A stretch of 64,000 nt of DNA from Labrenzia sp. OB1. Lineage in GTDB: Bacteria; Pseudomonadota; Alphaproteobacteria; Rhizobiales; Stappiaceae. A model generated the notes under the pieces. The model made no database searches and was not told the origin of the DNA. It saw only the letters and a program-made list of their open reading frames with translations. The position numbers and the translations under genes are program-made. The DNA lies in contig NZ_JSEP01000005.1 in the NCBI RefSeq assembly GCF_001624695.1, positions 172,001 to 236,000 of the forward strand, written 5' to 3'. Below are positions 1-64,000 of this stretch, one piece after another. The stretch's first letter is position 1. Every line of letters begins with the position of its first letter.

Positions 1-213
1 AGCAGCAGAGGGCGCCTTGCGGATCGCGCTCCAGTTTGTGGCCAGGGGATCGTCGATCGGCAGGATCGGTGCGGCCAGCGCAATGGCAATGAAGAAGGCG
101 ACGATCACCAGCCCGAACTGGGCGCTTCTGTTGACCTTCAGCTTCTTCCAGGCGCGGTTTTCCGGCCTGACGGTCTCTTCTGCCGGATCGGCGGCGGAGG
201 TCACGGCGCTCAC
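1..213 (-). CDS. Peptide-type ABC importer permease, DppC-like (N-terminal part only)
   Basis: This is the first 71 codons of an inner-membrane permease; the rest lies beyond the left edge. Reading leftward from a GTG at 213, the product starts VSAVTSAADPAEE and soon has a hydrophobic segment (about residues 33-49, LVIVAFFIAIALAAPIL) followed by a periplasmic stretch, which is the usual start of DppC/OppC proteins. The GTG overlaps the stop of the upstream DppB-like gene in a GTGA arrangement, so the two subunits are probably translationally coupled. It is the last visible gene of the leftward gntR-dppDFABC operon. The family assignment rests mainly on position and topology because the signature loop of the permease is outside the window. 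Confidence 0.8.
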   Translation of the reverse strand, partial: MSAVTSAADPAEETVRPENRAWKKLKVNRSAQFGLVIVAFFIAIALAAPILPIDDPLATNWSAIRKAPSAA

Positions 214-1157
214 AGGCTGCTCCTCATACGCGGGTTGAGAAGGAAATAAAGAACGTCGGCGACAAGATTCATCAGGATGAAGCCGGCGGCGGTGCACATG
301 ACGACTCCCTGAACCACGGCATAGTCGCGGGTGAAGACCGCATCGACAATCAGCTTGCCAAAGCCGGGGATGGTGAAGATCTGCTCCGTCAGAACCGCCC
401 CGGCAAGCAATTCGCCGAAGAGGAGTGCGCTGAGTGTGACGATGGGCAGCAGTGCGTTGCGGAAAGCGTGTTTCAATATGACGGTTTGTTCCAGCAGGCC
501 CTTGGCTCTCGCGGTGCGCACATAGTCGGCTTTCAGGACGCCGAGCATGGCGGAACGGGTATGGCGCATGAGCGTGGCGGCAAGGGCGGTGCCCAGCACG
601 AAAGCCGGCATGATCATGGTCTGGAAGGATTTCGCCGGATCCACGAAAGGCGATACATAGCCCGAGGCCGGCAGCCAGCCCAGATGCACGGAGACCAGCA
701 TGATGAGCATGATGCCGAGCCAGAAGTTGGGGATGGACAGGCCGGAAAGCGCGATGAAGTTGGCGATGTAGTCGACGGCCGTGCCTTTTTTGACGGCTGA
801 GAGAATTCCCGCCGGAATGCCGATCGCGAAAGCGATGATCATGGCCATCACGGCGAGCTGGATGGTGACCGGCAGCTTGTCGCCGATCAGGTCCAGTACC
901 GGTTGGCGGGTTCTGAGGGAGATGCCCAGATCGCCCTGCAGCATGGCTTTCATCCAGTAAAAATACTGCATGATGATCGGGTCGTTGAGGCGGTATTTCT
1001 CGCGAATGAACTCCAGCATCTCTGGATCGCGTTCCTCGCCCGCGAGCACGAGAGCCGGATCGCCGGGCAGCAGTTTCTGCAGCACGAAGACGAAGATCGA
1101 CACCAGGATCAGCGTCGGTATGGCGATGAGCAGCCGGCGCGCAATGTAGGACAGCAT
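210..1157 (-). CDS. Peptide-type ABC importer permease, DppB-like
   Basis: A 315-residue integral membrane protein of the DppB/OppB family, which forms half of the membrane channel for di/oligopeptides or similar solutes. It begins with the family's typical N-terminal membrane helix (ARRLLIAIPTLILVSIFVF), has the early periplasmic LPGDPA motif, several further membrane helices, and near residues 200-215 the coupling region with RTARAKGL that contacts the ATPase. The length is normal for the family. It follows the binding-protein gene after a 62-base gap that holds a strong hairpin, and its stop overlaps the GTG of the DppC-like partner. The substrate cannot be read from the permease. Confidence 0.93.
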   Translation of the reverse strand: MLSYIARRLLIAIPTLILVSIFVFVLQKLLPGDPALVLAGEERDPEMLEFIREKYRLNDPIIMQYFYWMKAMLQGDLGISLRTRQPVLDLIGDKLPVTIQLAVMAMIIAFAIGIPAGILSAVKKGTAVDYIANFIALSGLSIPNFWLGIMLIMLVSVHLGWLPASGYVSPFVDPAKSFQTMIMPAFVLGTALAATLMRHTRSAMLGVLKADYVRTARAKGLLEQTVILKHAFRNALLPIVTLSALLFGELLAGAVLTEQIFTIPGFGKLIVDAVFTRDYAVVQGVVMCTAAGFILMNLVADVLYFLLNPRMRSSL

Positions 1158-1178
1158 TCAGGCACTACCCGGTTTGAA

Positions 1179-1207
1179 GCGGATCCCGGCGAGGAGCCGG
1201 GATCCGC
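1179..1207. other. Strong hairpin between binding-protein and permease genes
   Basis: A perfect 12-bp inverted repeat (1179-1190 GCGGATCCCGGC and 1196-1207) with a 5-base loop lies in the gap after the binding-protein stop. No T-run follows on the minus strand, so it does not look like a full intrinsic terminator. By analogy with binding-protein-dependent operons, it may protect the upstream message 3' end or attenuate the distal genes. Confidence 0.75.
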
Positions 1208-1219
1208 GGTTGGTGTGGA

Positions 1220-2725
1220 TTATTTGAACTTGACGTTCTCGAGGCGGATCATGCCGTCCGGATAGGGTGTGAAGCCTTCCAGCTTCTCGGAAAGCGCCCA
1301 GATCCAGGTTACGTGATAGAGATAGATGATCGGCAATTCCTCGATCAGGATGTCGCGCGCCGCGTCGTATTTGGCCTTTCGGGTGGCATTGTCGGTGCTC
1401 GTGCGGGCTTCATCCAGGAGCTTGTCGACTTCCGGAATGCAGACCTTTGAATCGTTGATGCCGCCCTCGCAGGTCATGAACTGGTGGATGTTGCCGTCAG
1501 GATCGACACGGCCCGACCAGCCGACCTGGCTGCCCTGGTAATTGCCGGCCGACTGGTCCGCCAGAAGGCTGGCGAATTCCATCGTCTTCAGCTTGACGTT
1601 GAAGCCGGCTTCAGCGGCCATCGACTGCACCACCTGCATCATCTGGGTCTGAACCGGGTTGTTGGCGACCTGGATCTCCACATCGAGGCTGTCATAGCCT
1701 GCTTCCTTCAGGAGCTCCTTGGCTTTTTCCACGTCGCGGGCCTGAATCGGATAGTCCTGATCGTACCAGGGGCTGGTCGGCGGGAACGGCTGATTGCCCG
1801 GCGCGAATGCGCCTTCGAAAACCACCTGGTTGATGGCGTCCCGATCGAGCGACAGGCTGAAGGCCTGACGGATCTTCGGATCGTTGCCGAACGGGTTGTC
1901 ACCCTTGTCGCCGTTGTTGATGTTCACCGTGATGCCCTGATAACCGAGGCTGACGGCCTCGGCGTAGGACAGATCCGCATCGTCCTTGACGGAAGCGACA
2001 TCGGTGGCCGCCAACCGCTCAAGCATGTCCAGATCGCCGGAGCGCAGGTTGGCCAGACGCACGGTGGTGTCCGGGATCGGCAAGAAGGTCACCGTGTCGA
2101 AGTTGATGGCATCCGCGTTCCAGTAGCCGTCGTATTTACCGAGCACGATGCGGTCCTGCTGGACGCGCTCCACGAATTTGAACGGGCCCGAGCAGACCGG
2201 GTTGTTGCCGAAATCCACTCCGGCGGCGGCTGCGGCGGTCGGTGACATCATCATGCCCGAGCGGTCGGCGAACTGGGCAAGCAGCGTCGCGTCCGGGGCT
2301 GTCAGATTGATTTTGACCTGCAACGGTCCGGAGACCTCAACGGAGTCGATGGACTTGACTTCGCTCTTGCGGCGGCTTTCCGGCAGGGTTTTCGAACGCT
2401 CGATATTGGCCTTGACGGCCTCGGCATCGAACGGCGTGCCGTCATGGAAAGTGACGCCGTCGCGCAGGTCCATGGTCAGGACCTTGCCGTCATCGGACCA
2501 GCTCCAGCCGGTCGCGAGCTGCGGAATGATTTCGAGATCCGGTGTGATGTCGACCAGTTTGTCGCACAGCGACGCATAGACGATGCGACCGACGAACGTC
2601 CGGGACTGATCGGGATCGAGCACATCGGCATCGTCCTGAAGGCCGATGCGCAGATCGGCGGCATGGGCCGCCGTTGCCAGGGTTGTCGCGCTCAGCAGCA
2701 GCGCTGCCAGGAATTGCTTACGCAT
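1220..2725 (-). CDS. ABC importer periplasmic binding protein, SBP family 5 (DppA-like)
   Basis: A 501-residue extracytoplasmic binding protein of the DppA/OppA/NikA family (SBP_bac_5). A clear signal peptide is visible (MRKQFLAALLLSATTLATAAHAA, cleavage after AHA). The mature part shows the usual family landmarks: an early PQLATGWSWSDDGKV stretch, then LRDGVTFHDGTPFDAEAVK, and a central DPKIRQAFSLSLDRDAI block. The start at 2725 is supported by an AGGAG ribosome site about 9 bases upstream. The gene overlaps the end of the upstream ATPase gene by 8 bases. Ligand specificity (dipeptide, oligopeptide, opine, glutathione or other) is not readable. It belongs to the GntR-headed leftward operon. 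Confidence 0.93.
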   Translation of the reverse strand: MRKQFLAALLLSATTLATAAHAADLRIGLQDDADVLDPDQSRTFVGRIVYASLCDKLVDITPDLEIIPQLATGWSWSDDGKVLTMDLRDGVTFHDGTPFDAEAVKANIERSKTLPESRRKSEVKSIDSVEVSGPLQVKINLTAPDATLLAQFADRSGMMMSPTAAAAAGVDFGNNPVCSGPFKFVERVQQDRIVLGKYDGYWNADAINFDTVTFLPIPDTTVRLANLRSGDLDMLERLAATDVASVKDDADLSYAEAVSLGYQGITVNINNGDKGDNPFGNDPKIRQAFSLSLDRDAINQVVFEGAFAPGNQPFPPTSPWYDQDYPIQARDVEKAKELLKEAGYDSLDVEIQVANNPVQTQMMQVVQSMAAEAGFNVKLKTMEFASLLADQSAGNYQGSQVGWSGRVDPDGNIHQFMTCEGGINDSKVCIPEVDKLLDEARTSTDNATRKAKYDAARDILIEELPIIYLYHVTWIWALSEKLEGFTPYPDGMIRLENVKFK

Positions 2726-3857
2726 TGTTGTGACTCCTCTCGGAAAGCTTGATTTGAGTTTCTGTTGCGGCCGTGACCGGCTCTTGTCGTTGACTTATTT
2801 CGCGAAACAGCGCGAAACGCTTCTCCGCGTTTTCGCTCCTTGGCGGCTCTCGGACGGAGCCTTGCGAATTCTCGGCGATTTTCTCCCAATGATGGCAGGC
2901 GACCATCCGCGCGTTGGCAACGTCGGTCAGCGCGGGTTTTTCCGTGCCGCACAGGCTGGTCGCATGTGGGCAGCGGGGGTGAAAGCGGCAGCCTGACGGA
3001 GGGGCGAGCGGCGAGGGCACGTCGCCTGTCAGGGAAACGTCCATGGACCGGCCATGGGGCGAGGCAATCGGGATTGCCCGCATCAGCGCCTGCGTATAGG
3101 GATGCAGCGGTTTGTCGTACAACGGGTCATTGGGCGCCAGTTCGACGATTTCACCGAGATACATCACGGCGATGCGGTCGCTCATGTGCCGGATGACCGC
3201 GAGATCATGGGCAATCAGGATCAGCGTCAGGTCGAATTCGGCCTTCAGGTCCTCCAGAAGATTGATGACCTGGGCCTGCACGGAGACGTCGAGGGCGGAG
3301 ACCGGTTCGTCGCCGACAATCACCTTCGGGCCGCTGGCCAGGGCCCGCGCGATGCCGATACGCTGGCGCTGGCCGCCGGAAAACTCATGCGGATAGCGGT
3401 TGGCGAAAGCCGCGCGGAGGCCGACCTTTTTCAAAAGATCCGCCACTTTCAGGCGCCGTTCCTTGCGCGAAAGCGACGTGTGAACCTTCATCGGCTCCTC
3501 GATCAGCGCGCCGACGGTCATGCGCGGATTGAGCGAGGAAAACGGGTCCTGGAAGACGAACTGAAGATCCTTGCGCAGGCGGCGCATCTCCGGTTCTGAA
3601 AGAGACGAGATGTCATTGCCCTCGTAGAGCACCGCGCCCTCGGATGCCGGCAGCAGCCGCACCAGCAGACGGGCAAGTGTGGACTTTCCGCAGCCGCTTT
3701 CGCCGACAATCGAGAAAGTTTCCCCGCGCCGGATGTCCAGGGACACCTCGTTGACGGCGCCGACGGACACAGAGCGGCCGAACAGGCCCTTGCTGCTGGC
3801 AAACCGCTTTGTGGCTGAGCGCGTCTCGATGATCCTGTCGCGGGTCGGCAGCCTCAT
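2718..3857 (-). CDS. Peptide-type ABC importer ATPase, DppF-like
   Basis: A 379-residue cytoplasmic ATPase. Walker A is GESGCGKST, the Q-loop lies in QFVFQDPFSSLNPRM, the signature is FSGGQRQR, Walker B is KVIVGDEP and the H-loop is in IAHDLAVI. The C-terminal oligopeptide-transporter region with CRFHPRCPHA is present, which marks DppD/DppF/OppD/OppF subunits. After that region there is a further tail of roughly 55 charged residues, longer than usual, that runs through the ribosome site of the next gene. It overlaps the DppD-like gene by 4 bases (ATGA) and the binding-protein gene by 8 bases. Function as the second ATPase of the importer is secure; substrate is not known. Confidence 0.93.
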   Translation of the reverse strand: MRLPTRDRIIETRSATKRFASSKGLFGRSVSVGAVNEVSLDIRRGETFSIVGESGCGKSTLARLLVRLLPASEGAVLYEGNDISSLSEPEMRRLRKDLQFVFQDPFSSLNPRMTVGALIEEPMKVHTSLSRKERRLKVADLLKKVGLRAAFANRYPHEFSGGQRQRIGIARALASGPKVIVGDEPVSALDVSVQAQVINLLEDLKAEFDLTLILIAHDLAVIRHMSDRIAVMYLGEIVELAPNDPLYDKPLHPYTQALMRAIPIASPHGRSMDVSLTGDVPSPLAPPSGCRFHPRCPHATSLCGTEKPALTDVANARMVACHHWEKIAENSQGSVREPPRSENAEKRFALFREISQRQEPVTAATETQIKLSERSHNNA

Positions 3858-4882
3858 GATCCGGCCTCCTGGAGCACGGTCTCGGGGAACATCGTCTCCA
3901 GCGGGGCGTAATGGCAGGCGGCCCGGTGGGAAGGGCCGAGTTCGTCAAGCGGCGGTGTCGAGATCTCGCAATTCGCCTGTGCGAAGGGGCACCGGGGCGT
4001 GAAGCGGCATCCCGAAGGCATTTGATCGATCGCCGGTACCATGCCACCGATCGTCGCAAGCCTGCCGGAGCGCGGACCGACGGAAGGAACGGAGCTCATC
4101 AGGCCGATCGTATAGGGGTGCTGGGGATCGTCGAAGATGGAGGCCACCGGACCGTCCTCAACCATGTGGCCGGCATACATGACGCAGACCCTGTCGGCGA
4201 TTTCCGCGACAACGCCCAGGTCGTGGGTGATCATGACGAGAGCCGTCCCGGTTTCCTTCTGAAGCTCCTCGACCAGATCGATGATCTGGGCCTGGATCGT
4301 AACGTCCAGCGCAGTGGTCGGCTCATCTGCGATCAGCACCGCCGGATCATTCGCAAGAGCCATGGCGATCATGACCCGCTGGCGCATGCCGCCGGAAAGC
4401 TCGTGCGGATAGTCGTCCAGCCGGCTGGATGCGGCGGGGATCTTCACCCGATCCAGCATCTGCAGCGCGCGCTGCCGCGCCTCGGCCCGGGTCACATGCT
4501 TATGGCGCAGCACGACCTCGGCAATCTGATCTCCGATCCTGTAGGAGGGATTGAGCGAGGTCATCGGCTCCTGAAAAATCATCGAGATCGTATTGCCGCG
4601 AAGATCCGCCATGGCGCGTTGCGACAGCTCAAGCAGATCGCGATCACCGAACATGGCTGTGCCGGACATGACCTGTGCGACGGACCGGGGCAGCAACCCC
4701 ATGAGGGACAGGGCGGTGACCGACTTGCCGCAACCGCTCTCGCCGACGATACACAGGGTCTCGCCCGGGCAGACAGCGAAGGAAATACCGTCGATGATGT
4801 TGGCGGGGGCGCCCTTGAAGCGGAGCGCGAGATTTTCGACGATGAGAACGGGAGTGACGTTCGGGTCAGTGACCTTCGACAT
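3854..4882 (-). CDS. Peptide-type ABC importer ATPase, DppD-like
   Basis: A 342-residue ATPase partner of the DppF-like subunit. Walker [10 protein letters not shown] is near residue 52, then the Q-loop in [13 protein letters not shown], the signature LSGGMRQR, Walker [13 protein letters not shown] and the H-loop ITHDLG. The C-terminal segment has [14 protein letters not shown], the cysteine-containing peptide-importer tail. The coding sequence starts inside the end of the upstream GntR regulator gene (17-base overlap) and ends overlapping the DppF-like start, so it is transcribed with both. The tight linkage to the regulator argues that the GntR protein controls this importer and itself. Confidence 0.93.
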
Positions 4883-5588
4883 CGGCCACCTCTGTCACGT
4901 TCTGGTAGAGAAGGCGCTGCTGGAGGGCCAGAAGATGGCTGCGCATGGCTTTTTCCGCTGAGACCGGGTCGCGATTCTCAATGGCCTTGATGATATCGAC
5001 ATGCTGGGACTTGTAGAGCGTCATCGCGTCACTGGTCCTGAGCGCTTCGCGCACATGGCGCCAGGCCGCATCCTGCCGGACCCGGTCGACGACATCGAAC
5101 AGCGCCAGGAACAGTGCGTTCTTGGCGGCGCGCGCGATGGCCCGGTGCAGGGCGCTGTCCCAGAGTTCCCGGCCATCCATGTCCTCGGCCTTTCCGAGGC
5201 GGCCGGCAACCTCGCGCATGGCGGCGATATCCGCCGAATTGGCCCGCAGGGCCGCGAGACGGGCAAGGACGGGTTCTATCTGCAGCCGGACTTCCATCAC
5301 TTCGAGCATGTTGGAATTCTCGTGCAGGGAAAGGATCTGCTTTTCCGGGTGGGCGGGTTCGCTCCCGATGAACGTTCCCGCACCCTGTCTCCGCCAGATT
5401 TTGCCCTCTGTTTCAAGCACTTCCAGTGCACGTCGCACCGCCCTGCGGCCGACGCCGATGGTTTCGGACAGCTCGCGCTCGGTGGGAACCTGCTCGGCTC
5501 CTTCGGCCGTCAGCTGATCGACGATGATCCTGAGCCGCTCTAGAGCCATGCTGGAATTCCGCTGAGAAGGCTTTTCCGTTTCGTTCAT
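4866..5588 (-). CDS. GntR-family transcriptional regulator, FadR subfamily
   Basis: A 240-residue DNA-binding regulator. Residues about 12-70 form the winged helix-turn-helix (VPTERELSETIGVGRRAVRRALEVLETEG), and the rest is an all-helical FCD ligand-binding domain with conserved Arg/His-rich positions. The reading frame extends upstream to 5696, but I chose the ATG at 5588 (MNETEKPSQ) because the extra residues look non-coding and an inverted repeat suited to an operator lies just upstream. It is the first gene of the leftward importer operon and overlaps the DppD-like gene. Most FadR-type regulators are repressors released by a carboxylate or amino-acid-like effector; the effector here is unknown. 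Confidence 0.88.
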   Translation of the reverse strand: MNETEKPSQRNSSMALERLRIIVDQLTAEGAEQVPTERELSETIGVGRRAVRRALEVLETEGKIWRRQGAGTFIGSEPAHPEKQILSLHENSNMLEVMEVRLQIEPVLARLAALRANSADIAAMREVAGRLGKAEDMDGRELWDSALHRAIARAAKNALFLALFDVVDRVRQDAAWRHVREALRTSDAMTLYKSQHVDIIKAIENRDPVSAEKAMRSHLLALQQRLLYQNVTEVADVEGH

Positions 5589-5603
5589 GCCACACCAATC
5601 CGA

Positions 5604-5619
5604 ACCAATTTGAATTGGT
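5604..5619. promoter_or_regulatory. Candidate GntR operator palindrome
   Basis: ACCAATT-TG-AATTGGT is a perfect 7+7 inverted repeat with a 2-base spacer, 16 bases upstream of the chosen gntR start. Its position suits autoregulation of the gntR-importer operon. That GntR binds it is inferred from location only. Confidence 0.55.
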
Positions 5620-6177
5620 GTCAGTATTGTTGGGAAATCTTCGGCGCGCAACCCTCCACGATGAGGCTTCCGGTGGCGTGTTTGCCTTTGCCTCAACTGA
5701 ATTCCTTAGGCGAAGTTCAACCGTTTTGTCGCAATGAACTTGCCCTAATGACTTGTTTTAAGAGAAATATTTTTCCGACTTGGTAAGTCCGTAGCTCTCC
5801 GGTTTTTCGAGAGGTGTCTGGTGTTGCTTGAAATTTGTGCGATGGAACAAATTTTAATCGGTCACCTAACGGTCGAGATTATCAACGCGAGCGCGCAAGG
5901 AAATTTCGAAAATTTCAGTAAAATGTCCAAAATATTCTGACCGAGCGGTAGGAATAGTCTATGTATTTCAAGATGGTTGTTCGGTCCTGAGCCCTCTGGG
6001 CAAGGAAAGGCGATAACCAGTTGATTGGTTCGCTTCAGATATCCTGTGACGGGAAATGCGAGTGGTGATGTTTTGGGCGTGCCGGATCTTTGGGCGATGG
6101 CGCAATTGACAAGAGTTTTGTCTTCGGCAATCCTCCGATGGACATAGCGGCATTCGTTCAGCCGCATGGCAACCGCG
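5620..6177. other. Gene-free divergent intergenic region
   Basis: About 560 bases between the two divergent importer operons hold no convincing gene. The part near 5700-5960 is AT-rich and probably contains the divergent promoters. A long antisense frame that covers part of it is a shadow of amiC. A small hairpin (GACAA-GAGTT-TTGTC, 6108-6122) and another with GCGGC/GCCGC arms (6147-6165) occur in the part likely transcribed as the amiC leader. I did not find clearly identifiable -35/-10 boxes. Confidence 0.5.
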
Positions 6178-6220
6178 CCCCGATCTGTCGCAGCTGATAC
6201 CTGCGGGTCGGGGTTTTTTT
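6178..6220 (+). terminator. Intrinsic terminator in the leader of the amiC operon
   Basis: Outer arms CCCCGA (6178-6183) and TCGGGG (6208-6213), inner arms CGCAG (6189-6193) and CTGCG (6201-6205), followed at once by seven T residues (6214-6220). It points toward amiC and ends about 58 bases before its ATG. There is no gene upstream on this strand, so it is best read as an attenuator that the downstream ANTAR protein could override. Confidence 0.75.
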
Positions 6221-6278
6221 GTGCCCGGCCGTAATTGCGCGTTCTCGAAGTGTCGGACTGGTGGAGTTGAAGGTGAAC

Positions 6279-7517
6279 ATGGCTTTGAGGGAGATTCCGG
6301 TCGGCGTCCTGTTTTCGAAATCCGGATCCTATTCCGTGATCGGCCAGGAAGCCTATTGGGGTGCCCGCATCGCTATCGACGAAATCAACGCGTCCGGGCA
6401 GTTCGATTTCCGCTTCCTGAGGGTTGACGGCGAGCCTGCAGGCCTGGCTGAGAACTATGCCGTCGAGGCTGACCGGTTGATGCGTGAAGCCGGATGCCGC
6501 CACATTGTCGGCACCCAGACCTCGTCCAGCCGCAAGGAAGTGCTTCCGGTTCTGGAGCGCGGACGCGGACTGCTCTGGTATACGACGCCCTATGAGGGCT
6601 TCGAGAGCCATGACAGGGTCGTCTATACGGGGGCCTGTCCGAACCAGGGGGTTGTTCCGCTCTTTCGCCACATCGTGCCGGAATACGGACGCGATGCCTT
6701 TCTGATCGGTTCCAACTATATCTGGGGCTGGGAAACCAACCGTATCGCCCGCGAACTTCTGGCTGGTTGCGACGGCGAGGTACTCGGCGAGAGATATGTC
6801 GCGATCGGTGACGAGAATATCGTTCATCTGATCGCGGAAATTCGCGAAAAGCGGCCTTCTTTCATCTTCAACAACCTGATCGGCGTCAGCAGCTATGCGT
6901 TTCTTCGCGCCATGAAGGAACTGGCTGGCGAAGAGTCCGCCTTCGCGCCGGGTCGCTGTCCGATCCTGAGCTGCAACCTGACCGAGGCGGAACTGCCGGT
7001 TCTGGGCGCTGCGGCGGATGGACTGATTTCCACCTCGACTTATTTCGAAACGCTGGAAACACCGGAAAACGCTGCCCTTCGCGCACGTCTTGAAGGAATG
7101 CGTGGTCCGGAGAGGGCGATCTCCTCCATGTTCGTCGGGCCGTATGAGGCGGTCTGGCTCCTGGCGCGGGCGATCGAAGCTTGCGGGAGCGATCATCCGG
7201 ACGACGTGCTGGCGGAGCTTTGCCGTCAACCCCACAAGACGCCTCTCAGGGAGATCCGCATCGATCCGCAAACCCAGCATGCTCACCTGCTGCCGTTGAT
7301 CGCGGTGGCAGAGACGTGCGGCCATTCGGGCGATGGTGCGGCTGGGCGATCGCGCTTTCGCATCGTCGAAAAGACGCCTGGACCTCTGGCCCCGGATCCC
7401 TATCTCGTTCACTACGATCCGCTGGACACGGGCGCCGCAGGTCGCCCGGCGGGCTCTGCGCGGATGTCCGCTCCGGTGGCCGGCAACGCCTCGAAGCTGA
7501 GGCTGGTGTCGTCATGA
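6279..7517 (+). CDS. amiC: AmiC/UrtA-like amide-sensing binding protein
   Basis: A 412-residue protein of the type 1 periplasmic-binding fold, closest by look to AmiC, the cytoplasmic amide sensor, and to UrtA-type binding proteins. It begins MALREIPVGVLFSKSGSYSV without a signal peptide, which fits a cytoplasmic sensor rather than a transport protein. Recognisable stretches are GQEAYWGARIAIDEINASG near residue 23 and SNYIWGWETNR near 146. The frame opens at 6219, but the ATG at 6279 lies after the terminator and is preceded by purine-rich ribosome-site sequence. It overlaps the AmiR-like gene by ATGA, the classic amiC-amiR arrangement, in which AmiC sequesters AmiR until an amide ligand binds. 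Confidence 0.85.
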   Translation: MALREIPVGVLFSKSGSYSVIGQEAYWGARIAIDEINASGQFDFRFLRVDGEPAGLAENYAVEADRLMREAGCRHIVGTQTSSSRKEVLPVLERGRGLLWYTTPYEGFESHDRVVYTGACPNQGVVPLFRHIVPEYGRDAFLIGSNYIWGWETNRIARELLAGCDGEVLGERYVAIGDENIVHLIAEIREKRPSFIFNNLIGVSSYAFLRAMKELAGEESAFAPGRCPILSCNLTEAELPVLGAAADGLISTSTYFETLETPENAALRARLEGMRGPERAISSMFVGPYEAVWLLARAIEACGSDHPDDVLAELCRQPHKTPLREIRIDPQTQHAHLLPLIAVAETCGHSGDGAAGRSRFRIVEKTPGPLAPDPYLVHYDPLDTGAAGRPAGSARMSAPVAGNASKLRLVSS

Positions 7518-8116
7518 GCAATCTGTTCCGCACCCCCAGTTTCCGAGGCTGGTCCGCCAGCATCCTGCACAAACCGCATACGGACCGTGACGCTGTGTGC
7601 CGTCAGCTTGACCGTCTCGGTGTGGAGATTTCGACCGCGTGGCCGGAACTGCCGGCTGGGGCCGAACAGGCAGACCTTCTCATATTCGATGCAGATGCTG
7701 GCCATGATGCCCAGTTTCCGTGGCCGGCCGATGCCCATCCAATGCCGATGATCGCCCTGATGGGAACCGAAGCGCCGGGACGCGTCGAATGGGCGATCCG
7801 GCGCGGGGCCATCGCCCATCTCAACAAGCCGGTCACGTCAAGCGGTGTTTATGGCGCGCTGGTCGTCGCGCAGCGGACCTTTACCATGCGCCGCGCCTCC
7901 GAGGAGCGCATCGCCACACTGGAGGCACGGCTTGCCTGCCGACCGCAGGTCGCGGAGGCCATCCTTCTGCTCATGCAGCATCAGGACGGCGATGCGGAAA
8001 CGGCCTACCGTCTGCTGCAGGACATGGCGATGAAGAGCCGCCAGACCATTGAGGCCGTGGCCAGGGATCTGATCGAGCGTGCGGGAGGGGAGAATGACGG
8101 CCGACGCGAAGCCTGA
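7514..8116 (+). CDS. amiR: AmiR-like ANTAR-domain antitermination regulator
   Basis: A 200-residue RNA-binding regulator. The N-terminal about 120 residues form a degenerate receiver-like domain without an obvious phosphorylation pocket (DLLIFDADAG, then LMGTEAPGRVEWAIRRGA). A coiled-coil linker (SEERIATLEARL) and a C-terminal ANTAR domain follow (RPQVAEAILLLMQHQ, then AYRLLQDMAMKSRQ). ANTAR proteins bind paired hairpins in leader RNA and prevent termination, and AmiR is held inactive by AmiC. The start overlaps amiC by 4 bases and its end overlaps the next permease gene by 23 bases. A terminator sits just upstream of amiC, so autogenous antitermination of the whole operon is likely. Confidence 0.87.
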   Translation: MSNLFRTPSFRGWSASILHKPHTDRDAVCRQLDRLGVEISTAWPELPAGAEQADLLIFDADAGHDAQFPWPADAHPMPMIALMGTEAPGRVEWAIRRGAIAHLNKPVTSSGVYGALVVAQRTFTMRRASEERIATLEARLACRPQVAEAILLLMQHQDGDAETAYRLLQDMAMKSRQTIEAVARDLIERAGGENDGRREA

Positions 8117-8996
8117 ACTCCTTCCGGTTGCCGCCACCGATCTGCCGCGAGGTGTTTTGTGGAGACTGGTTCGCAGAAAGCTGGCACTTTTTGCCATGGT
8201 CGTGATCGGGATCATCGTCGGGGCAGCCCTGTTCGCGCCGCTGGTCGCGCCTTTCAATCCGGAAGAACAGTTCTTTGAGGGCCTGACACTGGAAGGCGCG
8301 CCACTGCCGCCAGGCGAAAGGTTCTGGCTCGGCACGGATCTTCTCGGCCGGGATCTGTTGTCGCGGCTGATCTACGGAGCCAGAACGTCGCTCATCATCG
8401 GGATCGTGGCAAACGGTATTGCCGTGGTGGTCGGGGCTTTCGTCGGCATTCTCGCAGGCTTCTTCCGCGGCTGGGTGGAGACGCTGCTCATGCGGTTCAC
8501 CGACCTGATGATGGCTTTTCCGGCGCTTCTTCTGGCGATCACCCTGGCGGCGATCTTCCAGCCTTCGCTATGGATCGTCGCCATGGTCATCGCCATGGTG
8601 AACTGGGTGCAGATGGCGCGTGTCGTCTATACGGAAACCAGGTCGCTTTCGGAGCGGGAGTTCATTCTCGCCGAGCGGGCCATGGGAGCGGGGCTGTTCC
8701 GCATCCTGTTCCGTCACATTCTGCCGCACCTTTTGTCCTCCATCGTGGTCTTCGGCACGGTCGGCATTTCCACGACCGTGCTTCTGGAGGCAACGCTCAG
8801 CTATCTGGGCATCGGCGTGCAGCCGCCGACTCCTTCCTGGGGCAACATCATCTACGAGAACCAGACCTATTTCACCTCCGCTCCCTGGCTGGTGTTCTTC
8901 CCCGGCTTCGCGATTATCGCCCTGGCGCTGGGCTTCAATCTCCTGGGCGACAGCTTGCGGGAAGTGCTTGATCCGACCCAGAAGGGGAGGCACTGA
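8094..8996 (+). CDS. Peptide-type ABC importer permease, DppC-like
   Basis: A 300-residue inner-membrane permease of the DppC/OppC family. The N-terminal helix (LALFAMVVIGIIVGAALFAPLV) is followed by a periplasmic loop with WLGTDLLGRDLLSRLIYGA, a hallmark of this subunit. Five further helices follow, with the ATPase-coupling loop around EFILAERAMGAG. The ATG at 8094 is preceded immediately by a GGGAGGGGA ribosome site; an upstream GTG in the same frame at 8079 is less likely. It overlaps the end of amiR, which ties the regulator to the transport genes. It pairs with the DppB-like subunit 2 bases downstream. Confidence 0.93.
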   Translation: MTADAKPELLPVAATDLPRGVLWRLVRRKLALFAMVVIGIIVGAALFAPLVAPFNPEEQFFEGLTLEGAPLPPGERFWLGTDLLGRDLLSRLIYGARTSLIIGIVANGIAVVVGAFVGILAGFFRGWVETLLMRFTDLMMAFPALLLAITLAAIFQPSLWIVAMVIAMVNWVQMARVVYTETRSLSEREFILAERAMGAGLFRILFRHILPHLLSSIVVFGTVGISTTVLLEATLSYLGIGVQPPTPSWGNIIYENQTYFTSAPWLVFFPGFAIIALALGFNLLGDSLREVLDPTQKGRH

Positions 8997-8998
8997 TC

Positions 8999-9919
8999 AT
9001 GGGTGGATATGTCCTGCGGCGCGTCCTGCAATCGTTGCTCATCCTGCTCGGGATTTCGTTCCTGACATTCATCCTCTTGTACCTGATCCCGGCGGATCCG
9101 GCGCGCCAGATCGCAGGCCGCAGCGCAACGGCGCAGACGGTGGAGAACATCCGCGAGCAACTGGGTCTCAACCTGCCGTTCTACCAGCAGTATTTCCGCT
9201 ATCTGACGGGCCTTTTGCAGGGCGATCTCGGGCGGTCCTATCTGCAGAAGACGGAAGTCGGCGAGCTGATCCGCTCACGCCTGCCCGCCACTCTCCTGCT
9301 GATGGCGGGCGCGATCATCTGCGAACTTGCCATCGGCCTGACAATGGGAATCGTTGCAGCTCTTCGCCGCAACACGGCGACGGATACAAGCCTCATGGTG
9401 CTTTCCTTCGTCGGCGTTTCCTCGCCGCAATTCGTGATCGGCATCCTGCTTCTCTATGTGTTCTCGGTGCAGCTCGGGTGGTTTCCGATCGGTGGTTACG
9501 GGACATTCCGGCACATGGTCCTGCCGTCGCTGACGCTCGGTCTGCTGGGCGCCGGCTGGTATTCGCGCATGATGCGCTCGTCGATGATCGATGTGCTGCG
9601 CCAGGACTTCATCCGCACGGCGCGGGCCAAGGGGCTGAAGCGCTGGCAGGTGCTGTTCGGCCATGCCATGCCGAACGCGCTGCTGCCGGTGATCGCGATG
9701 ATCGGCATCGATATCGGCCTGTTCATGAGTGGCATCGTCGTGGTGGAAAGCGTTTTCGGATGGCCGGGCATCGGACAGCTCGCCTGGCAGGCCATCCAGC
9801 GCGTCGACATCCCGATCATTATGGGCGTAACGCTCGTCTCCGCATTCGCGATCGTTCTCGGAAACTTCCTCGCCGACCTGATCGTGCCCCTGATTGATCC
9901 GAGGATCAAGCTGCGCTGA
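8999..9919 (+). CDS. Peptide-type ABC importer permease, DppB-like
   Basis: A 306-residue permease of the DppB/OppB family with the expected N-terminal helix (LQSLLILLGISFLTFILLYL), the LIPADPARQIAG motif after it, and a coupling loop with DFIRTARAKGLKRWQV near residue 205. Length is normal. It starts two bases after the DppC-like gene. Unlike many operons DppC precedes DppB here. A 73-base gap separates it from the binding-protein gene. The pair forms the channel for the substrate delivered by the protein encoded at 9993. Confidence 0.93.
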   Translation: MGGYVLRRVLQSLLILLGISFLTFILLYLIPADPARQIAGRSATAQTVENIREQLGLNLPFYQQYFRYLTGLLQGDLGRSYLQKTEVGELIRSRLPATLLLMAGAIICELAIGLTMGIVAALRRNTATDTSLMVLSFVGVSSPQFVIGILLLYVFSVQLGWFPIGGYGTFRHMVLPSLTLGLLGAGWYSRMMRSSMIDVLRQDFIRTARAKGLKRWQVLFGHAMPNALLPVIAMIGIDIGLFMSGIVVVESVFGWPGIGQLAWQAIQRVDIPIIMGVTLVSAFAIVLGNFLADLIVPLIDPRIKLR

Positions 9920-9992
9920 TGCGCGGAAAGAATGCCGGGAAATCCACCGAAAGAGCGGACCGGCTGAATCACCTTAACCTGGAGGTTTGATC

Positions 9993-11615
9993 ATGAATAG
10001 AACACTTCTGGCAGGGGCTGCCGCCCTTCTTGCCGCCACGGCTCTCACACCCGCGCAGGCGGATGACATCAAACAGGGTGGGTCGATGATCGTCACCTAC
10101 AAGGACGATGTCTCCACGCTCGATCCGGCAATCGGTTATGACTGGCAGAACTGGTCGATGATCAAGAGCCTGTTCGACGGTCTGATGGACTACGAACCGG
10201 GCACGACCAACCTGATGAACGACCTTGCCGAGGACTACACGATTTCCGACGACGGCAAGGTCTTCACCTTCAAGCTGCGCGAGGGTGTCAAGTTCCACAA
10301 TGGCCGCGAGTTGACTGCGGAAGATGTCAAATACTCGCTCGACCGGGTTACCAATCCCGAGACCCAGAGCCCGGGCGCCGGTTTCTTCGGCTCCATCAAG
10401 GGCTTTGACGCCGTCGCCGCCGGCGACGCCGACAGCCTTGAAGGGGTGACGGTGGTCGACCCCTATACGGTGAAGATCGAACTGTCCCGCCCGGACGCGA
10501 CGTTCCTGCACGTGATGGCGATCAACTTCTCGTCCATCGTTCCCAAGGAAGCCGTAGAGGAATGGGGCGCCGATTTCGGCAAGCACCCGGTCGGCAGTGG
10601 CGCGTTTTCGCTGGAAGAGTGGACCCTCGGACAGCGGCTGGTGTTCAAGCGCAACGACGACTACTGGCGCGCCGGTGTGCCGAAGCTCGACGAGATCACC
10701 TTCGAGGTCGGCCAGGAGCCGATTGTCGCCCTTTTGCGCCTGCAGCGCGGCGAGGCCGATATTCCGGGCGACGGCATTCCGCCGGCGAAGTTCCTCGAGG
10801 TCGCAGAGGATCCGCAATACAAGGACCTGATCATCGAGGGGGGGCAGCTGCACACCGGTTATGTCACCATGAATGTGAAGATGCCGCCTTTCGACAAGCC
10901 GGAAGTGCGCAAGGCCGTCAACATGGCGATCAACAAGGATCGCATCGTGCGCATCATCAACGGCCGCGCCGTTCCGGCCAACCAGCCGCTGCCGCCGACC
11001 ATGCCGGGCTACGACACCAACTACGAAGGCTATGCTTACGATCCGGAGGCCGCAAAAGCACTTCTGGCCGAGGCTGGCGTCGGCGACGGTTTCGAGACGG
11101 AACTCTACGTCTACAACACCGATCCGAACCCCCGTATCGCCCAGGCCATCCAGGCGGATCTCGCCGCCATCGGCATCAAGGCTGAAATCAAGGCGCTGGC
11201 CCAGGCCAATGTCATCGCAGCCGGCGGCGAACCCGATCAGGCGCCGATGATCTGGTCCGGCGGCATGGCCTGGATCGCCGACTTCCCGGATCCGTCCAAC
11301 TTCTACGGCCCGATTCTCGGCTGCGCCGGCGCGGTCAAGGGAGGCTGGAACTGGTCCTGGTACTGCAACGAGGAGCTGGACGCGCTGGCAACGGCCGCCG
11401 ACAGCATGACGGACCCGTCCCAGAAGGCCGAGCGCGAGGAAGCCTGGCGCAAGATCTTCATCGCGGTAATGGATGACGCGGCCTGGGCACCGGTCTTCCA
11501 TGAACAGCGTTTCACAATGCGGTCCGAGCGGCTGGGTGGTCCTGACGCCATCTTCGTCGATCCGGTCCATATTCCCGTCAACTACGATTATGTATGGGCG
11601 AAAGATGTGCAGTAA
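9993..11615 (+). CDS. ABC importer binding protein, SBP family 5
   Basis: A 540-residue secreted binding protein of the DppA/OppA family. The signal peptide is MNRTLLAGAAALLAATALTPAQA. Landmarks are DDVSTLDPAIGYD, LAEDYTISDDGKVFTFKLR with FHNGRELTAEDVKYSLDR, and KAVNMAINKDRIV. ATG 9993 is supported by GGAGG at 9981-9985; a TTG two codons upstream in the same frame is less likely. The end overlaps the acetamidase gene by 11 bases. That overlap, with an amide sensor at the head of the operon, suggests the ligand is an amide or amide-bearing compound rather than an ordinary peptide. That is an inference. Confidence 0.93.
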   Translation: MNRTLLAGAAALLAATALTPAQADDIKQGGSMIVTYKDDVSTLDPAIGYDWQNWSMIKSLFDGLMDYEPGTTNLMNDLAEDYTISDDGKVFTFKLREGVKFHNGRELTAEDVKYSLDRVTNPETQSPGAGFFGSIKGFDAVAAGDADSLEGVTVVDPYTVKIELSRPDATFLHVMAINFSSIVPKEAVEEWGADFGKHPVGSGAFSLEEWTLGQRLVFKRNDDYWRAGVPKLDEITFEVGQEPIVALLRLQRGEADIPGDGIPPAKFLEVAEDPQYKDLIIEGGQLHTGYVTMNVKMPPFDKPEVRKAVNMAINKDRIVRIINGRAVPANQPLPPTMPGYDTNYEGYAYDPEAAKALLAEAGVGDGFETELYVYNTDPNPRIAQAIQADLAAIGIKAEIKALAQANVIAAGGEPDQAPMIWSGGMAWIADFPDPSNFYGPILGCAGAVKGGWNWSWYCNEELDALATAADSMTDPSQKAEREEAWRKIFIAVMDDAAWAPVFHEQRFTMRSERLGGPDAIFVDPVHIPVNYDYVWAKDVQ

Positions 11616-12555
11616 CTGCAAGGCCGCTTACACCATCCACGCGGCACAGCATCACTTCGGCTGGGACAATTCGTTTGCCCCGGCCGAGACGGTGGCTCCC
11701 GGTACGGTGCTCGAATTCGAGTGCCTCGACAGTTCCGCGGGGCAACTGACGCCGGAGAGCACCGTCCAGGATGTTGCGGACCTGGATTTCGGCAAGATCA
11801 ACCCGGTCAATGGCCCCATCCGTGTGGATGGGGCCGAGCCGGGCGATGCACTGGTCGTGAAGATCCATGAGTTCAAGCCATCCGGTTTCGGTTGGACCGC
11901 CAACATTCCTGGCTTCGGTCTGCTGGCAGATCAGTTCAAGGATCCGGCGCTGCACATCTGGTCCTATGACAAGGACAAGCCGGTCACGTCCGCCTTCGCT
12001 CCTTTCGGAAAGGTGCCGCTCAAACCCTTCGCCGGGACGATCGGCGTCGCGCCGGCGGAGGCTGGACTGCATTCCATCGTGCCCCCGCGGCGCGTCGGTG
12101 GAAACATGGATATCCGCGACCTTGCCGCCGGAACGACGCTTTATCTGCCGATCGAGGTCGCGGGTGCGCTGTTTTCCATCGGCGATACTCATGCCGCTCA
12201 GGGCGACGGCGAAGTCTGTGGCACGGCCATCGAGAGTCCGATGAACACGGTGATCGAACTGGATCTCATCAAGGGCGCGGACCTGAAGATGCCGCGTTTC
12301 GAGACGCCGGGCCCTGTCACCCGGCATCTGGATGAAATGGGCTATGAGGTTACGACCGGGATCGGTACCGATCTCTTCGCGGGCGCTCAGGCGGCCGTGT
12401 CGAACATGATCGATCTCCTGTGCGCCCGCCACGGATACAGTGCGGTTGATGCCTACATGCTGTGTTCGGTGTGCGGCGATCTGAGGATCTCGGAAATCGT
12501 CGATGCTCCGAACTGGGTCGTGTCCTTCTATTTCCCGAAGGTCGTGCTCCAGTAG
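11605..12555 (+). CDS. fmdA: Acetamidase/formamidase family amidohydrolase
   Basis: A 316-residue enzyme of the FmdA_AmdA family, which hydrolyses short aliphatic amides (formamide, acetamide and relatives) to the acid and ammonia, usually with a bound metal. Diagnostic stretches are HHFGWDN near residue 17 and GDTHAAQGDGEVCGTAIE near residue 193. The start ATG at 11605 overlaps the last codons of the binding-protein gene; no signal peptide is present, so it acts in the cytoplasm on imported substrate. Its place between the binding protein and the ATPase of an amiC/amiR-headed operon makes it the probable catabolic output of the system. The exact amide is not known. Confidence 0.9.
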   Translation: MCSNCKAAYTIHAAQHHFGWDNSFAPAETVAPGTVLEFECLDSSAGQLTPESTVQDVADLDFGKINPVNGPIRVDGAEPGDALVVKIHEFKPSGFGWTANIPGFGLLADQFKDPALHIWSYDKDKPVTSAFAPFGKVPLKPFAGTIGVAPAEAGLHSIVPPRRVGGNMDIRDLAAGTTLYLPIEVAGALFSIGDTHAAQGDGEVCGTAIESPMNTVIELDLIKGADLKMPRFETPGPVTRHLDEMGYEVTTGIGTDLFAGAQAAVSNMIDLLCARHGYSAVDAYMLCSVCGDLRISEIVDAPNWVVSFYFPKVVLQ

Positions 12556-12612
12556 TCACATCCGGGCGGTGGTCATACGACTGCCGCCCGCCTTATCAAG
12601 CCCGATACCAGA

Positions 12613-14412
12613 GTGAACAGAGTGTCCACATCGCCAGATCCCTGCGCGTCCTCCGACGGCGTCGTTCTTTCCGTCCGGGGGCTTTGCACCGACGTTGCCA
12701 CGCCAACCGGAGCAAGGGCCGTGGTGAGCAACCTCTCCTTCGATCTGCGGCGGGGGGAAACGCTGTGTATCGCCGGAGAGTCCGGTTCCGGAAAATCCAT
12801 CACCGCGCTGTCGATCATGGGGTTGCTGCCGGAACGGATGGCCCGGGTTTCGGGTGGAGAGGTGCTGTTTGAGGGCCGGGACCTGACGAAGATCCGCGAA
12901 GATGAATTGCGCCGCATTCGCGGCGGCGACATCGCGATGATCTTTCAGGAGCCGATGACGTCGCTGAACCCGGTTCTGACCATTGGGCGGCAATTGCGCG
13001 AGGCTATCCTTGCGCATCAGGACGTTTCGCGGTCGAAGGCGGAAAAGATCGCCCTGACGATGCTTGAGTCGGTGCGGCTCGCGGAGCCCCGCCGCCGTCT
13101 GCGTCAGTATCCGCATGAACTGTCCGGCGGCATGCGACAGCGGGTGATGATCGCCATGGCGCTCGCCTGCAATCCGAAGATCCTCATCGCCGATGAACCG
13201 ACGACAGCCCTCGACGTGACAATCCAGGCGCAGATCCTGCAGCTCATCCGGGACCTGCAGCGCGACTTCGGAACGGCCGTCATCATGATCACCCATGACA
13301 TGGGGGTGGTCGCCGAAATGGCGGACAGGGTGATCGTGATGAACAACGGCAGCATCGTTGAGCGTGGCGAAGTCGCGGATGTCTTCGAGCGGCCGTCTGA
13401 TCCCTATACGCGCCGGCTGCTGGATGCGGTTCCGAAGCTGGGTGCCATGGCCGGTCTCGACAGCGCGCCCAAGGCGGGGCTTCAGGCGCAGCCGCCGGTT
13501 CTTGAGGTGGAGGACCTCGTCGTCCGCTTCGATCTGCACGGCGGACTTCTCAACCGGGTCACTTCCCGCGTCCATGCGGTCGAGGGTGTTTGCCTTCACC
13601 TTGACCCCGGGGAGACCCTTGGGCTGGTCGGGGAAAGCGGCTGCGGAAAATCCACCATCGGCAAGGCGCTCCTGAACCTTGTGCCCTGGGAAGGCTCAAT
13701 CCGGGTGGCGGGACGCCACGCAGGTGTCGGCGGCGCGGCTATGCAGAAGCGCCTGCGCCGGGACATGCAGATGATCTTCCAGGATCCCTATGCCTCGCTC
13801 GACCCGCGCATGACTGTCGGCGACATTGTCGGCGAGCCGCTTGTCATTCACGGGTTGGCGAAAGGACAGGACCTCAAGGACCGTGTCGCTTCGCTTTTCG
13901 AGCGTGTGGGGCTTCCCGCCGACGTACTGGCCCGCCATCCGCACGAGTTCTCCGGCGGACAGCGTCAGCGTATCTGCATAGCCAGGGCGCTTGCGCTGTC
14001 GCCAAAGGTGATCATTGCCGACGAAAGCGTTTCGGCGCTCGACGTTTCCGTGCAGGCGCGTGTGCTGGACCTGCTGCAGGAACTGCAGGAGGAGCTCGGA
14101 CTGTCCTATCTCTTCATTTCGCACGACATGGCCGTGGTGGAAAAGATCTCCCACCGGATCGCCGTGATGTATCTCGGCCAGATTGTGGAGACCGGCACAC
14201 GGCGGCAGGTCTTCGAAAATCCGCAGCATGAATACACGCGGCGTCTTCTGAAAGCGGTGCCCATTCCGGACCCGAAAAAGCGGCGGGCCGTCTTCGATGT
14301 GCCAGCCGGTGAAATTCCCTCGCCCGTGCTGCCCCTCGGACAATCCGTCAGCAGGGTGCGCTATAATGATGTCGGCGAAAAGCATCTGGTTGCGGAGACA
14401 CTTCATGATTGA
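12613..14412 (+). CDS. Fused double ATPase of the peptide-type importer (DppD-DppF, GsiA-like)
   Basis: A 599-residue protein with two complete ABC ATPase domains in one chain, as in GsiA/YejF. The first has Walker A GESGSGKS, signature LSGGMRQR, Walker [13 protein letters not shown]. The second (from about residue 295) has Walker [10 protein letters not shown], signature FSGGQRQR and Walker [13 protein letters not shown], where the usual DEP is DES. The interdomain cysteine-rich HPY tail is reduced. The frame opens at a GTG (12613); a second GTG at 12622 is an alternative start. It supplies both ATPase halves for the permeases encoded at 8094-9919, in contrast with the separate DppD and DppF genes of the leftward operon. 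Confidence 0.92.
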
Positions 14413-14462
14413 ACGGCCAACCTGAAAAAGCCTACAATAGCGGGACTTTGGAGACCGCTGAC

Positions 14463-15071
14463 ATGACGGCATTGGATGACCTTCTGGAGACGGCGCAGGC
14501 CTTGATCTTCGACTGCGACGGCACATTGCTTGCCACGCCGGATCTCTATGCGGGAGCCTGGCAGGCAGCGTTCGCATCCGCAGGGCAGGACATGGCCGCC
14601 GGCTGGTACCACGAGCGGGCAGGCATGTCCGAACACGTTCTGCTCGATGAGTTCGAGAAGGAGCGGTCCGTGATCCTCGACTGGGAGCATGTCGTTCTGG
14701 CCATGCGCTCGGCCGTTCTGCAGCGGATCGGTGCGGTGCGTGAGATTTCCGCCGTGGCCGGCATCGCCCGACGGTTTGAAGGGCAAAAACCAATGGCGGT
14801 TGCTTCCGGTGGCCCCAGGGAGATAGTCACCGCCTCACTTGAAAGTGCCGGATTGATGCCGCTCTTTCATACCGTCGTGACGATGGATGACGTCGCCAAC
14901 GCGAAACCGGCACCCGATCTGTTCCTGGAAGCCGCGCACCGGCTGGGCACGGCTCCGGCGGACTGTCTGGTCTTCGAAGACAGCCGACAGGGCATACAGG
15001 CGGCCCGGAACGCGGAAATGCGTGTCATCGATGTGAACGCCCTGATTGCCGATGAGGCCGCAACGTTCTGA
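14463..15071 (+). CDS. HAD-superfamily phosphatase, beta-phosphoglucomutase-like
   Basis: A 202-residue cytoplasmic hydrolase of the HAD superfamily. Motif I is FDCDGTLL near residue 17, motif II is VASGG, the motif III lysine is in NAKPAPDLF, and motif IV is FEDSRQGIQAA. A small helical cap follows motif I, as in the YqaB/beta-PGM group. I chose ATG 14463 because a GGAG lies 10 bases upstream; the frame itself opens 18 codons earlier. It is the last gene of the rightward operon, 50 bases after the double ATPase. Its substrate and its link to amide metabolism are unclear. Confidence 0.85.
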   Translation: MTALDDLLETAQALIFDCDGTLLATPDLYAGAWQAAFASAGQDMAAGWYHERAGMSEHVLLDEFEKERSVILDWEHVVLAMRSAVLQRIGAVREISAVAGIARRFEGQKPMAVASGGPREIVTASLESAGLMPLFHTVVTMDDVANAKPAPDLFLEAAHRLGTAPADCLVFEDSRQGIQAARNAEMRVIDVNALIADEAATF

Positions 15072-15207
15072 CGCATTTTCTCCGTTCTTGAAGGTTTCTC
15101 CGAGCCGGAAAGATCGCGGATCGAATCCGGTGCAGCCGGGGAGGCCGGAAAGCGCGTCGCACGGATGCTCTCGCGCCTTCGATGGACCGACAGCCGCGCG
15201 GTTCCGC

Positions 15208-16662
15208 TCAATCCGATGGAGCCACCCGGTAAGGCACGATCCCGCGCCGTCCGGGTTCGATGAAAGGATCCTTGTCGATTGCCGGGAAGGCGCGCTGGTC
15301 GCAATTGTCCCTCGGGCAGATCCGGCAGTTCACGCCAATCGGCTCGGGGGGCGAGTTGCTTTCAACATCGAGACCGTCGGCATAGACAATGGCGTCGGCA
15401 TATTTGACTTCGCAGCCGATTCCGAGCGCGTATCTGCGCTCTCCGGTGGGATAGTCGGGCTGATGTTTGGTGACGCTGGTGGCCATGCACAGGTAGTTCA
15501 CGCCATCGGGCATCTGCGCGATTTGTGCGGTGAACTTGTTCGAGTTCTGCTCGAAAGCCTGATGAACATTCCAGCGCGGGCAGGATCCGCCGAACCTGGC
15601 GAACTGGAAGCGGGTGGCGCTGTGTCTTTTGACGACATTGCCGGCGCGGTCAATCTTGACGAAATAGAACGGTAAACCGTTCGCGCCCGGTCGCTGCAGG
15701 GTCGACAAGCGGTGACAGACGGTCTCGATGCTGGCGTCCGTCAGATTCGACAGCAATTGAATGTCGTGACGGCATCTGGTGGCGGCGCGCAGGAAGTCGT
15801 CATAGGGCAGCAGCAGGGCACCCGCGAAATAGTTCCGAAGAGCAAGTCTGGCGATGCTCTGTGCGGATTGGGTCTTGAACTTCGCCCGTTCTACTTCCCC
15901 GGAGATGACATCCTTCACGCAGAGTTCGGCGATGAACGAACCGAGGAGGAAATTCTTGGCCGATTTCGGAATGGCGCGATAGACGGAAATCCGGCGCGTA
16001 TAATCTTCCTGGCGAATAAGGGTTCCCTGGTAGTCGGGATGTTGTTCTACCGTGATCTTGAAGCGCTGCTGCAGCCAGTGAGTCAGGCTGTCGAATTTCG
16101 AGGCGCTGTTCGGCAGACCGATTTCGTAACACAGTTTTTCCGCCGCCCGGTCGAGGGAGTCGACATAGTTGTCGATGTAATGAAAATAGTCGCGAACCTC
16201 GTCGTAGGCGGATTTTCTGAATGAAGCGCCGGCTTCTCCCGCACCGCTCATGTGCACCAGTTCGTCTTCGATGGCGTCGCGATCCTGAAAACCGCGAAGG
16301 TTGCCGTAAAGATCCATGATGGCCTTGGTTATTCCAGGCGCGCGGGTGACCAGTTCATGCAGTTCCTGCTTGCCGATGGCAGAACTGTGGAACCTTGTGT
16401 CGGCGAAGATTTCCTGCAGGTCCCGAACGACCCGGTCGAGATCGTTCTTCTCGAAGGCTGCCAGATCGGTTCCGAAGATGCGGTTGATGGACAGGAGGAC
16501 CGATGCCGTGACCGGCCTGTTGTTGTTTTCGATCTGGTTGACGTAGGCGGTCGACAGGCCGACCTTTCTGGCGAACTCTCCCTGGGACAGACCGAACTCC
16601 GATCTGATCTGCCGCAGCGTGTGGCCTGAATAGAGTTTCTTGTTCAAGACACCATCCCCCAT
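15208..16662 (-). CDS. ScfR/RamB-type helix-turn-helix regulator of short-chain acyl metabolism
   Basis: A 484-residue regulator. The first 75 residues are a Cro/XRE helix-turn-helix (LRQIRSEFGLSQGEFARKVG, then STAYVNQIENN). The middle resembles the ImmA/IrrE-like segment, and the C-terminal third is the ScfR (DUF2083) domain ending with a cysteine cluster (CRICPRDNC). Such proteins (RamB, and the short-chain fatty acyl regulators of alphaproteobacteria) control propionate, acetate or glyoxylate pathways; no target of that kind is adjacent here. The IrrE-like segment lacks a visible HExxH, so peptidase activity is not claimed. Two palindromes lie in its upstream region. Confidence 0.87.
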   Translation of the reverse strand: MGDGVLNKKLYSGHTLRQIRSEFGLSQGEFARKVGLSTAYVNQIENNNRPVTASVLLSINRIFGTDLAAFEKNDLDRVVRDLQEIFADTRFHSSAIGKQELHELVTRAPGITKAIMDLYGNLRGFQDRDAIEDELVHMSGAGEAGASFRKSAYDEVRDYFHYIDNYVDSLDRAAEKLCYEIGLPNSASKFDSLTHWLQQRFKITVEQHPDYQGTLIRQEDYTRRISVYRAIPKSAKNFLLGSFIAELCVKDVISGEVERAKFKTQSAQSIARLALRNYFAGALLLPYDDFLRAATRCRHDIQLLSNLTDASIETVCHRLSTLQRPGANGLPFYFVKIDRAGNVVKRHSATRFQFARFGGSCPRWNVHQAFEQNSNKFTAQIAQMPDGVNYLCMATSVTKHQPDYPTGERRYALGIGCEVKYADAIVYADGLDVESNSPPEPIGVNCRICPRDNCDQRAFPAIDKDPFIEPGRRGIVPYRVAPSD

Positions 16663-16756
16663 CTGTCCGGTGGGCTTCCGCGCATGACGGGCCTTCCTCT
16701 AACCTCTGTTGAGGTCAGCCTTTTTTCGTCCTCCTGCGCATGCAGAATGCTCTATA

Positions 16757-16786
16757 TGCTAATTATTAGCAATACGCAGTATGCGT
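16757..16786. promoter_or_regulatory. Paired palindromes in the ScfR/LuxR divergent promoter
   Basis: TGCTAATTATTAGCA (16757-16771) is a perfect 7+1+7 palindrome and ACGCA-GTA-TGCGT (16774-16786) a second one directly next to it. They lie 95 bases upstream of the ScfR start and 75 bases upstream of the LuxR-type start in an AT-rich stretch, so they could serve both promoters. The binding protein is inferred, not shown. Confidence 0.55.
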
Positions 16787-16860
16787 TTTTACATTTTACA
16801 AAAGTGCCTTGCTGGTGAATGGTCCCGGCATACACCTCAGAACCAATCCGGGAGGAAGCC

Positions 16861-17163
16861 ATGACCGCTCATTTTGCTCTCGACGCTCGTGCTGGCCTGA
16901 AAGGTCAGAGCGAACCCGTCGCAGGAAACGCCCGCTGGCCGATCAACCTGTGCGATGCCATGACACCGCGTCAGCTCGAAGTCATGCTCTTGTTGTGCGA
17001 GGGAATGGTGAACAAGCAGATCGCCTATGAACTGGACATCTCCATAGCGACCATCAAGGTGCATATCCGCAACGCAATTACCCGGCTCGGAGCGAAAAAT
17101 CGGACCAACGCCGTGGCGATTGTTGCTGCGAACAGCGCGATTTTCAGAAACGCAGCGGTCTGA
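16861..17163 (+). CDS. Stand-alone LuxR-type helix-turn-helix protein
   Basis: A 100-residue protein made almost only of a LuxR/GerE DNA-binding domain (MTPRQLEVMLLLCEGMVNKQ, then IATIKVHIRNAITRLGAKNR). There is no receiver, autoinducer-binding or PAS domain: about 38 residues precede the domain. The start at 16861 is fixed by GGGAGGAAG at 16850-16857. The small size fits GerE-like single-domain regulators, which act by abundance or partner binding. It is divergent from the ScfR regulator and sits beside a convergent LysR gene, so its targets cannot be inferred from neighbours. Confidence 0.85.
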   Translation: MTAHFALDARAGLKGQSEPVAGNARWPINLCDAMTPRQLEVMLLLCEGMVNKQIAYELDISIATIKVHIRNAITRLGAKNRTNAVAIVAANSAIFRNAAV

Positions 17164-17205
17164 CGGCCGGTCCCTGGTCACCGGAGCCGGAACGCGTTTT
17201 CCGCC

Positions 17206-18144
17206 TCACGTTCCCCGCTTGATCATCGCTGTGTGGATGCGTGTGACTTCAGAAGACAGGAAGTCGCAGAAATCCTTGGCCACAATCGAAATCGGGCGAT
17301 GCGTCGGGGTCAGGATCGACAGGCTGTTCTGAATACGCGGGCGGAAGGGTCTGAAGACGATCATCGGCGGGCCCATGCCGAGCCGGCCCATTTCCTGTGC
17401 CTTGTAGGCGGTTATCATGTCGCAGATCAGGGCGCAAAGCCCAGCCTGGACGAAATGCAGTCCCGGCAGCGCGGTTTGCAGCTCGAAGCGCTGGTTGAAC
17501 TGCACGCCTGCGTCCCTGAACCTGGCGAGAGTCTGCTTGTGGCTGCGGTGCTCTGCATGCATCAGTGCCAGGGGGTAGCCGTCGAGTTCCGCCGGTGTGA
17601 TGACCTCTCTCGAGGCCAGCGGATCCGTTGCCGGAATGGCGCACATGCATTCCAGGTCGAAATCGATCTGGTCGAAAGAGTTGCGAGCGCGCGGCGTCTC
17701 CGTGAAGCCGATATCGAACTGCTGGGCCGCGATCAATTCCTCGATCTCGGCGGACGTCTTGCTTGCAAGGGCGACCTTGACGCTGGGTTTGTCGGCGATG
17801 AACTGCGACAGGCTGTTGGGCAGGAAATCGGCCGCTGCTTCCGGGATGCCGGCGATGCGTAGCTGGCCGTGTTCGCGATTGGCGAGGCCGCGCAGGGTGC
17901 GTTTGGAAATCTCCAGACGCTTCAGGATCGCTTCGGCTTCCTCCAGAAAGAACTCTGCTTCCGGGGTGGGAACCAGCCGGCCCTGCTCGCGCATGAAAAG
18001 TTTCAATTCCAGTTCGGTTTCAAGCCCGGCGATCGTCGAACTGACTGCGGGCTGCGTCCGGCCAAGCGTACGAGCTGCTTCAGAAATCGAACCGCTTCTC
18101 ATGACTTCGCGAAAGGTGGCCAGTTGCCGGATTGAAAGATTCAT
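17206..18144 (-). CDS. LysR-family transcriptional regulator
   Basis: A 312-residue regulator with the LysR N-terminal winged helix-turn-helix (ATFREVMRSGSISEAARTLG, then QPAVSSTIAGLETEL) and a C-terminal effector-binding domain. I chose ATG 18144 (MNLSIRQLATF), which fits the family's conserved start and has GAGG upstream. It lies downstream of and in the same orientation as the creatininase-like gene, separated by 228 AT-rich bases. LysR proteins usually control a neighbouring gene, so the creatininase-like amidohydrolase is the first candidate target. The effector is not readable. Confidence 0.9.
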   Translation of the reverse strand: MNLSIRQLATFREVMRSGSISEAARTLGRTQPAVSSTIAGLETELELKLFMREQGRLVPTPEAEFFLEEAEAILKRLEISKRTLRGLANREHGQLRIAGIPEAAADFLPNSLSQFIADKPSVKVALASKTSAEIEELIAAQQFDIGFTETPRARNSFDQIDFDLECMCAIPATDPLASREVITPAELDGYPLALMHAEHRSHKQTLARFRDAGVQFNQRFELQTALPGLHFVQAGLCALICDMITAYKAQEMGRLGMGPPMIVFRPFRPRIQNSLSILTPTHRPISIVAKDFCDFLSSEVTRIHTAMIKRGT

Positions 18145-18372
18145 GGTTCCTCGAGAACCGCTCCCCAATTTATATTTGAATCAATGTGGCCCTTAATTTG
18201 CAGTGGGTCAACTACTGCGGTTTTAGGCTCTGATTAGCGTAATTGTTATTTCTACTAGACTGAATTTTACTGAAAGCATTCTCATATAAAATGGCGAATC
18301 CATCTTGGAGTGTCTTGTCGCGCAGTCAATAAAAATAAACTTTTTTGATGTATTTTTCTGTATTTTCCCGTT
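18145..18372. other. AT-rich spacer between LysR and creatininase-like genes
   Basis: No gene is visible. The base composition is far more AT-rich than its surroundings, with runs of T and A around 18320-18365, which suits the LysR promoter and the 3' end of the creatininase-like message. No clean terminator hairpin was found. Confidence 0.5.
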
Positions 18373-19179
18373 TTACGCGAATGGTTTCCAGAGTCGGTCA
18401 AGATCAAAGGTACTCACGTCCCGGATCAACTCGATGAACTCCCTGGCGGCATGATCGAGAGACAGCCTGCCTTTTTCGGCTGTTGCTCCTGCCGCATTGC
18501 CAAGCGCTCCTGCAGGGTTCAGGTCCTGGGCCAACCAGCCGAACTGTGCTTTTCCGTGGCCGCGAAGATGCTTGAATTCCTTCAGAAACTTCTGCTGTTC
18601 GGAGAGAAAATCCTTCGTCAAGTCCATGCGTACGAGCTCGGGGTGCAAATGCAGCATCAGCGATGTCTCCACGTCACCGCCATGTATGCCGTAGGTGAAT
18701 TCCTCTTGCGGATAAAGACCTTCCGGCTGACCGAAGCGGAGCCAGTTCGTTGCCGTCACGAACATGCCGTGTTTCACTCGTAGGTCGCGGGCCACGATAT
18801 CGAGGACCGGCACATTGCCGCCGTGGGAGTTGATCAGCACCAGCTTGCGGATGCCTGCTCTGGAGACGCTTTCGCCGATCTCCAGCCAGCAGCGGGTGAC
18901 CGTTTCCCAGGACAGGGTCAATGTGCCGGGCGAGTGGATATGTTCGTCCGACTTTCCCACCGCCTGAACGGGAAGAAATGTTACCGGCAAGTCCTCGGGC
19001 AGGAGCTCCACAACGCGGCGGATCTGGCCCTGCGCGATGGCGGTGTCGGTAAAGAGCGGCAAGTGGGGGCCGTGCTGCTCGATCGCCGCAACCGGTAGAA
19101 CGGCGATCCAGTCTTCCCGGGCCGGGTCGTTGAAATCGACTGTCGTCATTTCATGCCAGAAACGCTTGGGCAGCATCAT
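18373..19179 (-). CDS. Creatininase-family amidohydrolase
   Basis: A 268-residue protein of the creatininase/MftE/ArfB family, metal-dependent amidohydrolases that act on cyclic or amide substrates. The metal-binding signature parts are visible: AAIEQHGPHLPLFTDT near residue 33 (Glu, His, Asp ligands), then INSHGGN near residue 118 and a later HGGDVETSLML. The start is ATG 19179 or the next codon 19176; earlier in-frame starts add an unlikely N-terminus. The adjacent LysR gene suggests inducible expression. Creatinine itself is only one possible substrate; formamide-type intermediates or peptide amides are alternatives. Confidence 0.85.
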   Translation of the reverse strand: MMLPKRFWHEMTTVDFNDPAREDWIAVLPVAAIEQHGPHLPLFTDTAIAQGQIRRVVELLPEDLPVTFLPVQAVGKSDEHIHSPGTLTLSWETVTRCWLEIGESVSRAGIRKLVLINSHGGNVPVLDIVARDLRVKHGMFVTATNWLRFGQPEGLYPQEEFTYGIHGGDVETSLMLHLHPELVRMDLTKDFLSEQQKFLKEFKHLRGHGKAQFGWLAQDLNPAGALGNAAGATAEKGRLSLDHAAREFIELIRDVSTFDLDRLWKPFA

Positions 19180-19332
19180 TATGTTCCTGTCCGGGTTGGT
19201 GTCTGCGCCCTCTTTGCATACCCCGGCGGGGCAGGCAAGAGCTGGCCGGCATCCGGCCAATCACGCACATATGATCGGTGTTTGGGGATGATGTTCAGAC
19301 TTTACTGACTTGTTGCGGGGACAATCCGTGCC

Positions 19333-20331
19333 ATGATCGGTGCGCTTTTGTCGAACATGCCGGCAGCCCAGTTGAGAAACAGCGGTGTTGCGGGCGTTGC
19401 TGAACCTGATTCCGGAGAAGTGTCTTCGGCGCGGGCAGAAGGCCGTGCGCGCGAAAGTCTTGCGGCTCCCGGGGCCGTCGCACTGAGGGCAGCCAGCAGC
19501 CCGGTTCTGACCTCCGAAGCCGTTCTCGCGCTTCAGGATGCGGATGCGGCCGAAGCCAATGGAAAGCGTCGGAGAGATGCTTCCCGTGAGGTGGTCGATG
19601 CGTCGGGAGATGCCAAGGCAGGTGAGGAGGTAGCTTCCACTCCGGATGCCGGGACCAACGCCTTGTCCGGCGGGGGAAACGTTGCGAGCAACGCACTTGA
19701 AGCTCCACAGGACGAAGAAGAAGATCAAGACGGCGACGGTCTGAACGAGGCTGAAGAAAAGCAGGTTGATGAGCTGTCACAGCGGGACCGGGAGGTCCGG
19801 GCTCATGAGCAGGCGCATGCCCGCGCTGGTGGCGCCCACGCCGGTCCGCCCAGCTACACGTTCCAGCAGGGACCGGACGGCAAACGGTATGCCGTGGGCG
19901 GCGAAGTGCAGATCGACACATCCAGGGAACGGACTCCGGAAGCAACCATCCGGAAGATGCAGACGGTCATCCGCGCCGCAACCGCACCCGCCGAACCCTC
20001 CCCTCAAGACCTGAAGGTCGCGCAACAGGCGCGCTCGCAGCTGGCTGAAGCTCAGGCCGAGCGCCGTCAGATGCAGGCGGAAGAGACGGCCAGTGGCGAC
20101 GAGAGCGCTGAGGGCGCGCCCGCTGCCGAAGGTCCGGGAAGCGTTGCCGCCAAAGCAGAGCCCTCTTCTGGCACCGAGACCTCCGCAGAGTCGTCCCGGC
20201 TGGCGCCGGATGGGACTTCCGGAGAGACCGGCGACGCGCGCGTCAGCGGCACAGATGCCATTTCCGCCTATCAGTCTGCGCTCGACCGCAGCAAGGACGC
20301 CGGGTCTCTTGCCGCAATATTCGTTGCCTGA
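19333..20331 (+). CDS. SprA-related putative metalloprotease with HExxH motif
   Basis: A 332-residue acidic, low-complexity protein with one conserved core. Around residues 150-205 it reads [20 protein letters not shown], then [20 protein letters not shown], the signature of SprA-related (putative metalloprotease) proteins; the HEQAH at about 158-162 is an HExxH zinc motif. The rest is rich in Ala, Glu, Ser and Asp and probably disordered. No signal peptide or membrane helix is seen. Family members are recognised widely but their biological role is poorly known. It stands alone, divergent from the creatininase-like gene. Confidence 0.85.
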
Positions 20332-20392
20332 CAGAACGCTGCTTGAGAAACCCGTTCATGCGTGACACAAAGTCATTTCCCCTTCCGGGCAG

Positions 20393-21589
20393 GTGACGCA
20401 CAGGGCGCCGCTCCGCGTCGTTTCAAATTCTGGTCAAGTTATGCAAGCAATTGCCGCCCGCCGCGTTGTTTCGGCGATCTTTTTCATGTGCGGGTCGTCA
20501 ATCGGCCTGTGGGCTTCACGTATCCCGGACGTGAAGTCCGCGACGGGGCTGGATGAAGGCGGTTTCGGACTGCTTCTTCTCGTCATGGCAAGCGGTGCGT
20601 TCGTCGCCTTTCCCTTCACCGGGGTTCTCATCGACCGGCTTGGGGCGGCTCCGGCGACAAAGATTTTTTCGGTGGCGATCGTCGTCAGTTTCACGACGAT
20701 CGGGTTTGCGCCCACGACCTTGTTGCTGGCCGTCGCGATGTTCGTTTCCGGCTTTTGCATCGGCGCGCTGGATGTCTCCATGAACGGCTGGGGAGCCGAA
20801 GTGGAGACAAGCCTCGGACGGCCCGTGATGACCTCGTTTCACGGTCTTTACAGCCTGGGTGCAGGCGTCTCGGCAGCGACCGGAGGTCTGGCGATCGAGT
20901 TCGGGCTCAACCTGCCCTGGCATTTCGGCCTGTGGGCGGCAATCACGGTTCCTTTCCTTGTCTGGTTCTGGCGTCAGCCCTGGCCTCAGGTGGAGGTGAT
21001 CACCGGAGAGGGTGGCAAGGCGCCGCTCTTCGCTCTGCCGAAAGGCGCCCTGGTGCTCGCCGGACTGATCGCACTTGTGGGCGCATTCGGCGAAGGCGCG
21101 ATCACCGACTGGGCGGCGCTCTATCAGATCGACGACCTTGGTTACTCGGACTCCATCGCGCCGACGGCCTTCACTGTCTTTTCCATCGCGATGGTCGTCA
21201 TGCGGCTTGCCGGTGACAGGGTCATTGCAAGATACGGCCCCGTGCGGGTTGCCCGGATGAGCGGCATTGTTGCCTTTCTCGGCTGCCTGCTTCTGGTTTC
21301 CGGACTCAATATCTGGGTCGTCTGGACAGGGTGCTTCATCATGGGGATCGGTTATGCCGTCATGTTTCCGCTTGCCATGTCCCGCGCCGCGAGCGATCCG
21401 CATATGTCCAAGGGCTCCGCACTGGCTGCGGTCGCCACGCTCGGCTACGGGGCGTTTCTGCTCGGTCCACCCTTGCTCGGCTTTGTCGGCGATGCCCTGT
21501 CACTCAGAGCCTCCTTCGGCGCTGTCGCTCTGTTGACACTGGCGCTGCCGTTTCTGGCCGGTGCCCTGAAGTCCCCGCGACAAAATTGA
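20393..21589 (+). CDS. Major facilitator superfamily transporter, YbjJ-like
   Basis: A 398-residue membrane protein with about 12 hydrophobic segments. The sequence SRIPDVKSATGLDEGGFGL in the first loop, followed by GVLIDRLGAAPATK (motif A region), resembles the YbjJ/fucose-permease-like MFS subgroup. The GTG at 20393 opens the frame; ATG 20441 (MQAIAARRVVSAIFF) is an equally plausible start and would remove 16 residues. No regulator or enzyme is coupled to it, so the substrate is unknown. It is followed by a 329-base gap. Confidence 0.85.
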   Translation: MTHRAPLRVVSNSGQVMQAIAARRVVSAIFFMCGSSIGLWASRIPDVKSATGLDEGGFGLLLLVMASGAFVAFPFTGVLIDRLGAAPATKIFSVAIVVSFTTIGFAPTTLLLAVAMFVSGFCIGALDVSMNGWGAEVETSLGRPVMTSFHGLYSLGAGVSAATGGLAIEFGLNLPWHFGLWAAITVPFLVWFWRQPWPQVEVITGEGGKAPLFALPKGALVLAGLIALVGAFGEGAITDWAALYQIDDLGYSDSIAPTAFTVFSIAMVVMRLAGDRVIARYGPVRVARMSGIVAFLGCLLLVSGLNIWVVWTGCFIMGIGYAVMFPLAMSRAASDPHMSKGSALAAVATLGYGAFLLGPPLLGFVGDALSLRASFGAVALLTLALPFLAGALKSPRQN

Positions 21590-21802
21590 GTCACTCTTCG
21601 AAAGCAACTCGAGACTGTTGAGCCACACGGGGCGTCCTGTCCGACGATCCTGAGGCGGCTTGGGAAACGCGGCTCCAGGCTTCAGACGAACGGGCGGGAG
21701 CATTGCGATGCTGGCTGACTTCAACAAACAGGCGTTTTCTGTCAGGCAGGCTAAGCCGGGAAACCTGTTTTCCGGCGAATAATCAGTACCAAAAGGTCAT
21801 TG

Positions 21803-21816
21803 AACAAAATTTTGTT
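21803..21816. promoter_or_regulatory. Palindrome upstream of MarR (first)
   Basis: AACAAAATTTTGTT is a perfect 14-base palindrome about 100 bases upstream of the MarR-type start. Its AT-rich core and dyad length fit a MarR-family operator. Which protein binds is inferred from position. Confidence 0.45.
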
Positions 21817-21883
21817 GTGAAAATTTCCCAGTGTCATTCGACGGTTAAATAAGTCCGCTAGGGTGCGCTGAATGGGAGCTGGG

Positions 21884-21897
21884 TTAATTCGAATCAA
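21884..21897. promoter_or_regulatory. Palindrome upstream of MarR (second)
   Basis: TTAATTCGAATCAA is a 14-base palindrome with a single mismatched pair. It lies 21 bases before the MarR-type start, where a repressor would block transcription or early elongation. Confidence 0.45.
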
Positions 21898-21918
21898 GTT
21901 GAAAACAGGTGTGATTTG

Positions 21919-22440
21919 ATGGCTTTCAACTACAAGAAAAGTATAACGTTTCGTCTGGTTCAGGCTGCGAAGGCACAGAGAGCCAGGTCCGGCGCACACC
22001 TGATGCGAATCGGCCTGCATCCCGGACAGGAACTCGTGCTGAAAGTGCTGGCAGACGGTGACGGGCGTACAATGAGCCAGCTTGCCCTGGCGCTCGGTGT
22101 GCAGCCGCCCACCGTGACCAAGATGGTCACCCGTCTTTCCGCTCAGGGCTTCGTGCGCCGTCAGGTCTCCGATACGGACGGCCGGCTCGCGAGGGTTTTC
22201 CTGACGGAAACCGGGCGGGAACTGGTGGTGTCCGTGGACAAGTCCTGGAAGCGGCTGGAACGAGAGGCGATGTCAGGCCTCGACGACAAGGACCGCAAGA
22301 AGCTGCGCAAGCTTTTGCGCCAGGTGGAAAAGAACCTGGCGATTGCCGTTGACGACGACCCGGAGCACGAATCCGATTTCGATACGGACGAGGAAACCGA
22401 GGACGGGAAGGGCAAGGAAAAAGAGCTTACTGCCGCTTGA
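21919..22440 (+). CDS. MarR-family transcriptional regulator
   Basis: A 173-residue regulator with the MarR winged helix-turn-helix at about residues 35-110 (TMSQLALALGVQPPTVTKMV, then RLSAQGFVRRQVSDTDGRLA with the wing). A C-terminal tail of about 30 residues is very acidic (DDDPEHESDFDTDEETEDGK) and is not usual in the family. ATG 21919 is chosen; a TTG just before it is less likely. The palindromes upstream suggest autoregulation. It has no divergent partner, so other targets and the effector are unknown. Confidence 0.9.
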   Translation: MAFNYKKSITFRLVQAAKAQRARSGAHLMRIGLHPGQELVLKVLADGDGRTMSQLALALGVQPPTVTKMVTRLSAQGFVRRQVSDTDGRLARVFLTETGRELVVSVDKSWKRLEREAMSGLDDKDRKKLRKLLRQVEKNLAIAVDDDPEHESDFDTDEETEDGKGKEKELTAA

Positions 22441-22591
22441 TACCTGTCCCTGTTGCCCTGCCGGCATGACATTCGTGACAGTGGTGTGACCGTCTCCTTC
22501 ATATCCTTCCGGCCGGAAACATTACAAAACGCTCATTTGCAATTTCTGGGCTCCGCAACCATCTGCCTCGCAGGAACAAGGTTAGAGTTGC

Positions 22592-22870
22592 ATGAGCGAG
22601 AACAGAATGTCCCCGAGGATCAATGAAGAACGCGGTGCCCGGCGCGCGGAAGAGTTGCGCCGCCGGTTCCGGCATGTCTCCGACACCTCCTTCAGACGGG
22701 CCTCCGTGGGCCGAGCGCACAGTAGTGGCCGTCTGTATTTCGGACAAAAGCCCGCCGCCACGGCCCCTTCTTGGGGGGAGGTGAAAGCGCGCCGGCCGCA
22801 CCTGGACAATTTTCTGATCTGGTGTGTCCTTGCCGTGGTCGTGGCCATTGCGGGATTTGCTGTTTTTTAG
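22592..22870 (+). CDS. Small hypothetical membrane-anchored protein
   Basis: A 92-residue frame that I do not recognise. The first 70 residues are strongly basic (many Arg and Lys, e.g. RRAEELRRRFRHVS) and the C-terminus is one clear membrane helix (FLIWCVLAVVVAIAGFAVF), a tail-anchor-like layout. The ribosome site is weak, and a similar-length frame exists on the other strand, so the gene is only probable. It sits alone between MarR and the Ogt gene on the opposite strand. Confidence 0.45.
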   Translation: MSENRMSPRINEERGARRAEELRRRFRHVSDTSFRRASVGRAHSSGRLYFGQKPAATAPSWGEVKARRPHLDNFLIWCVLAVVVAIAGFAVF

Positions 22871-23058
22871 ATCAGACCCCCTGACTTTCTCTCGATTGAG
22901 AGCCGCGCTGGGGTGAAAACGGCGCCTGCGGGAACCTTTCTGCTAGGGGTGCGTTTCTTGGTGAGGCACCGGAACTTGCCGAGGCCTTCCCGCCCTGTGA
23001 CCTGCTGCAAAGGACGTTTTCCGCCAGCGCCTTCCCCGCGCTGCAGCGGGAGGTTGAA

Positions 23059-23514
23059 TCAGAGCAGAAACGGAAATCCACCCTCCAGCTTCAGGAGGGC
23101 GATCTTGGTGTCTGTGCCTCCGGCGCCGGAATAGCCGCCCAGCCCGTTCGCCGAAAGGATGCGGTGACAGGGGATGACAATGGGAATCGGGTTGGCGCCG
23201 CAGGCCTGGCCGATCGGCTGACCATATGTGTCGAGATCGCGGGCCAGATCGCCGTAGGTTCTGGTCTGTCCGTAGGGAATTGCCAGCATCGCCTTGAAGA
23301 CGGCCTGATGCAGTTCGCCGCCCTTTGGAGTAAGCGGCAGGTCGAAATTCTCCAGGCGGCCGTCGAGATAGGCCAGCACTTGCCGTCCGGCCTCTTTCAG
23401 CAAAGATGTTTCTTCTTGGCCTGGAGGCCCATTCCATTGTATCTGGGTGATTGCGCCGTCAGTTTCATGAATCGACAGGCGCCCCAGCCATGTTTGAATT
23501 TCTGCGACAGGCAT
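23059..23514 (-). CDS. ogt: Methylated-DNA-[protein]-cysteine S-methyltransferase
   Basis: A 151-residue suicide repair enzyme that removes methyl groups from O6-methylguanine and O4-methylthymine. The active-site motif IPCHRIL is present with the acceptor cysteine at residue 116, and GQACGANP just before it is the typical helix-turn-helix region. LPLTPKGGELHQAVFKAM is the conserved start of the catalytic domain. The frame continues far upstream, but ATG 23514 (MPVAEIQTWLG) matches the normal length of the family. It is convergent with nothing and divergent from the EamA-type gene. No Ada-type regulatory domain is attached. Confidence 0.93.
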   Translation of the reverse strand: MPVAEIQTWLGRLSIHETDGAITQIQWNGPPGQEETSLLKEAGRQVLAYLDGRLENFDLPLTPKGGELHQAVFKAMLAIPYGQTRTYGDLARDLDTYGQPIGQACGANPIPIVIPCHRILSANGLGGYSGAGGTDTKIALLKLEGGFPFLL

Positions 23515-23646
23515 ATTCGTCTCCGCTTGGCCTGCGGACAACGTAGGGCACGGCCGGACTTGCCTCAACCGGTGAATCTCGGCCGGAACACTCCGGTTTC
23601 GTATCCTTTCATCAATGGATGAATTCAGGGGAAAGGCCCGCCGCCG

Positions 23647-24552
23647 ATGGCGCAGGATAATCAGAAACACTTTCCCGCCGGAGGCCACGTTCCCGTGGTG
23701 CCCCTGGTCGGGATAAGCCTCATTGTTCTGGCCTGCCTGTGTTTTGCTGTGCTGGATGCCATCGCCAAATATCTTTCGGCCAGCCTGCCGACCCTGCAGA
23801 TTGTCTGGATACGGTTTCTCAGCCATACCGTCATTGCGATTGTGCTGTTCCGTGTGTGGAAGACGCCTTCGCTTCTGAAGACGGGACGACCGGTGCTGCA
23901 GCTCGTGCGCGCGGCCTGCCTGCTCTCCACGACGATCCTGAATTTTCTCGCCGTGCGCTACCTGCAGCTCGCCGAAACCATGTCCATCATGTTCGCCACG
24001 CCTTTCGTGATCACTGCTCTTGCCGGGCCGCTGCTGGGGGAATGGGCGGGTATCCGGCGCTGGTGCGCGATCATTGTCGGTTTCATCGGCGTGCTGGTCG
24101 TCACCCAGCCGGGGGTGGGGGGCATGCATTGGGCCGCTATCTATTCGGTCGCTGCCATGTGCACCTACGCGCTCTACGCGCTTTTTACCCGCCAATTGAC
24201 CGCCACGGACGGTTCCGCGGGCATGCTGATCATTTCCGGTCTTGTTGCGACCGTCGCCATGACCCCGGTTGGCCTGTCGGTCTGGGAGACGCCGCAGGAC
24301 ATCTTGACCTGGGGTCTGTTGCTGGCCACCGGAGCGCTCGGTGCGGGCGGGCATTTCGTGTTTATCATGGCGCACCGGATCGCCCCCGCACCGGTGCTGG
24401 CACCCTTCATCTACAGTCAGATCGTCTGGATGATTGCGCTGGGCTATCTGGTCTTTGCCGATGTTCCCACGCTCAGTACGCTCCTAGGAGCCGCCATCGT
24501 GGTCGGATCCGGCCTCTACATCCTTTACCGGGAGCGGGTGAAGGGCATTTAG
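23647..24552 (+). CDS. EamA-family (DMT) transporter
   Basis: A 301-residue inner-membrane protein with ten predicted helices arranged as two EamA repeats (first about residues 19-150, second about 160-297). Typical features include LQIVWIRFLSHTVIA in helix 2 and the LAETMSIMFATPFVITAL stretch. These are usually exporters of amino acids or metabolites, but no substrate can be read. ATG 23647 is the start of a well-composed N-terminal cytoplasmic segment. It is divergent from ogt with a 132-base gap. Confidence 0.9.
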   Translation: MAQDNQKHFPAGGHVPVVPLVGISLIVLACLCFAVLDAIAKYLSASLPTLQIVWIRFLSHTVIAIVLFRVWKTPSLLKTGRPVLQLVRAACLLSTTILNFLAVRYLQLAETMSIMFATPFVITALAGPLLGEWAGIRRWCAIIVGFIGVLVVTQPGVGGMHWAAIYSVAAMCTYALYALFTRQLTATDGSAGMLIISGLVATVAMTPVGLSVWETPQDILTWGLLLATGALGAGGHFVFIMAHRIAPAPVLAPFIYSQIVWMIALGYLVFADVPTLSTLLGAAIVVGSGLYILYRERVKGI

Positions 24553-24743
24553 AGCACAGCCACCAGATATCGGACTGTTTCCGGGCCTGTCTGGAAGCCG
24601 AGTTTCAATCCGGCGTGAAGAGAGCGGAATCCGGTGGAGGGGCGTCCAAAGGTTGACGGGCTCGTTGACTTCCAGTCTTATTGGCCCATCGCGTTGAAAC
24701 GCTGATAAGATTTTGTAACCAGCCTGTTTTCAGGAGGAATGGG

Positions 24744-25388
24744 ATGGAACTCAACCGCCGTATGTTGCTGGGAGGTGCCGCAGCCACCGCCGGCAGTCTT
24801 CTCATGCCGCAGGTCGCGCAGGCCAATGCCGCCGCGAATGCCTATTTCAACGGCTATGAGGAAGACGCCGGTTTTCAATTCCGGCGCACCAATTTCAATC
24901 GTATCGATCCCGTCTGGCGGCGTCAGATGGTCAAATATTTCAGCCCCGAACCGCCGGGCACGGTCGTCGTGGATACTTCCAATCATTTCCTTTACTGGAT
25001 CTGGGAGAACAACACCGCTCTGCGCTACGGCGTCGGTGTCGGCCGCGAAGGCTTCAAGTGGTACGGCCGTGCGCGCATCGACAGGAAGGCACTTTGGCCG
25101 CGCTGGGTTCCGCCTCCGGAGATGCTGAAACGCCAGCCGGATCTGCCGCGTATGGTCGAAGGCGGGGCGGCGAACAATCCGTTGGGTCCGCGGGCACTCT
25201 ATCTTTACCGCGACGGATCGGACCTCGGTTACCGGCTGCACGGCACGCTTGAGCCCTGGAGCATCGGCCATGACGTGTCCAGCGGTTGCGTAAGGATGTT
25301 CCCGGAAGATGTTATCGACCTGTATCAGCGTTGCCCCAAGGGGACAGCGGTTCTGGTGCTGGAGCATCTCGGGGCCAGCGCCGGTTGA
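24744..25388 (+). CDS. L,D-transpeptidase (YkuD domain)
   Basis: A 214-residue secreted enzyme that cross-links peptidoglycan stem peptides or attaches proteins to the wall. The N-terminus (ELNRRMLLGGAAATAGSLL) looks like a Tat-type or Sec signal with adjacent arginines. The YkuD core spans about residues 72-208, with HGT at 166-168 and the catalytic cysteine at 182 in SSGCVRM. An AGGAGG at 24732-24737 fixes the start at 24744, removing an apparent upstream extension of the frame. It precedes a gene for an OmpA-domain lipoprotein by 33 bases, so both may act in the envelope. Confidence 0.92.
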   Translation: MELNRRMLLGGAAATAGSLLMPQVAQANAAANAYFNGYEEDAGFQFRRTNFNRIDPVWRRQMVKYFSPEPPGTVVVDTSNHFLYWIWENNTALRYGVGVGREGFKWYGRARIDRKALWPRWVPPPEMLKRQPDLPRMVEGGAANNPLGPRALYLYRDGSDLGYRLHGTLEPWSIGHDVSSGCVRMFPEDVIDLYQRCPKGTAVLVLEHLGASAG

Positions 25389-25421
25389 GACCGGAGCTTT
25401 GAAAAAGATGTGACTGACTGA

Positions 25422-25970
25422 GTGACAGGATTGGGGGCTTTCTTGGGAAATCGGATTGGCCATTTCGGCCGGGGCGTACTCGCTGCCCTTCTTTGCGTGA
25501 TGGGACTGGCTGCCTGCAACAGTGCCGGCGGGCTTGTTTCGCCGGATGTAACCAATGCTCCGGCGGCCGGGTTTGCTGATATGTCTCCCGGATCCGAGGA
25601 AGAGTTCATCATCAATGTCGGGCGCCGGATCTACTTCCCGGGTGGATCGGCGGTCGTCACCGATGAAGCCCGGATCACGATCACGAAACAGGCGAGCTGG
25701 CTGAAGCAAAACAAGAAGTGGCTGGTCAAGATCCAGGGTCATGCCGATGACTCGGGAAGCGAGGCCGCCCAGAAAACCCTGTCGACGAAAAGGGCGAATG
25801 CCGTCATGGCCGAACTCGTCAAGCTTGGCGTCAGCCCCAAGCGGATGTGGGTCAAGGGATATGGTGTGGAGCGTCCGGTCACCGACTGCGATGCCGTGGC
25901 CTGCGAGTCGCAAAACCGGCGAGTCGTCGTCAATCTGAGAGAAGAATTCGACGATTCCGCGCCGCGGTGA
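25422..25970 (+). CDS. OmpA/Pal-domain lipoprotein
   Basis: A 182-residue outer-membrane lipoprotein candidate. A hydrophobic stretch ends in a lipobox (LAACNS, Cys near residue 32), and the C-terminal OmpA-like peptidoglycan-binding domain shows HADDSGSEAAQKTLSTKRAN and later VKGYGVERPV. It resembles Pal but is not next to tol genes. The start is uncertain: the GTG at 25422 gives a long pre-lipobox segment, while the TTG at 25443 leaves a shorter signal with a G-rich ribosome site. The gene follows the L,D-transpeptidase closely, likely in one transcript. Confidence 0.85.
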   Translation: MTGLGAFLGNRIGHFGRGVLAALLCVMGLAACNSAGGLVSPDVTNAPAAGFADMSPGSEEEFIINVGRRIYFPGGSAVVTDEARITITKQASWLKQNKKWLVKIQGHADDSGSEAAQKTLSTKRANAVMAELVKLGVSPKRMWVKGYGVERPVTDCDAVACESQNRRVVVNLREEFDDSAPR

Positions 25971-26219
25971 CGCAGGGTCATGTCTCTGGGGAAGGTTATT
26001 CAAAACGGGATAGGGGTTCGATCCGGACCTGACCGTTCATCTTTCTCGTCATTCAGCGGACTGGCAGTGTATCGATATCATAGCGGCCCGGGGTGTGGAC
26101 TCATCGGTGAAAATGAATTGGTTTGAGCCCGCACCCTAGACTAAAATATGCGTTTACCTCTTCGCGCGGGAGCTATAACGGTCTTTGCAGATGTTCTGCG
26201 GCCATTGAGAAAACAGTGA

Positions 26220-27311
26220 ATGTCTGAAGACAACGGATCAAAGTCTCCCGCACCGGGTTTGCCGCAAAAACCCGGTAAGCGGCTTACGCTCGGGCATATC
26301 GCCGACCATCTCGGAATTTCCACTGCCACGGTTTCCCTTGCCTTGCGCGACAGTCCTCTTGTCGCCGAGGAAACGCGCGTCAAGGTCAAGCAGACCGCGG
26401 AAGAGATCGGCTATATCTATAACCGGTCGGCGGCATCCTTGCGCACCGCGCGCAGCCAGATTGTCGGCGTGGCTGTTCACGACATTCTCAATCCCTATTT
26501 TGCCGAGGTGTTTTCCGCGCTTGAGGATGCGCTTGAAGAGCAGGGGCAGATGATATTCATCTGCAACCACCGCGACGATGTTGTTCGCCAGCGGGCTTTC
26601 GTGAACACCCTTCTGCAACACCGCGCGGACGGTCTGATCCTGTGCCCGTCGGTCGGCACGTCGGCGGAGGAGATCAACCGTCTCGTGGATCAGGGCATTC
26701 CGGTGACGCTCGTTGCGCGAGAAGTGCCTGGCGTGTGGGCACCATGTGTGCGCGGAGACGATCTCGGCGGTACGTCACTGGTTACCAAACACCTGATCGA
26801 TCAGGGTCACAAGTCTATTGCCATGGTCGGCGGACGGCGGGAGAGCTCCACCGGACGGCTTCGAAACGCCGGATGGCGGAAAGCATTGAGCGAGGCCGGC
26901 ATCGATCCCGACAAGCAGATCGATCTGCCCGAACTGATGACCCAGGCTGACGGCCGTGGCGCAATTCCCGAAATCCTTAAGGCGAAGGTCCGTCCGACGG
27001 CGATTGTCGCCTTCAACGATCTGGTGGCGTTTGGCATGATGACGACCTTTCGCAGGGCGGGCGTAGAGCCGGGGCCGGACATGGCGATAACGGGATACGA
27101 TGATATTGACGGCGCAGATGCCCGCACTCCGGCGCTGACGACGATCCGCAATCAGCCGGACAAGATCGGGCGCCTGGCTGCCCTGACCCTGTTGCGGCAG
27201 ATTGCAGGGGAGCGGGTTCCGAACAAGCCGATTGTCATCGAACCGGAACTGAAGATCCGCGAAAGCTCGCCGCCCCCGGGTGTGCGCCTCGCCCCTAGGC
27301 TGGCCGAATAG
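26220..27311 (+). CDS. LacI-family transcriptional regulator
   Basis: A 363-residue regulator. A LacI helix-turn-helix begins at about residue 22 (LTLGHIADHLGISTATVSLA) with the hinge helix after it, and a periplasmic-binding-protein-like effector domain follows, ending with the conserved AITGYDDIDGA region and a long tail. The start ATG is preceded by an AT-rich promoter region of about 250 bases. It is followed by a bidirectional terminator shared with the BCCT gene. Sugar or nucleoside effectors are usual, but no catabolic operon adjoins it, so its target is unknown. Confidence 0.92.
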   Translation: MSEDNGSKSPAPGLPQKPGKRLTLGHIADHLGISTATVSLALRDSPLVAEETRVKVKQTAEEIGYIYNRSAASLRTARSQIVGVAVHDILNPYFAEVFSALEDALEEQGQMIFICNHRDDVVRQRAFVNTLLQHRADGLILCPSVGTSAEEINRLVDQGIPVTLVAREVPGVWAPCVRGDDLGGTSLVTKHLIDQGHKSIAMVGGRRESSTGRLRNAGWRKALSEAGIDPDKQIDLPELMTQADGRGAIPEILKAKVRPTAIVAFNDLVAFGMMTTFRRAGVEPGPDMAITGYDDIDGADARTPALTTIRNQPDKIGRLAALTLLRQIAGERVPNKPIVIEPELKIRESSPPPGVRLAPRLAE

Positions 27312-27338
27312 AGTCACAAGCGAAAGTCAGTCTCAAAT

Positions 27339-27365
27339 AAAACGGGCGGCTGTGCCGCCCGTTTT
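27339..27365. terminator. Bidirectional intrinsic terminator
   Basis: A perfect 12-bp stem (AAAACGGGCGGC at 27339-27350 and its complement at 27354-27365) with a TGT loop, T-rich on the right side (27362-27368) and A-rich on the left. It lies between the convergent LacI and BCCT genes, so it can end both transcripts. Confidence 0.9.
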
Positions 27366-27388
27366 TTTGTTTGCCGCTGGTCCCGATC

Positions 27389-29026
27389 TTAACGGGGCTC
27401 GTCCCAGAGGCCCTTGAAGATGGCGTAACAGGCCAGCAGGAGCACAATGGTGAACGGGAAACCGGTCGAAACCGCCATCGCCTGCAGGGCACCGAGCCCG
27501 CCGCCGATGAGCAGGGCAATCGCCACCAGCCCTTCGAATGTGCACCAGAAGACGCGCTGGGACATCGGCGCATCGACCTTGCCGCCCGCGGTGATCGTAT
27601 CGATGACCAGCGAGCCTGAGTCCGATGACGTCACGAAAAAGACGATCACGAGGATAATGGCGATGAACGAAGTGACCGATGCCATCGGCAGGTCCGCAAG
27701 CATGCCGAACAGCGACAGTTCGGGACTGTAGCTGGCAATGACATATTCGCGCACCTGGCTGCTGCTGTCCGTCAGAACCTGCTCGATCGCCGTACCGCCG
27801 AAAGCTGTCATCCAGAGAACGGAGACTATGGTCGGAATGATCAGGACGCAGGTGACGAATTCACGCACTGTCCGGCCGCGGCTGACACGGGCGATGAACA
27901 TGCCGACGAAAGGTGACCAGGAGATCCACCAGGCCCAGTAGAACGAAGTCCAGCCCTGACGGAAACCATCATCCTCTCGGCCGAATGGCATTGAGAGAGG
28001 GATAACTTCACGGGCATAGGCGCCGAGGTTGGAGAAGAAGCTGGACACGAGCGTTCCGGTCGGGCCGGCGATGATCACGAAAACCAGCAACAGGGCCGCG
28101 ATCAGCATATTGATCTCGGAAAGGATTTTGACGCCGCCGTCGAGGCCGCGCAAAACGGAGACCAGAGCAACCGCGGTGATGCCGATGATCAAGATCACCT
28201 GGGCCGTGATGCTGACCGGAATGCCGAACACGAATTCCAGACCGGCATTGGCCTGCTGGGCGCCGAAGCCGAGCGAGGTCGCAAGGCCGAACAGCGTCGC
28301 GAAGACAGCCAGTATATCGATAATATGACCCGGCCAGCCCCATGTGCGTTCCCCGAAGATCGGGTAGAACACCGAGCGCATGGTGAGGGGCAGTCCCTTG
28401 TTGAAAGAAAACAGGGCCAGTGCCAGCGCGACGACCGCGTAGATCGCCCAGGGATGAAGTCCCCAGTGGAAGATGGTCGCTGCCATGCCCATGGCCTTCG
28501 CGGCGGCCACATTTTCCGGGATGAGGTTTCCATCCGCGTCGAAAGGCGAAGCCACGCCGAGAGGTTCGGAGAACGCCATGTGATAGACCGGCTCAAGCAC
28601 CCCGAAAAACATCAGGCCGATGCCCATTCCGGCAGCGAAGAGCATCGCGAACCAACCGAAATAGGTATAATCGGGGTCCGCGTCCTTGCCGCCGATACGG
28701 ACCTTTCCGAGCGGTGTCACGATGAGCGCCAGACACACCAGAACAAATACGTTTCCGGAAATGATGAAGAACCAGTCGAGACTGGATGTCAGCCACTTGC
28801 GCAGCGAGTCGAACAGCGGTCCGACTTCTGTCTGGAAGGCGAGTGTCAGAAAGACAAACGCCACGATCGAAAGGCCTGAAACGAGAAAAACCGGATTGTG
28901 GACATCAAGATTGAATGGACCGACGCTGGTTTCGATATTGTCCTGGCCAATCTCGTAGTCCGTGTCGATGATGCCGGCGGCTCCCTCGGGGTCGGGGATG
29001 CCCGGGCTGGAATCGTTGTCGCTCAT
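27389..29026 (-). CDS. BCCT-family betaine/carnitine/choline transporter
   Basis: A 545-residue inner-membrane symporter of the BCCT family, which imports quaternary ammonium osmolytes such as glycine betaine, choline or carnitine. About 12 helices are visible, and the family signature GWTSFYWAWWISWSPF is intact near residue 350; HWGLHPWAIYAVVALA is another hallmark. I start it at ATG 29026 (MSDNDSSPGIPD) because an AAGGAA is placed 8 bases upstream; a longer frame opens further out. A universal stress gene lies just upstream in the same orientation, so they may be co-expressed in osmotic stress. Confidence 0.92.
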   Translation of the reverse strand: MSDNDSSPGIPDPEGAAGIIDTDYEIGQDNIETSVGPFNLDVHNPVFLVSGLSIVAFVFLTLAFQTEVGPLFDSLRKWLTSSLDWFFIISGNVFVLVCLALIVTPLGKVRIGGKDADPDYTYFGWFAMLFAAGMGIGLMFFGVLEPVYHMAFSEPLGVASPFDADGNLIPENVAAAKAMGMAATIFHWGLHPWAIYAVVALALALFSFNKGLPLTMRSVFYPIFGERTWGWPGHIIDILAVFATLFGLATSLGFGAQQANAGLEFVFGIPVSITAQVILIIGITAVALVSVLRGLDGGVKILSEINMLIAALLLVFVIIAGPTGTLVSSFFSNLGAYAREVIPLSMPFGREDDGFRQGWTSFYWAWWISWSPFVGMFIARVSRGRTVREFVTCVLIIPTIVSVLWMTAFGGTAIEQVLTDSSSQVREYVIASYSPELSLFGMLADLPMASVTSFIAIILVIVFFVTSSDSGSLVIDTITAGGKVDAPMSQRVFWCTFEGLVAIALLIGGGLGALQAMAVSTGFPFTIVLLLACYAIFKGLWDEPR

Positions 29027-29057
29027 GAGCGCGTTCCTTGTTGTTCGAGAGTTCCGT

Positions 29058-29471
29058 TTACCTGACGAGGAATACGGAGACGTCCGAATGTGTCGCGATG
29101 CGGCCACCGTTGGAGGGCCAGACATGATCTGAAAGGTTGGGAATATGCGTTTGCATCACCACCAGATCGGCACCGTTCTCATGTATTGCCGTCAGCAGGG
29201 CGTGTTCCATATCCGCTGTGGGGTCATGAGAAAATATGGCGTGACCGGAAGCCGTTATCCCGTGCTTTTCAGCCTGTCCGGCGGAATAGGATTCGAGCTT
29301 CTTCCGGAACTCTTCCGGAGTGTGCGCAAGGGCTCCGGGCGCCGCGGAAGTGACCGCGGCGAAGACGACCGGTATGCTGTCCCTTTTCGCAAGGTAAGCG
29401 GCTACGGAAATTGACTTTTCCAGTTTATCCGCATGGCTCAAATCGATTGGAATGAGTAGTTTTTTAAACAA
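29058..29471 (-). CDS. Universal stress protein (UspA family)
   Basis: A 137-residue cytoplasmic protein of the USP fold. It starts LFKKLLIPIDLSHADKLEKS and ends with an ATP-binding-like region (VMQTHIPNLSDHVWPSNGGR). A TTG codon at 29471 is the likely start: GAGGAGG lies directly upstream at the right spacing, while the longer frame (ATG 29498) would read through this ribosome site. The glycine loop near the end is present but shortened. It stands 31 bases upstream of the BCCT gene in the same direction, suggesting a stress operon. Confidence 0.87.
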   Translation of the reverse strand: MFKKLLIPIDLSHADKLEKSISVAAYLAKRDSIPVVFAAVTSAAPGALAHTPEEFRKKLESYSAGQAEKHGITASGHAIFSHDPTADMEHALLTAIHENGADLVVMQTHIPNLSDHVWPSNGGRIATHSDVSVFLVR

Positions 29472-29607
29472 ACGTCCCTCCTCGTTTTTCCAGGGCAAGA
29501 ATAGATGGGAATCTTGCCCTTCATCCGGGTTGGTGGAGGTGCAGTTTTTTTTAAAAACGTTCTACTTTTATCTTGGTTCCCGACCGTCCCTGACCACTTA
29601 TCCTAGA

Positions 29608-29621
29608 GTGGCATATGCCAC
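29608..29621. promoter_or_regulatory. Perfect palindrome upstream of the stress gene
   Basis: GTGGCATATGCCAC is a perfect 14-base palindrome in the 247-base gap between the diguanylate cyclase stop and the universal stress gene, 137 bases before the TTG start. It could be an operator for the usp-BCCT transcript. No matching regulator is evident nearby. Confidence 0.4.
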
Positions 29622-29718
29622 ATGGAACGTCAAAGAACGACAAACACACCTCCCTGAGCGACGGGAAAGGGCGGATGATGGCGGATTCAAACTGTGTGGG
29701 GAGGGAGCTCGCGGGCAA

Positions 29719-31887
29719 TCAATCCGATGTCGAAGCCGGTTCGGGAACGAAAACGACACACTTGTTGCGACCGGAGCTCTTGGCTTGGTAAAGCGCAGTG
29801 TCCGCCTTCTGCATCAGCGTGGAGAATTCGATGTCTTCACGGGCGGTGACGGCGAGACCCATGCTGCAGGTGATCGTCTGGTCGACGTTTTCCATCTGGC
29901 AGTCTGTCAGGATTATCCGGCGCAGTCTTTCACAGACCAGCAAGGCCTCTTTCTCCTGCGTTTCGTGCAGAAGGAGGCCAAATTCCTCACCACCGACCCG
30001 GCCGAACACGTCGACAGCCCGCAGCGCATTGCTGATGGATTTGGAAAACTGTCTCAGCACCGTGTCTCCGGCGGCGTGTCCGAAGCGGTCGTTGATCTGC
30101 TTGAAATTGTCGATGTCCAGCATCACGGCGGTGAAGGGCTGCTTTGATCTGCGGAAGCGCTGAATTTCCGTGTTGGCGCGTTCCAGAAACGCGCGCCGAT
30201 TGAGGATCTGTGTCAGGTCGTCGATACTCGCGACCCGCTCCAGATTGGTCTTGGCGGTCATCAATGCCTGGTGGTCGCGCTGGCGGGCGATCTCGTGACC
30301 TATCCAGTCCGCGAACTGACGGACGATCTGAATGTCAGCTGCGGTGAAGTCGCGTTTGCGGGCGGCGGGAGCCGAAAAGTTGATGGTTCCATATGGGACA
30401 CCATCGACGAGCAACGGCGCGCCGATATAGGTTTCCAGGGAAAACATATCGTAACAGGGGTGCTCGGAGAATGCCGACTTCGAGGCATTTGCCGTCGCGA
30501 GCGGTCCGTTGGCCTTGAGGGTCAGCGCACAATATGTATCGCCAAGCGAGAAGGTTGCGCCGGAAACAAGCTCGCCCGCAGGACTATGGGCGTAAGCGAG
30601 TGTGTAAAGGTCTTCGGTAATGTTGCTGATAATGCCGAATGGCAGCTCGAAGTGTTGACAGCCGAGCCTCAGGATCTCCGCGATTTTTTCCTCGTGGCCG
30701 AGTTCGCGGGTCGATGTGATGGCATAGAGTTCGGCCAGGGTCTTTTCGGTTTTCTTGCGATCGGTGATATCGTTTATCAGGACAACAAGCGCATCGACAC
30801 CGCCCAGGTCGTTAAAGCGCGGATTGCAATCCAGCTGACATTCGCGCCGGACCCCGTCAGGAAACTGCAGGCTGATTTCCGCGGCAACCTTCTGCCCCCG
30901 GTGCGCTTTTTTGATGATCGGTCGCAACGCCTCGCGTTCCCTCCAGGGCAGCCGATCTTGCAAGGACGTTCCGATCAGTTCGTCGGGCGAACCGTCGAAC
31001 CATTCACAACCGGTCTTGTTGATGAAGACGCATAGTCCGTTGGGATCGATCTCGGTGATGCCTGCTGAAACGTTGTCAGCCATGAGAGACAGGTTTTTGT
31101 AGGCGCTTTCCGCGCGGGCCCTTGCTTCCTTGAGTTCGGTGATGTCGGCGCGAATTCCGGCAATGCCCCCGCTTCGGGTACGGGTTTCCGAAATTCTCAG
31201 CCAGCGCCCGTCCGCCAGGTTCTGTTCGATGACGGAGCCGTTCGCTTCACGGTGTTTCTCCAGGCGTTGCGCCACCCATTCATCGTCGCTCAGGCCGTCG
31301 GTGTTGTATTGGTTGCGCGCCAGGCCGAAACGCACGATGTCCTCGAACCGGCTTCCTGGAACGATTGCCGCTGTGGAATGGCCGTAGATATCCCGATAGT
31401 TCTCGTTGCAAATGATGAGACGGTCGTCGCCGTCATAGATGGCGAAGCCTTCCGAAATTGCATCAAGCGCATCCTCGAGCGTCAAGGCGATGTCGCCGAG
31501 CTTCTTTTCCAGCGTCTTGCGCTCACTTATGTCGCGCACAACGATCAGATAACCGGACAGAGTGTTCGCCGAATTGAATATCGGTGCGTGGATGACTTCC
31601 ACGGAAGTCGTCGTGCCGTCACAGCGGATCACTTCGAAGGCATGGGCCTTTTGCCGGAGTTGCTGGGCCTCGGGAGAACTATAGAGTTCGCCGAGTTCCT
31701 CGAATTCCGCGGGGTTGGCGAAAAACTGCTTGGTCTTGGTGCCGGCAAGTTCCCCGGGCTTCGCACGCAGCAAACGTTCCGTGGCTGTGTTGGCATACAC
31801 GATAATCCGGTCCGGATTGGTCACCAGAACGCTTTCGTTCAGTTCGCCGAACGATTGTTCCAGATCCAGTGTGATGCTTTCAGCCAT
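29719..31887 (-). CDS. PAS-GAF-GGDEF diguanylate cyclase
   Basis: A 722-residue cytoplasmic signalling enzyme that makes cyclic di-GMP from two GTP. Order of domains: PAS about 10-115, PAS (PAS-7 type) about 135-250, PAS about 265-375, GAF about 395-540 and GGDEF about 555-715. The catalytic motif is GGEEF near residue 630, and the inhibitory I-site RAVD precedes it by the expected five residues, so product feedback is likely. There is no EAL domain, hence no phosphodiesterase. No transmembrane helix is visible, so it probably senses cytoplasmic signals through its sensor domains. The ATG 31887 has a GGACGGAG ribosome site. Confidence 0.92.
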   Translation of the reverse strand: MAESITLDLEQSFGELNESVLVTNPDRIIVYANTATERLLRAKPGELAGTKTKQFFANPAEFEELGELYSSPEAQQLRQKAHAFEVIRCDGTTTSVEVIHAPIFNSANTLSGYLIVVRDISERKTLEKKLGDIALTLEDALDAISEGFAIYDGDDRLIICNENYRDIYGHSTAAIVPGSRFEDIVRFGLARNQYNTDGLSDDEWVAQRLEKHREANGSVIEQNLADGRWLRISETRTRSGGIAGIRADITELKEARARAESAYKNLSLMADNVSAGITEIDPNGLCVFINKTGCEWFDGSPDELIGTSLQDRLPWREREALRPIIKKAHRGQKVAAEISLQFPDGVRRECQLDCNPRFNDLGGVDALVVLINDITDRKKTEKTLAELYAITSTRELGHEEKIAEILRLGCQHFELPFGIISNITEDLYTLAYAHSPAGELVSGATFSLGDTYCALTLKANGPLATANASKSAFSEHPCYDMFSLETYIGAPLLVDGVPYGTINFSAPAARKRDFTAADIQIVRQFADWIGHEIARQRDHQALMTAKTNLERVASIDDLTQILNRRAFLERANTEIQRFRRSKQPFTAVMLDIDNFKQINDRFGHAAGDTVLRQFSKSISNALRAVDVFGRVGGEEFGLLLHETQEKEALLVCERLRRIILTDCQMENVDQTITCSMGLAVTAREDIEFSTLMQKADTALYQAKSSGRNKCVVFVPEPASTSD

Positions 31888-32036
31888 CTCCGTCCTGCCG
31901 AATTCAGTTTCAATCGGTTCTACATTATTAAGGACAAAAACTTTAACAAAGAGAATATGTAAAGCTGTTCATTAGGTTGAGTTTATTTACCTTTCTGAAG
32001 ATTGATCTTCTCATTGTTATTAATGCTTATATTTAT

Positions 32037-33215
32037 TTATCTTTGATTCTCCTGCAGGAACGCGTCGATTTTCTTAAGTGCAGCTTTGATGTTCTGTGTC
32101 GAATTGGCATATGACAGCCGGATGTAACCTTCTCCGAGTACACCGAAATCCGGTCCGCCGATCACCGCGACACCGGCCTCCTCCAGTAAGGCGGAGGCCA
32201 ACTTCTTGGCAGGCCAACCAGTGTTCTTGATGTTCGGATAGGCATAAAAAGCACCGAGCGGTGTCCGGCAGGAAACGCCCTCGATTGCGTTCAGCCCGTC
32301 GACGACCACGCGGCGGCGGGCGTCGAATTCCGCAACCATGGATCGTGCGGCGTCCTGCGGTCCCGTCAGCGCTGCCAGCCCGGCATATTGCGCCGGCGCG
32401 TTGACGCAGGACCAGGCGTTGACCGCCAGTTTCCGGGCGTTGTCTATCAAGGCATCCGGCCACAGGGAAAACCCCATGCGCCAGCCGGTCATCGCGTAGG
32501 TTTTCGACCAGCCGTCCAGCAGGATCAGGCGGTCGCGCAGGCCTTCGAATTCCAGCAGGGAAACATGCTCCATGCCGTCATAGGTCATTTGCGAATAGAT
32601 CTCGTCGGAGAGGACGGCAACATCCGGATGGCGTTCGAGGCCCGCGGTCAGCTTTTCTATCTCGCTGCGGGGTGTGACGCCACCCGTCGGGTTGGCGGGG
32701 GAGTTGAGGATGAGCAGGCGGGTGTTTTCGGTGATGAGAGAAAGTGTTTCGTCGGCGGAAAAGGCGAATTCGTTTTCCTCGCGGATCGGCACCGGTATCG
32801 GACGGGCGCCGGTGAATTCGATCATGGACCGGTAAATGGGAAATCCCGGGTCGGGATAAAGAATGTCTGCTCCCGGCTCGCCGAACATCAAAATGGCCAT
32901 GAACATGGTGACCTTGCCACCGGGCACGATCACGACGTTGCCAGGATCCGTTTCCGTGCCGTGGCGCCGGAGCAAGTCCGCCGACACGGCTTCGCGCAAG
33001 GGAACGATGCCGGTTGCCGCCGTATAGCCGTGCTGCCCGTCCCGCAGCGCCTTTATGGCAGCCTCGACGATATGCTCGGGTGTCCTGAAGTCGGGTTGGC
33101 CGATACCGAGATTGATGATTTCGCGGCCCTGTCCGGCAAGCTCGTTGGCTCTGGCAAGAACCGCAAAGGCGTTTTCCTCGCCTATCCGGTCAAATCCGGC
33201 GATCGTGTGGAGCAT
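32037..33215 (-). CDS. Class I/II pyridoxal-phosphate aminotransferase
   Basis: A 392-residue PLP-dependent enzyme of fold type I. The PLP lysine is in [14 protein letters not shown] (about residue 238), and earlier blocks include [25 protein letters not shown] and the Arg-containing C-terminal [11 protein letters not shown]. This pattern is typical of aspartate/alanine-type aminotransferases. The start is ATG 33215 with GGAGG upstream; an upstream extension is unlikely. It is divergent from the CobW gene and upstream of the diguanylate cyclase. The amino donor is not readable. Confidence 0.92.
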
Positions 33216-33395
33216 CGGAACCTCCCCCGTTGTATCTGTTTCTATGCTCAAAGGGTATTCGCCAGAGCCGGGTCTGGAAAGGCAGGAATGAGCGCAAACG
33301 GTTCGCTGCAGGGCGGGCGTTTGTCAGCTCGCGCGGGAAAATGCAGACCGGCTCTCCCATTGCGCCTTCGATGTGCTTATATTCCCGGCAAAGCA

Positions 33396-33412
33396 GCCCG
33401 CCCTCAGCGGGC
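33396..33412 (+). other. Short hairpin upstream of the CobW gene
   Basis: GCCCGC-CCTCA-GCGGGC forms a 6-bp stem 31 bases before the CobW start. It could be a leader structure or part of a regulatory site. No clear Zur-box was seen in the gap. Confidence 0.35.
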
Positions 33413-33442
33413 GAATTGGAAATCCTCTTGTCAGGAAAATGC

Positions 33443-34516
33443 ATGATGTCTGTGACCCAGGACGCCCGGACACAGATCCCCGTTACCGTTCTGACGGGGT
33501 ATCTCGGAGCCGGAAAAACCACTCTTCTCAACCGAATCCTTACCGAAAATCACGGTCAGCGCTATGCGGTGATCGTCAATGAATTCGGCGAAGTGGGGAT
33601 CGACAACGATCTTCTTGTCGAATCCGACGAAGAAATCTTCGAAATGAACAATGGCTGCATCTGCTGCACGGTTCGCGGGGACCTGATCCGCACCGTGCAG
33701 AACCTGATGAAGCGCAAGGGGGCTTTCGACGCGATCATTGTCGAGACGACGGGCGTCGCCGATCCGGCGCCTGTTGCGCAGACATTTTTCATGGATGATG
33801 ACGTTCGGGCTTCCGCGCGGCTGGATGCGGTCGTCGCGGTTGTCGATGCCAGGCATGTCCTTCAGCGTCTCGAAGACACGGAAGAGGCGGAAGACCAGGT
33901 CGCCTTCGCCGATGTCATCCTGATCAACAAGACGGATCTGGTTTCGCCCGAAGAACTGGCAAACGTGGAGGCGCGGGTCCGTTCCATCAACCCTTACGCG
34001 GTTCTCCACCGAAGCGAACGCTGCGAGGTCGATATCGCCAAGGTGCTCGACCGCGGCGCTTTCGATCTCGACCGCATTCTTTCTCTCGATCCGCATTTCC
34101 TGGAACATGGCGTTCATGCAGACGCGTGCGGTCCGGACTGCGATCACGATCATCACGATCACGAACACGGGCATCACGACCATGACCACGGGCACCACCA
34201 TCACCACGAGGGCGGCACGCATTCGGTCAAAAGTATCTCCCTGAGGGCAGGGGATATCAATCCGGACATGTTCTTCCCCTGGATCAACCAGGTGACCCAG
34301 GTGCAGGGGGCGAACATTCTGCGCCTCAAAGGCATTCTGGCGTTCAAGGACGATCCGCAGCGTTATGTCATCCAGGGGGTGCACATGATTGTCGAGGGGG
34401 ATCACCAGCGTGACTGGAAGGCGGACGAACCGCGGGAAAGCCGGTTGGTGTTCATCGGCCGCGATCTCAACTGGGATGTGCTGAAAGACAGTTTTCAGGC
34501 CTGCGTGGCGGAATAG
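33443..34516 (+). CDS. CobW-family GTPase metallochaperone with His-rich segment
   Basis: A 357-residue G3E GTPase of the CobW/YjiA/ZNG1 group. The P-loop is GYLGAGKTT near residue 18, the metal-binding CxCC is in NNGCICCTV near residue 71, and ETTGVADP and NKTD complete the nucleotide site. A His-rich stretch (about residues 232-255, with repeated DHDHHDH-like units) links the G domain to the C-terminal CobW_C domain. The start MMSVTQ at 33443 has AGGAAA upstream. It likely moves zinc or cobalt to client proteins. A WD40 gene starts 11 bases downstream, so they form an operon. Confidence 0.92.
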
Positions 34517-34527
34517 GGATCCAAGTT

Positions 34528-35505
34528 TTGCCGACAGTTGCACCTGTGGATGTTGACGGCTTTGTCGTCCGCGCCGGTTTCCTGAAGACTTGCGCTTATT
34601 TTGCCTCCGGAGAAGGCGGGATTACCCTGTCAGGATCGGGAGAACGTACGCTTCAGCCGCATAAGGCCGGCCTGCTGGCGGCGGTGCCCGCCAGGGATGG
34701 CAAGGCGTTGATCACCTCCGGCGACGATGGTTGCATCTACCTGAACGGAACGGATGGGTCTTCGGAATTGCTGGCGGAACGGCCACGCAAATGGATCGAC
34801 CTGATCGCATCCGGCCCGTCCGGTGCGGTCGCCTTCGCCAGTGGGCGGACGGCCTGGGTGCGCCTTGCCGACGGCAGCGAAAAGGAGTTCGCGCACGAGA
34901 GGGCGGTCGGAGGGCTCGCATTCGCGCCGAAAGGCTTGCGCCTCGCGGTTTCCCGCTATGACGGGGCAACGCTGTGGTGGGCCGGTACGGTCGGCGCACC
35001 GGTAGAGCTGAGCTGGAAAGGGGCCCATCTCGGCACGAGCTATTCGCCGGACGGAAAATATCTTGTCACGGCCATGCAGGAAAATGCCCTGCACGGCTGG
35101 CGGCTGACGGACGGTCAGGACATGCGCATGACCGGCTATCCGGCCAAGGTCAAATCTTTCAGCTGGTCGGTCAAGGGCCGGTATCTGGCGACCTCCGGTG
35201 CCAATGCCGCAATCCTGTGGCCGTTCTTCGGGAAGACGGGCCCGATGGGGCAGGCGCCCCTCCAACTCGGCACGCGAGGTGACAATCTTGTCAGTGCCGT
35301 CGCCTGCCATCCCAAGGAGGAGGTCGCCGCGGTCGGTTATCAGGACGGCATGGTGCTCATGTGCCGGTTCGAGGACAGCGCTGAAGTGCTGCTGCGGCGA
35401 CCGGGGAAGGGACCGGTCTCCACGCTGGACTGGGACACGGACGGCACCCGGCTGGCCTTCGGAACGGAAACCGGCGAAGCCGGGATCATCAGTCTGGAGG
35501 ACTGA
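34528..35505 (+). CDS. WD40-repeat protein
   Basis: A 325-residue protein of repeated about 40-residue blades, e.g. ARDGKALITSGDDGCIYL, SPDGKYLVTAMQENALHGW and KGRYLATSGANAAILW, consistent with a seven-blade beta-propeller. No signal peptide or membrane helix is present. The frame opens at TTG 34528, directly after the CobW stop with only a partial ribosome site; no alternative ATG fits better. The CobW-WD40 pairing is seen in other alphaproteobacteria as I recall it, and suggests a scaffold for metal insertion or delivery, but the job is not known. Confidence 0.85.
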   Translation: MPTVAPVDVDGFVVRAGFLKTCAYFASGEGGITLSGSGERTLQPHKAGLLAAVPARDGKALITSGDDGCIYLNGTDGSSELLAERPRKWIDLIASGPSGAVAFASGRTAWVRLADGSEKEFAHERAVGGLAFAPKGLRLAVSRYDGATLWWAGTVGAPVELSWKGAHLGTSYSPDGKYLVTAMQENALHGWRLTDGQDMRMTGYPAKVKSFSWSVKGRYLATSGANAAILWPFFGKTGPMGQAPLQLGTRGDNLVSAVACHPKEEVAAVGYQDGMVLMCRFEDSAEVLLRRPGKGPVSTLDWDTDGTRLAFGTETGEAGIISLED

Positions 35506-35543
35506 CTTCAGCCGGGCGAAGCGGTTCGCAAACAGGAGTGACG

Positions 35544-36038
35544 ATGGCACGGATCGTGATGTTGATGGTCATGCTGCTCAGCGGCACGGCAACATCTCAA
35601 TTGCCGGAATTCTCTCAACAGTACCGCCAGCGGCTTGGCGGTGCGATTGATGCGCTTGAAGAGATCCTGGCGGATTTCCGCAGGGATGCCGCGGAACACG
35701 GGCTGACCCCGGTTGAAGCCATCGCCCGCCAGAAGGCCTCCGGCGATCCTTTCATCAGGTCGCGGGGCGAAAGCATGGTCGAGGCGGAAATCCGCTTGAG
35801 CCGCTTGAAGCTGCAGCAGGAAGAGCTGCTGACTGCGGGGCCTGTACAGCGAATGGTGGTCTTCGCGCGTGGATTCGATCCGCAATTGGCAAAGGCGACG
35901 GCGGAAGATTATGAACCCGCTGTGCCGGTCACGATTGCCGGCTTTACCAGCGCCGGGGTCGGAGCGTTCGCGGGCTTTCTGATCATGCGTCTACTGACCG
36001 GGTTCGCCCGGCTCGGGCGTCGCCGCAGGAGTGTTTGA
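35544..36038 (+). CDS. DUF2937-family protein
   Basis: A 164-residue protein with an N-terminal hydrophobic segment (MARIVMLMVMLLSGTA), a central region of charged helices (AIDALEEILADFRRDAAEHG) and a C-terminal membrane helix (VGAFAGFLIMRLLTGFARLG). This layout and the QLPEFSQQYRQRLGGA stretch match the DUF2937 family, whose role is unknown. ATG 35544 sits 6 bases after an AGGAG. It follows the WD40 gene by 38 bases and may belong to the same transcript. Confidence 0.8.
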   Translation: MARIVMLMVMLLSGTATSQLPEFSQQYRQRLGGAIDALEEILADFRRDAAEHGLTPVEAIARQKASGDPFIRSRGESMVEAEIRLSRLKLQQEELLTAGPVQRMVVFARGFDPQLAKATAEDYEPAVPVTIAGFTSAGVGAFAGFLIMRLLTGFARLGRRRRSV

Positions 36039-36192
36039 CGCCAGAAAATTTGCGGCGTGACAATTGCCCGTTTTCCGGCGCCCGGACAGACCCGGCATCG
36101 CCCGGACAACCCTTTTGACCGACGCGCGAAAAATACGCTAAGCAGTTACTTTGAAAGGTGCCTCGTGCACGGCCCAGCGGGAAGGAAACCGG

Positions 36193-37089
36193 ATGGATGC
36201 GATCACCCGAATGCGGTGCTTCATTCAAGTAGTCGATTCGAACGGGTTTTCCGCCGCCGCCCGGGAAATGGGACGCTCCAAGGCCCTGGTCTCCAAATAT
36301 GTCGGCGAACTTGAGGATGAATTGGGCGTTCGGCTGCTGAACCGGACCACGCGGCAGGTCTCGCTGACCGAGGTCGGCGGAGCCTATTACAAGGAAGCGG
36401 CCGATATCCTGCAGCGGATCGATGATCTGCAGGCCTCCGTTCAGTCGTCGCACAAGGAGGTCAGGGGACGGCTGCGGGTGTCGGCGCCCCGATCCATGGG
36501 CGACGAGATGCTCAACAAGGCGATGATGCAGTTCCTGCTGCAGTATCCGGACATCACGCTGGATCTCAGGCTGGAGGATCGTTTCGTCGACCTGGTCGAA
36601 GAGGGCTTCGATCTGGCCGTACGCGTCACCCAAATGGAAGATTCCAGCCTGATCGCCCGCAAGATCGCTCCCTTCCGCGCCGTCCTGTGCGCCTCGCCCG
36701 AGGCGATCGAGAAATTCGGGGCGCCGAAGGTTCCGGCAGATCTTCTCACCCGCCCGTGCATCATCGACACCAATCACCGGTTCAAGCAGAACTGGATCTT
36801 TTTCGACAAGGGCGAGCGGTTGTCTGTGGCCGTCAAGGGGCCTCTGGAGGTTAACAGTGCGGCGGCAGCGCGGGAGGCGGCGCTGTGCGGGCTCGGTTTT
36901 CTCAGAACGCCGCTGTTCTTCGTCAATGAAGACATACGGAAGGGGAACCTGGTGTCCCTTCTCGATGAATTCGAAGAGCCCATGCGCGGCATCTACGCCG
37001 TTTACCCGCACCGGCGGCACCTGAGCGGCAAAGTGCGGGCCTTGGTCGATTTTCTCGTGGCGTGGTATGGCCCCGGGCGGTCCCACTGA
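36193..37089 (+). CDS. LysR-family transcriptional regulator
   Basis: A 298-residue LysR regulator with N-terminal helix-turn-helix (MDAITRMRCFIQVVDSNGFS, then AAAREMGRSKALVSKYVGEL) and an effector domain, of the group that often controls aromatic or quinone detoxification genes. The ATG at 36193 has AAGGAAACC just upstream, so I prefer it to the ATG at 36151. No divergent target gene adjoins it, since the upstream neighbour reads the same way. Target and effector remain unknown. Confidence 0.9.
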   Translation: MDAITRMRCFIQVVDSNGFSAAAREMGRSKALVSKYVGELEDELGVRLLNRTTRQVSLTEVGGAYYKEAADILQRIDDLQASVQSSHKEVRGRLRVSAPRSMGDEMLNKAMMQFLLQYPDITLDLRLEDRFVDLVEEGFDLAVRVTQMEDSSLIARKIAPFRAVLCASPEAIEKFGAPKVPADLLTRPCIIDTNHRFKQNWIFFDKGERLSVAVKGPLEVNSAAAAREAALCGLGFLRTPLFFVNEDIRKGNLVSLLDEFEEPMRGIYAVYPHRRHLSGKVRALVDFLVAWYGPGRSH

Positions 37090-37314
37090 GGCCGGGACGG
37101 CGGCCAGGGTACGGCTGATCAATTAATTCAATGCGATCGAAAGATGCCTGGAGTATCCGTTTTTCTCACGATATGCTCCCGCACAAATCAATTCGTATGA
37201 GAGTGATGTTTCAGGCGAGAAAAACAGGTTATGACTTGCGGGTAAGATGTTGTTTACGTGATTGAATGGGGGATTTTGCCGATCTTGGGTGTTTTTATTT
37301 CAGTTGAAAAATAA

Positions 37315-37340
37315 CTTGAAAGCAACTTGCAAATTTCAAG
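37315..37340. promoter_or_regulatory. Inverted repeat upstream of the TetR gene
   Basis: CTTGAAA (37315-37321) and TTTCAAG (37334-37340) are perfect arms around a 12-base spacer, 22 bases before the TetR start. A TetR-type dimer could bind here to control its own gene. This is inferred from position. Confidence 0.45.
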
Positions 37341-37361
37341 CTCGCGTTAGAGACTTGTTTC

Positions 37362-37901
37362 ATGAAGGAATCTGAGGAACAAATTGCCTCCCGTCTGGAA
37401 CAGGTGTTCTGGAGCAGAGGGTTTGCGGAGCCTAGCGTTCCGGAGCTGCGTGCCGGCGCCGGTGTCAGTATGCGCACCCTTTACCGGTATTTTCCTTCCC
37501 GAGAGGCCATGATCCTGGGCGCGCTGGAGCATCGTCACCGCCGTTACCTCAGTTATGTGCGCGAAGGCGTCGCCACGCCGGGATTGGGGGCGGCGGAGCA
37601 GCTGTTTGACAAGCTTGGCGGCTGGATGCGCATAACCGACGGCAAGGAGTGTTTTTTCCGTCAGGCTCTGGCGGCTAACCCGGACAGTTCGAGCATCAAG
37701 GCGACGGTCACGCGCCACAAGGGAGAGCTGCTGAAGTTTTTCGGAGAGCTCAGCGGGCAGGAGAAATTCGCGACGACCCTCTATATGCTGCATGAGGGCG
37801 TCACTTCCTGCTATGCGGAAATGGGAGAAGTTGCCGTCGAGGATGCCAAACAGCTGGTGCGCCAGATGTTCAAGACGGACATCGACAAAAGGCTCTCATA
37901 A
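37362..37901 (+). CDS. TetR-family transcriptional regulator
   Basis: A 179-residue regulator. The TetR helix-turn-helix lies at about residues 10-50 (FAEPSVPELRAGAGVSMRTL, then YRYFPSREAM), with an all-helical ligand-binding domain behind it that I cannot assign to a subgroup. The start at 37362 follows an AT-rich stretch with an inverted repeat. It is not beside an exporter or an enzyme gene in the same direction, so its target is unclear. Confidence 0.88.
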   Translation: MKESEEQIASRLEQVFWSRGFAEPSVPELRAGAGVSMRTLYRYFPSREAMILGALEHRHRRYLSYVREGVATPGLGAAEQLFDKLGGWMRITDGKECFFRQALAANPDSSSIKATVTRHKGELLKFFGELSGQEKFATTLYMLHEGVTSCYAEMGEVAVEDAKQLVRQMFKTDIDKRLS

Positions 37902-37969
37902 GTCTCCCACGGCCGCCATTCTGGCTGCAAGGCAGCAAACTCTGACGTCTCACCGATGACAAACCTGTC

Positions 37970-38100
37970 GTCCGTCCTCCCGGACGGAGCGTAGCGGAGA
38001 CCCGGGACCGGTGAGCCGAAGTCTGCCTTATTGAGAAAGCGGCTTCGTCAAAGTTTGTGCCTCCCAGGTCCTGGCGCGCACTTCGCGTGGCCGGGATGAT
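37970..38100. repeat. REP-like GC-rich repeat
   Basis: The gap between the TetR and leucine-dehydrogenase genes carries TCCCGG (37978-37983) and CCGGGA (38002-38007) around a purine-rich spacer, then a second part near 38060-38100 with CCCAGGTCCTGG and a GCGCGC-containing stretch. Related CCCGG/CCGGG palindromes recur at 41479-41499, 49593-49612 and 52550-52570, so it is likely a member of a dispersed family. Confidence 0.6.
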
Positions 38101-38169
38101 GACCGGAACAGATGGACTTTATCAGCAGCCTGACGGCAGCATGAGCCGCTTTTTTTCCAAATGCCGACA

Positions 38170-39243
38170 TCAGTCCTTTCCGGACTGCGCCAGTCTTTCC
38201 TCGGCCATGGCGTCCGCGATGGATTCAGGTGTCGTTTCCTGCTGCGCGGCCCGCTCGAAAATGGCTGCAAGCGTGTCGCCGATCGCGACGGTCTTTTCGC
38301 GCACAAGCGCGTCATTGCTGCCCGGTGTCGCCAGTGCGATGGAAATGACGCCACCTGCGTTGATCGCATAGTCCGGTGCGTAAAGAATGCCGCGTTGTTT
38401 CAGAGCCACGCCATCCCCCGGGGTCTGAAGCTGGTTGTTGGCTGCCCCGGCGACGATCCGTGCCCGGATTTGCGGAACGGTTCCGGCGTTCAGGCCCGCA
38501 CCCAGGGCGCAGGGAACGAAGAGGTCGGCCTCGACCATATGGGCTTGTGCCGGATCGGCAGTCGCTGCCCCGAATGCCTCAACCGTACGAAGAACGGCGG
38601 GTGCATGGATGTCGGAAACAATAAGTCTGGCGCCTGCCTCATGCAGCATGCGCGCAACATCGAAACCGACATGGCCGAGACCCTGCACGGATGCTGTTCT
38701 TCCTTCGAGGCTGTCGCTTCCGAACACGTGGCGCACAGCGGCCCGGATCCCCTCGAAAACGCCGAGTGCGGTGTAGGGCGAAGGGTCGCCAAGTCCGGTG
38801 GCGCTTGTGCCGCGCACGTGGTTCGTTTGCCGCGCGACGGCTTCCATGTCCTGCGGCGAGACGCCGACGTCCTCTGCGGTGATGTAGGTTCCCGACAGCC
38901 GATCCACGTGGCGGCCGAACGCTTCCATCATTCCGGCAGTCTTGTCCTTGCGCGGGTCGGCAATGATGACCGCCTTGCCACCACCCAGATCAAGGCCTGC
39001 GAGCGCATTCTTGTAAGTCATGCCGCGGGACAGGCGCAGGGCGTCGGTCAGGGCATCGTACGGGTTGCCGTAAGGCCAGACGCGGCAGCCGCCGAGCGCG
39101 GGGCCCAGTGTGGTATCGTGGACCGCTATGATCGCGCTCAGGCCGGTGTCCCTGTCCCTGACGAACACGACGTTTTCATGGTTGTCCATTTCAGGATGGT
39201 CGAAAACGGTGCTATGACGGATCGTGGAATGCAAGGCGTTCAT
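38170..39243 (-). CDS. Leucine/valine/phenylalanine-type dehydrogenase
   Basis: A 357-residue NAD-dependent amino-acid dehydrogenase that deaminates branched-chain amino acids to keto acids. The catalytic lysine lies in LGGGKAVIIADP; GPALGGCRVWPY is an N-terminal hallmark; the Rossmann motif is GLGHVGFDVA near residue 185. This matches the Glu/Leu/Phe/Val dehydrogenase family. Length is typical for leucine dehydrogenase. It stands alone between a REP-like repeat and the metal exporter. Which amino acid it prefers cannot be read without testing. Confidence 0.9.
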   Translation of the reverse strand: MNALHSTIRHSTVFDHPEMDNHENVVFVRDRDTGLSAIIAVHDTTLGPALGGCRVWPYGNPYDALTDALRLSRGMTYKNALAGLDLGGGKAVIIADPRKDKTAGMMEAFGRHVDRLSGTYITAEDVGVSPQDMEAVARQTNHVRGTSATGLGDPSPYTALGVFEGIRAAVRHVFGSDSLEGRTASVQGLGHVGFDVARMLHEAGARLIVSDIHAPAVLRTVEAFGAATADPAQAHMVEADLFVPCALGAGLNAGTVPQIRARIVAGAANNQLQTPGDGVALKQRGILYAPDYAINAGGVISIALATPGSNDALVREKTVAIGDTLAAIFERAAQQETTPESIADAMAEERLAQSGKD

Positions 39244-39464
39244 GGCTGGATTGTCCGGCTGGTTGAGAATGCAAATATTTTAGGCTTGTTCGAGGGAATA
39301 ATGTCTTTTTTGTCCTCATCAATTGAAATAAAGAGGATCAAACATTCCGCTTTGTCGATAAAAGGCCAAAATTTGTTCCAAACAGATATTGCGCCGCACA
39401 CACGCGCCATTTTCCTGCCGTCTTCTGTGGTCTAGGTCTTGTGGCGTGACGTCTGATCAAACAG

Positions 39465-41405
39465 GTGATTCCGGTGCAATTTTGTCCAGCCTCCTTCCTC
39501 AGAGCTGTTGGTTCGGCGGTTCGCCGGATTCTTCTCGGGGTCAGTTTTCTTCCGGTTCTGCTGACCAGCGTCTCGGCGCATCCGCATGTGTTCGTGGAAG
39601 CCAGGTCCCGGCTGGTTTTCGACGATCAGGGCCATGCGGTCGCGGTCAACCACATTTTCCGGTTTGACGACGCCTTTTCGGCATTCGCGATCCAGGGCTT
39701 CGACACGAACGGTGATGGCGTCTATTCGCGCGAGGAACTGAGCGAGCTGGCGCAGGTCAATGTGGATAGCATGGCTGACTTCGGCTATTTCACATTCGGC
39801 GACAACACCCGGATCGAGTTCGATTTTGCCGCTCCCTCAGATTATTGGCTGGAAGTGGAGGCAGTGCCGCTACGGGATTACTGGGCGATGAAGCCGGAAG
39901 ATTTCGAGGCGATGGCTGAAGACGTGCGCATGAATGGCGGTTCGATGCCGCAAAGCGTCGATCTTCTGGAACTGCATTTCACGCTGCCGTTCACGGAGCC
40001 GAGCGATGCGGCCAATCCGATCACGCTTGATGTCTATGATCCTACATATTACGTCGATTTCCGTTTCGGCAGCGAGGACAGTGCCGTCGGCACGGTCAAT
40101 GCGCCCGGCACATGCCAGGTAACACGCAAGGAGCCGCCGCCTCTGGATGACGCCACAGCCTACGCCCTGGCGCAGATCGGCGCCGACCAGCGGGATCTGC
40201 CGCCGGAGCTGCAATCGGCCGCCGCGACACAGGTCAATCAGATGATCGTAAACTGCGCCACCGCCTCGGTATCCGGCGAAGCCCGGGAAGTCTCTGCCGA
40301 GGTGGCTGGAAGTGGCGCGACAGTAGCTGATAACGCCTCGGCGTCTCCAGCCGGTGGCGCGCCATCGCGCGCAGAGGCTGTCGTCAACTCGGCCGAGACA
40401 ACCGTAGCCGTGATCGATCCCGCCGCGCAGAGCATCGTTCAAACAGGCTTTCTGAACACGATCTTCGGGACGATCGCTGTAAAGCAGAAGGAATTCTATC
40501 AGGCGCTGGTGGCAAGCCTCAGATCGTTCCGCAACAATCCGAACGCCGTGTGGCTGCTCATGGGGCTGTCCTTCGCCTATGGTATTTTCCACGCGGCGGG
40601 GCCCGGACATGGTAAGGCGATCATCACTTCCTATGTGGTCGCCAACAACGAGACCTTGCGCAAGGGCGTTGTCCTGTCCTTCGCCTCCGCCTTCGCCCAG
40701 GCGGTGACGGCCATCGTTCTCGTCGGCGGCCTGGCCGTGGTGTTCAATCTTACAAGCCTCGCCATTCAGGATACCGCCCGCTGGTTCGAGATCGGTTCCT
40801 ATTTGATGATCACGGCGCTCGGCGGATGGCTGCTCTGGCAAAAGGCCGTCCGGCCAGCGCTCAATGCCGCCGCATCCCGGCTGGCAAGCGGTCAGCTTGC
40901 CTTTGCGGGGGCCGAGGTCCATGGGCATGATCATCACCATCAGCACGGTCACCATCATCACGGGCACGGGCACGGGCACGGGCATGATCATGGCGATCAC
41001 CATCACGCGGTGGGGCTGGATGGGGTCTGCGCCACTTGCGGCCATGCCCATGCGCCGACCCCGGAGATGCTCAGCGGGCGTATCACACTGGCGCGGGCGG
41101 CTTCCATTATTCTGGCTGTCGGTCTGCGGCCCTGTACCGGCGCGCTGATCGTACTGGTTTTCGCCCTGTCTCAAGGCATGATCGCAGCAGGTATCGCCTC
41201 CACCCTGGCGATGGCCGTCGGCACCGGCATCACGGTCTCCCTTCTTGCCGGGTTGGCAGTCGGCGCGAAGGATCTGGCAGTGAGGCTTTTCGGCGAAGGC
41301 AGTCCGATGTCCGGCCGGATCCACAGGACCATAGAAATCCTTGGGGCGGCGATCGTGTTCCTGCTCGGCGTGACTCTGCTGATCGCGACGGTCGGCTGGG
41401 GGTAG
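39465..41405 (+). CDS. Fused DUF1007-NicO nickel/cobalt transporter
   Basis: A 646-residue membrane protein with two parts. The N-terminal about 320 residues start with a signal-anchor (LLGVSFLPVLLTSVSA) followed by HPHVFVEA, the DUF1007 signature, and an EF-hand-like FDTNGDGVYSREEL. The second part from about 330 is a NicO/RcnA-type transporter with HAAGPGHGKA, a long His-rich cytoplasmic loop (about residues 485-520) and LRPCTGALIVLVFALSQG. The gene opens at GTG 39465. The two parts are more often separate neighbouring genes. It likely exports nickel or cobalt, or handles zinc. Confidence 0.87.
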   Translation: MIPVQFCPASFLRAVGSAVRRILLGVSFLPVLLTSVSAHPHVFVEARSRLVFDDQGHAVAVNHIFRFDDAFSAFAIQGFDTNGDGVYSREELSELAQVNVDSMADFGYFTFGDNTRIEFDFAAPSDYWLEVEAVPLRDYWAMKPEDFEAMAEDVRMNGGSMPQSVDLLELHFTLPFTEPSDAANPITLDVYDPTYYVDFRFGSEDSAVGTVNAPGTCQVTRKEPPPLDDATAYALAQIGADQRDLPPELQSAAATQVNQMIVNCATASVSGEAREVSAEVAGSGATVADNASASPAGGAPSRAEAVVNSAETTVAVIDPAAQSIVQTGFLNTIFGTIAVKQKEFYQALVASLRSFRNNPNAVWLLMGLSFAYGIFHAAGPGHGKAIITSYVVANNETLRKGVVLSFASAFAQAVTAIVLVGGLAVVFNLTSLAIQDTARWFEIGSYLMITALGGWLLWQKAVRPALNAAASRLASGQLAFAGAEVHGHDHHHQHGHHHHGHGHGHGHDHGDHHHAVGLDGVCATCGHAHAPTPEMLSGRITLARAASIILAVGLRPCTGALIVLVFALSQGMIAAGIASTLAMAVGTGITVSLLAGLAVGAKDLAVRLFGEGSPMSGRIHRTIEILGAAIVFLLGVTLLIATVGWG

Positions 41406-41441
41406 GTGCCGGCTTCTTGAGTGCCTGCTGTACCCACCACA

Positions 41442-41506
41442 CCGCGCTGTCCCGGACCTACCTCATTTTGCGTTATTGGTCCCGGATCAGGTCCGGGACA
41501 GCGCGG
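41442..41506. repeat. Long GC-rich inverted repeat between convergent genes
   Basis: An 18-bp inverted repeat pairs 41442-41459 with 41489-41506. Nested within the right arm, GTCCCGGA (41479-41486) and TCCGGGAC (41492-41499) form a smaller hairpin. It lies between the converging metal-transporter and glutamine-amidotransferase genes and could stop or stabilise both transcripts. The core resembles the other REP-like palindromes here. Confidence 0.65.
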
Positions 41507-41580
41507 AGGGAAAGGGCGGCATCATGCCACCCGGCAAAAATCAGGACCTGTTTGACAACAAACAGCGCTTCAATCCGTCT

Positions 41581-42339
41581 TCAAAGACCGAGGCGTTTTT
41601 CCCGGTAACTGCGTACGGCGTCGCCGAATGCCGCGAACAGTTTTTTCGACGGTCCGTCCGTCGCAACCCAATATTCCGGATGCCACTGGGTGGCGAGCAC
41701 ATAGCCGGGGCTGTCCGTAAGCGAGACCGCTTCGATGGTGCCGTCTTCCGCGAGGGCTTCGACGGTCAGGCCGTTGCCGAGGTCGCCGAGCGCCTGCCGG
41801 TGGAGGGAGTTGACCTCGAAAGGTTCCGCGCCGAGCACCTTTTCCAGGCCTCCGCCCGCAGTGACTTCAACCGGGTGGGCAATGCGGAAACGTTCTTCCT
41901 GATGTTCGGAAACCGGGGCACGGTGGTCCTTGCGCCCCTCGATCGCCTGGATTTCCGTCAGGAGCGTACCGCCCAGGGCGACGTTCAACTCCTGCATGCC
42001 GCGGCAGATGGCAAACACAGGAACGCCGCGTTCAACAGCGCGTTTGAGGAGCGGCATTGTCGTGGCATCGCGATCCGGGTCATACGGGCCATTTTCCTCC
42101 GTCGCTTCCTGGCCGTAGAGCTGAGGATTGACATTCGAGCGCGAGCCGGTTGCCAGAACGCCGTCGACCTGATCCAGCGCGGCGTCCAGATCGAGGTCCG
42201 GCCCAAGCGACGGCAGGATCATCGGAATGGCATCGGAGCCTTCCAGAACGGCCTGAAGATAGGTCGACACCGCAGCGTGCCAGTTGTAGCCTTCAAGGGC
42301 TTTCACATCTGCGGTTACCAGAACGAGCGGTTTGGTCAT
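41581..42339 (-). CDS. Class I glutamine amidotransferase-like hydrolase (gamma-glutamyl-GABA hydrolase family)
   Basis: A 252-residue peptidase C26/PuuD-type protein. The catalytic cysteine is in FAICRGMQELNVALGG near residue 113, and the histidine and glutamate are in TQWHPEY near residue 219. The family hydrolyses gamma-glutamyl bonds, such as gamma-glutamyl-GABA in putrescine catabolism. No other puu gene is adjacent, so that pathway role is inferred from the fold only. Start ATG 42339 is normal. It is the gene before the kinase-regulator pair in the same orientation. Confidence 0.88.
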   Translation of the reverse strand: MTKPLVLVTADVKALEGYNWHAAVSTYLQAVLEGSDAIPMILPSLGPDLDLDAALDQVDGVLATGSRSNVNPQLYGQEATEENGPYDPDRDATTMPLLKRAVERGVPVFAICRGMQELNVALGGTLLTEIQAIEGRKDHRAPVSEHQEERFRIAHPVEVTAGGGLEKVLGAEPFEVNSLHRQALGDLGNGLTVEALAEDGTIEAVSLTDSPGYVLATQWHPEYWVATDGPSKKLFAAFGDAVRSYREKRLGL

Positions 42340-42410
42340 GTTGAGGCCTGTCGTACGCTGATCAAGACTGTTGGCAAGGTGTTCGGCGGAAGACTTCTAG
42401 GTCACAGAAT

Positions 42411-43085
42411 CTAATCCAGCAATCCCAGATCCTGCGCAACCTTGTAAAGCTGTGCCGCATTCTTGTTGCCGACTTTTTCCCTGAGATTCAGACGGTGGGA
42501 TTCGACGGTGCGGACACTGATGCCGAGCTGCTTGGCGACTTCCTTGTTCGGCTGGCCGCCGGCGATGGCGGTCAGCACCTGGCGTTCGCGTTCCGTCAGG
42601 CCATAGGGATCTTCCACCGGGGCCGATGTGGTCGCGCCGACAAGTGTCGGTCCGACAGCGGCGGAGAAGTAATAGCCGCCGGTTGCAACGCTGGTGATGG
42701 CGGTGATCATCTCGGCGGAGGAGATGTCCTTCAGGATGTAGCCACGGGCACCGGCCTGCACCACTCCGCGCACATATTCAGGATTGTCATAGACCGACAG
42801 GATCAGGACCGCTGTGTCGGGCAGGATCTTGCGCACCTGCCTTGCTGCCTCCAGCCCGTTCATCACGGGCATGGAGACATCCATGAGGAGAACGTCAGGG
42901 CGCAGAGCCTCGGCAAGGTTCACCGCCTCGAGGCCGTTGGTTGCCTCTCCGACCACTTCCAGGTCCGGCACCTTCTGCAACCGGGCGCGAATGCCGTCGC
43001 GGACAAGCTCGTGGTCATCGGCGAGCAGAACCCTTACGGGTTTGCCGGTCTGCCGAGATGCAGGCGAAGGTGAATGAGCTGTCAT
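42411..43085 (-). CDS. NarL/FixJ-type response regulator
   Basis: A 224-residue regulator with an N-terminal receiver (VRVLLADDHELVRDGIRARL; phospho-acceptor Asp in LLMDVSMP near residue 69; Lys in YILKDIS) and a C-terminal LuxR-type helix-turn-helix (LTERERQVLTAIAGGQPNKE, then RTVESHRLNLREKV). It begins 7 bases after the end of the sensor kinase gene. The pair diverges from the TRAP importer, and so is the likely controller of that importer. It is probably phosphorylated by the kinase encoded just upstream. Confidence 0.92.
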   Translation of the reverse strand: MTAHSPSPASRQTGKPVRVLLADDHELVRDGIRARLQKVPDLEVVGEATNGLEAVNLAEALRPDVLLMDVSMPVMNGLEAARQVRKILPDTAVLILSVYDNPEYVRGVVQAGARGYILKDISSAEMITAITSVATGGYYFSAAVGPTLVGATTSAPVEDPYGLTERERQVLTAIAGGQPNKEVAKQLGISVRTVESHRLNLREKVGNKNAAQLYKVAQDLGLLD

Positions 43086-43092
43086 CTTCAGA

Positions 43093-44454
43093 TCATGCCG
43101 CCTTTGCGAGCTGTTTGTCGAGTGGCATCTGCACCCATATCCGGGTGCCTCCTGAGGACCTGCGTTTCAGTGTCAGGCGGCCGCCGAAGGTCTCGATCCG
43201 TTCACGCATGTTACGGAACCCGAGGCCACCTGTCCTGGGCAGCGGGCGCGGCAGGCCGATGCCGTCGTCTTCCACGGACAGGACGAGGCTGTGCAGGCCG
43301 ACTTTCAGGCTGATGGTGACTTCGGACGCCTTCGCATGGCGGGCAACGTTGGTCAGGCATTCCTGGACGACCCGGTAGAGCGCGGTTTTCGCCCCCTCGG
43401 ACAGGCGGGTCTGACACTGGTCGGCTGTCACGTTGACGACGATGCCGGACTGGTTCTGGAATTCCTTGCCGAGACTACCAAGCGCAGCCGAAAGCCCCAT
43501 GTCGTCCAGCACACTCGGCCGCAGGTCGCGGGAGATGCGGCGGACCTCGGCAATGGTGCCGTCGAGGGTCTTCAGGCATTTGGACGCCTGTGCCTGCAGT
43601 TCCGGGGTGCTCCCGGCCTCGCTGTGGATCATTTCGACGCCGTAGCGCACAGAAACGAGCAACTGGGAAATGCTGTCGTGAAGTTCGGTCGATACGCGTT
43701 TGCGTTCCTGTTCCTGAACCTGAAAGATCCGGTTGGTCAGTTCTTTCAGCCTGCTGTCGGCGAAGCGCTGCTCTGAAAAGCGTACGCCGGCGATCAGCAG
43801 ACCGGCAATCACGATCGCCGCGAGCGTGATCATGAAGGTCACGAGCAGCGTCTGCCGGATGCTGTGGGCAATGTCGGCACGGATCGCGGCGACCTCGCGG
43901 GCGATGTCGTCGGTATAAAGGCCGGTCCCCAGCATCCAGCCCCATTTGTCGAGCAGGATGGCGTAGCCGAGTTTTTCCTCAACTGTTCCCGTGGAGGGTT
44001 TGTGCCAGACATACTGATGGAACCCGCCACCGGCCTGCGCGGCCTGGATCAGGTTGCGGATCACGTGATCGCCATTGTCGTCCTGAAGGTCCCACCAGTT
44101 GCCGCCGACCAGGTGAGGCAGCTTGGGATGGACGATGTTGGTTCCGTCGAGCGTGTAGACGAAGAAATAGCCGTCATAATCGAAGGTGAGGTGCTGCAGG
44201 ATATCCTTGACCCGCGCCTGGGCTGCCTTGCGTCCTCCCGGTTCGTCGCGGTAGATCTGTTCTATAGAGGTCAGGGCCAGGCTGACATAGTTGCGGATCT
44301 CCTGTCTCTTGGCAGACAGGATGCGCTGCTCCACCGCCTGGGTCTGGGCGTTGATCAGTTCGCGCGACTGATAATAGGTCGTGCCACCGATCAGAAAGGA
44401 CACCGCGATCAGGGGCAGGATCGTGATGAGCAGCAATTTGGTCTTGAACGTCAC
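43093..44454 (-). CDS. Cache-domain sensor histidine kinase (HisKA_3 type)
   Basis: A 453-residue membrane kinase. Two membrane helices (about 7-25 and 203-224) flank a periplasmic single Cache domain of about 170 residues with DYDGYFFVYTLDGTNIVHP and GWMLGTGLYTDDI, the pattern of sCache_2 small-ligand sensors. The phospho-acceptor His259 lies in TELHDSISQLL, followed by an HATPase_c domain. This HisKA_3 type pairs with NarL-type regulators such as the one encoded next. Divergent placement from the TRAP binding-protein gene suggests it senses the same or a related carboxylate. Confidence 0.92.
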   Translation of the reverse strand: MTFKTKLLLITILPLIAVSFLIGGTTYYQSRELINAQTQAVEQRILSAKRQEIRNYVSLALTSIEQIYRDEPGGRKAAQARVKDILQHLTFDYDGYFFVYTLDGTNIVHPKLPHLVGGNWWDLQDDNGDHVIRNLIQAAQAGGGFHQYVWHKPSTGTVEEKLGYAILLDKWGWMLGTGLYTDDIAREVAAIRADIAHSIRQTLLVTFMITLAAIVIAGLLIAGVRFSEQRFADSRLKELTNRIFQVQEQERKRVSTELHDSISQLLVSVRYGVEMIHSEAGSTPELQAQASKCLKTLDGTIAEVRRISRDLRPSVLDDMGLSAALGSLGKEFQNQSGIVVNVTADQCQTRLSEGAKTALYRVVQECLTNVARHAKASEVTISLKVGLHSLVLSVEDDGIGLPRPLPRTGGLGFRNMRERIETFGGRLTLKRRSSGGTRIWVQMPLDKQLAKAA

Positions 44455-44556
44455 TGAAATCGCCCTTTCGTTGCGCGGGTTTCCAACGTGCCGTATTTCT
44501 ATTGCGCGCGTTCGGTAGTATTACTGAAGAACTGCGCAGAACCACGAATAGCATAC

Positions 44557-44570
44557 TGACCATCCGGTCA
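44557..44570. promoter_or_regulatory. Candidate operator in the kinase/TRAP divergent promoter
   Basis: TGACC-ATCC-GGTCA is a perfect 5+5 inverted repeat. A smaller AGTA-T-TACT dyad is at 44517-44525, and CATACTG occurs twice near 44552 and 44577. They lie 70-120 bases upstream of the TRAP gene start. The NarL-type regulator is the likely binder by position. Confidence 0.45.
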
Positions 44571-44642
44571 ACTAGACATACTGCGAGATCGGTGCAAGTG
44601 TGTGCGCCGGTCCGATATCGGGTCCGTTTAGGGAGGAAACTA

Positions 44643-45743
44643 ATGGATCGTCGTTCATTTATCAAAAAGGCTGGCCTTGGCGCTGGCGGTGTAGCTGCCG
44701 GCTCCGTACTGGCTGCTCCGGCAATCGCCCAGGGCACCAAGGAAATGGTGATCGTGTCCACCTGGCCGCGTGACTTTCCGGGTCTCGGTGTTCCGGCACA
44801 GCGCCTGGCAGCGCGTATCGCCGAGCTGACCGAAGGCCGCCTCAATGTGCAGTATTTCGCCGCTGGCGAGCGTGTCGGCGCGTTCGACTCCTTCGACGAA
44901 GTCGCATCCGGTAATGCTCAGGCCTACATCGGCGCTGACTATTACTGGAAGGGCAAGCACCCTGGCTGGGCCGCTTTCACGGCCGTTCCATTCGGTTTGA
45001 CCTACACGGAAATGGATGCCTGGATCAAATTCGGCGGCGGTCAGGAACTGTGGGACGAGCTGGCCGGTGAATTCGGTCTGAAGAACCTTGCCATGGGCAA
45101 CACGGGCGTCCAGATGGGCGGCTGGTTCAACAAGGAAATCGAGACCGCGGACGACCTGAAGGGTCTGAAGATGCGCATTCCGGGCCAGGGCGGCGACGTC
45201 ATGGCGAAACTGGGCGCGTCTCCGGTGTCCCTGCCGGGCGGCCAGATCTACGAAAACCTGGTTTCCGGCGCGATCGACGCAACCGAGTGGGTTGGTCCGT
45301 TCAACGACTACTTCATGAAGTTCTACGAAGCTGCGAAGTACTACTACTACCCGGGCATGCATGAGCCGGGCGCGCAGCTGGCAATCGGCATCAACAAGAA
45401 CTTCTGGGACGGCCTCGACAAGGTCGATCAGGAGATCATCAAGGCCGCTTCCGCTGAAGAGAACGCCAACACCATGGCGGAAACCAACGCCAACAACGGT
45501 GTCTATCTCCAGCGTCTCATCAATGAGCATGGCGTTGAGTTGCGCGAGTTCTCCGACGAGATCTACGACAGCTTCGGTGAAGCTGCGCAGGAAGTTCTCG
45601 AGGAAGCGATGGATCATTCCCCGCTTTCCAAGAAGATCTTCGAAAGCGTGATCAACGCGCGTCAGGAAATCGGCAGCTGGATGGCGATTTCCGATGTGGC
45701 GTACAGCAACAAGCGCAACCGTTTCCTCGGTATTCCGGAATAA
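44643..45743 (+). CDS. TRAP importer binding protein, TakP-like (DctP family)
   Basis: A 366-residue secreted solute-binding protein of TRAP transporters. The N-terminus has twin arginines (DRRSFIKKAGLGAGGVAAGS) and a Tat-like signal ending APAIAQ. The core begins MVIVSTWPRDFPGLGVPAQR, and later VGPFNDYFMKFYEAAKYYYY, which closely recalls the DctP7/TakP subgroup that binds 2-oxo acids such as pyruvate. ATG 44643 is supported by GGAGGAAAC at 44631-44639. A strong hairpin follows the stop, perhaps to hold transcript levels of this subunit high. The 2-oxo-acid ligand is an inference. Confidence 0.92.
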   Translation: MDRRSFIKKAGLGAGGVAAGSVLAAPAIAQGTKEMVIVSTWPRDFPGLGVPAQRLAARIAELTEGRLNVQYFAAGERVGAFDSFDEVASGNAQAYIGADYYWKGKHPGWAAFTAVPFGLTYTEMDAWIKFGGGQELWDELAGEFGLKNLAMGNTGVQMGGWFNKEIETADDLKGLKMRIPGQGGDVMAKLGASPVSLPGGQIYENLVSGAIDATEWVGPFNDYFMKFYEAAKYYYYPGMHEPGAQLAIGINKNFWDGLDKVDQEIIKAASAEENANTMAETNANNGVYLQRLINEHGVELREFSDEIYDSFGEAAQEVLEEAMDHSPLSKKIFESVINARQEIGSWMAISDVAYSNKRNRFLGIPE

Positions 45744-45760
45744 GCGGAACTGCGTACAAA

Positions 45761-45784
45761 AGGGACGGGAGCAATCCCGTCCCT
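45761..45784 (+). terminator. Hairpin between TRAP binding-protein and small-subunit genes
   Basis: AGGGACGGGA (45761-45770), loop GCAA and TCCCGTCCCT (45775-45784) form a perfect 10-bp stem followed by CTTTTA. It lies between the binding-protein and membrane-subunit genes, so it is best seen as a partial terminator or stabilising hairpin that gives more binding protein than membrane protein. Confidence 0.65.
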
Positions 45785-45820
45785 CTTTTATATGGACAAA
45801 GATAAAAAGGCTTAGCCACG

Positions 45821-46855
45821 ATGACGGCCTTGGACATGGTTCAAGACGGCTCGCCTGTTGTGAAATCCGGTGAAGAGCCTTCGCCGGAAAGCGCCCGCAT
45901 CTATCGCCTGTTCGGCTGGATCGTATTGGCCATCATGACGGCGTTTTTGCTCAACAACTATCTGACCTACTGGCAGGATCTGCCCGGTATCGCACCGATC
46001 TACGGCGGGGCGGCCAACGGCTCGCTACCGATCCTGTGGTCCTGGCTGCAGCTTGCGCTCTATGGCGCGCTGGTGCTCGGCGCTGTCGCCTATGTCCTGA
46101 AAAGCGGTTGGACCCTGCGCGAGGACAGCCGCAGGATCAGCGACATCAACGCCTTTCTCATCCGGGCGGCGTTCTTCGCCGTGCTCATTGTCGGTCTCAC
46201 CGACAGCGTGATCTCGTTCCTGCGCATCGAGGATCTGCTGTCCGGCGTTGTCGGCAAGGAGCTTGCGGACGATCTCGGCCGCGCCCAGTTCCGCGGTCCC
46301 TATCTTCACATGCCGCTTATCGCCCTGTCCGTTGTCATTGCCGCCTTCACCCGCACGCTCGGCTTCACCTGGCTGGCGCTTCTGGTGGTTGTCGCCGAAC
46401 TCTTTATCGTGATCGGGCGCTTCGTGTTTTCCTACGAGCAGGCGTTCCTGGCGGATCTGGTCCGCTTCTGGTACGCGGCGCTGTTCCTGTTCGCCAGCGC
46501 CTATACGCTGCTGGAGGAAGGTCACGTCAGGGTGGATGTCTTCTACGCGGGCCTGTCCACCAGGACCAAGGGCTACGTGAACGCCATCGGATCCGTGGTC
46601 CTCGGGATGAGCCTGTGCACCGTCATTCTAGTTATCGGCATGGGTGGCAAGCAGAACATCATCAACAGTCCTATCCTGACCTATGAAACGACACAGGCGG
46701 GCTTCGGCCTGTTCGTGAAATATCTGATGGCGGGCTTCCTCGGCGTGTTCGCCGTATCCATGATGATCCAGTTCGTGGCTTATTTCATGGATGCGGTTGC
46801 CGATATTCGCGGTGAACCGGGCGGCCGGGATCACGACAGCCATTCTGTTCAATAG
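45821..46855 (+). CDS. TRAP importer small membrane subunit (DctQ family), extended
   Basis: A 344-residue membrane protein with about seven or eight hydrophobic segments. The later half carries the usual DctQ part, recognised by RFWYAALFLFASAYTLLEEG, then HVRVDVFYAGLSTRTKGYVN. Typical DctQ proteins are about 160-200 residues with four helices, so roughly 150 extra residues with two to four helices precede it, as known for some Tak-type systems. It lies 77 bases after the binding-protein gene and 20 bases before the large subunit. It forms the membrane complex with the large subunit. Confidence 0.88.
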   Translation: MTALDMVQDGSPVVKSGEEPSPESARIYRLFGWIVLAIMTAFLLNNYLTYWQDLPGIAPIYGGAANGSLPILWSWLQLALYGALVLGAVAYVLKSGWTLREDSRRISDINAFLIRAAFFAVLIVGLTDSVISFLRIEDLLSGVVGKELADDLGRAQFRGPYLHMPLIALSVVIAAFTRTLGFTWLALLVVVAELFIVIGRFVFSYEQAFLADLVRFWYAALFLFASAYTLLEEGHVRVDVFYAGLSTRTKGYVNAIGSVVLGMSLCTVILVIGMGGKQNIINSPILTYETTQAGFGLFVKYLMAGFLGVFAVSMMIQFVAYFMDAVADIRGEPGGRDHDSHSVQ

Positions 46856-46875
46856 CGCCGACGAGACCGCTCGAT

Positions 46876-49542
46876 ATGGAACTTTTATTCCTTCTTCTCC
46901 TAGTTCTCCTGATGGCGTTCGCGCTCGGTTCCGGTTTTCCGGTTGCCTTCGCCCTGCCAGGGTCCGCCATTATCACCATCGGCGTGGCGGCCGGAACGGG
47001 TTACCTTTTCGCGGGTGATACCGGTGCCTATTTCTCACATGGCGGCCCGGGTCAGTGGCTGAGCGCGGGGGTGACAAATTTCCGCGGCATCTACTGGGAG
47101 GCCGAGCGGGATACGCTGATAGCCATCCCGCTCTTCGTCTTCATGGGGATCATGCTGCAGCGGTCCAAGATCGCCGAGGACCTGCTGGTGACCATGGCGA
47201 GGCTGTTCGGACCGGTTCCGGGCGGTCTTGGCATTTCGGTGGTGTTCGTCGGCGCTTTGCTGGCCGCGACCACCGGCATCGTCGGCGCGACTGTGGTGGC
47301 CATGGGCCTGATCTCCCTGCCGGCCATGCTGCGCAACAAATATTCAGTGCCTCTGGCAACGGGCACAATCGCCGCGTCAGGTACGCTCGGCCAGATCATC
47401 CCTCCGTCCATCGTGCTCATCATCCTGGCCGACCAGCTTGCCAGCGCCGTCGATCAGGCCGGCTCGCTGCGCCAGACGCTTTACAAGTCGAGTACCGGCG
47501 AACTCTCCATGCCGTCCGACTTTTCCGTTGTTTCGACGAGCGCCGGGGAAATGTTCCTCGGGGCGTTCCTGCCCGGGCTGGTGCTGGTCGGGCTCTACAT
47601 GCTGTTCATTCTCGGCTTCGCGCTGCTCAATCCGAAGTCGGCGCCGGCCGTCCATGAAGAGGGCACTTTCACGTGCCAGTTCGCGGGCAAGGTCGTTCTT
47701 ACACTGGTGCCGCCGCTGTCGCTGATCTTCCTTGTGCTCGGCTCGATCGTAGCTGGCATCGCCACCGTCAACCAGGCAGGCGCCATCGGCGCCGTCGGCG
47801 CCATGGTGATGGCCGGATACCGGCTGCGGGACGGTGAGCGCGGGGCTTATTCCCCGGCGATCATCGCCATCCTGGCCCTGCTCGGCCTTGCCGTGGTCGT
47901 CAGTTTCTTCGGCTCGGTGAATGTCAAGCTGATCCAGTCCAGCGACGATCTGCTGGCATTGGTTCTGGCGATTATTGCCGTTTCCCTCTTGCTGATCGCG
48001 ATCTTCTGGTCCGGCTGGCGCACTCTGAAATTGCAGAACACCCTGCGCGGTGTCATGGTGGAGACCGCCAAGACCACGTCTCTGGTGTTCATCATTCTGC
48101 TGGGCGCCGCCATGCTGACTTCCGCCTTCCGGGCTTTCGGCGGCGAGGAGCTGGTCAAGGACTTCCTGCAGGGTCTTCCGGGTGGGTTCTGGGCGCAGTT
48201 CCTGATTGTGATGCTGGTGATCTTCGTCCTCGGCTTCTTCCTCGACTTCATCGAGATTGCCGTCGTGGTGGTGCCGATCGTGGCGCCGATCCTGCTGGCG
48301 GATCCGGAAGCGAACATCACGGCCGTATGGCTGGGCGTGATGATCGGCCTGAACATCCAGACTTCGTTCCTGACGCCGCCCTTCGGTTTCGCGCTGTTCT
48401 ATCTGCGCGGTGTCGCTCCGGCGGTGGTCAAGACACTGGACATGTACAAGGGCGTGATCGCCTTCATCTGTCTGCAGCTCGTTGCTCTGGGGATCGTCGG
48501 ACTGTATCCGCAGCTGGTGAACTATCTGCCGAACCGGTCCACGCTCCTGTCGGAAACAGCGCCTCCACCGAAAAATCCGCGTCTGCAATATTGCATGGAA
48601 TCCCTCGTTCATGAGCGTTTCCAGGAAAACGGTGCCGGTATTCTGGCGGCGATCCAATCCGCGGAAGCCATCGACACCAGTTACCTGGCGGAAGACCTGC
48701 GCGAGGATCTGGAGGAAGGCTTTGAAAAGGCCCGCCAGGCGATTCCGCTGATGCAGGCGATCAAGGATGCCGAAGTAAAGGTCGCGGAAGCTGCTGTTGC
48801 CTACAAGCCGGTTCATGTCGAGGTCCGCGCGCTTGAACGCGATGCCCTCAGGATCGAGGAGCGGATCGAAGAACTTGAAGTGATCGTCAGCCGGTCAGGC
48901 GGCACCGGTGTCTTCACAGAAGCGCAGGGTGACCGCGCCCGGGAAAGCATCGAGGTCCTTCAGGCCGAGCATGACGCTCTGCTGGCGCAAATTCCTTCTG
49001 ACTGGAAGGATGTCTACGCGACATTCTCGAAGATCCAGAAAGAAGAAAACACGGCGCGCCTGACGTACCGGAGGACTGTGGATCAGGCCTATGAACCGGT
49101 TCTCGAACTGAAGGCGATCCTCGCCGATACCGATCTGGTGGCGAGTTTCCGGCCCGAGCTGGAAGCGCTGAAGGCGGAAGTGCCTGGTCTTGATCCGGAG
49201 GCGGCCGAGGACGCTATTTCCGAGATGCGGTCCAGGGTCGGTGACGCGGAAGGTACGAGTGATATCCGCAAAGGGTTGAGCGAGGCCCGCAAGATCATGC
49301 GCAGCCGTCAGCCGAACGCGGAAGAAGCGGTTGCCGAAATCGACAAGTCGATCGCCGCGCTTGATGCCGATCTGGCATGGCGTCAGAAGGCCGCAACGGA
49401 GATCCTGCCGCAGCTGTCCACCTATGATGCGGCGATCAGCGACACGATCGGCCTGCGTCAGCTGGACCGCCTGCCAACCGACATGGCCCTCGACGTCGCC
49501 GCCTGCCTTTCCAGTCATCGGGATGTCTCGCTGAGCTTCTAG
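46876..49542 (+). CDS. TRAP importer large membrane subunit (DctM family) with long C-terminal extension
   Basis: An 888-residue protein. Residues 1 to about 550 are a DctM-type membrane core with many helices; typical stretches are ALLAATTGIVGATVVAMGLI, SLPAMLRNKYSVPLATGTIA, and LGVMIGLNIQTSFLTPPFGF. A further region of about 335 residues begins near 555 (after NRSTLLSETAPPPKN), lacks membrane helices and is rich in Glu, Ala, Arg and Lys with heptad-like stretches (RALERDALRIEERIEELEVI, EVLQAEHDALLAQ), suggesting coiled coils. Ordinary DctM proteins are about 430 residues. A terminator-like hairpin follows the stop. The role of the tail is unknown. Confidence 0.9.
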   Translation: MELLFLLLLVLLMAFALGSGFPVAFALPGSAIITIGVAAGTGYLFAGDTGAYFSHGGPGQWLSAGVTNFRGIYWEAERDTLIAIPLFVFMGIMLQRSKIAEDLLVTMARLFGPVPGGLGISVVFVGALLAATTGIVGATVVAMGLISLPAMLRNKYSVPLATGTIAASGTLGQIIPPSIVLIILADQLASAVDQAGSLRQTLYKSSTGELSMPSDFSVVSTSAGEMFLGAFLPGLVLVGLYMLFILGFALLNPKSAPAVHEEGTFTCQFAGKVVLTLVPPLSLIFLVLGSIVAGIATVNQAGAIGAVGAMVMAGYRLRDGERGAYSPAIIAILALLGLAVVVSFFGSVNVKLIQSSDDLLALVLAIIAVSLLLIAIFWSGWRTLKLQNTLRGVMVETAKTTSLVFIILLGAAMLTSAFRAFGGEELVKDFLQGLPGGFWAQFLIVMLVIFVLGFFLDFIEIAVVVVPIVAPILLADPEANITAVWLGVMIGLNIQTSFLTPPFGFALFYLRGVAPAVVKTLDMYKGVIAFICLQLVALGIVGLYPQLVNYLPNRSTLLSETAPPPKNPRLQYCMESLVHERFQENGAGILAAIQSAEAIDTSYLAEDLREDLEEGFEKARQAIPLMQAIKDAEVKVAEAAVAYKPVHVEVRALERDALRIEERIEELEVIVSRSGGTGVFTEAQGDRARESIEVLQAEHDALLAQIPSDWKDVYATFSKIQKEENTARLTYRRTVDQAYEPVLELKAILADTDLVASFRPELEALKAEVPGLDPEAAEDAISEMRSRVGDAEGTSDIRKGLSEARKIMRSRQPNAEEAVAEIDKSIAALDADLAWRQKAATEILPQLSTYDAAISDTIGLRQLDRLPTDMALDVAACLSSHRDVSLSF

Positions 49543-49552
49543 GACATTTGCC

Positions 49553-49573
49553 GCCCCGGCCTGGTGCCGGGGC
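49553..49573 (+). terminator. Hairpin after the TRAP operon
   Basis: GCCCCGGC (49553-49560) and GCCGGGGC (49566-49573) form a perfect 8-bp stem with a 5-base loop, 11 bases after the large-subunit stop. The T-rich part after it is short (CGTTCTCCTT), so termination may be incomplete. A REP-like CCCGG/CCGGG dyad follows at 49594-49611. Confidence 0.6.
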
Positions 49574-49644
49574 CGTTCTCCTTGCATTGAAGATCCCGGC
49601 TCAGGTCCGGGACAGCGCCCGAGGTGTTGCGTGTCCTGAAGGGA

Positions 49645-50385
49645 TTACCCCCACTTCACATCGCAAGCGAGCATATAGCCGGAACCGTAGATGGTGCGGA
49701 TGTGGGCGGGTTCGTTGTTGCGGGTGAGTTTCTTGCGGATGCGCGAGATGCGCACGTCGATCGAGCGGTCGAGGCTCTCGTCACGGCCGCCGTGTTCCAG
49801 AAGGTAGTCCCGCGTCAGAACCCGTTTCGGCGCTCGCAGCAGGGCTTCCAGAAGCGTCGCTTCGCCGGTGGACAGAAATGTTTCCTCGCCTTCCGGCGAG
49901 ATCAGGCTGTGCGAGGAGGGCTGGTAGACCCACCCTTCGAAACGCGCCTGTTCCGCACCTCGTGCAGGCTTTTCGCTGCCCGATGCGCGGCGCAGAATGG
50001 AGCGGATGCGGGCGACGACCTCGCGCGGGTCGAACGGCTTGACCACGTAATCGTCCGCGCCGAGTTCCAGGCCCATGACGCGGTCGCTGGAGTGGCCTCG
50101 GGCGGAGAGAACGATGATCGGCACCGAGGATTGCCGGCGGATTTCGTTGATCAGGGCCATGCCTTCCATGTCGGGCAGGCCGAGATCGACGATGCAGGCA
50201 TCGGGCTTGTCGTATTTGAGCGCGTCGAGCATCTGTGCGGCGGTCGAAAGCACCTGTCCCTGAATATTGAACTGGGTCATGGCGTCCAGCAGCAGGTTGC
50301 CGATTTCCGGTTCATCATCGACGATAAAGACCGTGGGTCTCGCCAGCGGTTCGGAATGTGTCTGCAAGGCTCGGTCCCTGATCAT
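49645..50385 (-). CDS. OmpR-type response regulator
   Basis: A 246-residue regulator with receiver (VFIVDDEPEIGNLLLDAM; acceptor Asp in CIVDLGLPDMEG near residue 67; Lys in DDYVVKPFDPREV) and a C-terminal winged helix (SIDVRISRIRKKLTRNNEPA, ending YGSGYMLACDVKWG). The winged domain fits the OmpR/PhoB group. It starts directly at the stop of the hybrid kinase gene. Its target genes are not evident: the TRAP operon on its other side is convergent. Confidence 0.92.
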   Translation of the reverse strand: MIRDRALQTHSEPLARPTVFIVDDEPEIGNLLLDAMTQFNIQGQVLSTAAQMLDALKYDKPDACIVDLGLPDMEGMALINEIRRQSSVPIIVLSARGHSSDRVMGLELGADDYVVKPFDPREVVARIRSILRRASGSEKPARGAEQARFEGWVYQPSSHSLISPEGEETFLSTGEATLLEALLRAPKRVLTRDYLLEHGGRDESLDRSIDVRISRIRKKLTRNNEPAHIRTIYGSGYMLACDVKWG

Positions 50386-52359
50386 CTATGAAGCCGCGAC
50401 TGGTGGCGTGGCAAGGATGGTGTGGAGTGTGTCCGCCAACTGGTCTTCCGCGAAGGGTTTTGCCAGAACCGGAAATTCGCACCCGGTGTCCTGTCCCGCA
50501 AGGGACGACCAGTCGGCGTAACCGGACATGAGTGCTATGGCGAGGTCGTCGCGTTTCTGGTGTATTTCACGGGCCAGCGCCAGGCCGTTGATTTGTCCGG
50601 GCATGATGATGTCGGTAAGAACGGCACGCAGTTCCGGAACGTCCAGGGCAAGGCTGCGTGCATCCTCCGCGCTTTCGGCGCGCAGGACCGAATAGCCGAG
50701 ATTCTGCAACTGCTCGGTCACGGTGTTGGCGACATCGGGATCATCCTCGACCAGCAGCAGAAGTTCGCCCTGGCCGCGGGGTGGCCGGGCCCCTCGCGTT
50801 TCGGCCAGAGTTCCGCCGTCACCGGCTTCCAGTCGTTTCAGCGGCAGGTAAAGCGTCAGATAGGTGCCGATGCCGAGTGCGCTGCTGATCTGGATGGCGC
50901 CGCCGGACTGGCGAATGAAGCCATAGACCATCGACAGACCCAGGCCGCTGCCTGTGCCGAAGGTCTTGGTGGTGAAAAACGGCTCGAAAACCTGCAACTG
51001 GGTTTGCGCGTCCATGCCGCTGCCGGTGTCCTCCACGACGATCTGCGCATAAGCGCCCGGTGAAACGCCAAGCTCATCGGCTTCCCGCTTGGCAAGACGG
51101 GTTTCGGTGAGCGCGATGCGCAGGGTTCCGCCTTCCGGCATGGCGTCGCGCGCGTTGAAGGCAAGGTTGATCAGTGCCGTTTCCATCTGGGTGGGATCGA
51201 TTCGAGCGGCAATGTCCAGGTTTTCGATTTCCGTCTCCAGAATGATGGCCGAGGGCAGGGAACCCTCCAGAAGCCTTCCGGCGCTGGCGATAACCCGGGC
51301 GAGAGAAACGGTCTGCGGGTCGATTGCCTTGCCGCGGCTGAAAAGCAGAAGGCGCTGGATCAGGTCGGAGCCGCGTTTGGTGGCCTCGAGCATCGGCGAC
51401 AGCTTGGCGTCGAGTGTTTCCTTCGCGATCGGAGTGTCCATCCGGCCAAGGCTGAGCAGATTGCCCATCAGGATGGCGAGAAGATTGTTGAAATCATGGG
51501 CGAGGCCGCCTGTCAGCTTGCCGACCGCGTCCATGCGCTGCGATTGCACCAGCGCGGCTTCCGCCTGTTTCTGGTCGGTCGCATCCAGCGACAGAACGAA
51601 GATCCCGAGCGTGCGGCCATCCTGGGTCATGTCGGGGATAAGAGTGGAACGCATATAGGCGCTGGAGCCGTCGGGCCGTTCACGCTCGTATTCGTAGCTG
51701 ACGGCGTTGCCCTCGAATGCGCGGTTGATATGCGGCTCCAGGATCTTGAAGAGTTCCTTGCCAACGACTTCCGGCGCGGGCCGGCCTGCGATCGACGCGA
51801 CGGACTGGCCGAACCAGTCCGCATAGCGGCGATTGGCGAAGCGAAACACGGGACCGGGGGCAAGATAGGCGATCAGGGCGGGAATGTTGTCGGTCACCAG
51901 TCGCAGCCAATCCTCCGACTGCCGCAGCGCCCGGGTACGTTCTTCTACCGTGCGCTCCAGCTTTTCCTGGCGGCGCCGGTCCTCGGTCACGTCCCAATAG
52001 GTGGTTACGAAACCGCCCAGTGGCAGTGGTGTTCCGGACACCGCGATGATCTGGCCGTTTGGACGGATACGTTCGAAATAATGCGGTTCGAACAGTTCGG
52101 CGCGTTTCAGTCTCCGCTGGATCTTGCCCTCGATGTCGCCGGGCCCGTATTCCCCGCGCTCGGCATTTACCCGAAGGAATTCCTCAAGGTGGGTGCCACG
52201 CCGCGCCAACTCCTGCGGAAAATCAAGCATTTCCCACAGTCCGCGGTTCCAGGCGACCAGCCGCATGTCCGTATCGAAGACCGAAAAGCCCTGATTGATG
52301 TGATCGAGCGCGGCCTGCATCAGATCAAGCTGCGTCTTCAACTGCTGTGTTTCCTCCAT
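50386..52359 (-). CDS. PAS-containing hybrid sensor histidine kinase
   Basis: A 657-residue cytoplasmic kinase without membrane helices. Two PAS domains (about 5-120 with AALDHINQGFSVFDTDMRLV, and about 150-270 with WLRLVTDNIPALIAYLAPG) precede a HisKA/HATPase core with His near 287 in GGLAHDFNNLLAIL and the glycine boxes DTGSGMD and GTGSGLGLSM. A receiver follows at about 530-650 with Asp near 583 in AVLTDIIMPG. No output domain is attached, so it passes phosphate to the OmpR-type regulator encoded immediately downstream. The input signal is not known; the PAS residues for haem or flavin are not recognised. Confidence 0.92.
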   Translation of the reverse strand: MEETQQLKTQLDLMQAALDHINQGFSVFDTDMRLVAWNRGLWEMLDFPQELARRGTHLEEFLRVNAERGEYGPGDIEGKIQRRLKRAELFEPHYFERIRPNGQIIAVSGTPLPLGGFVTTYWDVTEDRRRQEKLERTVEERTRALRQSEDWLRLVTDNIPALIAYLAPGPVFRFANRRYADWFGQSVASIAGRPAPEVVGKELFKILEPHINRAFEGNAVSYEYERERPDGSSAYMRSTLIPDMTQDGRTLGIFVLSLDATDQKQAEAALVQSQRMDAVGKLTGGLAHDFNNLLAILMGNLLSLGRMDTPIAKETLDAKLSPMLEATKRGSDLIQRLLLFSRGKAIDPQTVSLARVIASAGRLLEGSLPSAIILETEIENLDIAARIDPTQMETALINLAFNARDAMPEGGTLRIALTETRLAKREADELGVSPGAYAQIVVEDTGSGMDAQTQLQVFEPFFTTKTFGTGSGLGLSMVYGFIRQSGGAIQISSALGIGTYLTLYLPLKRLEAGDGGTLAETRGARPPRGQGELLLLVEDDPDVANTVTEQLQNLGYSVLRAESAEDARSLALDVPELRAVLTDIIMPGQINGLALAREIHQKRDDLAIALMSGYADWSSLAGQDTGCEFPVLAKPFAEDQLADTLHTILATPPVAAS

Positions 52360-52628
52360 GGGGGGAGACTAGAACAAAAGGACGGTCGACTGAACAGGTT
52401 TGGCATAGTCCGAATGGAGGGGCATGGTTGGCTGCGGAAAGCGTGGGATTGAAAGACCATTCGCGCCGGGCCGGATGTCCCAGCCGGAGCTTCTTACCTG
52501 CAGGTCCTCCGCCCCGGCCTTGAGCAGGAGCGCCTGTAATACCCGGAGGGTCCCGGCTCAAGGCCTGGACGGCGGCGTTGTTCAATATCAAGGGCTGAAC
52601 AGATGAGGGTGTGAGCAGTGCTGATCGG
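52360..52628. other. Gap with REP-like repeats between kinase and methyltransferase genes
   Basis: About 270 bases. GGCCTTGAGC (52516-52525) and GCTCAAGGCC (52556-52565) are perfect inverted arms. The segment around 52550-52570 matches the CCCGGCTCAAGGCC-type member of the dispersed palindromes. I see no gene here. Confidence 0.55.
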
Positions 52629-53438
52629 TTACACGGGCTTTTCCGCGCAGATCGCATAGCGGTGCTGGGCCGCCCGTTCCAGACCTTTCAGGAACGGGAA
52701 GTCGCGCGCTTGCGCCTTTTTCACAGCAATCAGATTTCTGTCGATTCTGATGTTGGAGAACCCTGCTTCGGCCAGAAGGTCTGCCACTGCTTCCGCGCGG
52801 GCGCCTTTGCTGAAATACACCCGCGACAGGATACTGCGATGCATGTCTCTCATGTCCGGCGAACCGCCGGCCGTCTGGACCGGGTTTGGCGAAGACAATT
52901 TTTCCAGGATACGGGACAGCCCGGCCATGAGCCTTGAGACCAGACCTGCGTTGACGAAGTCCCCGTCGACGACCAGCAACCTGCCGCCCGGTTTGAGCAC
53001 CCGGTACCACTCGCGAAAAGCGGCGTGAGGGTCGACCAGCGTCCAGACAAGATGTCTGCAGGCGACAACATCATAGCTGTCCGCAGGCTCCAGGGTCCGT
53101 TCGGCGTCGCCCATCAGGAAATGGATCGGGCGCTGCCGTGCCTGCGCCTTGGCTCGGGCACGCTCCAGCATCGGCTCCGCCCAGTCCATTCCTGTCACCG
53201 TGAACTGGAGCTCATCGAGCAGGTGGGAGATGACGCCAGTGCCGCAGGCAAGATCGAGAGCCCTGCGGCCGCCTCCCGGTCCCAGGTGGCGCTGAAACAG
53301 ACCGTGCCAGGCGTTTCTCTCCTTCTCGGAGAAGATTTCGTGGCCGGGTTGGGTGTCGAAGGTTTCCGCCCGCTTGCCCCAGTATTTCCTGATCTCTTCC
53401 CTTAGATCGAAATTCGCCAGCGTCCCCGTGCCGCTCAT
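52629..53438 (-). CDS. Class I SAM-dependent methyltransferase
   Basis: A 269-residue cytoplasmic enzyme of the Rossmann-fold methyltransferase superfamily. Motif I is ALDLACGTGVISHLL near residue 60, followed by the acidic position VTGMDWAEPML, and motif IV region is CRHLVWTLVDPHAAFREW. No substrate-binding region is recognisable, but a metallophore or quinone-type small molecule is plausible. It is divergent from an iron-complex ABC importer with a short promoter gap, so they may share regulation. A link to a siderophore or haem compound is inference. Confidence 0.85.
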   Translation of the reverse strand: MSGTGTLANFDLREEIRKYWGKRAETFDTQPGHEIFSEKERNAWHGLFQRHLGPGGGRRALDLACGTGVISHLLDELQFTVTGMDWAEPMLERARAKAQARQRPIHFLMGDAERTLEPADSYDVVACRHLVWTLVDPHAAFREWYRVLKPGGRLLVVDGDFVNAGLVSRLMAGLSRILEKLSSPNPVQTAGGSPDMRDMHRSILSRVYFSKGARAEAVADLLAEAGFSNIRIDRNLIAVKKAQARDFPFLKGLERAAQHRYAICAEKPV

Positions 53439-53494
53439 GTCTGGGTTGGCCCTGTATGACTTGGAATCGTTCCAGAAGATAGAACTTGACTCAT

Positions 53495-53527
53495 ATACTC
53501 AGGAAAAATAGGAGAAAACAAGAGTAT
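53495..53527. promoter_or_regulatory. Inverted repeat in the methyltransferase/iron-importer promoter
   Basis: ATACTC (53495-53500) and GAGTAT (53522-53527) are perfect 6-base arms around a purine-rich spacer, 35 bases before the binding-protein GTG. This could be an iron- or metal-responsive site, but it does not match Fur, Irr or MntR boxes that I can recognise. Confidence 0.4.
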
Positions 53528-53561
53528 AAAACTCAAGTTAAATTCCAGATCCGAGGCAGAT

Positions 53562-54701
53562 GTGAGATACGAAAACGTTTTTGCGGCTACCGCAATGTTG
53601 GCTGCAGTTCTTTTCCCGGCGGAGCTTATGGCCGCGGACACCGTGACGGTGACCGATATTGCCGGACGGACCGTCGAGGTTCAGGCTCCGGTGGAGAAAG
53701 TCATTCTCGGCGAAGGACGCCAGATCTATTTCACCGCTGCGCTGGATAGCGAAGAGCCCTTCAAACGTGTCGTCGGCTGGCGGGACGATTTCGAGAAGGC
53801 CGACAATGACGGCTATCACCAGTACCTGGAGAAATTTCCGCAGATGGCCGACCTGCCGACTTTCGGCGGCATGAAGAACGGCACGTTCGACATCGAACAG
53901 GCGGTTGCCCTCGAGCCGGATGTCATCATCCTGAACATCGATGCCAAGGAAGCGACGGAAGACGGCGGTTACATCGAGAAGCTGGCGAAAGTCGGCATTC
54001 CGGTCGTTTATGTCGACTTCCGTGACAAGCCGATGGAAAACACCGAGCCGTCCATGCGCCTGATCGGCAAGATCTTCGGCGAGGAACAGAAGGCCGAGGA
54101 CTTCATCGCGTTCCGCGCCGCCGAGATTGAAAAGGTGACGGGCAAGCTGGCGGAACAGAGCGATCTGACTCGCCCGGTCGTGTTCATGGAGCGGGCCGGA
54201 GGCTATTCCGATGACTGCTGCATGTCCTTCGGAAACGAGAACTTCGGCAAGATGGTGGAAATCGCCGGTGGCGTGAACTTGGCTGGAGACATCATTCCCG
54301 GCACCTTCGGCACCGTGAATCCGGAGCAGGTCATCGCGGCCAACCCGGACCACGTCATCGTAACCGGCGCCAACTGGGAACTTTATGTACCCGGCGGCAA
54401 CTGGGTGGGTGTCGGCAGCGGTGCGGATCCGGAGGTTTCGGCCACGAAACTGGCCAATCTCATGGAGCGTCCCGGCTTTACGGGCGTCAAGGCGGTGCAG
54501 GACAACAATGTTCATGCCATCTGGCACCAGTTCTACAACAGCCCCTACCAGTTCGTCGCGATCCAGCAGATCGCCAAGTGGCTGCACCCGGAACTGTTTG
54601 CCGATCTTGATCCGGATGCGACCTTCAAGGAGCTGCATGAACGCTTCCTGCCGGTCGAATATCGGCCCGGCTATTTCGTGTCGCTGAAAACAGACGGCTG
54701 A
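53562..54701 (+). CDS. Iron-complex-type ABC importer binding protein (FhuD/BtuF-like)
   Basis: A 379-residue secreted binding protein of the siderophore/haem/cobalamin class. It has a signal peptide (AATAMLAAVLFPAELMAA) and then VTDIAGRTVEVQAPVEKVIL, with later AVALEPDVIILN and QVIAANPDHVIVTG, all typical of the PF01497 family. An unusual paired cysteine occurs in GGYSDDCCMSFG (about residues 218-229). The GTG at 53562 is chosen because the signal follows it and a GAGGC is upstream. It is followed by the permease and ATPase genes with tiny gaps or overlaps. The ligand is unknown. Confidence 0.92.
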   Translation: MRYENVFAATAMLAAVLFPAELMAADTVTVTDIAGRTVEVQAPVEKVILGEGRQIYFTAALDSEEPFKRVVGWRDDFEKADNDGYHQYLEKFPQMADLPTFGGMKNGTFDIEQAVALEPDVIILNIDAKEATEDGGYIEKLAKVGIPVVYVDFRDKPMENTEPSMRLIGKIFGEEQKAEDFIAFRAAEIEKVTGKLAEQSDLTRPVVFMERAGGYSDDCCMSFGNENFGKMVEIAGGVNLAGDIIPGTFGTVNPEQVIAANPDHVIVTGANWELYVPGGNWVGVGSGADPEVSATKLANLMERPGFTGVKAVQDNNVHAIWHQFYNSPYQFVAIQQIAKWLHPELFADLDPDATFKELHERFLPVEYRPGYFVSLKTDG

Positions 54702-54702
54702 C

Positions 54703-55767
54703 ATGCCAGTGACCGACACGGTTACAGCAGGGACGGGGCGCGGTCTTTACCGCGCCCTTGCCTTTCGGCGGATTGTTCTGATCTGCGGCCTGTTCGCGGC
54801 GCTGGCAACCACCTTCTGCATCGATCTGGCGCTCGGGCCGGCGCGCTACCCGCTGGAGGAAGTGCTCTCGGCGCTGTTTTTCCCGTCGGAGGCCGCGCTT
54901 CAGACGCGCGTGGTTATCTGGGACATCCGTATGCCGATCGCGCTGATGGCGGTGTCCGTCGGCGGTTGCCTGTCGCTGGCCGGTGCGCAGATGCAAACCA
55001 TCCTTGCCAACCCGCTCGCCAGTCCGTTCACGCTCGGCATTTCCGCCGCGGCCGGCTTCGGCGCCGCGCTCGGATTGGTGGCGGGCGTCGCGATTTTTCC
55101 GGCTGCCGTGCAGTATATGGTGCCGATCAACGCCTTCATCATGGCGATGGCTGCCTCGCTGTTCATCTATGCCTTTTCCACCTTCCGGGGTGTGAGCGTG
55201 CAGACCATCGTGCTGCTTGGCATCGCCCTGGTGTTCACGTTCAACGCGCTGCTGTCGCTGCTGGAATACCTTGCCTCCGAACAGGCGCTGGCGGCTGTGA
55301 TCTTCTGGACCATGGGCTCGCTTACCAAGGCGACCTGGACCAAGGTCGCAGCCACCTTCGCGGTGCTGATCGTCTGTGTGCCGTTCTTCGCCCGCCATTC
55401 CTGGGCGCTGACGGCCCTGCGGCTCGGTGACGTCAAGGCGGCAAGTTTCGGCGTCAACATCCGCTCGCTGCGCCTGAAGACCCTGATCGGTGTCAGTCTG
55501 CTGGCGGCCATTCCGGTGTCCTTCGTCGGCACCATCGGTTTCGTCGGCCTTGTCGGGCCGCATGTCGCGCGCATGCTGGTCGGCGAGGATCAGCGTTTCT
55601 TTCTGCCCGCGGCGATCCTGTGCGGATCGCTGATGCTGTCGGCAACGTCGGTGGTCTCCAAGATGCTGCTGCCGGGCGCGGTTCTGCCCATCGGTGTGAT
55701 TACGGCGCTGGTCGGTGTGCCGTTCTTTTTCGCGCTCATCTTCGCCGACAGGAAAAACTCATGGTAG
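54703..55767 (+). CDS. Iron-complex-type ABC importer permease (FecCD family)
   Basis: A 354-residue membrane protein with about ten helices. The hallmark stretches are GACLSLAGAQ-like sequence around GGCLSLAGAQMQTILANPLA and the ending with GFVGLVGPHVARMLVGEDQR, typical of FecC/FecD/BtuC permeases. It starts one base after the binding-protein stop and overlaps the ATPase gene by 7 bases. It would form a homodimer channel with two copies of the ATPase. Confidence 0.92.
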   Translation: MPVTDTVTAGTGRGLYRALAFRRIVLICGLFAALATTFCIDLALGPARYPLEEVLSALFFPSEAALQTRVVIWDIRMPIALMAVSVGGCLSLAGAQMQTILANPLASPFTLGISAAAGFGAALGLVAGVAIFPAAVQYMVPINAFIMAMAASLFIYAFSTFRGVSVQTIVLLGIALVFTFNALLSLLEYLASEQALAAVIFWTMGSLTKATWTKVAATFAVLIVCVPFFARHSWALTALRLGDVKAASFGVNIRSLRLKTLIGVSLLAAIPVSFVGTIGFVGLVGPHVARMLVGEDQRFFLPAAILCGSLMLSATSVVSKMLLPGAVLPIGVITALVGVPFFFALIFADRKNSW

Positions 55768-56531
55768 CGCTCCGCCTTGACGATCTCGGCGCGAAATACG
55801 GTGCCCGGAACGGTTCCGGGCTGGCCGTCGAAGGCGTCGCCACTCCGGAGCTTGCCGGTGGTGAACTGACCGCGGTGATCGGTCCCAACGCGGCAGGCAA
55901 GTCGACCCTGTTCAAGCGCATCGCCGGGCTTTTGAGCGGGCCGGGCATGGTGCATCTGGATGGTGCGGGCTCGGCGCCCCAGGACGCCATCCGCTATATG
56001 CCCCAGGACACCAGCGCCAATGCGGTGCTGACGGTCTATGAATCCATTCTGCTTGCGGCCAAGCAGGGCGGCGGCTGGCGGGTGCGCGATCATGAACTGA
56101 CCGCCATCGATCATCTGCTGACGTCGCTTCAGATCACGGATATCGCCTTTCGCAATCTCGGCGAGTTGTCCGGTGGGCAGCGTCAGCTTGTCTCCATTGC
56201 CCAGGCCCTTGTGCGGGACCCGGAAGTTCTTTTGATGGACGAGCCGACGTCGGCGCTGGATCTCTATCGGCAGGTCGAGGTGCTGAGTTATATGCGCGGT
56301 CTCGCGCGGCAGAAGAACATGCTCGTGCTGATCGCCCTGCACGACCTCAACCACGCCCTGCGCTACTGCGAGAGCACACTGGTGATCGCAGGTGGCAGGC
56401 TGGTCGCGGCCGGCCCCAGCAGAGAGGTGATCACAGCCGACCTGATGCGCGACATCTACAGGGTCGAGGCGCGCATCGAGACCTGCTCGCGCGGTGAGGC
56501 GCATATCATTATCGACCGGTCGGCGGCGTGA
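55761..56531 (+). CDS. Iron-complex-type ABC importer ATPase (FecE/FhuC-like)
   Basis: A 256-residue ATPase. Walker A GPNAAGKST near residue 37, Q-loop in IRYMPQDTSANA, signature LSGGQRQL, Walker B VLLMDEPTSALD and H-loop LHDLN. The frame is open earlier, but ATG 55761 gives a normal length and a purine ribosome site (AGGAAAAACTC), and it overlaps the permease by 7 bases. It drives the uptake of the ligand of the protein encoded at 53562. Confidence 0.92.
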   Translation: MVALRLDDLGAKYGARNGSGLAVEGVATPELAGGELTAVIGPNAAGKSTLFKRIAGLLSGPGMVHLDGAGSAPQDAIRYMPQDTSANAVLTVYESILLAAKQGGGWRVRDHELTAIDHLLTSLQITDIAFRNLGELSGGQRQLVSIAQALVRDPEVLLMDEPTSALDLYRQVEVLSYMRGLARQKNMLVLIALHDLNHALRYCESTLVIAGGRLVAAGPSREVITADLMRDIYRVEARIETCSRGEAHIIIDRSAA

Positions 56532-56645
56532 CGAGGCGACTGCAATAGTATCCGCTTCGCGCCAGCTACTTACTTGCAAGAAGGAAAAGCACGTCAAATG
56601 GGTCCCCATCTCCTGCAAATGCTCTATCGCAAACATGGCGAAGGC

Positions 56646-57602
56646 ATGCGCCGTTCCGTAAGGAACAGGTGCGCGCTCTGCCTGATGTCATTGCTTCTCC
56701 CGATAGCGGCTGCGGCCGAGCCCGTGCATATCCCCGGTCCGCAGGGACATTTCGAGGCGGAAATGATCGCTGTCGAGGGGGCGGATCACGCCGTTGTCAT
56801 CATCCCCGGATCCGGGCCGACCGACCGGGACGGAAATTCGGCGTCGATGGGGATGATGTCCGACAGCTACAAGATGCTTGCCGAAGACCTGTCCCGCCTC
56901 GGCGTGGCCTCTCTGCGCATCGACAAGCGCGGGTTCTTCGGCAGTGCGTCCGCCTTGTCCGATCCGAACGACGTGACCATCAAGGCTTATGCGGAAGATG
57001 CCCGGCGTTGGGTCGAAAAGGCGTCCGATCTCGCCCCTTGCGTATGGCTTGCCGGCCACTCGGAAGGCGGCCTTGTCGCGCTGGTGGCGGCCGTGGAACC
57101 GCCGGAGGCCCTGTGCGGGCTTGTCCTCATGGCGGCACCGGGACGACCCATCGGGCAACTGATGATCGAGCAGTTCGAAGCCACCCCCGGGGCCGCGCCG
57201 ATTCTGCCCCAGCTCCGCTCCGTCGTCGCGGACCTGGAAGCAGGCCGTTACCAGGATCCGGAACAGTTATCGCCGATCCTGCGGCCGCTTTTTTCCACCG
57301 GATTGCAGCGTTACATGATCGACCTGTTTTCCCATGATCCGGCAGCCATCGCCGCGAAGTGGCAGGGGCCCGCGCTGATCGTTCAGGGCGATGCGGATGT
57401 GCAGGTTCGCATGGTGGATGCCGACCTGCTTCAAACCGCGCTGCCACAGGCGCAGCGGCTGGTCCTTTCAGGTGCAACCCATATGCTCAAGGCCGATGTG
57501 GCGGGGCAGCCTGCCGCCACTTACACAGACCGCACTCTTCCCCTGCATGAGGATCTTGTGCCGGGCATCGTCCGGTTTCTGGAAGAGTTTTCGAAACCTT
57601 AG
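56646..57602 (+). CDS. Secreted alpha/beta hydrolase
   Basis: A 318-residue alpha/beta hydrolase. A signal peptide is visible (RNRCALCLMSLLLPIAAAAEP), and the nucleophile serine is in LAGHSEGGLVAL near residue 141; the catalytic acid and His are probably in VQGDADVQV and SGATHMLKAD. Likely an esterase or dienelactone-hydrolase-like enzyme. I prefer ATG 56646 because the signal peptide then begins at once; earlier starts (ATG 56598) add an unlikely head. It follows the iron-type importer by 114 bases in the same direction and could hydrolyse an imported siderophore or be unrelated. Confidence 0.83.
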   Translation: MRRSVRNRCALCLMSLLLPIAAAAEPVHIPGPQGHFEAEMIAVEGADHAVVIIPGSGPTDRDGNSASMGMMSDSYKMLAEDLSRLGVASLRIDKRGFFGSASALSDPNDVTIKAYAEDARRWVEKASDLAPCVWLAGHSEGGLVALVAAVEPPEALCGLVLMAAPGRPIGQLMIEQFEATPGAAPILPQLRSVVADLEAGRYQDPEQLSPILRPLFSTGLQRYMIDLFSHDPAAIAAKWQGPALIVQGDADVQVRMVDADLLQTALPQAQRLVLSGATHMLKADVAGQPAATYTDRTLPLHEDLVPGIVRFLEEFSKP

Positions 57603-57638
57603 GGTGGAGAGCGTCAACCATTCGATGCTGTGATCGGG

Positions 57639-58277
57639 TCAGGTCAGCTCGTTCACACCGGCCGGTGTTTCGATCTGAGCCCGGTAGCGGATTTCGCGGC
57701 CTTTCACGATCCTGGGCGGGCGATCGACCGCAAGGACGCGGTAAAGCTTTTCGATGGCGGCGGGATCCGGATGCTCGAGCGTAAGTGTACGAAGGCGTGC
57801 GCCCAATTCGGGTATGTCCTCCATCGACGTCGGGTCGTCGCGATGGTCGATCAGCGAAGGCAGGGCGCCGTCGGCGGGAAGCGTTCCGTTTTCGGGGATG
57901 GTAAAGGCGAAGGCCGGATTTTCCGGCGGCAAGGGAACCTCGCTGCCGAAGACCGCCCCGTGTGTCGCGACAATCGCTCTCAGATCATTCGTTGCTGCAA
58001 CCCAGCCCCGCAGCCGCCTGCCTTCGTCCCAGTCCTGTCTCACCGCCTCCTGATCGTCCAGACCGAACCAGCGCGCCCGTCCGGGTGCTCTGCCGTCCGG
58101 GTCGAGCGCGACAATTTCCAGATAGACTCCGTTGCCAAGCTGAAGCCGGTGATTGTGGGTGCCCATGTAGTGGTGGCGGGTTCCGAATGGTACGTCGAGA
58201 GACAGACAGTCGCGGACATGGGCGACTCCTTCACGAAGTGTCGGGGCAATCACGGTGATGTGGTCAAACTTGAGCAT
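57639..58277 (-). CDS. VOC-family (glyoxalase-like) protein
   Basis: A 212-residue protein with a glyoxalase/VOC-type beginning (MLKFDHITVIAPTLREGVAH, then VRDCLSLDVPFG), and YLEIVALDPDG later. The C-terminal part is longer than in simple VOC proteins, matching the Glyoxalase_3-like layout. Metal ligands of glyoxalase I are not evident beyond a His in the first strand, so the reaction is open. ATG 58277 is chosen since the longer frame upstream is poorly composed. It is divergent from the luciferase-like gene. Confidence 0.8.
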   Translation of the reverse strand: MLKFDHITVIAPTLREGVAHVRDCLSLDVPFGTRHHYMGTHNHRLQLGNGVYLEIVALDPDGRAPGRARWFGLDDQEAVRQDWDEGRRLRGWVAATNDLRAIVATHGAVFGSEVPLPPENPAFAFTIPENGTLPADGALPSLIDHRDDPTSMEDIPELGARLRTLTLEHPDPAAIEKLYRVLAVDRPPRIVKGREIRYRAQIETPAGVNELT

Positions 58278-58429
58278 TCGCGGTGGACTCCAGGGCGGCA
58301 GGGCAAGGAGATATGACCCCATTGCAATGCCTCTGGCCAGAGCGGAGACCGTTCTGATCTTCAGTAAATGCCGTTCCGGCCCTTGCATTGGCCGCTGCGG
58401 ATGAATAGCTCCGGAGCAAGGAGCTTTTC

Positions 58430-59437
58430 ATGAAAAATTTCTCACTGCTCGATCTGTCGCCGGTGCCGGAAGGCAAGACTGCCGCCGATGCCCTCGCCAA
58501 TACGGTCGATCTGGCCCGTGCGGCGGAGAAGGCCGGTTATCATCGCTACTGGCTGGCCGAACATCACAACATGCCCGGCATCGCCAGCGCGGCTACCGCC
58601 GTGGTGATCGGCCATGTCGCGGCGGCCACGAGCACCCTGCGCATCGGTGCCGGCGGGATCATGCTGCCCAACCACGCGCCGCTGGTGGTAGCCGAACAGT
58701 TCGGCACACTGGCAACGCTCTATCCCGGCCGGATCGATCTCGGCCTGGGCCGCGCGCCGGGCACCGACATGGCAACCGCACGGGCGCTGCGCCGGCACAT
58801 GGCGCCGGAGGACAGTTTCCCGCAGGATGTGGCGGAACTCATCGGTTATTTCGGCGACGCGGAGGAAGGTTCTTCCGTGCGGGCCATCCCGGGTGAGGGC
58901 ACTCATGTGCCGGTCTGGATCCTTGGTTCAAGCCTTTACGGCGCGCAGCTTGCCGCCTATCTGGGTCTGCCCTATGCCTTTGCCTCGCATTTCGCCCCGG
59001 ACATGCTGGAAGAAGCGCTCTCGATCTACCGCTCCTCGTTCCAGCCCTCCGAAACGCTTGCCGAACCCTATGCGATGATGGCGGCAGGCGTCTGCGCGGC
59101 GGAGACCGATGAAGAGGCTACCTACCTGCGCTCCTCGCAGATCCTCGCCTTCGCCCGTCTGCGCAACGGCCGCCCCGGCACGCTGCCCCTGCCAACGGAT
59201 GATCTTTCGACCGAGATCCCCGCGCCGGTGATGGCGCAGGTCAACCACGCCCTGTCCTGTTCCGCGACAGGGTCGCCGGCTACCGTGAGGGACCGGCTGC
59301 AGAGCCTGATCGAAACCCACCGGCCGGACGAACTGATGGTGACGGGCATGATGCACGATCCGGCGGCAAGGGTGCGCTCGTTCGAGATCGCGGCGGAGGT
59401 CCTGGCGGACTTGCGCGAGGTGTCAAAGGTGGCATGA
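58430..59437 (+). CDS. Luciferase-like flavin-dependent monooxygenase
   Basis: A 335-residue TIM-barrel oxidoreductase of the bacterial-luciferase-like family (MsnO8-type), which uses reduced flavin. Landmark stretches are [37 protein letters not shown] and [17 protein letters not shown]. No substrate is known for most members; long-chain oxidation or detoxification are options. A weak hairpin with T-run follows at 59540-59555. It is divergent from the VOC gene, so the two may share a promoter region. Confidence 0.9.
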
Positions 59438-60152
59438 GCCGGAGGTGCATGCCGCTGGTTTTGCTCGGCTCAGCAAACCGGCTGTCCTGCATGACAAAGA
59501 CCTGGATTGCTCGAAATCAGCGTCCCATTCAAAATCGCCAAACCATCGGGTTTTTCAACGGAATACCCGCACAGTCGCCCTTGGTGCATCTTGCCGCGAA
59601 CGACAGCTTTTCAGGCCGACCCGAAAACCAGCAAGCGACCGATCTGAAGTCACGGCGCAGAGGTAGGGTGGACAGGTGTTTGATGTCTGTCCCGGACCGA
59701 CAACGACCGCCTAGCGGACCTTCGGGAAAGGCCGCTTCGCCGGTTGATGTTCAAACCTGCCTTTCCCCGCGCCTTCTCCTCCCACCCCTTCGCACCCGCA
59801 GCGCAATTGCAACAATTCGACATGATTGAAACATACTGCTGCAAATCCGGACCCCTAGCTTCCTGTCGTCGGCCGTGAAACGGGCTGTTGCGCAACTTCC
59901 GGCAAATTACCGGTTGAAGGTTGCGGCGGCAGGGCGTTTCATGGGCAGGCAGGAAACGATCCCGGAAAAACCGGGGCACTTTCAGAGATCAACCTGCGGT
60001 CATGCAATGGGCGCAGATAAGTTGATCGGGATAAAAACGAGATCAGCCCGCACCTGGTTTCCGGGTGCGCAAAATCTGATCGCACAAGAATGGATGAAGC
60101 GTCTGGTCCGTGCTCCTTCGAACGCGGGATGCTTCAGGGGAAGAAACGACAT
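59438..60152. other. Gene-free region before the acyl-CoA ligase operon
   Basis: About 715 bases with no supported gene; small frames here have no recognisable product. Near 59540-59555, AAACC-ATCG-GGTTT plus T residues could be a weak terminator after the oxidoreductase gene. Around 59888-59922, GCAAC/GTTGC arms enclose a CCGG-CAAATTA-CCGG dyad, a possible regulator site. This region likely holds the promoter of the ligase-Liv operon. Confidence 0.5.
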
Positions 60153-62138
60153 ATGGTTGGGTCGGCCAGCGCGTCAGCGCGTGGGGAGGACACCTTTCCG
60201 AAAATTCTGCTGCACAACGCGCAGGTGTTCGGGGACCGGACAGCGTTCCGGGAAAAGGATTTCGGGATCTGGCAGAGCTGGACCTGGTCCGAGGTGGCAG
60301 AAGAAATCCGCGCATTTTCCATCGGGTTGCAGTCGCTCGGCCTCAAGGCCGGAGACAAGATCGCAATTGTCGGAGCGAACCGGCCGCGGCTCTACTGGGC
60401 CATGGTTGCCGCACAGGCGATCGGGGCGGTGCCGGTGCCGGTCTATGCCGACAGCGTCGCGGAAGAAATGGCCTATGTGCTTGGCCATGGGGAAGTCGTC
60501 TTCGCGATCGTCGAAGATCAGGAGCAGGTCGACAAGCTCTTGTCCATGTCGGAAGAAGTGCCGTCGCTCAAACACGTGATCTATGACGAGGCGCGCGGCC
60601 TGCGCGACTACGATCACAGCCACCTCCACAGCTACGCATCGGTCCAGGACAAGGGGCGCGTCTTGCAAGGCCAGTTCGCGTCTCTCAAGGTCGAGTGGGA
60701 ACAGGGTTTCGCGACCGGCAAGGGCTCGGACATTGCCGTGATGCTGTATACGTCGGGCACCACCGGCCGCCCCAAGGGCGTCATGCTGTCCTTCGACAAT
60801 CTCGTGATCTCGGCGCGCAACGGCAATGAGTTCGACCAACTTGACGAGACCGAGGAAGTGCTCGCCTATCTGCCGATGGCCTGGATCGGCGATCATGTGT
60901 TTTCGCTCGCCCAGGCCTTCACGGCCGGTTACTGCGTCAACTGCCCGGAAGGCATGGACACGATCGATGTCGACAGGCGCGAGATCGCGCCGACCTATTT
61001 TTTCGCGCCGCCGCGGGTCTTCGAGACCATGCTGACGATGATCATGGTCAACATGGAAGATACCGGGAAGGCCAAGCGCGCCATGTTCGATTACTTCATG
61101 GGGGTGGCGCGCAAATTTGGCGAGAAGATCCTCAACGGCGAAGACGTTTCGCTAAAAGGCCGGCTGCTGTACCGGCTCGGCGAGTTCTTCGTCTACGCCC
61201 CGCTCAAGAACCGTATGGGCCTCACCCGCATGAAGGTCGGCTACACCGCCGGGGAGGCGATCGGGCCGGAGATCTTCCAGTTTTACCGCTCGCTCGGCCT
61301 GAATCTGAAACAGCTTTACGGCCAGACGGAAGCCAGCGTCTATATCACCCTGCAGCCGGATGGCGAGATCTTCGCCGACACGGTTGGCAAGCCTGCGCCG
61401 GATGTGGAGCTCAAGATCGCCGAAAGCGGCGAGGTCATGTATCGTTCGCCGGGGGTTTTCGTCGGCTATTTCAAGAACGACGCGGCCACCGGGGAAACCA
61501 AGACGGCGGATGGCTGGGTGCATACGGGCGATGCCGGCATTATTGCCGACAACGGTCATTTGAAGATCATCGACCGGGCCAAGGACGTCGGCAAGCTGAC
61601 GGGCGGCGCTCTGTTCGCGCCCAAATATATCGAGAACAAGCTCAAGTTCTTCCCCAACATCAAGGAAGCCGTGGCGTTCGGTCACGAGCGGGACCGGGTC
61701 GGGGTGTTCATCAACATCGATCTGACCGCCGTCGGTTCCTGGGCGGAACGCAACAACGTCAATTACGCCTCCTATCAGGAACTGGCCGCGCATCCGGATG
61801 TCTACGCGATGATCGAAAGCCATGTGGAACAGGTCAACCGGGACCTGTCGCGCGAGCCGATGATGGCCGGCGCCCAGATCAGGCGTTTCCTGATCCTGCA
61901 CAAGGAACTGGATGCGGATGACGGTGAACTGACACGGACCCAGAAGGTGCGCCGCAGTTTCATCGCTGAGCGCTACGGGCCCCTGATCGAGGCGCTTTAT
62001 GATGGCTCGGCCAGCAAGTACGTCAAGACGGAAGTGACCTTCGAGGACGGCCGCAAGGGCGCGATCGAGGCGACGGTCGAGATCCGCGACATGGCTTTCC
62101 ATGACGCCGGAACGGCCAGCAGGGAGGCCGCCGAATGA
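60153..62138 (+). CDS. AMP-forming acyl-CoA ligase
   Basis: A 661-residue adenylating enzyme of the long-chain acyl-CoA synthetase family, which activates carboxylic acids to CoA thioesters. The AMP-binding signature is YTSGTTGRPKGVML near residue 193; later motifs are YGQTEASVYITL and the TGD in WVHTGDAGIIADNG. No signal peptide is seen. ATG 60153 follows a GGGGAAG; an earlier ATG at 60129 is possible. It overlaps the Liv-type ATPase gene by 4 bases (ATGA), so import and activation of a carboxylate are coupled. Fatty or aromatic acids are candidates. Confidence 0.9.
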   Translation: MVGSASASARGEDTFPKILLHNAQVFGDRTAFREKDFGIWQSWTWSEVAEEIRAFSIGLQSLGLKAGDKIAIVGANRPRLYWAMVAAQAIGAVPVPVYADSVAEEMAYVLGHGEVVFAIVEDQEQVDKLLSMSEEVPSLKHVIYDEARGLRDYDHSHLHSYASVQDKGRVLQGQFASLKVEWEQGFATGKGSDIAVMLYTSGTTGRPKGVMLSFDNLVISARNGNEFDQLDETEEVLAYLPMAWIGDHVFSLAQAFTAGYCVNCPEGMDTIDVDRREIAPTYFFAPPRVFETMLTMIMVNMEDTGKAKRAMFDYFMGVARKFGEKILNGEDVSLKGRLLYRLGEFFVYAPLKNRMGLTRMKVGYTAGEAIGPEIFQFYRSLGLNLKQLYGQTEASVYITLQPDGEIFADTVGKPAPDVELKIAESGEVMYRSPGVFVGYFKNDAATGETKTADGWVHTGDAGIIADNGHLKIIDRAKDVGKLTGGALFAPKYIENKLKFFPNIKEAVAFGHERDRVGVFINIDLTAVGSWAERNNVNYASYQELAAHPDVYAMIESHVEQVNRDLSREPMMAGAQIRRFLILHKELDADDGELTRTQKVRRSFIAERYGPLIEALYDGSASKYVKTEVTFEDGRKGAIEATVEIRDMAFHDAGTASREAAE

Positions 62139-62962
62139 ACGCTTTTGTTGCCGACGAGGCATTGACGCCGGCGGGCCCTGATGCAAGCGGAGAGCCCGAG
62201 GTTCTGCTCAGGGTCGACAACGTGTCGCTGGCCTTCGGCGGAGTGAAGGCGATCACCGATATCTCCTTCGATATCCGCAAGGGCGAGATCCGGGCGATCA
62301 TCGGGCCAAACGGCGCCGGCAAGACCTCCATGCTCAACGTCATCAACGGCTTCTATCATCCGCAGGAAGGCACCATCACCTGGCGCGGAAAAGTCCGGCG
62401 CAAGATGAAGCCTTATGAGGCGGCCAGCCAGGGAATCGCCCGCACCTTCCAGAATGTGGCGCTGTTCAAGGGCATGACGACGCTGGACAACATCATGTCC
62501 GGCAGGACCCTGAAAATGCATCGCAACTTTTTCTGGCAGGTCCTGTGGCGCGGTCCGGCGGAGCGCGAGGAGATCGAACACCGCAAGAGGGTCGAGGATA
62601 TCATCGACTTCCTGGAAATCCAGGCGATCCGCAAGACGCCGGTCGGCCGGCTGCCTTACGGTCTGCAAAAGCGGGTCGAGCTCGGCCGGGCGCTTGCCAT
62701 GGAGCCGGAGCTGCTGCTGCTCGATGAGCCGATGGCAGGCATGAACCTGGAAGAAAAAGAAGACATGAGCCGTTTCATCATCGATGTGAATCAGGAATTC
62801 GGCACCACCATCGCCCTGATCGAACACGACATGGGCGTCGTCATGGATCTTTCCGACCGGGTGGTCGTGCTCGATTACGGCAAGAAGATCGCGGACGGGC
62901 CCCCCGAAGAGGTTCAGGCCAGCCAGGCCGTCATCGATGCCTATCTCGGCGTCAGTCACTAA
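62135..62962 (+). CDS. Liv-type ABC importer ATPase (LivG-like)
   Basis: A 275-residue ATPase of the branched-chain amino acid importer family. Walker A GPNGAGKTS near residue 52, LNVINGFYHPQEG, signature region LPYGLQKRVELGRALA (the Liv-type replacement of LSGGQ), Walker B LLLLDEPMAGMN and H-loop IEHDMGVVMD. It overlaps the acyl-CoA ligase by 4 bases and precedes the permease gene. The ligase association suggests the importer carries an acid that is then CoA-activated rather than leucine. Confidence 0.92.
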   Translation: MNAFVADEALTPAGPDASGEPEVLLRVDNVSLAFGGVKAITDISFDIRKGEIRAIIGPNGAGKTSMLNVINGFYHPQEGTITWRGKVRRKMKPYEAASQGIARTFQNVALFKGMTTLDNIMSGRTLKMHRNFFWQVLWRGPAEREEIEHRKRVEDIIDFLEIQAIRKTPVGRLPYGLQKRVELGRALAMEPELLLLDEPMAGMNLEEKEDMSRFIIDVNQEFGTTIALIEHDMGVVMDLSDRVVVLDYGKKIADGPPEEVQASQAVIDAYLGVSH

Positions 62963-62978
62963 CGAAGGGGGTAACGTC

Positions 62979-63932
62979 ATGCTCTACGACATATTCATCG
63001 ATCCCTTCGTACAAATGTACGACATGCCGGATTTCTTTCTGCAGGTGCTGTGGGAAGGCTTCGTCGCGGGAATTCTCTATGCGTTGATCGCGCTCGGTTT
63101 CGTGCTGATTTTCAAGGCGTCCGGCGTCTTCAACTTCGCACAGGGCATCATGGTGGTGTTCGCCGGGCTGACGCTGGTTGGCTTTCACGAAAACGGCGTG
63201 CCGGCCTATATGGCCCTGGTCCTGACCGTCATCGTGATGGGCATCCTGGCCTACGGGGTGGAACGGATCGTCATGCGGCCGCTGGTCAACCAGCCGGAGA
63301 TCATCCTGCTGATGGCGACCATCGGGCTGACCTATTTTCTCGTCGGTTTCGGCGAGTTCGTCTTCGGCGGTGAGCCCAAGCAGATGATCACCGAGGAACT
63401 TGGCCTGCCGACCGGCTCGACGGCGTTCGAGATCGGCGAGCGCGGATTGATCATCCTGCAGCATATCGACATCGCGGCGGCCGTTATCGCCGTGATCATG
63501 GTGACCGCACTCGGCATCTTCTTCAACAAGACCCGTATCGGTCGGGCGCTCAGGGCCGTGGCCGACGATCACCAGGCGGCATTGTCGGTGGGCATCTCGC
63601 TCAACCAGATATGGGCGATCGTCTGGTTCGCCGCAGGGCTGGTGGCGCTGGCGACAGGCATCATGTGGGGCGCGCGTTCCGATGTGTCCTTCGCCCTGGA
63701 AATCGTCGCCTTCAAGGCACTGCCGGTGCTGATACTCGGTGGCTTCACATCGATCCCGGGCGCCATCGTCGGCGGCCTGATCATCGGCTTCGGCGAAAAG
63801 ATCGGCGAGCTTTACTGGGGCGGCCTCGTCGGTGGCGGCATCGAATCCTGGCTCGCCTACATCATCGCCCTGGTCTTCCTTCTGTTCCGGCCGCAGGGCC
63901 TGTTCGGCGAACGCATCATCGAGCGGATTTAG
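62979..63932 (+). CDS. Liv-type ABC importer permease (LivH-like)
   Basis: A 317-residue membrane protein with about eight helices. Typical LivH stretches are GILYALIALGFVLIFKASGVF, then FNFAQGIMVVFAG, and FKALPVLILGGFTSIPGAIV. ATG 62979 is chosen by the GAAGGGGG ribosome site (62964-62971); the frame itself opens 14 codons earlier. It is followed by the LivM-like permease gene 10 bases later. The pair makes the import channel. Confidence 0.92.
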   Translation: MLYDIFIDPFVQMYDMPDFFLQVLWEGFVAGILYALIALGFVLIFKASGVFNFAQGIMVVFAGLTLVGFHENGVPAYMALVLTVIVMGILAYGVERIVMRPLVNQPEIILLMATIGLTYFLVGFGEFVFGGEPKQMITEELGLPTGSTAFEIGERGLIILQHIDIAAAVIAVIMVTALGIFFNKTRIGRALRAVADDHQAALSVGISLNQIWAIVWFAAGLVALATGIMWGARSDVSFALEIVAFKALPVLILGGFTSIPGAIVGGLIIGFGEKIGELYWGGLVGGGIESWLAYIIALVFLLFRPQGLFGERIIERI

Positions 63933-63942
63933 AGAGCCTTAC

Positions 63943-64000
63943 ATGTTTTATCGCGAAGCCGGACAATTCAAGACGAGCTACAAGGCGGATCAGGCGCTGT
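63943..64000 (+). CDS. Liv-type ABC importer permease (LivM-like), N-terminal part
   Basis: The first 19 codons of a gene running past the right edge. The start MFYREAGQFKTSYKADQAL has the look of LivM-like permeases in ligase-linked operons. The ATG is 10 bases after the LivH-like stop. The binding protein and second ATPase are expected beyond the window. Confidence 0.75.
   Translation, partial: MFYREAGQFKTSYKADQAL

Follow-up and report, generated by a model that had tools for sequence, protein, structure and literature searches.

An operon with a variant AmiC-AmiR-type leader and a probable role in the uptake and hydrolysis of L-amino acid amides

The window analysed here, a whole stretch of 64,000 nucleotides, contains an operon in which the genes of a sensor and an antiterminator precede those of a peptide-type importer and an amidase, and this raises the question of which compound the operon handles and how it is switched on. 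We read it as an inducible system, governed by AmiC-AmiR antitermination, that takes up L-amino acid amides and hydrolyses them, with a probability of about 0.82. The reading is based on the gene content, its conservation, a pair of mutually exclusive hairpins and the close sequence match between the binding protein and a relative whose structure holds a ligand resembling an amino acid amide; from these we infer the ligand of AmiC, the binding of AmiR to the leader and the substrate of the enzyme in this organism. The operon would bring regulator, importer and enzyme for L-amino acid amides together in one unit, and would link this sparsely studied class of nutrients to many marine and soil alphaproteobacteria.

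Gene content and conservation

The segment 6279-14412 encodes AmiC, AmiR, two OppB/C-type permeases, a family-5 binding protein, an FmdA/AmdA-family amidase and a fused OppDF ATPase. All are intact, closely spaced and co-directional ORFs on the + strand. The features of the locus are as follows.

4866-5696, - strand: GntR-family gene, the next one upstream, reading away from the operon
6106..6134, + strand: putative promoter, read from the sequence (TTGACA at 6106-6111, 17-nt spacer, weak -10 AATCCT at 6129-6134)
6147..6165, + strand: P1, first hairpin of the leader (GCGGC, 9-nt loop, GCCGC), which folds in the truncated leader
6168..6179, + strand: P2, putative ANTAR-type antiterminator hairpin (GGC, loop AACCGC, GCC), which folds in the truncated leader
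6177..6220, + strand: intrinsic terminator hairpin with a seven-T run, mutually exclusive with P2
6279..7517, + strand: amiC-like gene of a cytoplasmic ligand sensor (412 aa; Peripla_BP_5, E 4.9e-91)
7514..8116, + strand: amiR-like gene of an antiterminator with pseudo-receiver and ANTAR domains (200 aa; AmiR_N and ANTAR both above cut-off)
8094..8996, + strand: OppC/DppC-type permease, overlapping amiR
8999..9919, + strand: OppB/DppB-type permease
9993..11615, + strand: periplasmic binding protein, SBP_bac_5 (540 aa)
11605..12555, + strand: FmdA_AmdA-family amidase, a probable L-amino acid amidase (316 aa)
12622..14412, + strand: fused OppD-OppF-type double ATPase, GTG start
14463..15071, + strand: HAD-family hydrolase, adjacent but outside the conserved unit

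The ATG of amiR overlaps the stop of amiC, as does that of the amidase gene the stop of the binding-protein gene. The initial annotation had placed an AmiC-like sensor without signal peptide and an AmiR-like ANTAR antiterminator at the head of the operon, and the Peripla_BP_5, AmiR_N and ANTAR matches agree with this; the complete peptide-type ABC importer that it described (two permeases, a binding protein and a fused double ATPase) is likewise present in intact co-directional ORFs. The best PDB match of AmiC is the P. aeruginosa protein (1pea, E 1.1e-48), and AmiR matches 1qo0_D (E 4.6e-10). AmiC starts with MALREIPVGVLFSKSG, in which no signal peptide is seen by eye, and this signal-less sensor adjoins AmiR, as in AmiC-AmiR antitermination systems.

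The P. aeruginosa ami operon has homologues of both AmiC and AmiR, but the window enzyme belongs to the FmdA family and not to the nitrilase-family aliphatic amidases, an Opp-type ABC importer is present, and amiC-amiR stand at the head. The family search found no nitrilase-family protein among the operon proteins, so this is not an AmiE operon, and no other peptidase among the seven conserved genes. The joining of AmiC-AmiR to such an importer had been presented as a departure from classic ami operons, but it has a precedent. ABC transporters called 'cluster 5' are presumably of the peptide/nickel type. According to the accessible part of a 2026 paper, one of them accompanies an amiC-amiR-amiE operon on a Klebsiella plasmid, which shares with the window the AmiC-AmiR control and an importer of two permeases, a binding protein and an ATPase, and differs in that its enzyme is AmiE (PMC13209695). 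Another Klebsiella plasmid stretch (a single one, from another record) carries branched-chain-type ABC, FmdA-family, AmiC-like, ANTAR and nitrilase-family genes.

Conservation was analysed in two sets of loci, the first consisting of 40 of the 41 closest AmiR places in the taxonomic order (G358, with a split gene, was left out) and the second of 80 loci, which shares some genomes with the first 40. The complete gene order is kept in 30 of the 40 closest loci, which upholds the proposal that sensor, antiterminator, importer and amidohydrolase form one conserved unit. The amidase is replaced by a hydrolase of the proline-iminopeptidase family in five of the 40 loci and both are present in two; these hydrolases belong to TIGR01250 (7/7 above cut-off). 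The HAD gene has no tblastn match at E <= 1e-5 in the 40 loci and a match of at least 50 bits in one of the 80 loci of the second set (Roseibium marinum), and is therefore placed outside the conserved unit. Of the interval 6178..15071 given for the operon, the gene content thus stands, but the HAD gene at its end is not conserved and the unit begins earlier, at the -35-like motif at 6106-6111. An FmdA-like protein of R. marinum is 99% identical to the window amidase.

Several exceptions show that the modules can part. One locus (L070) lacks the importer but has AmiC-AmiR and a distant FmdA, and no leader of the operon type was seen there; in two others (L094, L110) importer and amidase are present but AmiC-AmiR gave no match, and in three (L108, L126, L156) the amidase is present without an AmiC match. 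The operon with its amidase also occurs in two loci of the Ochrobactrum/Brucella group, L096 and L117; the operon copy was the only FmdA_AmdA gene found in the genome of the former, and one more was found in that of the latter. The operon is widespread in bacteria, and most likely serves amino acid amide uptake and ammonia release.

A leader with mutually exclusive hairpins

Ahead of amiC lies a leader with an intrinsic terminator and a hairpin, P2, that excludes it, the 3' arm of P2 doubling as the base of the terminator. A terminator overlapped by a P2 hairpin is likewise described for the P. aeruginosa amiE leader in the accessible part of PMC3369931. The leader RNA of the window operon, which says more about its regulation than any other evidence, was absent from the initial annotation. 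The terminator folds with -17.1 kcal/mol (z -3.06); the 151-nt leader region folded alone has an uninformative z of -0.87. The terminator escaped a simple terminator scan, as the putative promoter did a simple promoter scan; the promoter is weak by consensus for this reason, and an Rfam search of the leader region gave a chance match only (E 2.9).

For an alignment of 38 leaders, L037 (short upstream region), L070 and L057 (no amiC start) were left out; a pattern located P2 in 36 rows, and in the other two it was placed by hand. P2 pairs in all 38 aligned leaders, partly by selection, and the terminator helix is 95.4% paired, with both-side changes in four of seven pairs. In P1, 67.3% of the cells pair and all five pairs have both-side changes; its loop length is variable and the hairpin seems absent or weak in several leaders. 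RNAalifold recovered P2 and part of the terminator from this alignment, and not P1. The covariation score of P1 and P2 together (0.084) is below that of slid-partner controls (0.123 at +1 and 0.107 at +2), so these hairpins are not proven by covariation; the terminator, unlike them, is supported by the sliding control. A P2 with a loop starting in A and merging into the terminator was found in 33 of 39 upstream regions, compared with 114 of 7,922 windows of the same loci (leaders included), and without demanding A1 the counts are 35/39 and 359/7,922. An earlier scan, overly strict at the 3' end (14/39 against 95/8,878), is superseded by the former.

A covariance model matches the window at 6117-6219 (E 8.4e-8), the window being one of its training sequences, and the next-best match in the 6.0-Mb genome has an E of 9.1. 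Within 300 nt upstream of amiC the model gives E <= 1 in 63 of the 71 second-set loci with a clear amiC, and in 54 of these 63 leaders the core is absent from the training set. TTGAC is found near the start of the model match in 45 of 64 matching loci of the second set, against 182 of 3,891 control windows of 80 nt. When 20 whole genomes were searched, no match below E 0.11 turned up in the ten that lack an AmiR match; as the nine best matches (E <= 1.4e-4) are amiC-amiR loci and all training sequences, only the absence of matches elsewhere is informative.

By analogy with P. aeruginosa, cytoplasmic AmiC would hold AmiR when no ligand is present, and transcription from the promoter near 6106-6134 would end at the terminator at 6177-6220. 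An entering amide would be bound by AmiC and AmiR would be freed to bind the leader, stabilising the P2 hairpin at 6168-6179; because P2 occupies the 5' arm of the terminator, the latter could not form and the whole operon would be read. The family-5 binding protein, the two permeases and the fused ATPase would bring L-amino acid amides into the cell, where the FmdA-family enzyme would convert them to amino acid and ammonia. Among the open-access papers listed, none was found on the AmiC-AmiR control or the leader of this operon; the details of the RNA switch are possibly new, the kind of operon being already known.

Substrate class and competing explanations

The closest solved relative of the binding protein was crystallised with 'aminoserine', which we take to be L-serinamide. 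It is PDB 8upi_A, entitled 'Structure of a periplasmic peptide binding protein from Mesorhizobium sp. AP09 bound to aminoserine', matched over residues 25-540 (E 8.3e-282) with 78% identity over the mature length. The AlphaFold model of the window protein is poor (pLDDT 55.6, pTM 0.52) and was used only for the 8UPI title and identity. A 2024 Biochemistry abstract on the 8UPI work reportedly describes FmdA-linked importers of L-amino acid amides in operons with SBP_bac_5, ABC genes and an FmdA_AmdA amidase. The same combination, an SBP_bac_5 protein close to 8UPI and an FmdA_AmdA amidase beside ABC genes, is found here in a Roseibium-like organism, different from Mesorhizobium sp. AP09. The identity to 8UPI favours the earlier suggestion that the ligand is likely larger than acetamide.

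The initial name of the enzyme, acetamidase/formamidase, is right as to the FmdA_AmdA family, but a formamidase proper is unlikely: the enzyme reaches 130.4 bits against the cut-off of 500 of the NCBIfam formamidase equivalog NF045496, and a canonical FmdA (608 bits) is encoded elsewhere in the genome. The accessible part of PMC7431475 cites an L-selective amidase of Ochrobactrum anthropi that is also of the formamidase family (Sonke et al. 2005), and counts L-proline amidase and LaaA among the amino acid amide hydrolases. The operon type is present in Ochrobactrum/Brucella-group loci, and the O. anthropi enzyme is likely orthologous to the window amidase. LaaA is presumably a member of the proline-iminopeptidase family. 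That a proline-iminopeptidase-family enzyme can take the place of the FmdA-family one while the regulators stay the same is a second line of support for the substrate class.

The substrate could also be a simple aliphatic amide such as acetamide or formamide, in the style of classic ami and fmd systems, with the peptide-type importer merely carrying small amides. The FmdA_AmdA membership of the enzyme and the homology of AmiC to the P. aeruginosa acetamide sensor point in this direction, as does the Klebsiella plasmid with amiC-amiR-amiE and a 'cluster 5' ABC transporter, for which acetamide uptake is called probable in the accessible part of PMC13209695. However, we consider this quite unlikely, since the amidase lies far under the formamidase cut-off, a separate canonical FmdA is available and the binding protein is so close to one solved with 'aminoserine'. 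The sensor also argues against it: the window AmiC keeps the residues aligned to Ser85, Tyr104 and Tyr150 of P. aeruginosa AmiC, but the position of Tyr83 is Gln80, and it is I, V, T or Q in 91 of 101 AmiCs, by a motif count that may strike another place in a few of them. Such a replacement would be consistent with a roomier pocket. If a larger peptide amide or an amidated natural product were the real substrate, amino acid amides would serve only as intermediates or stand-in ligands, and the imported compound would be trimmed by the hydrolase. The importer belongs to the Opp/Dpp/Gsi type and has relatives that bind di- to oligopeptides, and there are alternative operons with a proline-iminopeptidase-family enzyme and another Opp-type importer, but the closest solved relative has, by its title, a single-residue ligand and the seven conserved genes hold no further peptidase, which makes this substrate unlikely.

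The remaining alternative, that AmiC-AmiR acts elsewhere or otherwise and the terminator ahead of amiC is constitutive or part of an upstream transcript, would agree with leader loops that depart from the canonical A1/G4 code and with a terminator missed by simple scans. We judge it very improbable, because the leader element is found again upstream of amiC in loci from many families, no second leader site is found below E 9 in the genome, and the upstream GntR-family gene reads away on the - strand, so that no + strand transcript is seen that would need the terminator. The preferred reading is still that of an AmiC-AmiR-controlled operon for taking up and hydrolysing L-amino acid amides.

The loop code and the AmiR lysine

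In the EutV-RNA structure, G4 of the loop is the sole base-specific contact. ANTAR leaders of the EutV/NasR type, in the accessible parts of PMC3369931, PMC8934654 and PMC7496416, share with the operon leaders a short hairpin whose 3' arm overlaps the terminator, a C:G closing pair and loop A1. They have dual A1/G4 hexaloops, whereas the operon leaders mostly lack G4 in P2, which also sets them apart from the P. aeruginosa ami operon, and have a first hairpin that is variable or missing. In the window, the P2 loop AACCGC has A1 and no G4, and P1 has a loop of nine nucleotides instead of an A1/G4 hexaloop; the canonical pair of A1/G4 hexaloops is characteristic neither of the window leader nor of the operon family. 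A1 is found in 36/38 aligned and 52/54 further leaders (88/92) and G4 in 4/38 and 6/54 (10/92). The 54 further leaders were counted apart because the P2 statistics of the alignment are partly circular; found by a model trained on that alignment, they may favour A1 but should not favour a missing G4. The system operates in the manner of AmiC-AmiR antitermination but has a variant leader.

EutV contacts G4 through a lysine (Lys149), which is replaced in the operon AmiRs, being absent from all 112 AmiRs compared (these, like the 111 AmiCs compared, are not all from distinct genomes). We propose tentatively, and with more doubt than confidence, that the AmiRs of this family read an RNA code other than that of EutV/NasR, which would consist of one A1 hexaloop that runs into the terminator and has no G4, matched by the loss of Lys149. 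A wider test of the link between lysine and G4 was mixed. Among 17 lysine-bearing ANTAR loci, an A1/G4 P2-terminator was found in five and A1 without G4 in two (one locus has both); four of the five have a canonical P1, including L075, from which the idea originated. With a stricter scan, the 40 operon loci gave A1 without G4 in 23, A1/G4 in three and nothing in 14. The 25 other lysine-less loci, with A1/G4 in three and A1 without G4 in one, speak against the lysine as sole determinant. The conserved leader offers a compact collection of likely ANTAR targets that do not obey the accepted loop rule, and through them the rule by which an ANTAR protein chooses its RNA can be examined directly. 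If true, the variant code could prevent cross-talk among several ANTAR systems in one cell. One genome (G265) has both a canonical A1/G4 leader, adjoining the lysine-bearing AmiR of L075, and the variant leader of the operon (L053).

The operon and its conservation

The region was checked by ORF calls, Pfam, NCBIfam and translations, and seven genes run head to tail on the + strand from 6279 to 14412, several with overlaps of a few bases. The initial annotation, which placed AmiC, AmiR, an importer and an FmdA-like amidase in one operon, was right; no signal peptide was found on the window AmiC. Its interpretation, that a larger amide-bearing compound is sensed, imported and hydrolysed, took the right direction but was too bold in its novelty. 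The operon is a new member of an already known kind, and it is the RNA leader that the accessible literature explains least.

Features of the operon, its leader and its flanks
210-5696, - strand: second, divergent Opp-type ABC operon upstream of amiC, opposite in direction to the operon (permease, SBP_bac_5, two oligo_HPY ATPases, GntR/FCD-family regulator)
6147-6165, + strand: P1, small hairpin
6168-6179, + strand: P2, small hairpin
6177-6220, + strand: terminator
6279-7517, + strand: amiC
7514-8116, + strand: amiR
8094-8996, + strand: oppC
8999-9919, + strand: oppB
9993-11615, + strand: sbp, binding protein
11605-12555, + strand: fmdA-like gene
12622-14412, + strand: fused oppDF
14463-15071, + strand: HAD-family hydrolase, directly 3' of oppDF
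15208-16662, - strand: RamB/ScfR-type regulator of short-chain acyl-CoA metabolism (431 bits vs an NCBIfam cut-off of 700)
18373-19260, - strand: creatininase-family gene (from annotation)

In three further loci (L033, L034 and L035), too, OppDF-like genes are found 5' of amiC, on the opposite strand. One creatininase-family member in Sinorhizobium meliloti is described as a riboflavin-pathway formamidase (PMC9478397).

An AmiR match is present in 100 of 397 genomes of the order that were searched. Forty of the 41 closest AmiR places outside the own genome were fetched (that of genome G358 is split and was left out), and their gene content was scored by tblastn with the window proteins. The order amiC-amiR-oppC-oppB-sbp-fmdA-oppDF is kept in 30 of these 40 loci, including L057, where a contig end cuts amiC; contig ends cut two others (L060 and L063). 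In five loci (L041, L044, L045, L048 and L066) amiC-amiR is joined by an alpha/beta hydrolase gene and by an Opp-type importer other than that of the window operon, two (L040 and L042) have the FmdA-like gene and an alpha/beta hydrolase together, and L070 has only amiC-amiR and a distant FmdA. All seven hydrolases score above the cut-off of TIGR01250, the proline-iminopeptidase family, and these loci are sister operons with a different Opp-type importer, where the hydrolase follows AmiC-AmiR either in place of the FmdA-like amidase or alongside it.

Among the 80 best matches of a search with the FmdA alignment (the named loci), 71 have a clear amiC match. The window HAD gene is matched in one of these 80, from Roseibium marinum, and by tblastn in none of the 40 closest AmiR loci. 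Two named loci from uncultured Granulosicoccus, a gammaproteobacterial genus, contain the importer and the amidase with no AmiC-AmiR match nearby (L094 and L110), which suggests that the uptake and hydrolysis module can move without its regulator. Class-wide, the amidase was found at E <= 1e-60 in 18 of 289 genomes, own included. In Sinorhizobium meliloti Ak57 pSymB (L183), amiR may be interrupted, since the annotation lists no ANTAR gene in the interval (9001-9599) that separates the amiC-like gene from the permease, and the AmiR match is split in two pieces.

Substrate and sensor pocket

The binding protein has a match to PDB 8upi_A (E 8.3e-282). A structure search, for which a poor model of this protein served as query, returned 78% identity and the entry title, 'Structure of a periplasmic peptide binding protein from Mesorhizobium sp. 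AP09 bound to aminoserine'. A 2024 Biochemistry paper reportedly identified the 8UPI protein as a binder of L-amino acid amides, and is said to have tied about 610 of its relatives to FmdA_AmdA amidases. The window enzyme belongs to the FmdA_AmdA family; two motifs, GGN-[LM]-D and GD-x-HA-x-x-GDGE, are common to it and the four solved relatives compared. It scores 130 bits vs 500 for the NCBIfam formamidase equivalog; a canonical FmdA (608 bits) lies on another contig of the same genome. An L-amidase of the formamidase family is named in a review (Sonke 2005, from Ochrobactrum anthropi by its title; PMC7431475). The operon occurs in two Ochrobactrum/Brucella-group loci among the best 80 named loci, and in one of these genomes its amidase is the sole FmdA_AmdA gene found. 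Taken with the proline-iminopeptidase-family enzyme that alternates with the amidase, these findings point to amino acid amides as the substrate.

The window AmiC was aligned to Pseudomonas aeruginosa AmiC and to UrtA, whose urea-contact residues were placed by spacing. In UrtA, Ser122 and Tyr190 are described as hydrogen-bonding urea, with Tyr141 nearby (PMC10392092); all three have identical counterparts in AmiC and also in the window protein, where they are Ser82, Tyr147 and Tyr101, respectively. The position of AmiC Tyr83 and UrtA Trp120 is Gln80 in the window protein; a motif count over 101 AmiCs of the main operon type gives I, V, T or Q there in 91. Replacement of Tyr83 would be compatible with a larger ligand.

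The leader upstream of amiC

The hairpin and T run just 5' of amiC fold at -17.1 kcal/mol (z -3.06), and P2 precedes this terminator and shares its 5' arm. With a P2 loop starting with A, 33 of 39 regions 5' of amiC show the arrangement vs 114 of 7922 background windows, drawn from the same loci with the leaders themselves included; without the demand for A, the counts are 35/39 and 359/7922. Across 38 aligned leaders pairing in the terminator helix reaches 95.4%; four of its seven pairs have both-side changes, and its covariation score is well above slid controls. P1 and P2 are 80.6% paired vs at most 53.0% in slid controls; their support comes from conservation and pairing and not from covariation, because their covariation score (0.084) is below those of the controls slid by +1 (0.123) and +2 (0.107).

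A covariance model of the leader has a single strong match in the 6.0-Mb genome (E 8.4e-8, a training sequence; next best E 9.1). In a set of 20 genomes, nine carriers each have their best match (E <= 1.4e-4) at the amiC-amiR locus, all nine being training sequences; ten genomes without an AmiR match gave no leader-model match below E 0.11, and G081, the genome of L070 with an AmiR match and no importer, reached only E 0.30. A further match in G265 (E 6.5e-4), outside the training set, adjoins a paralogous AmiC-AmiR pair that is accompanied by another Peripla_BP_5 (UrtA-like) protein. Among the best 80 named loci, 63 of the 71 with amiC have a match at E <= 1 within 300 nt 5' of amiC, 54 of them with a core outside the training set. 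Of the remaining eight, L091 has too little upstream sequence; the other seven show, by eye, an A-starting six-base-loop hairpin and then a GC-rich hairpin, followed by a T run that is clear in L096, L117, L124 and L128 and short in L088, L103 and L140. The P2 stem of L128 is GCC/GGC instead of GGC/GCC.

Loop bases and the ANTAR lysine

By the published rule, an ANTAR protein targets a pair of hexaloops that carry A1 and G4; G4 is reported as the sole base-specific contact of the EutV-RNA structure, where it stacks on Tyr164 and, at P2, is held by Arg142, Lys149 and Glu160 (PMC3369931, PMC8934654, PMC7496416). P2 of the operon family has A1 in 36 of 38 aligned and 52 of 54 further leaders, and G4 in 4/38 and 6/54, respectively; P1 is not a canonical hexaloop. 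These counts support well that the leader departs from the A1/G4 rule. EutV numbering was anchored on the Ala-Tyr and Ala-Met motifs of the alignment and not on the EutV sequence. In 112 AmiRs from the loci of this family, including the window protein and those of the proline-iminopeptidase-type operons, the Lys149 column holds V (84), T (16), I (8), L (3) or A (1), and K in none. Lysine is present in P. aeruginosa AmiR, in the own genome's NasT-like protein and in a paralogue at L075, which has two canonical loops 5' of its first terminator. In a wider test the link between K and G4 was mixed: the dual canonical motif occurs in 4 of 17 K loci vs 1 of 65 others, and another group without K keeps G4 in three of the four loci where any motif was seen.

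At L075 (1946-2162, - strand), tandem terminator leaders follow the paralogous AmiC-AmiR and precede another Peripla_BP_5 protein. The first has canonical A1/G4 hexaloops, and the P2 of the second is A1-only, as in the window operon family; the two are possibly a double gate. The only other ANTAR-domain match in the own genome (L076, contig C14) is the NasT-like receiver-ANTAR protein, which has an NMT1-family (NasS/NrtA-like) protein beside it and, by eye, a terminator-like hairpin 5' of the next gene.
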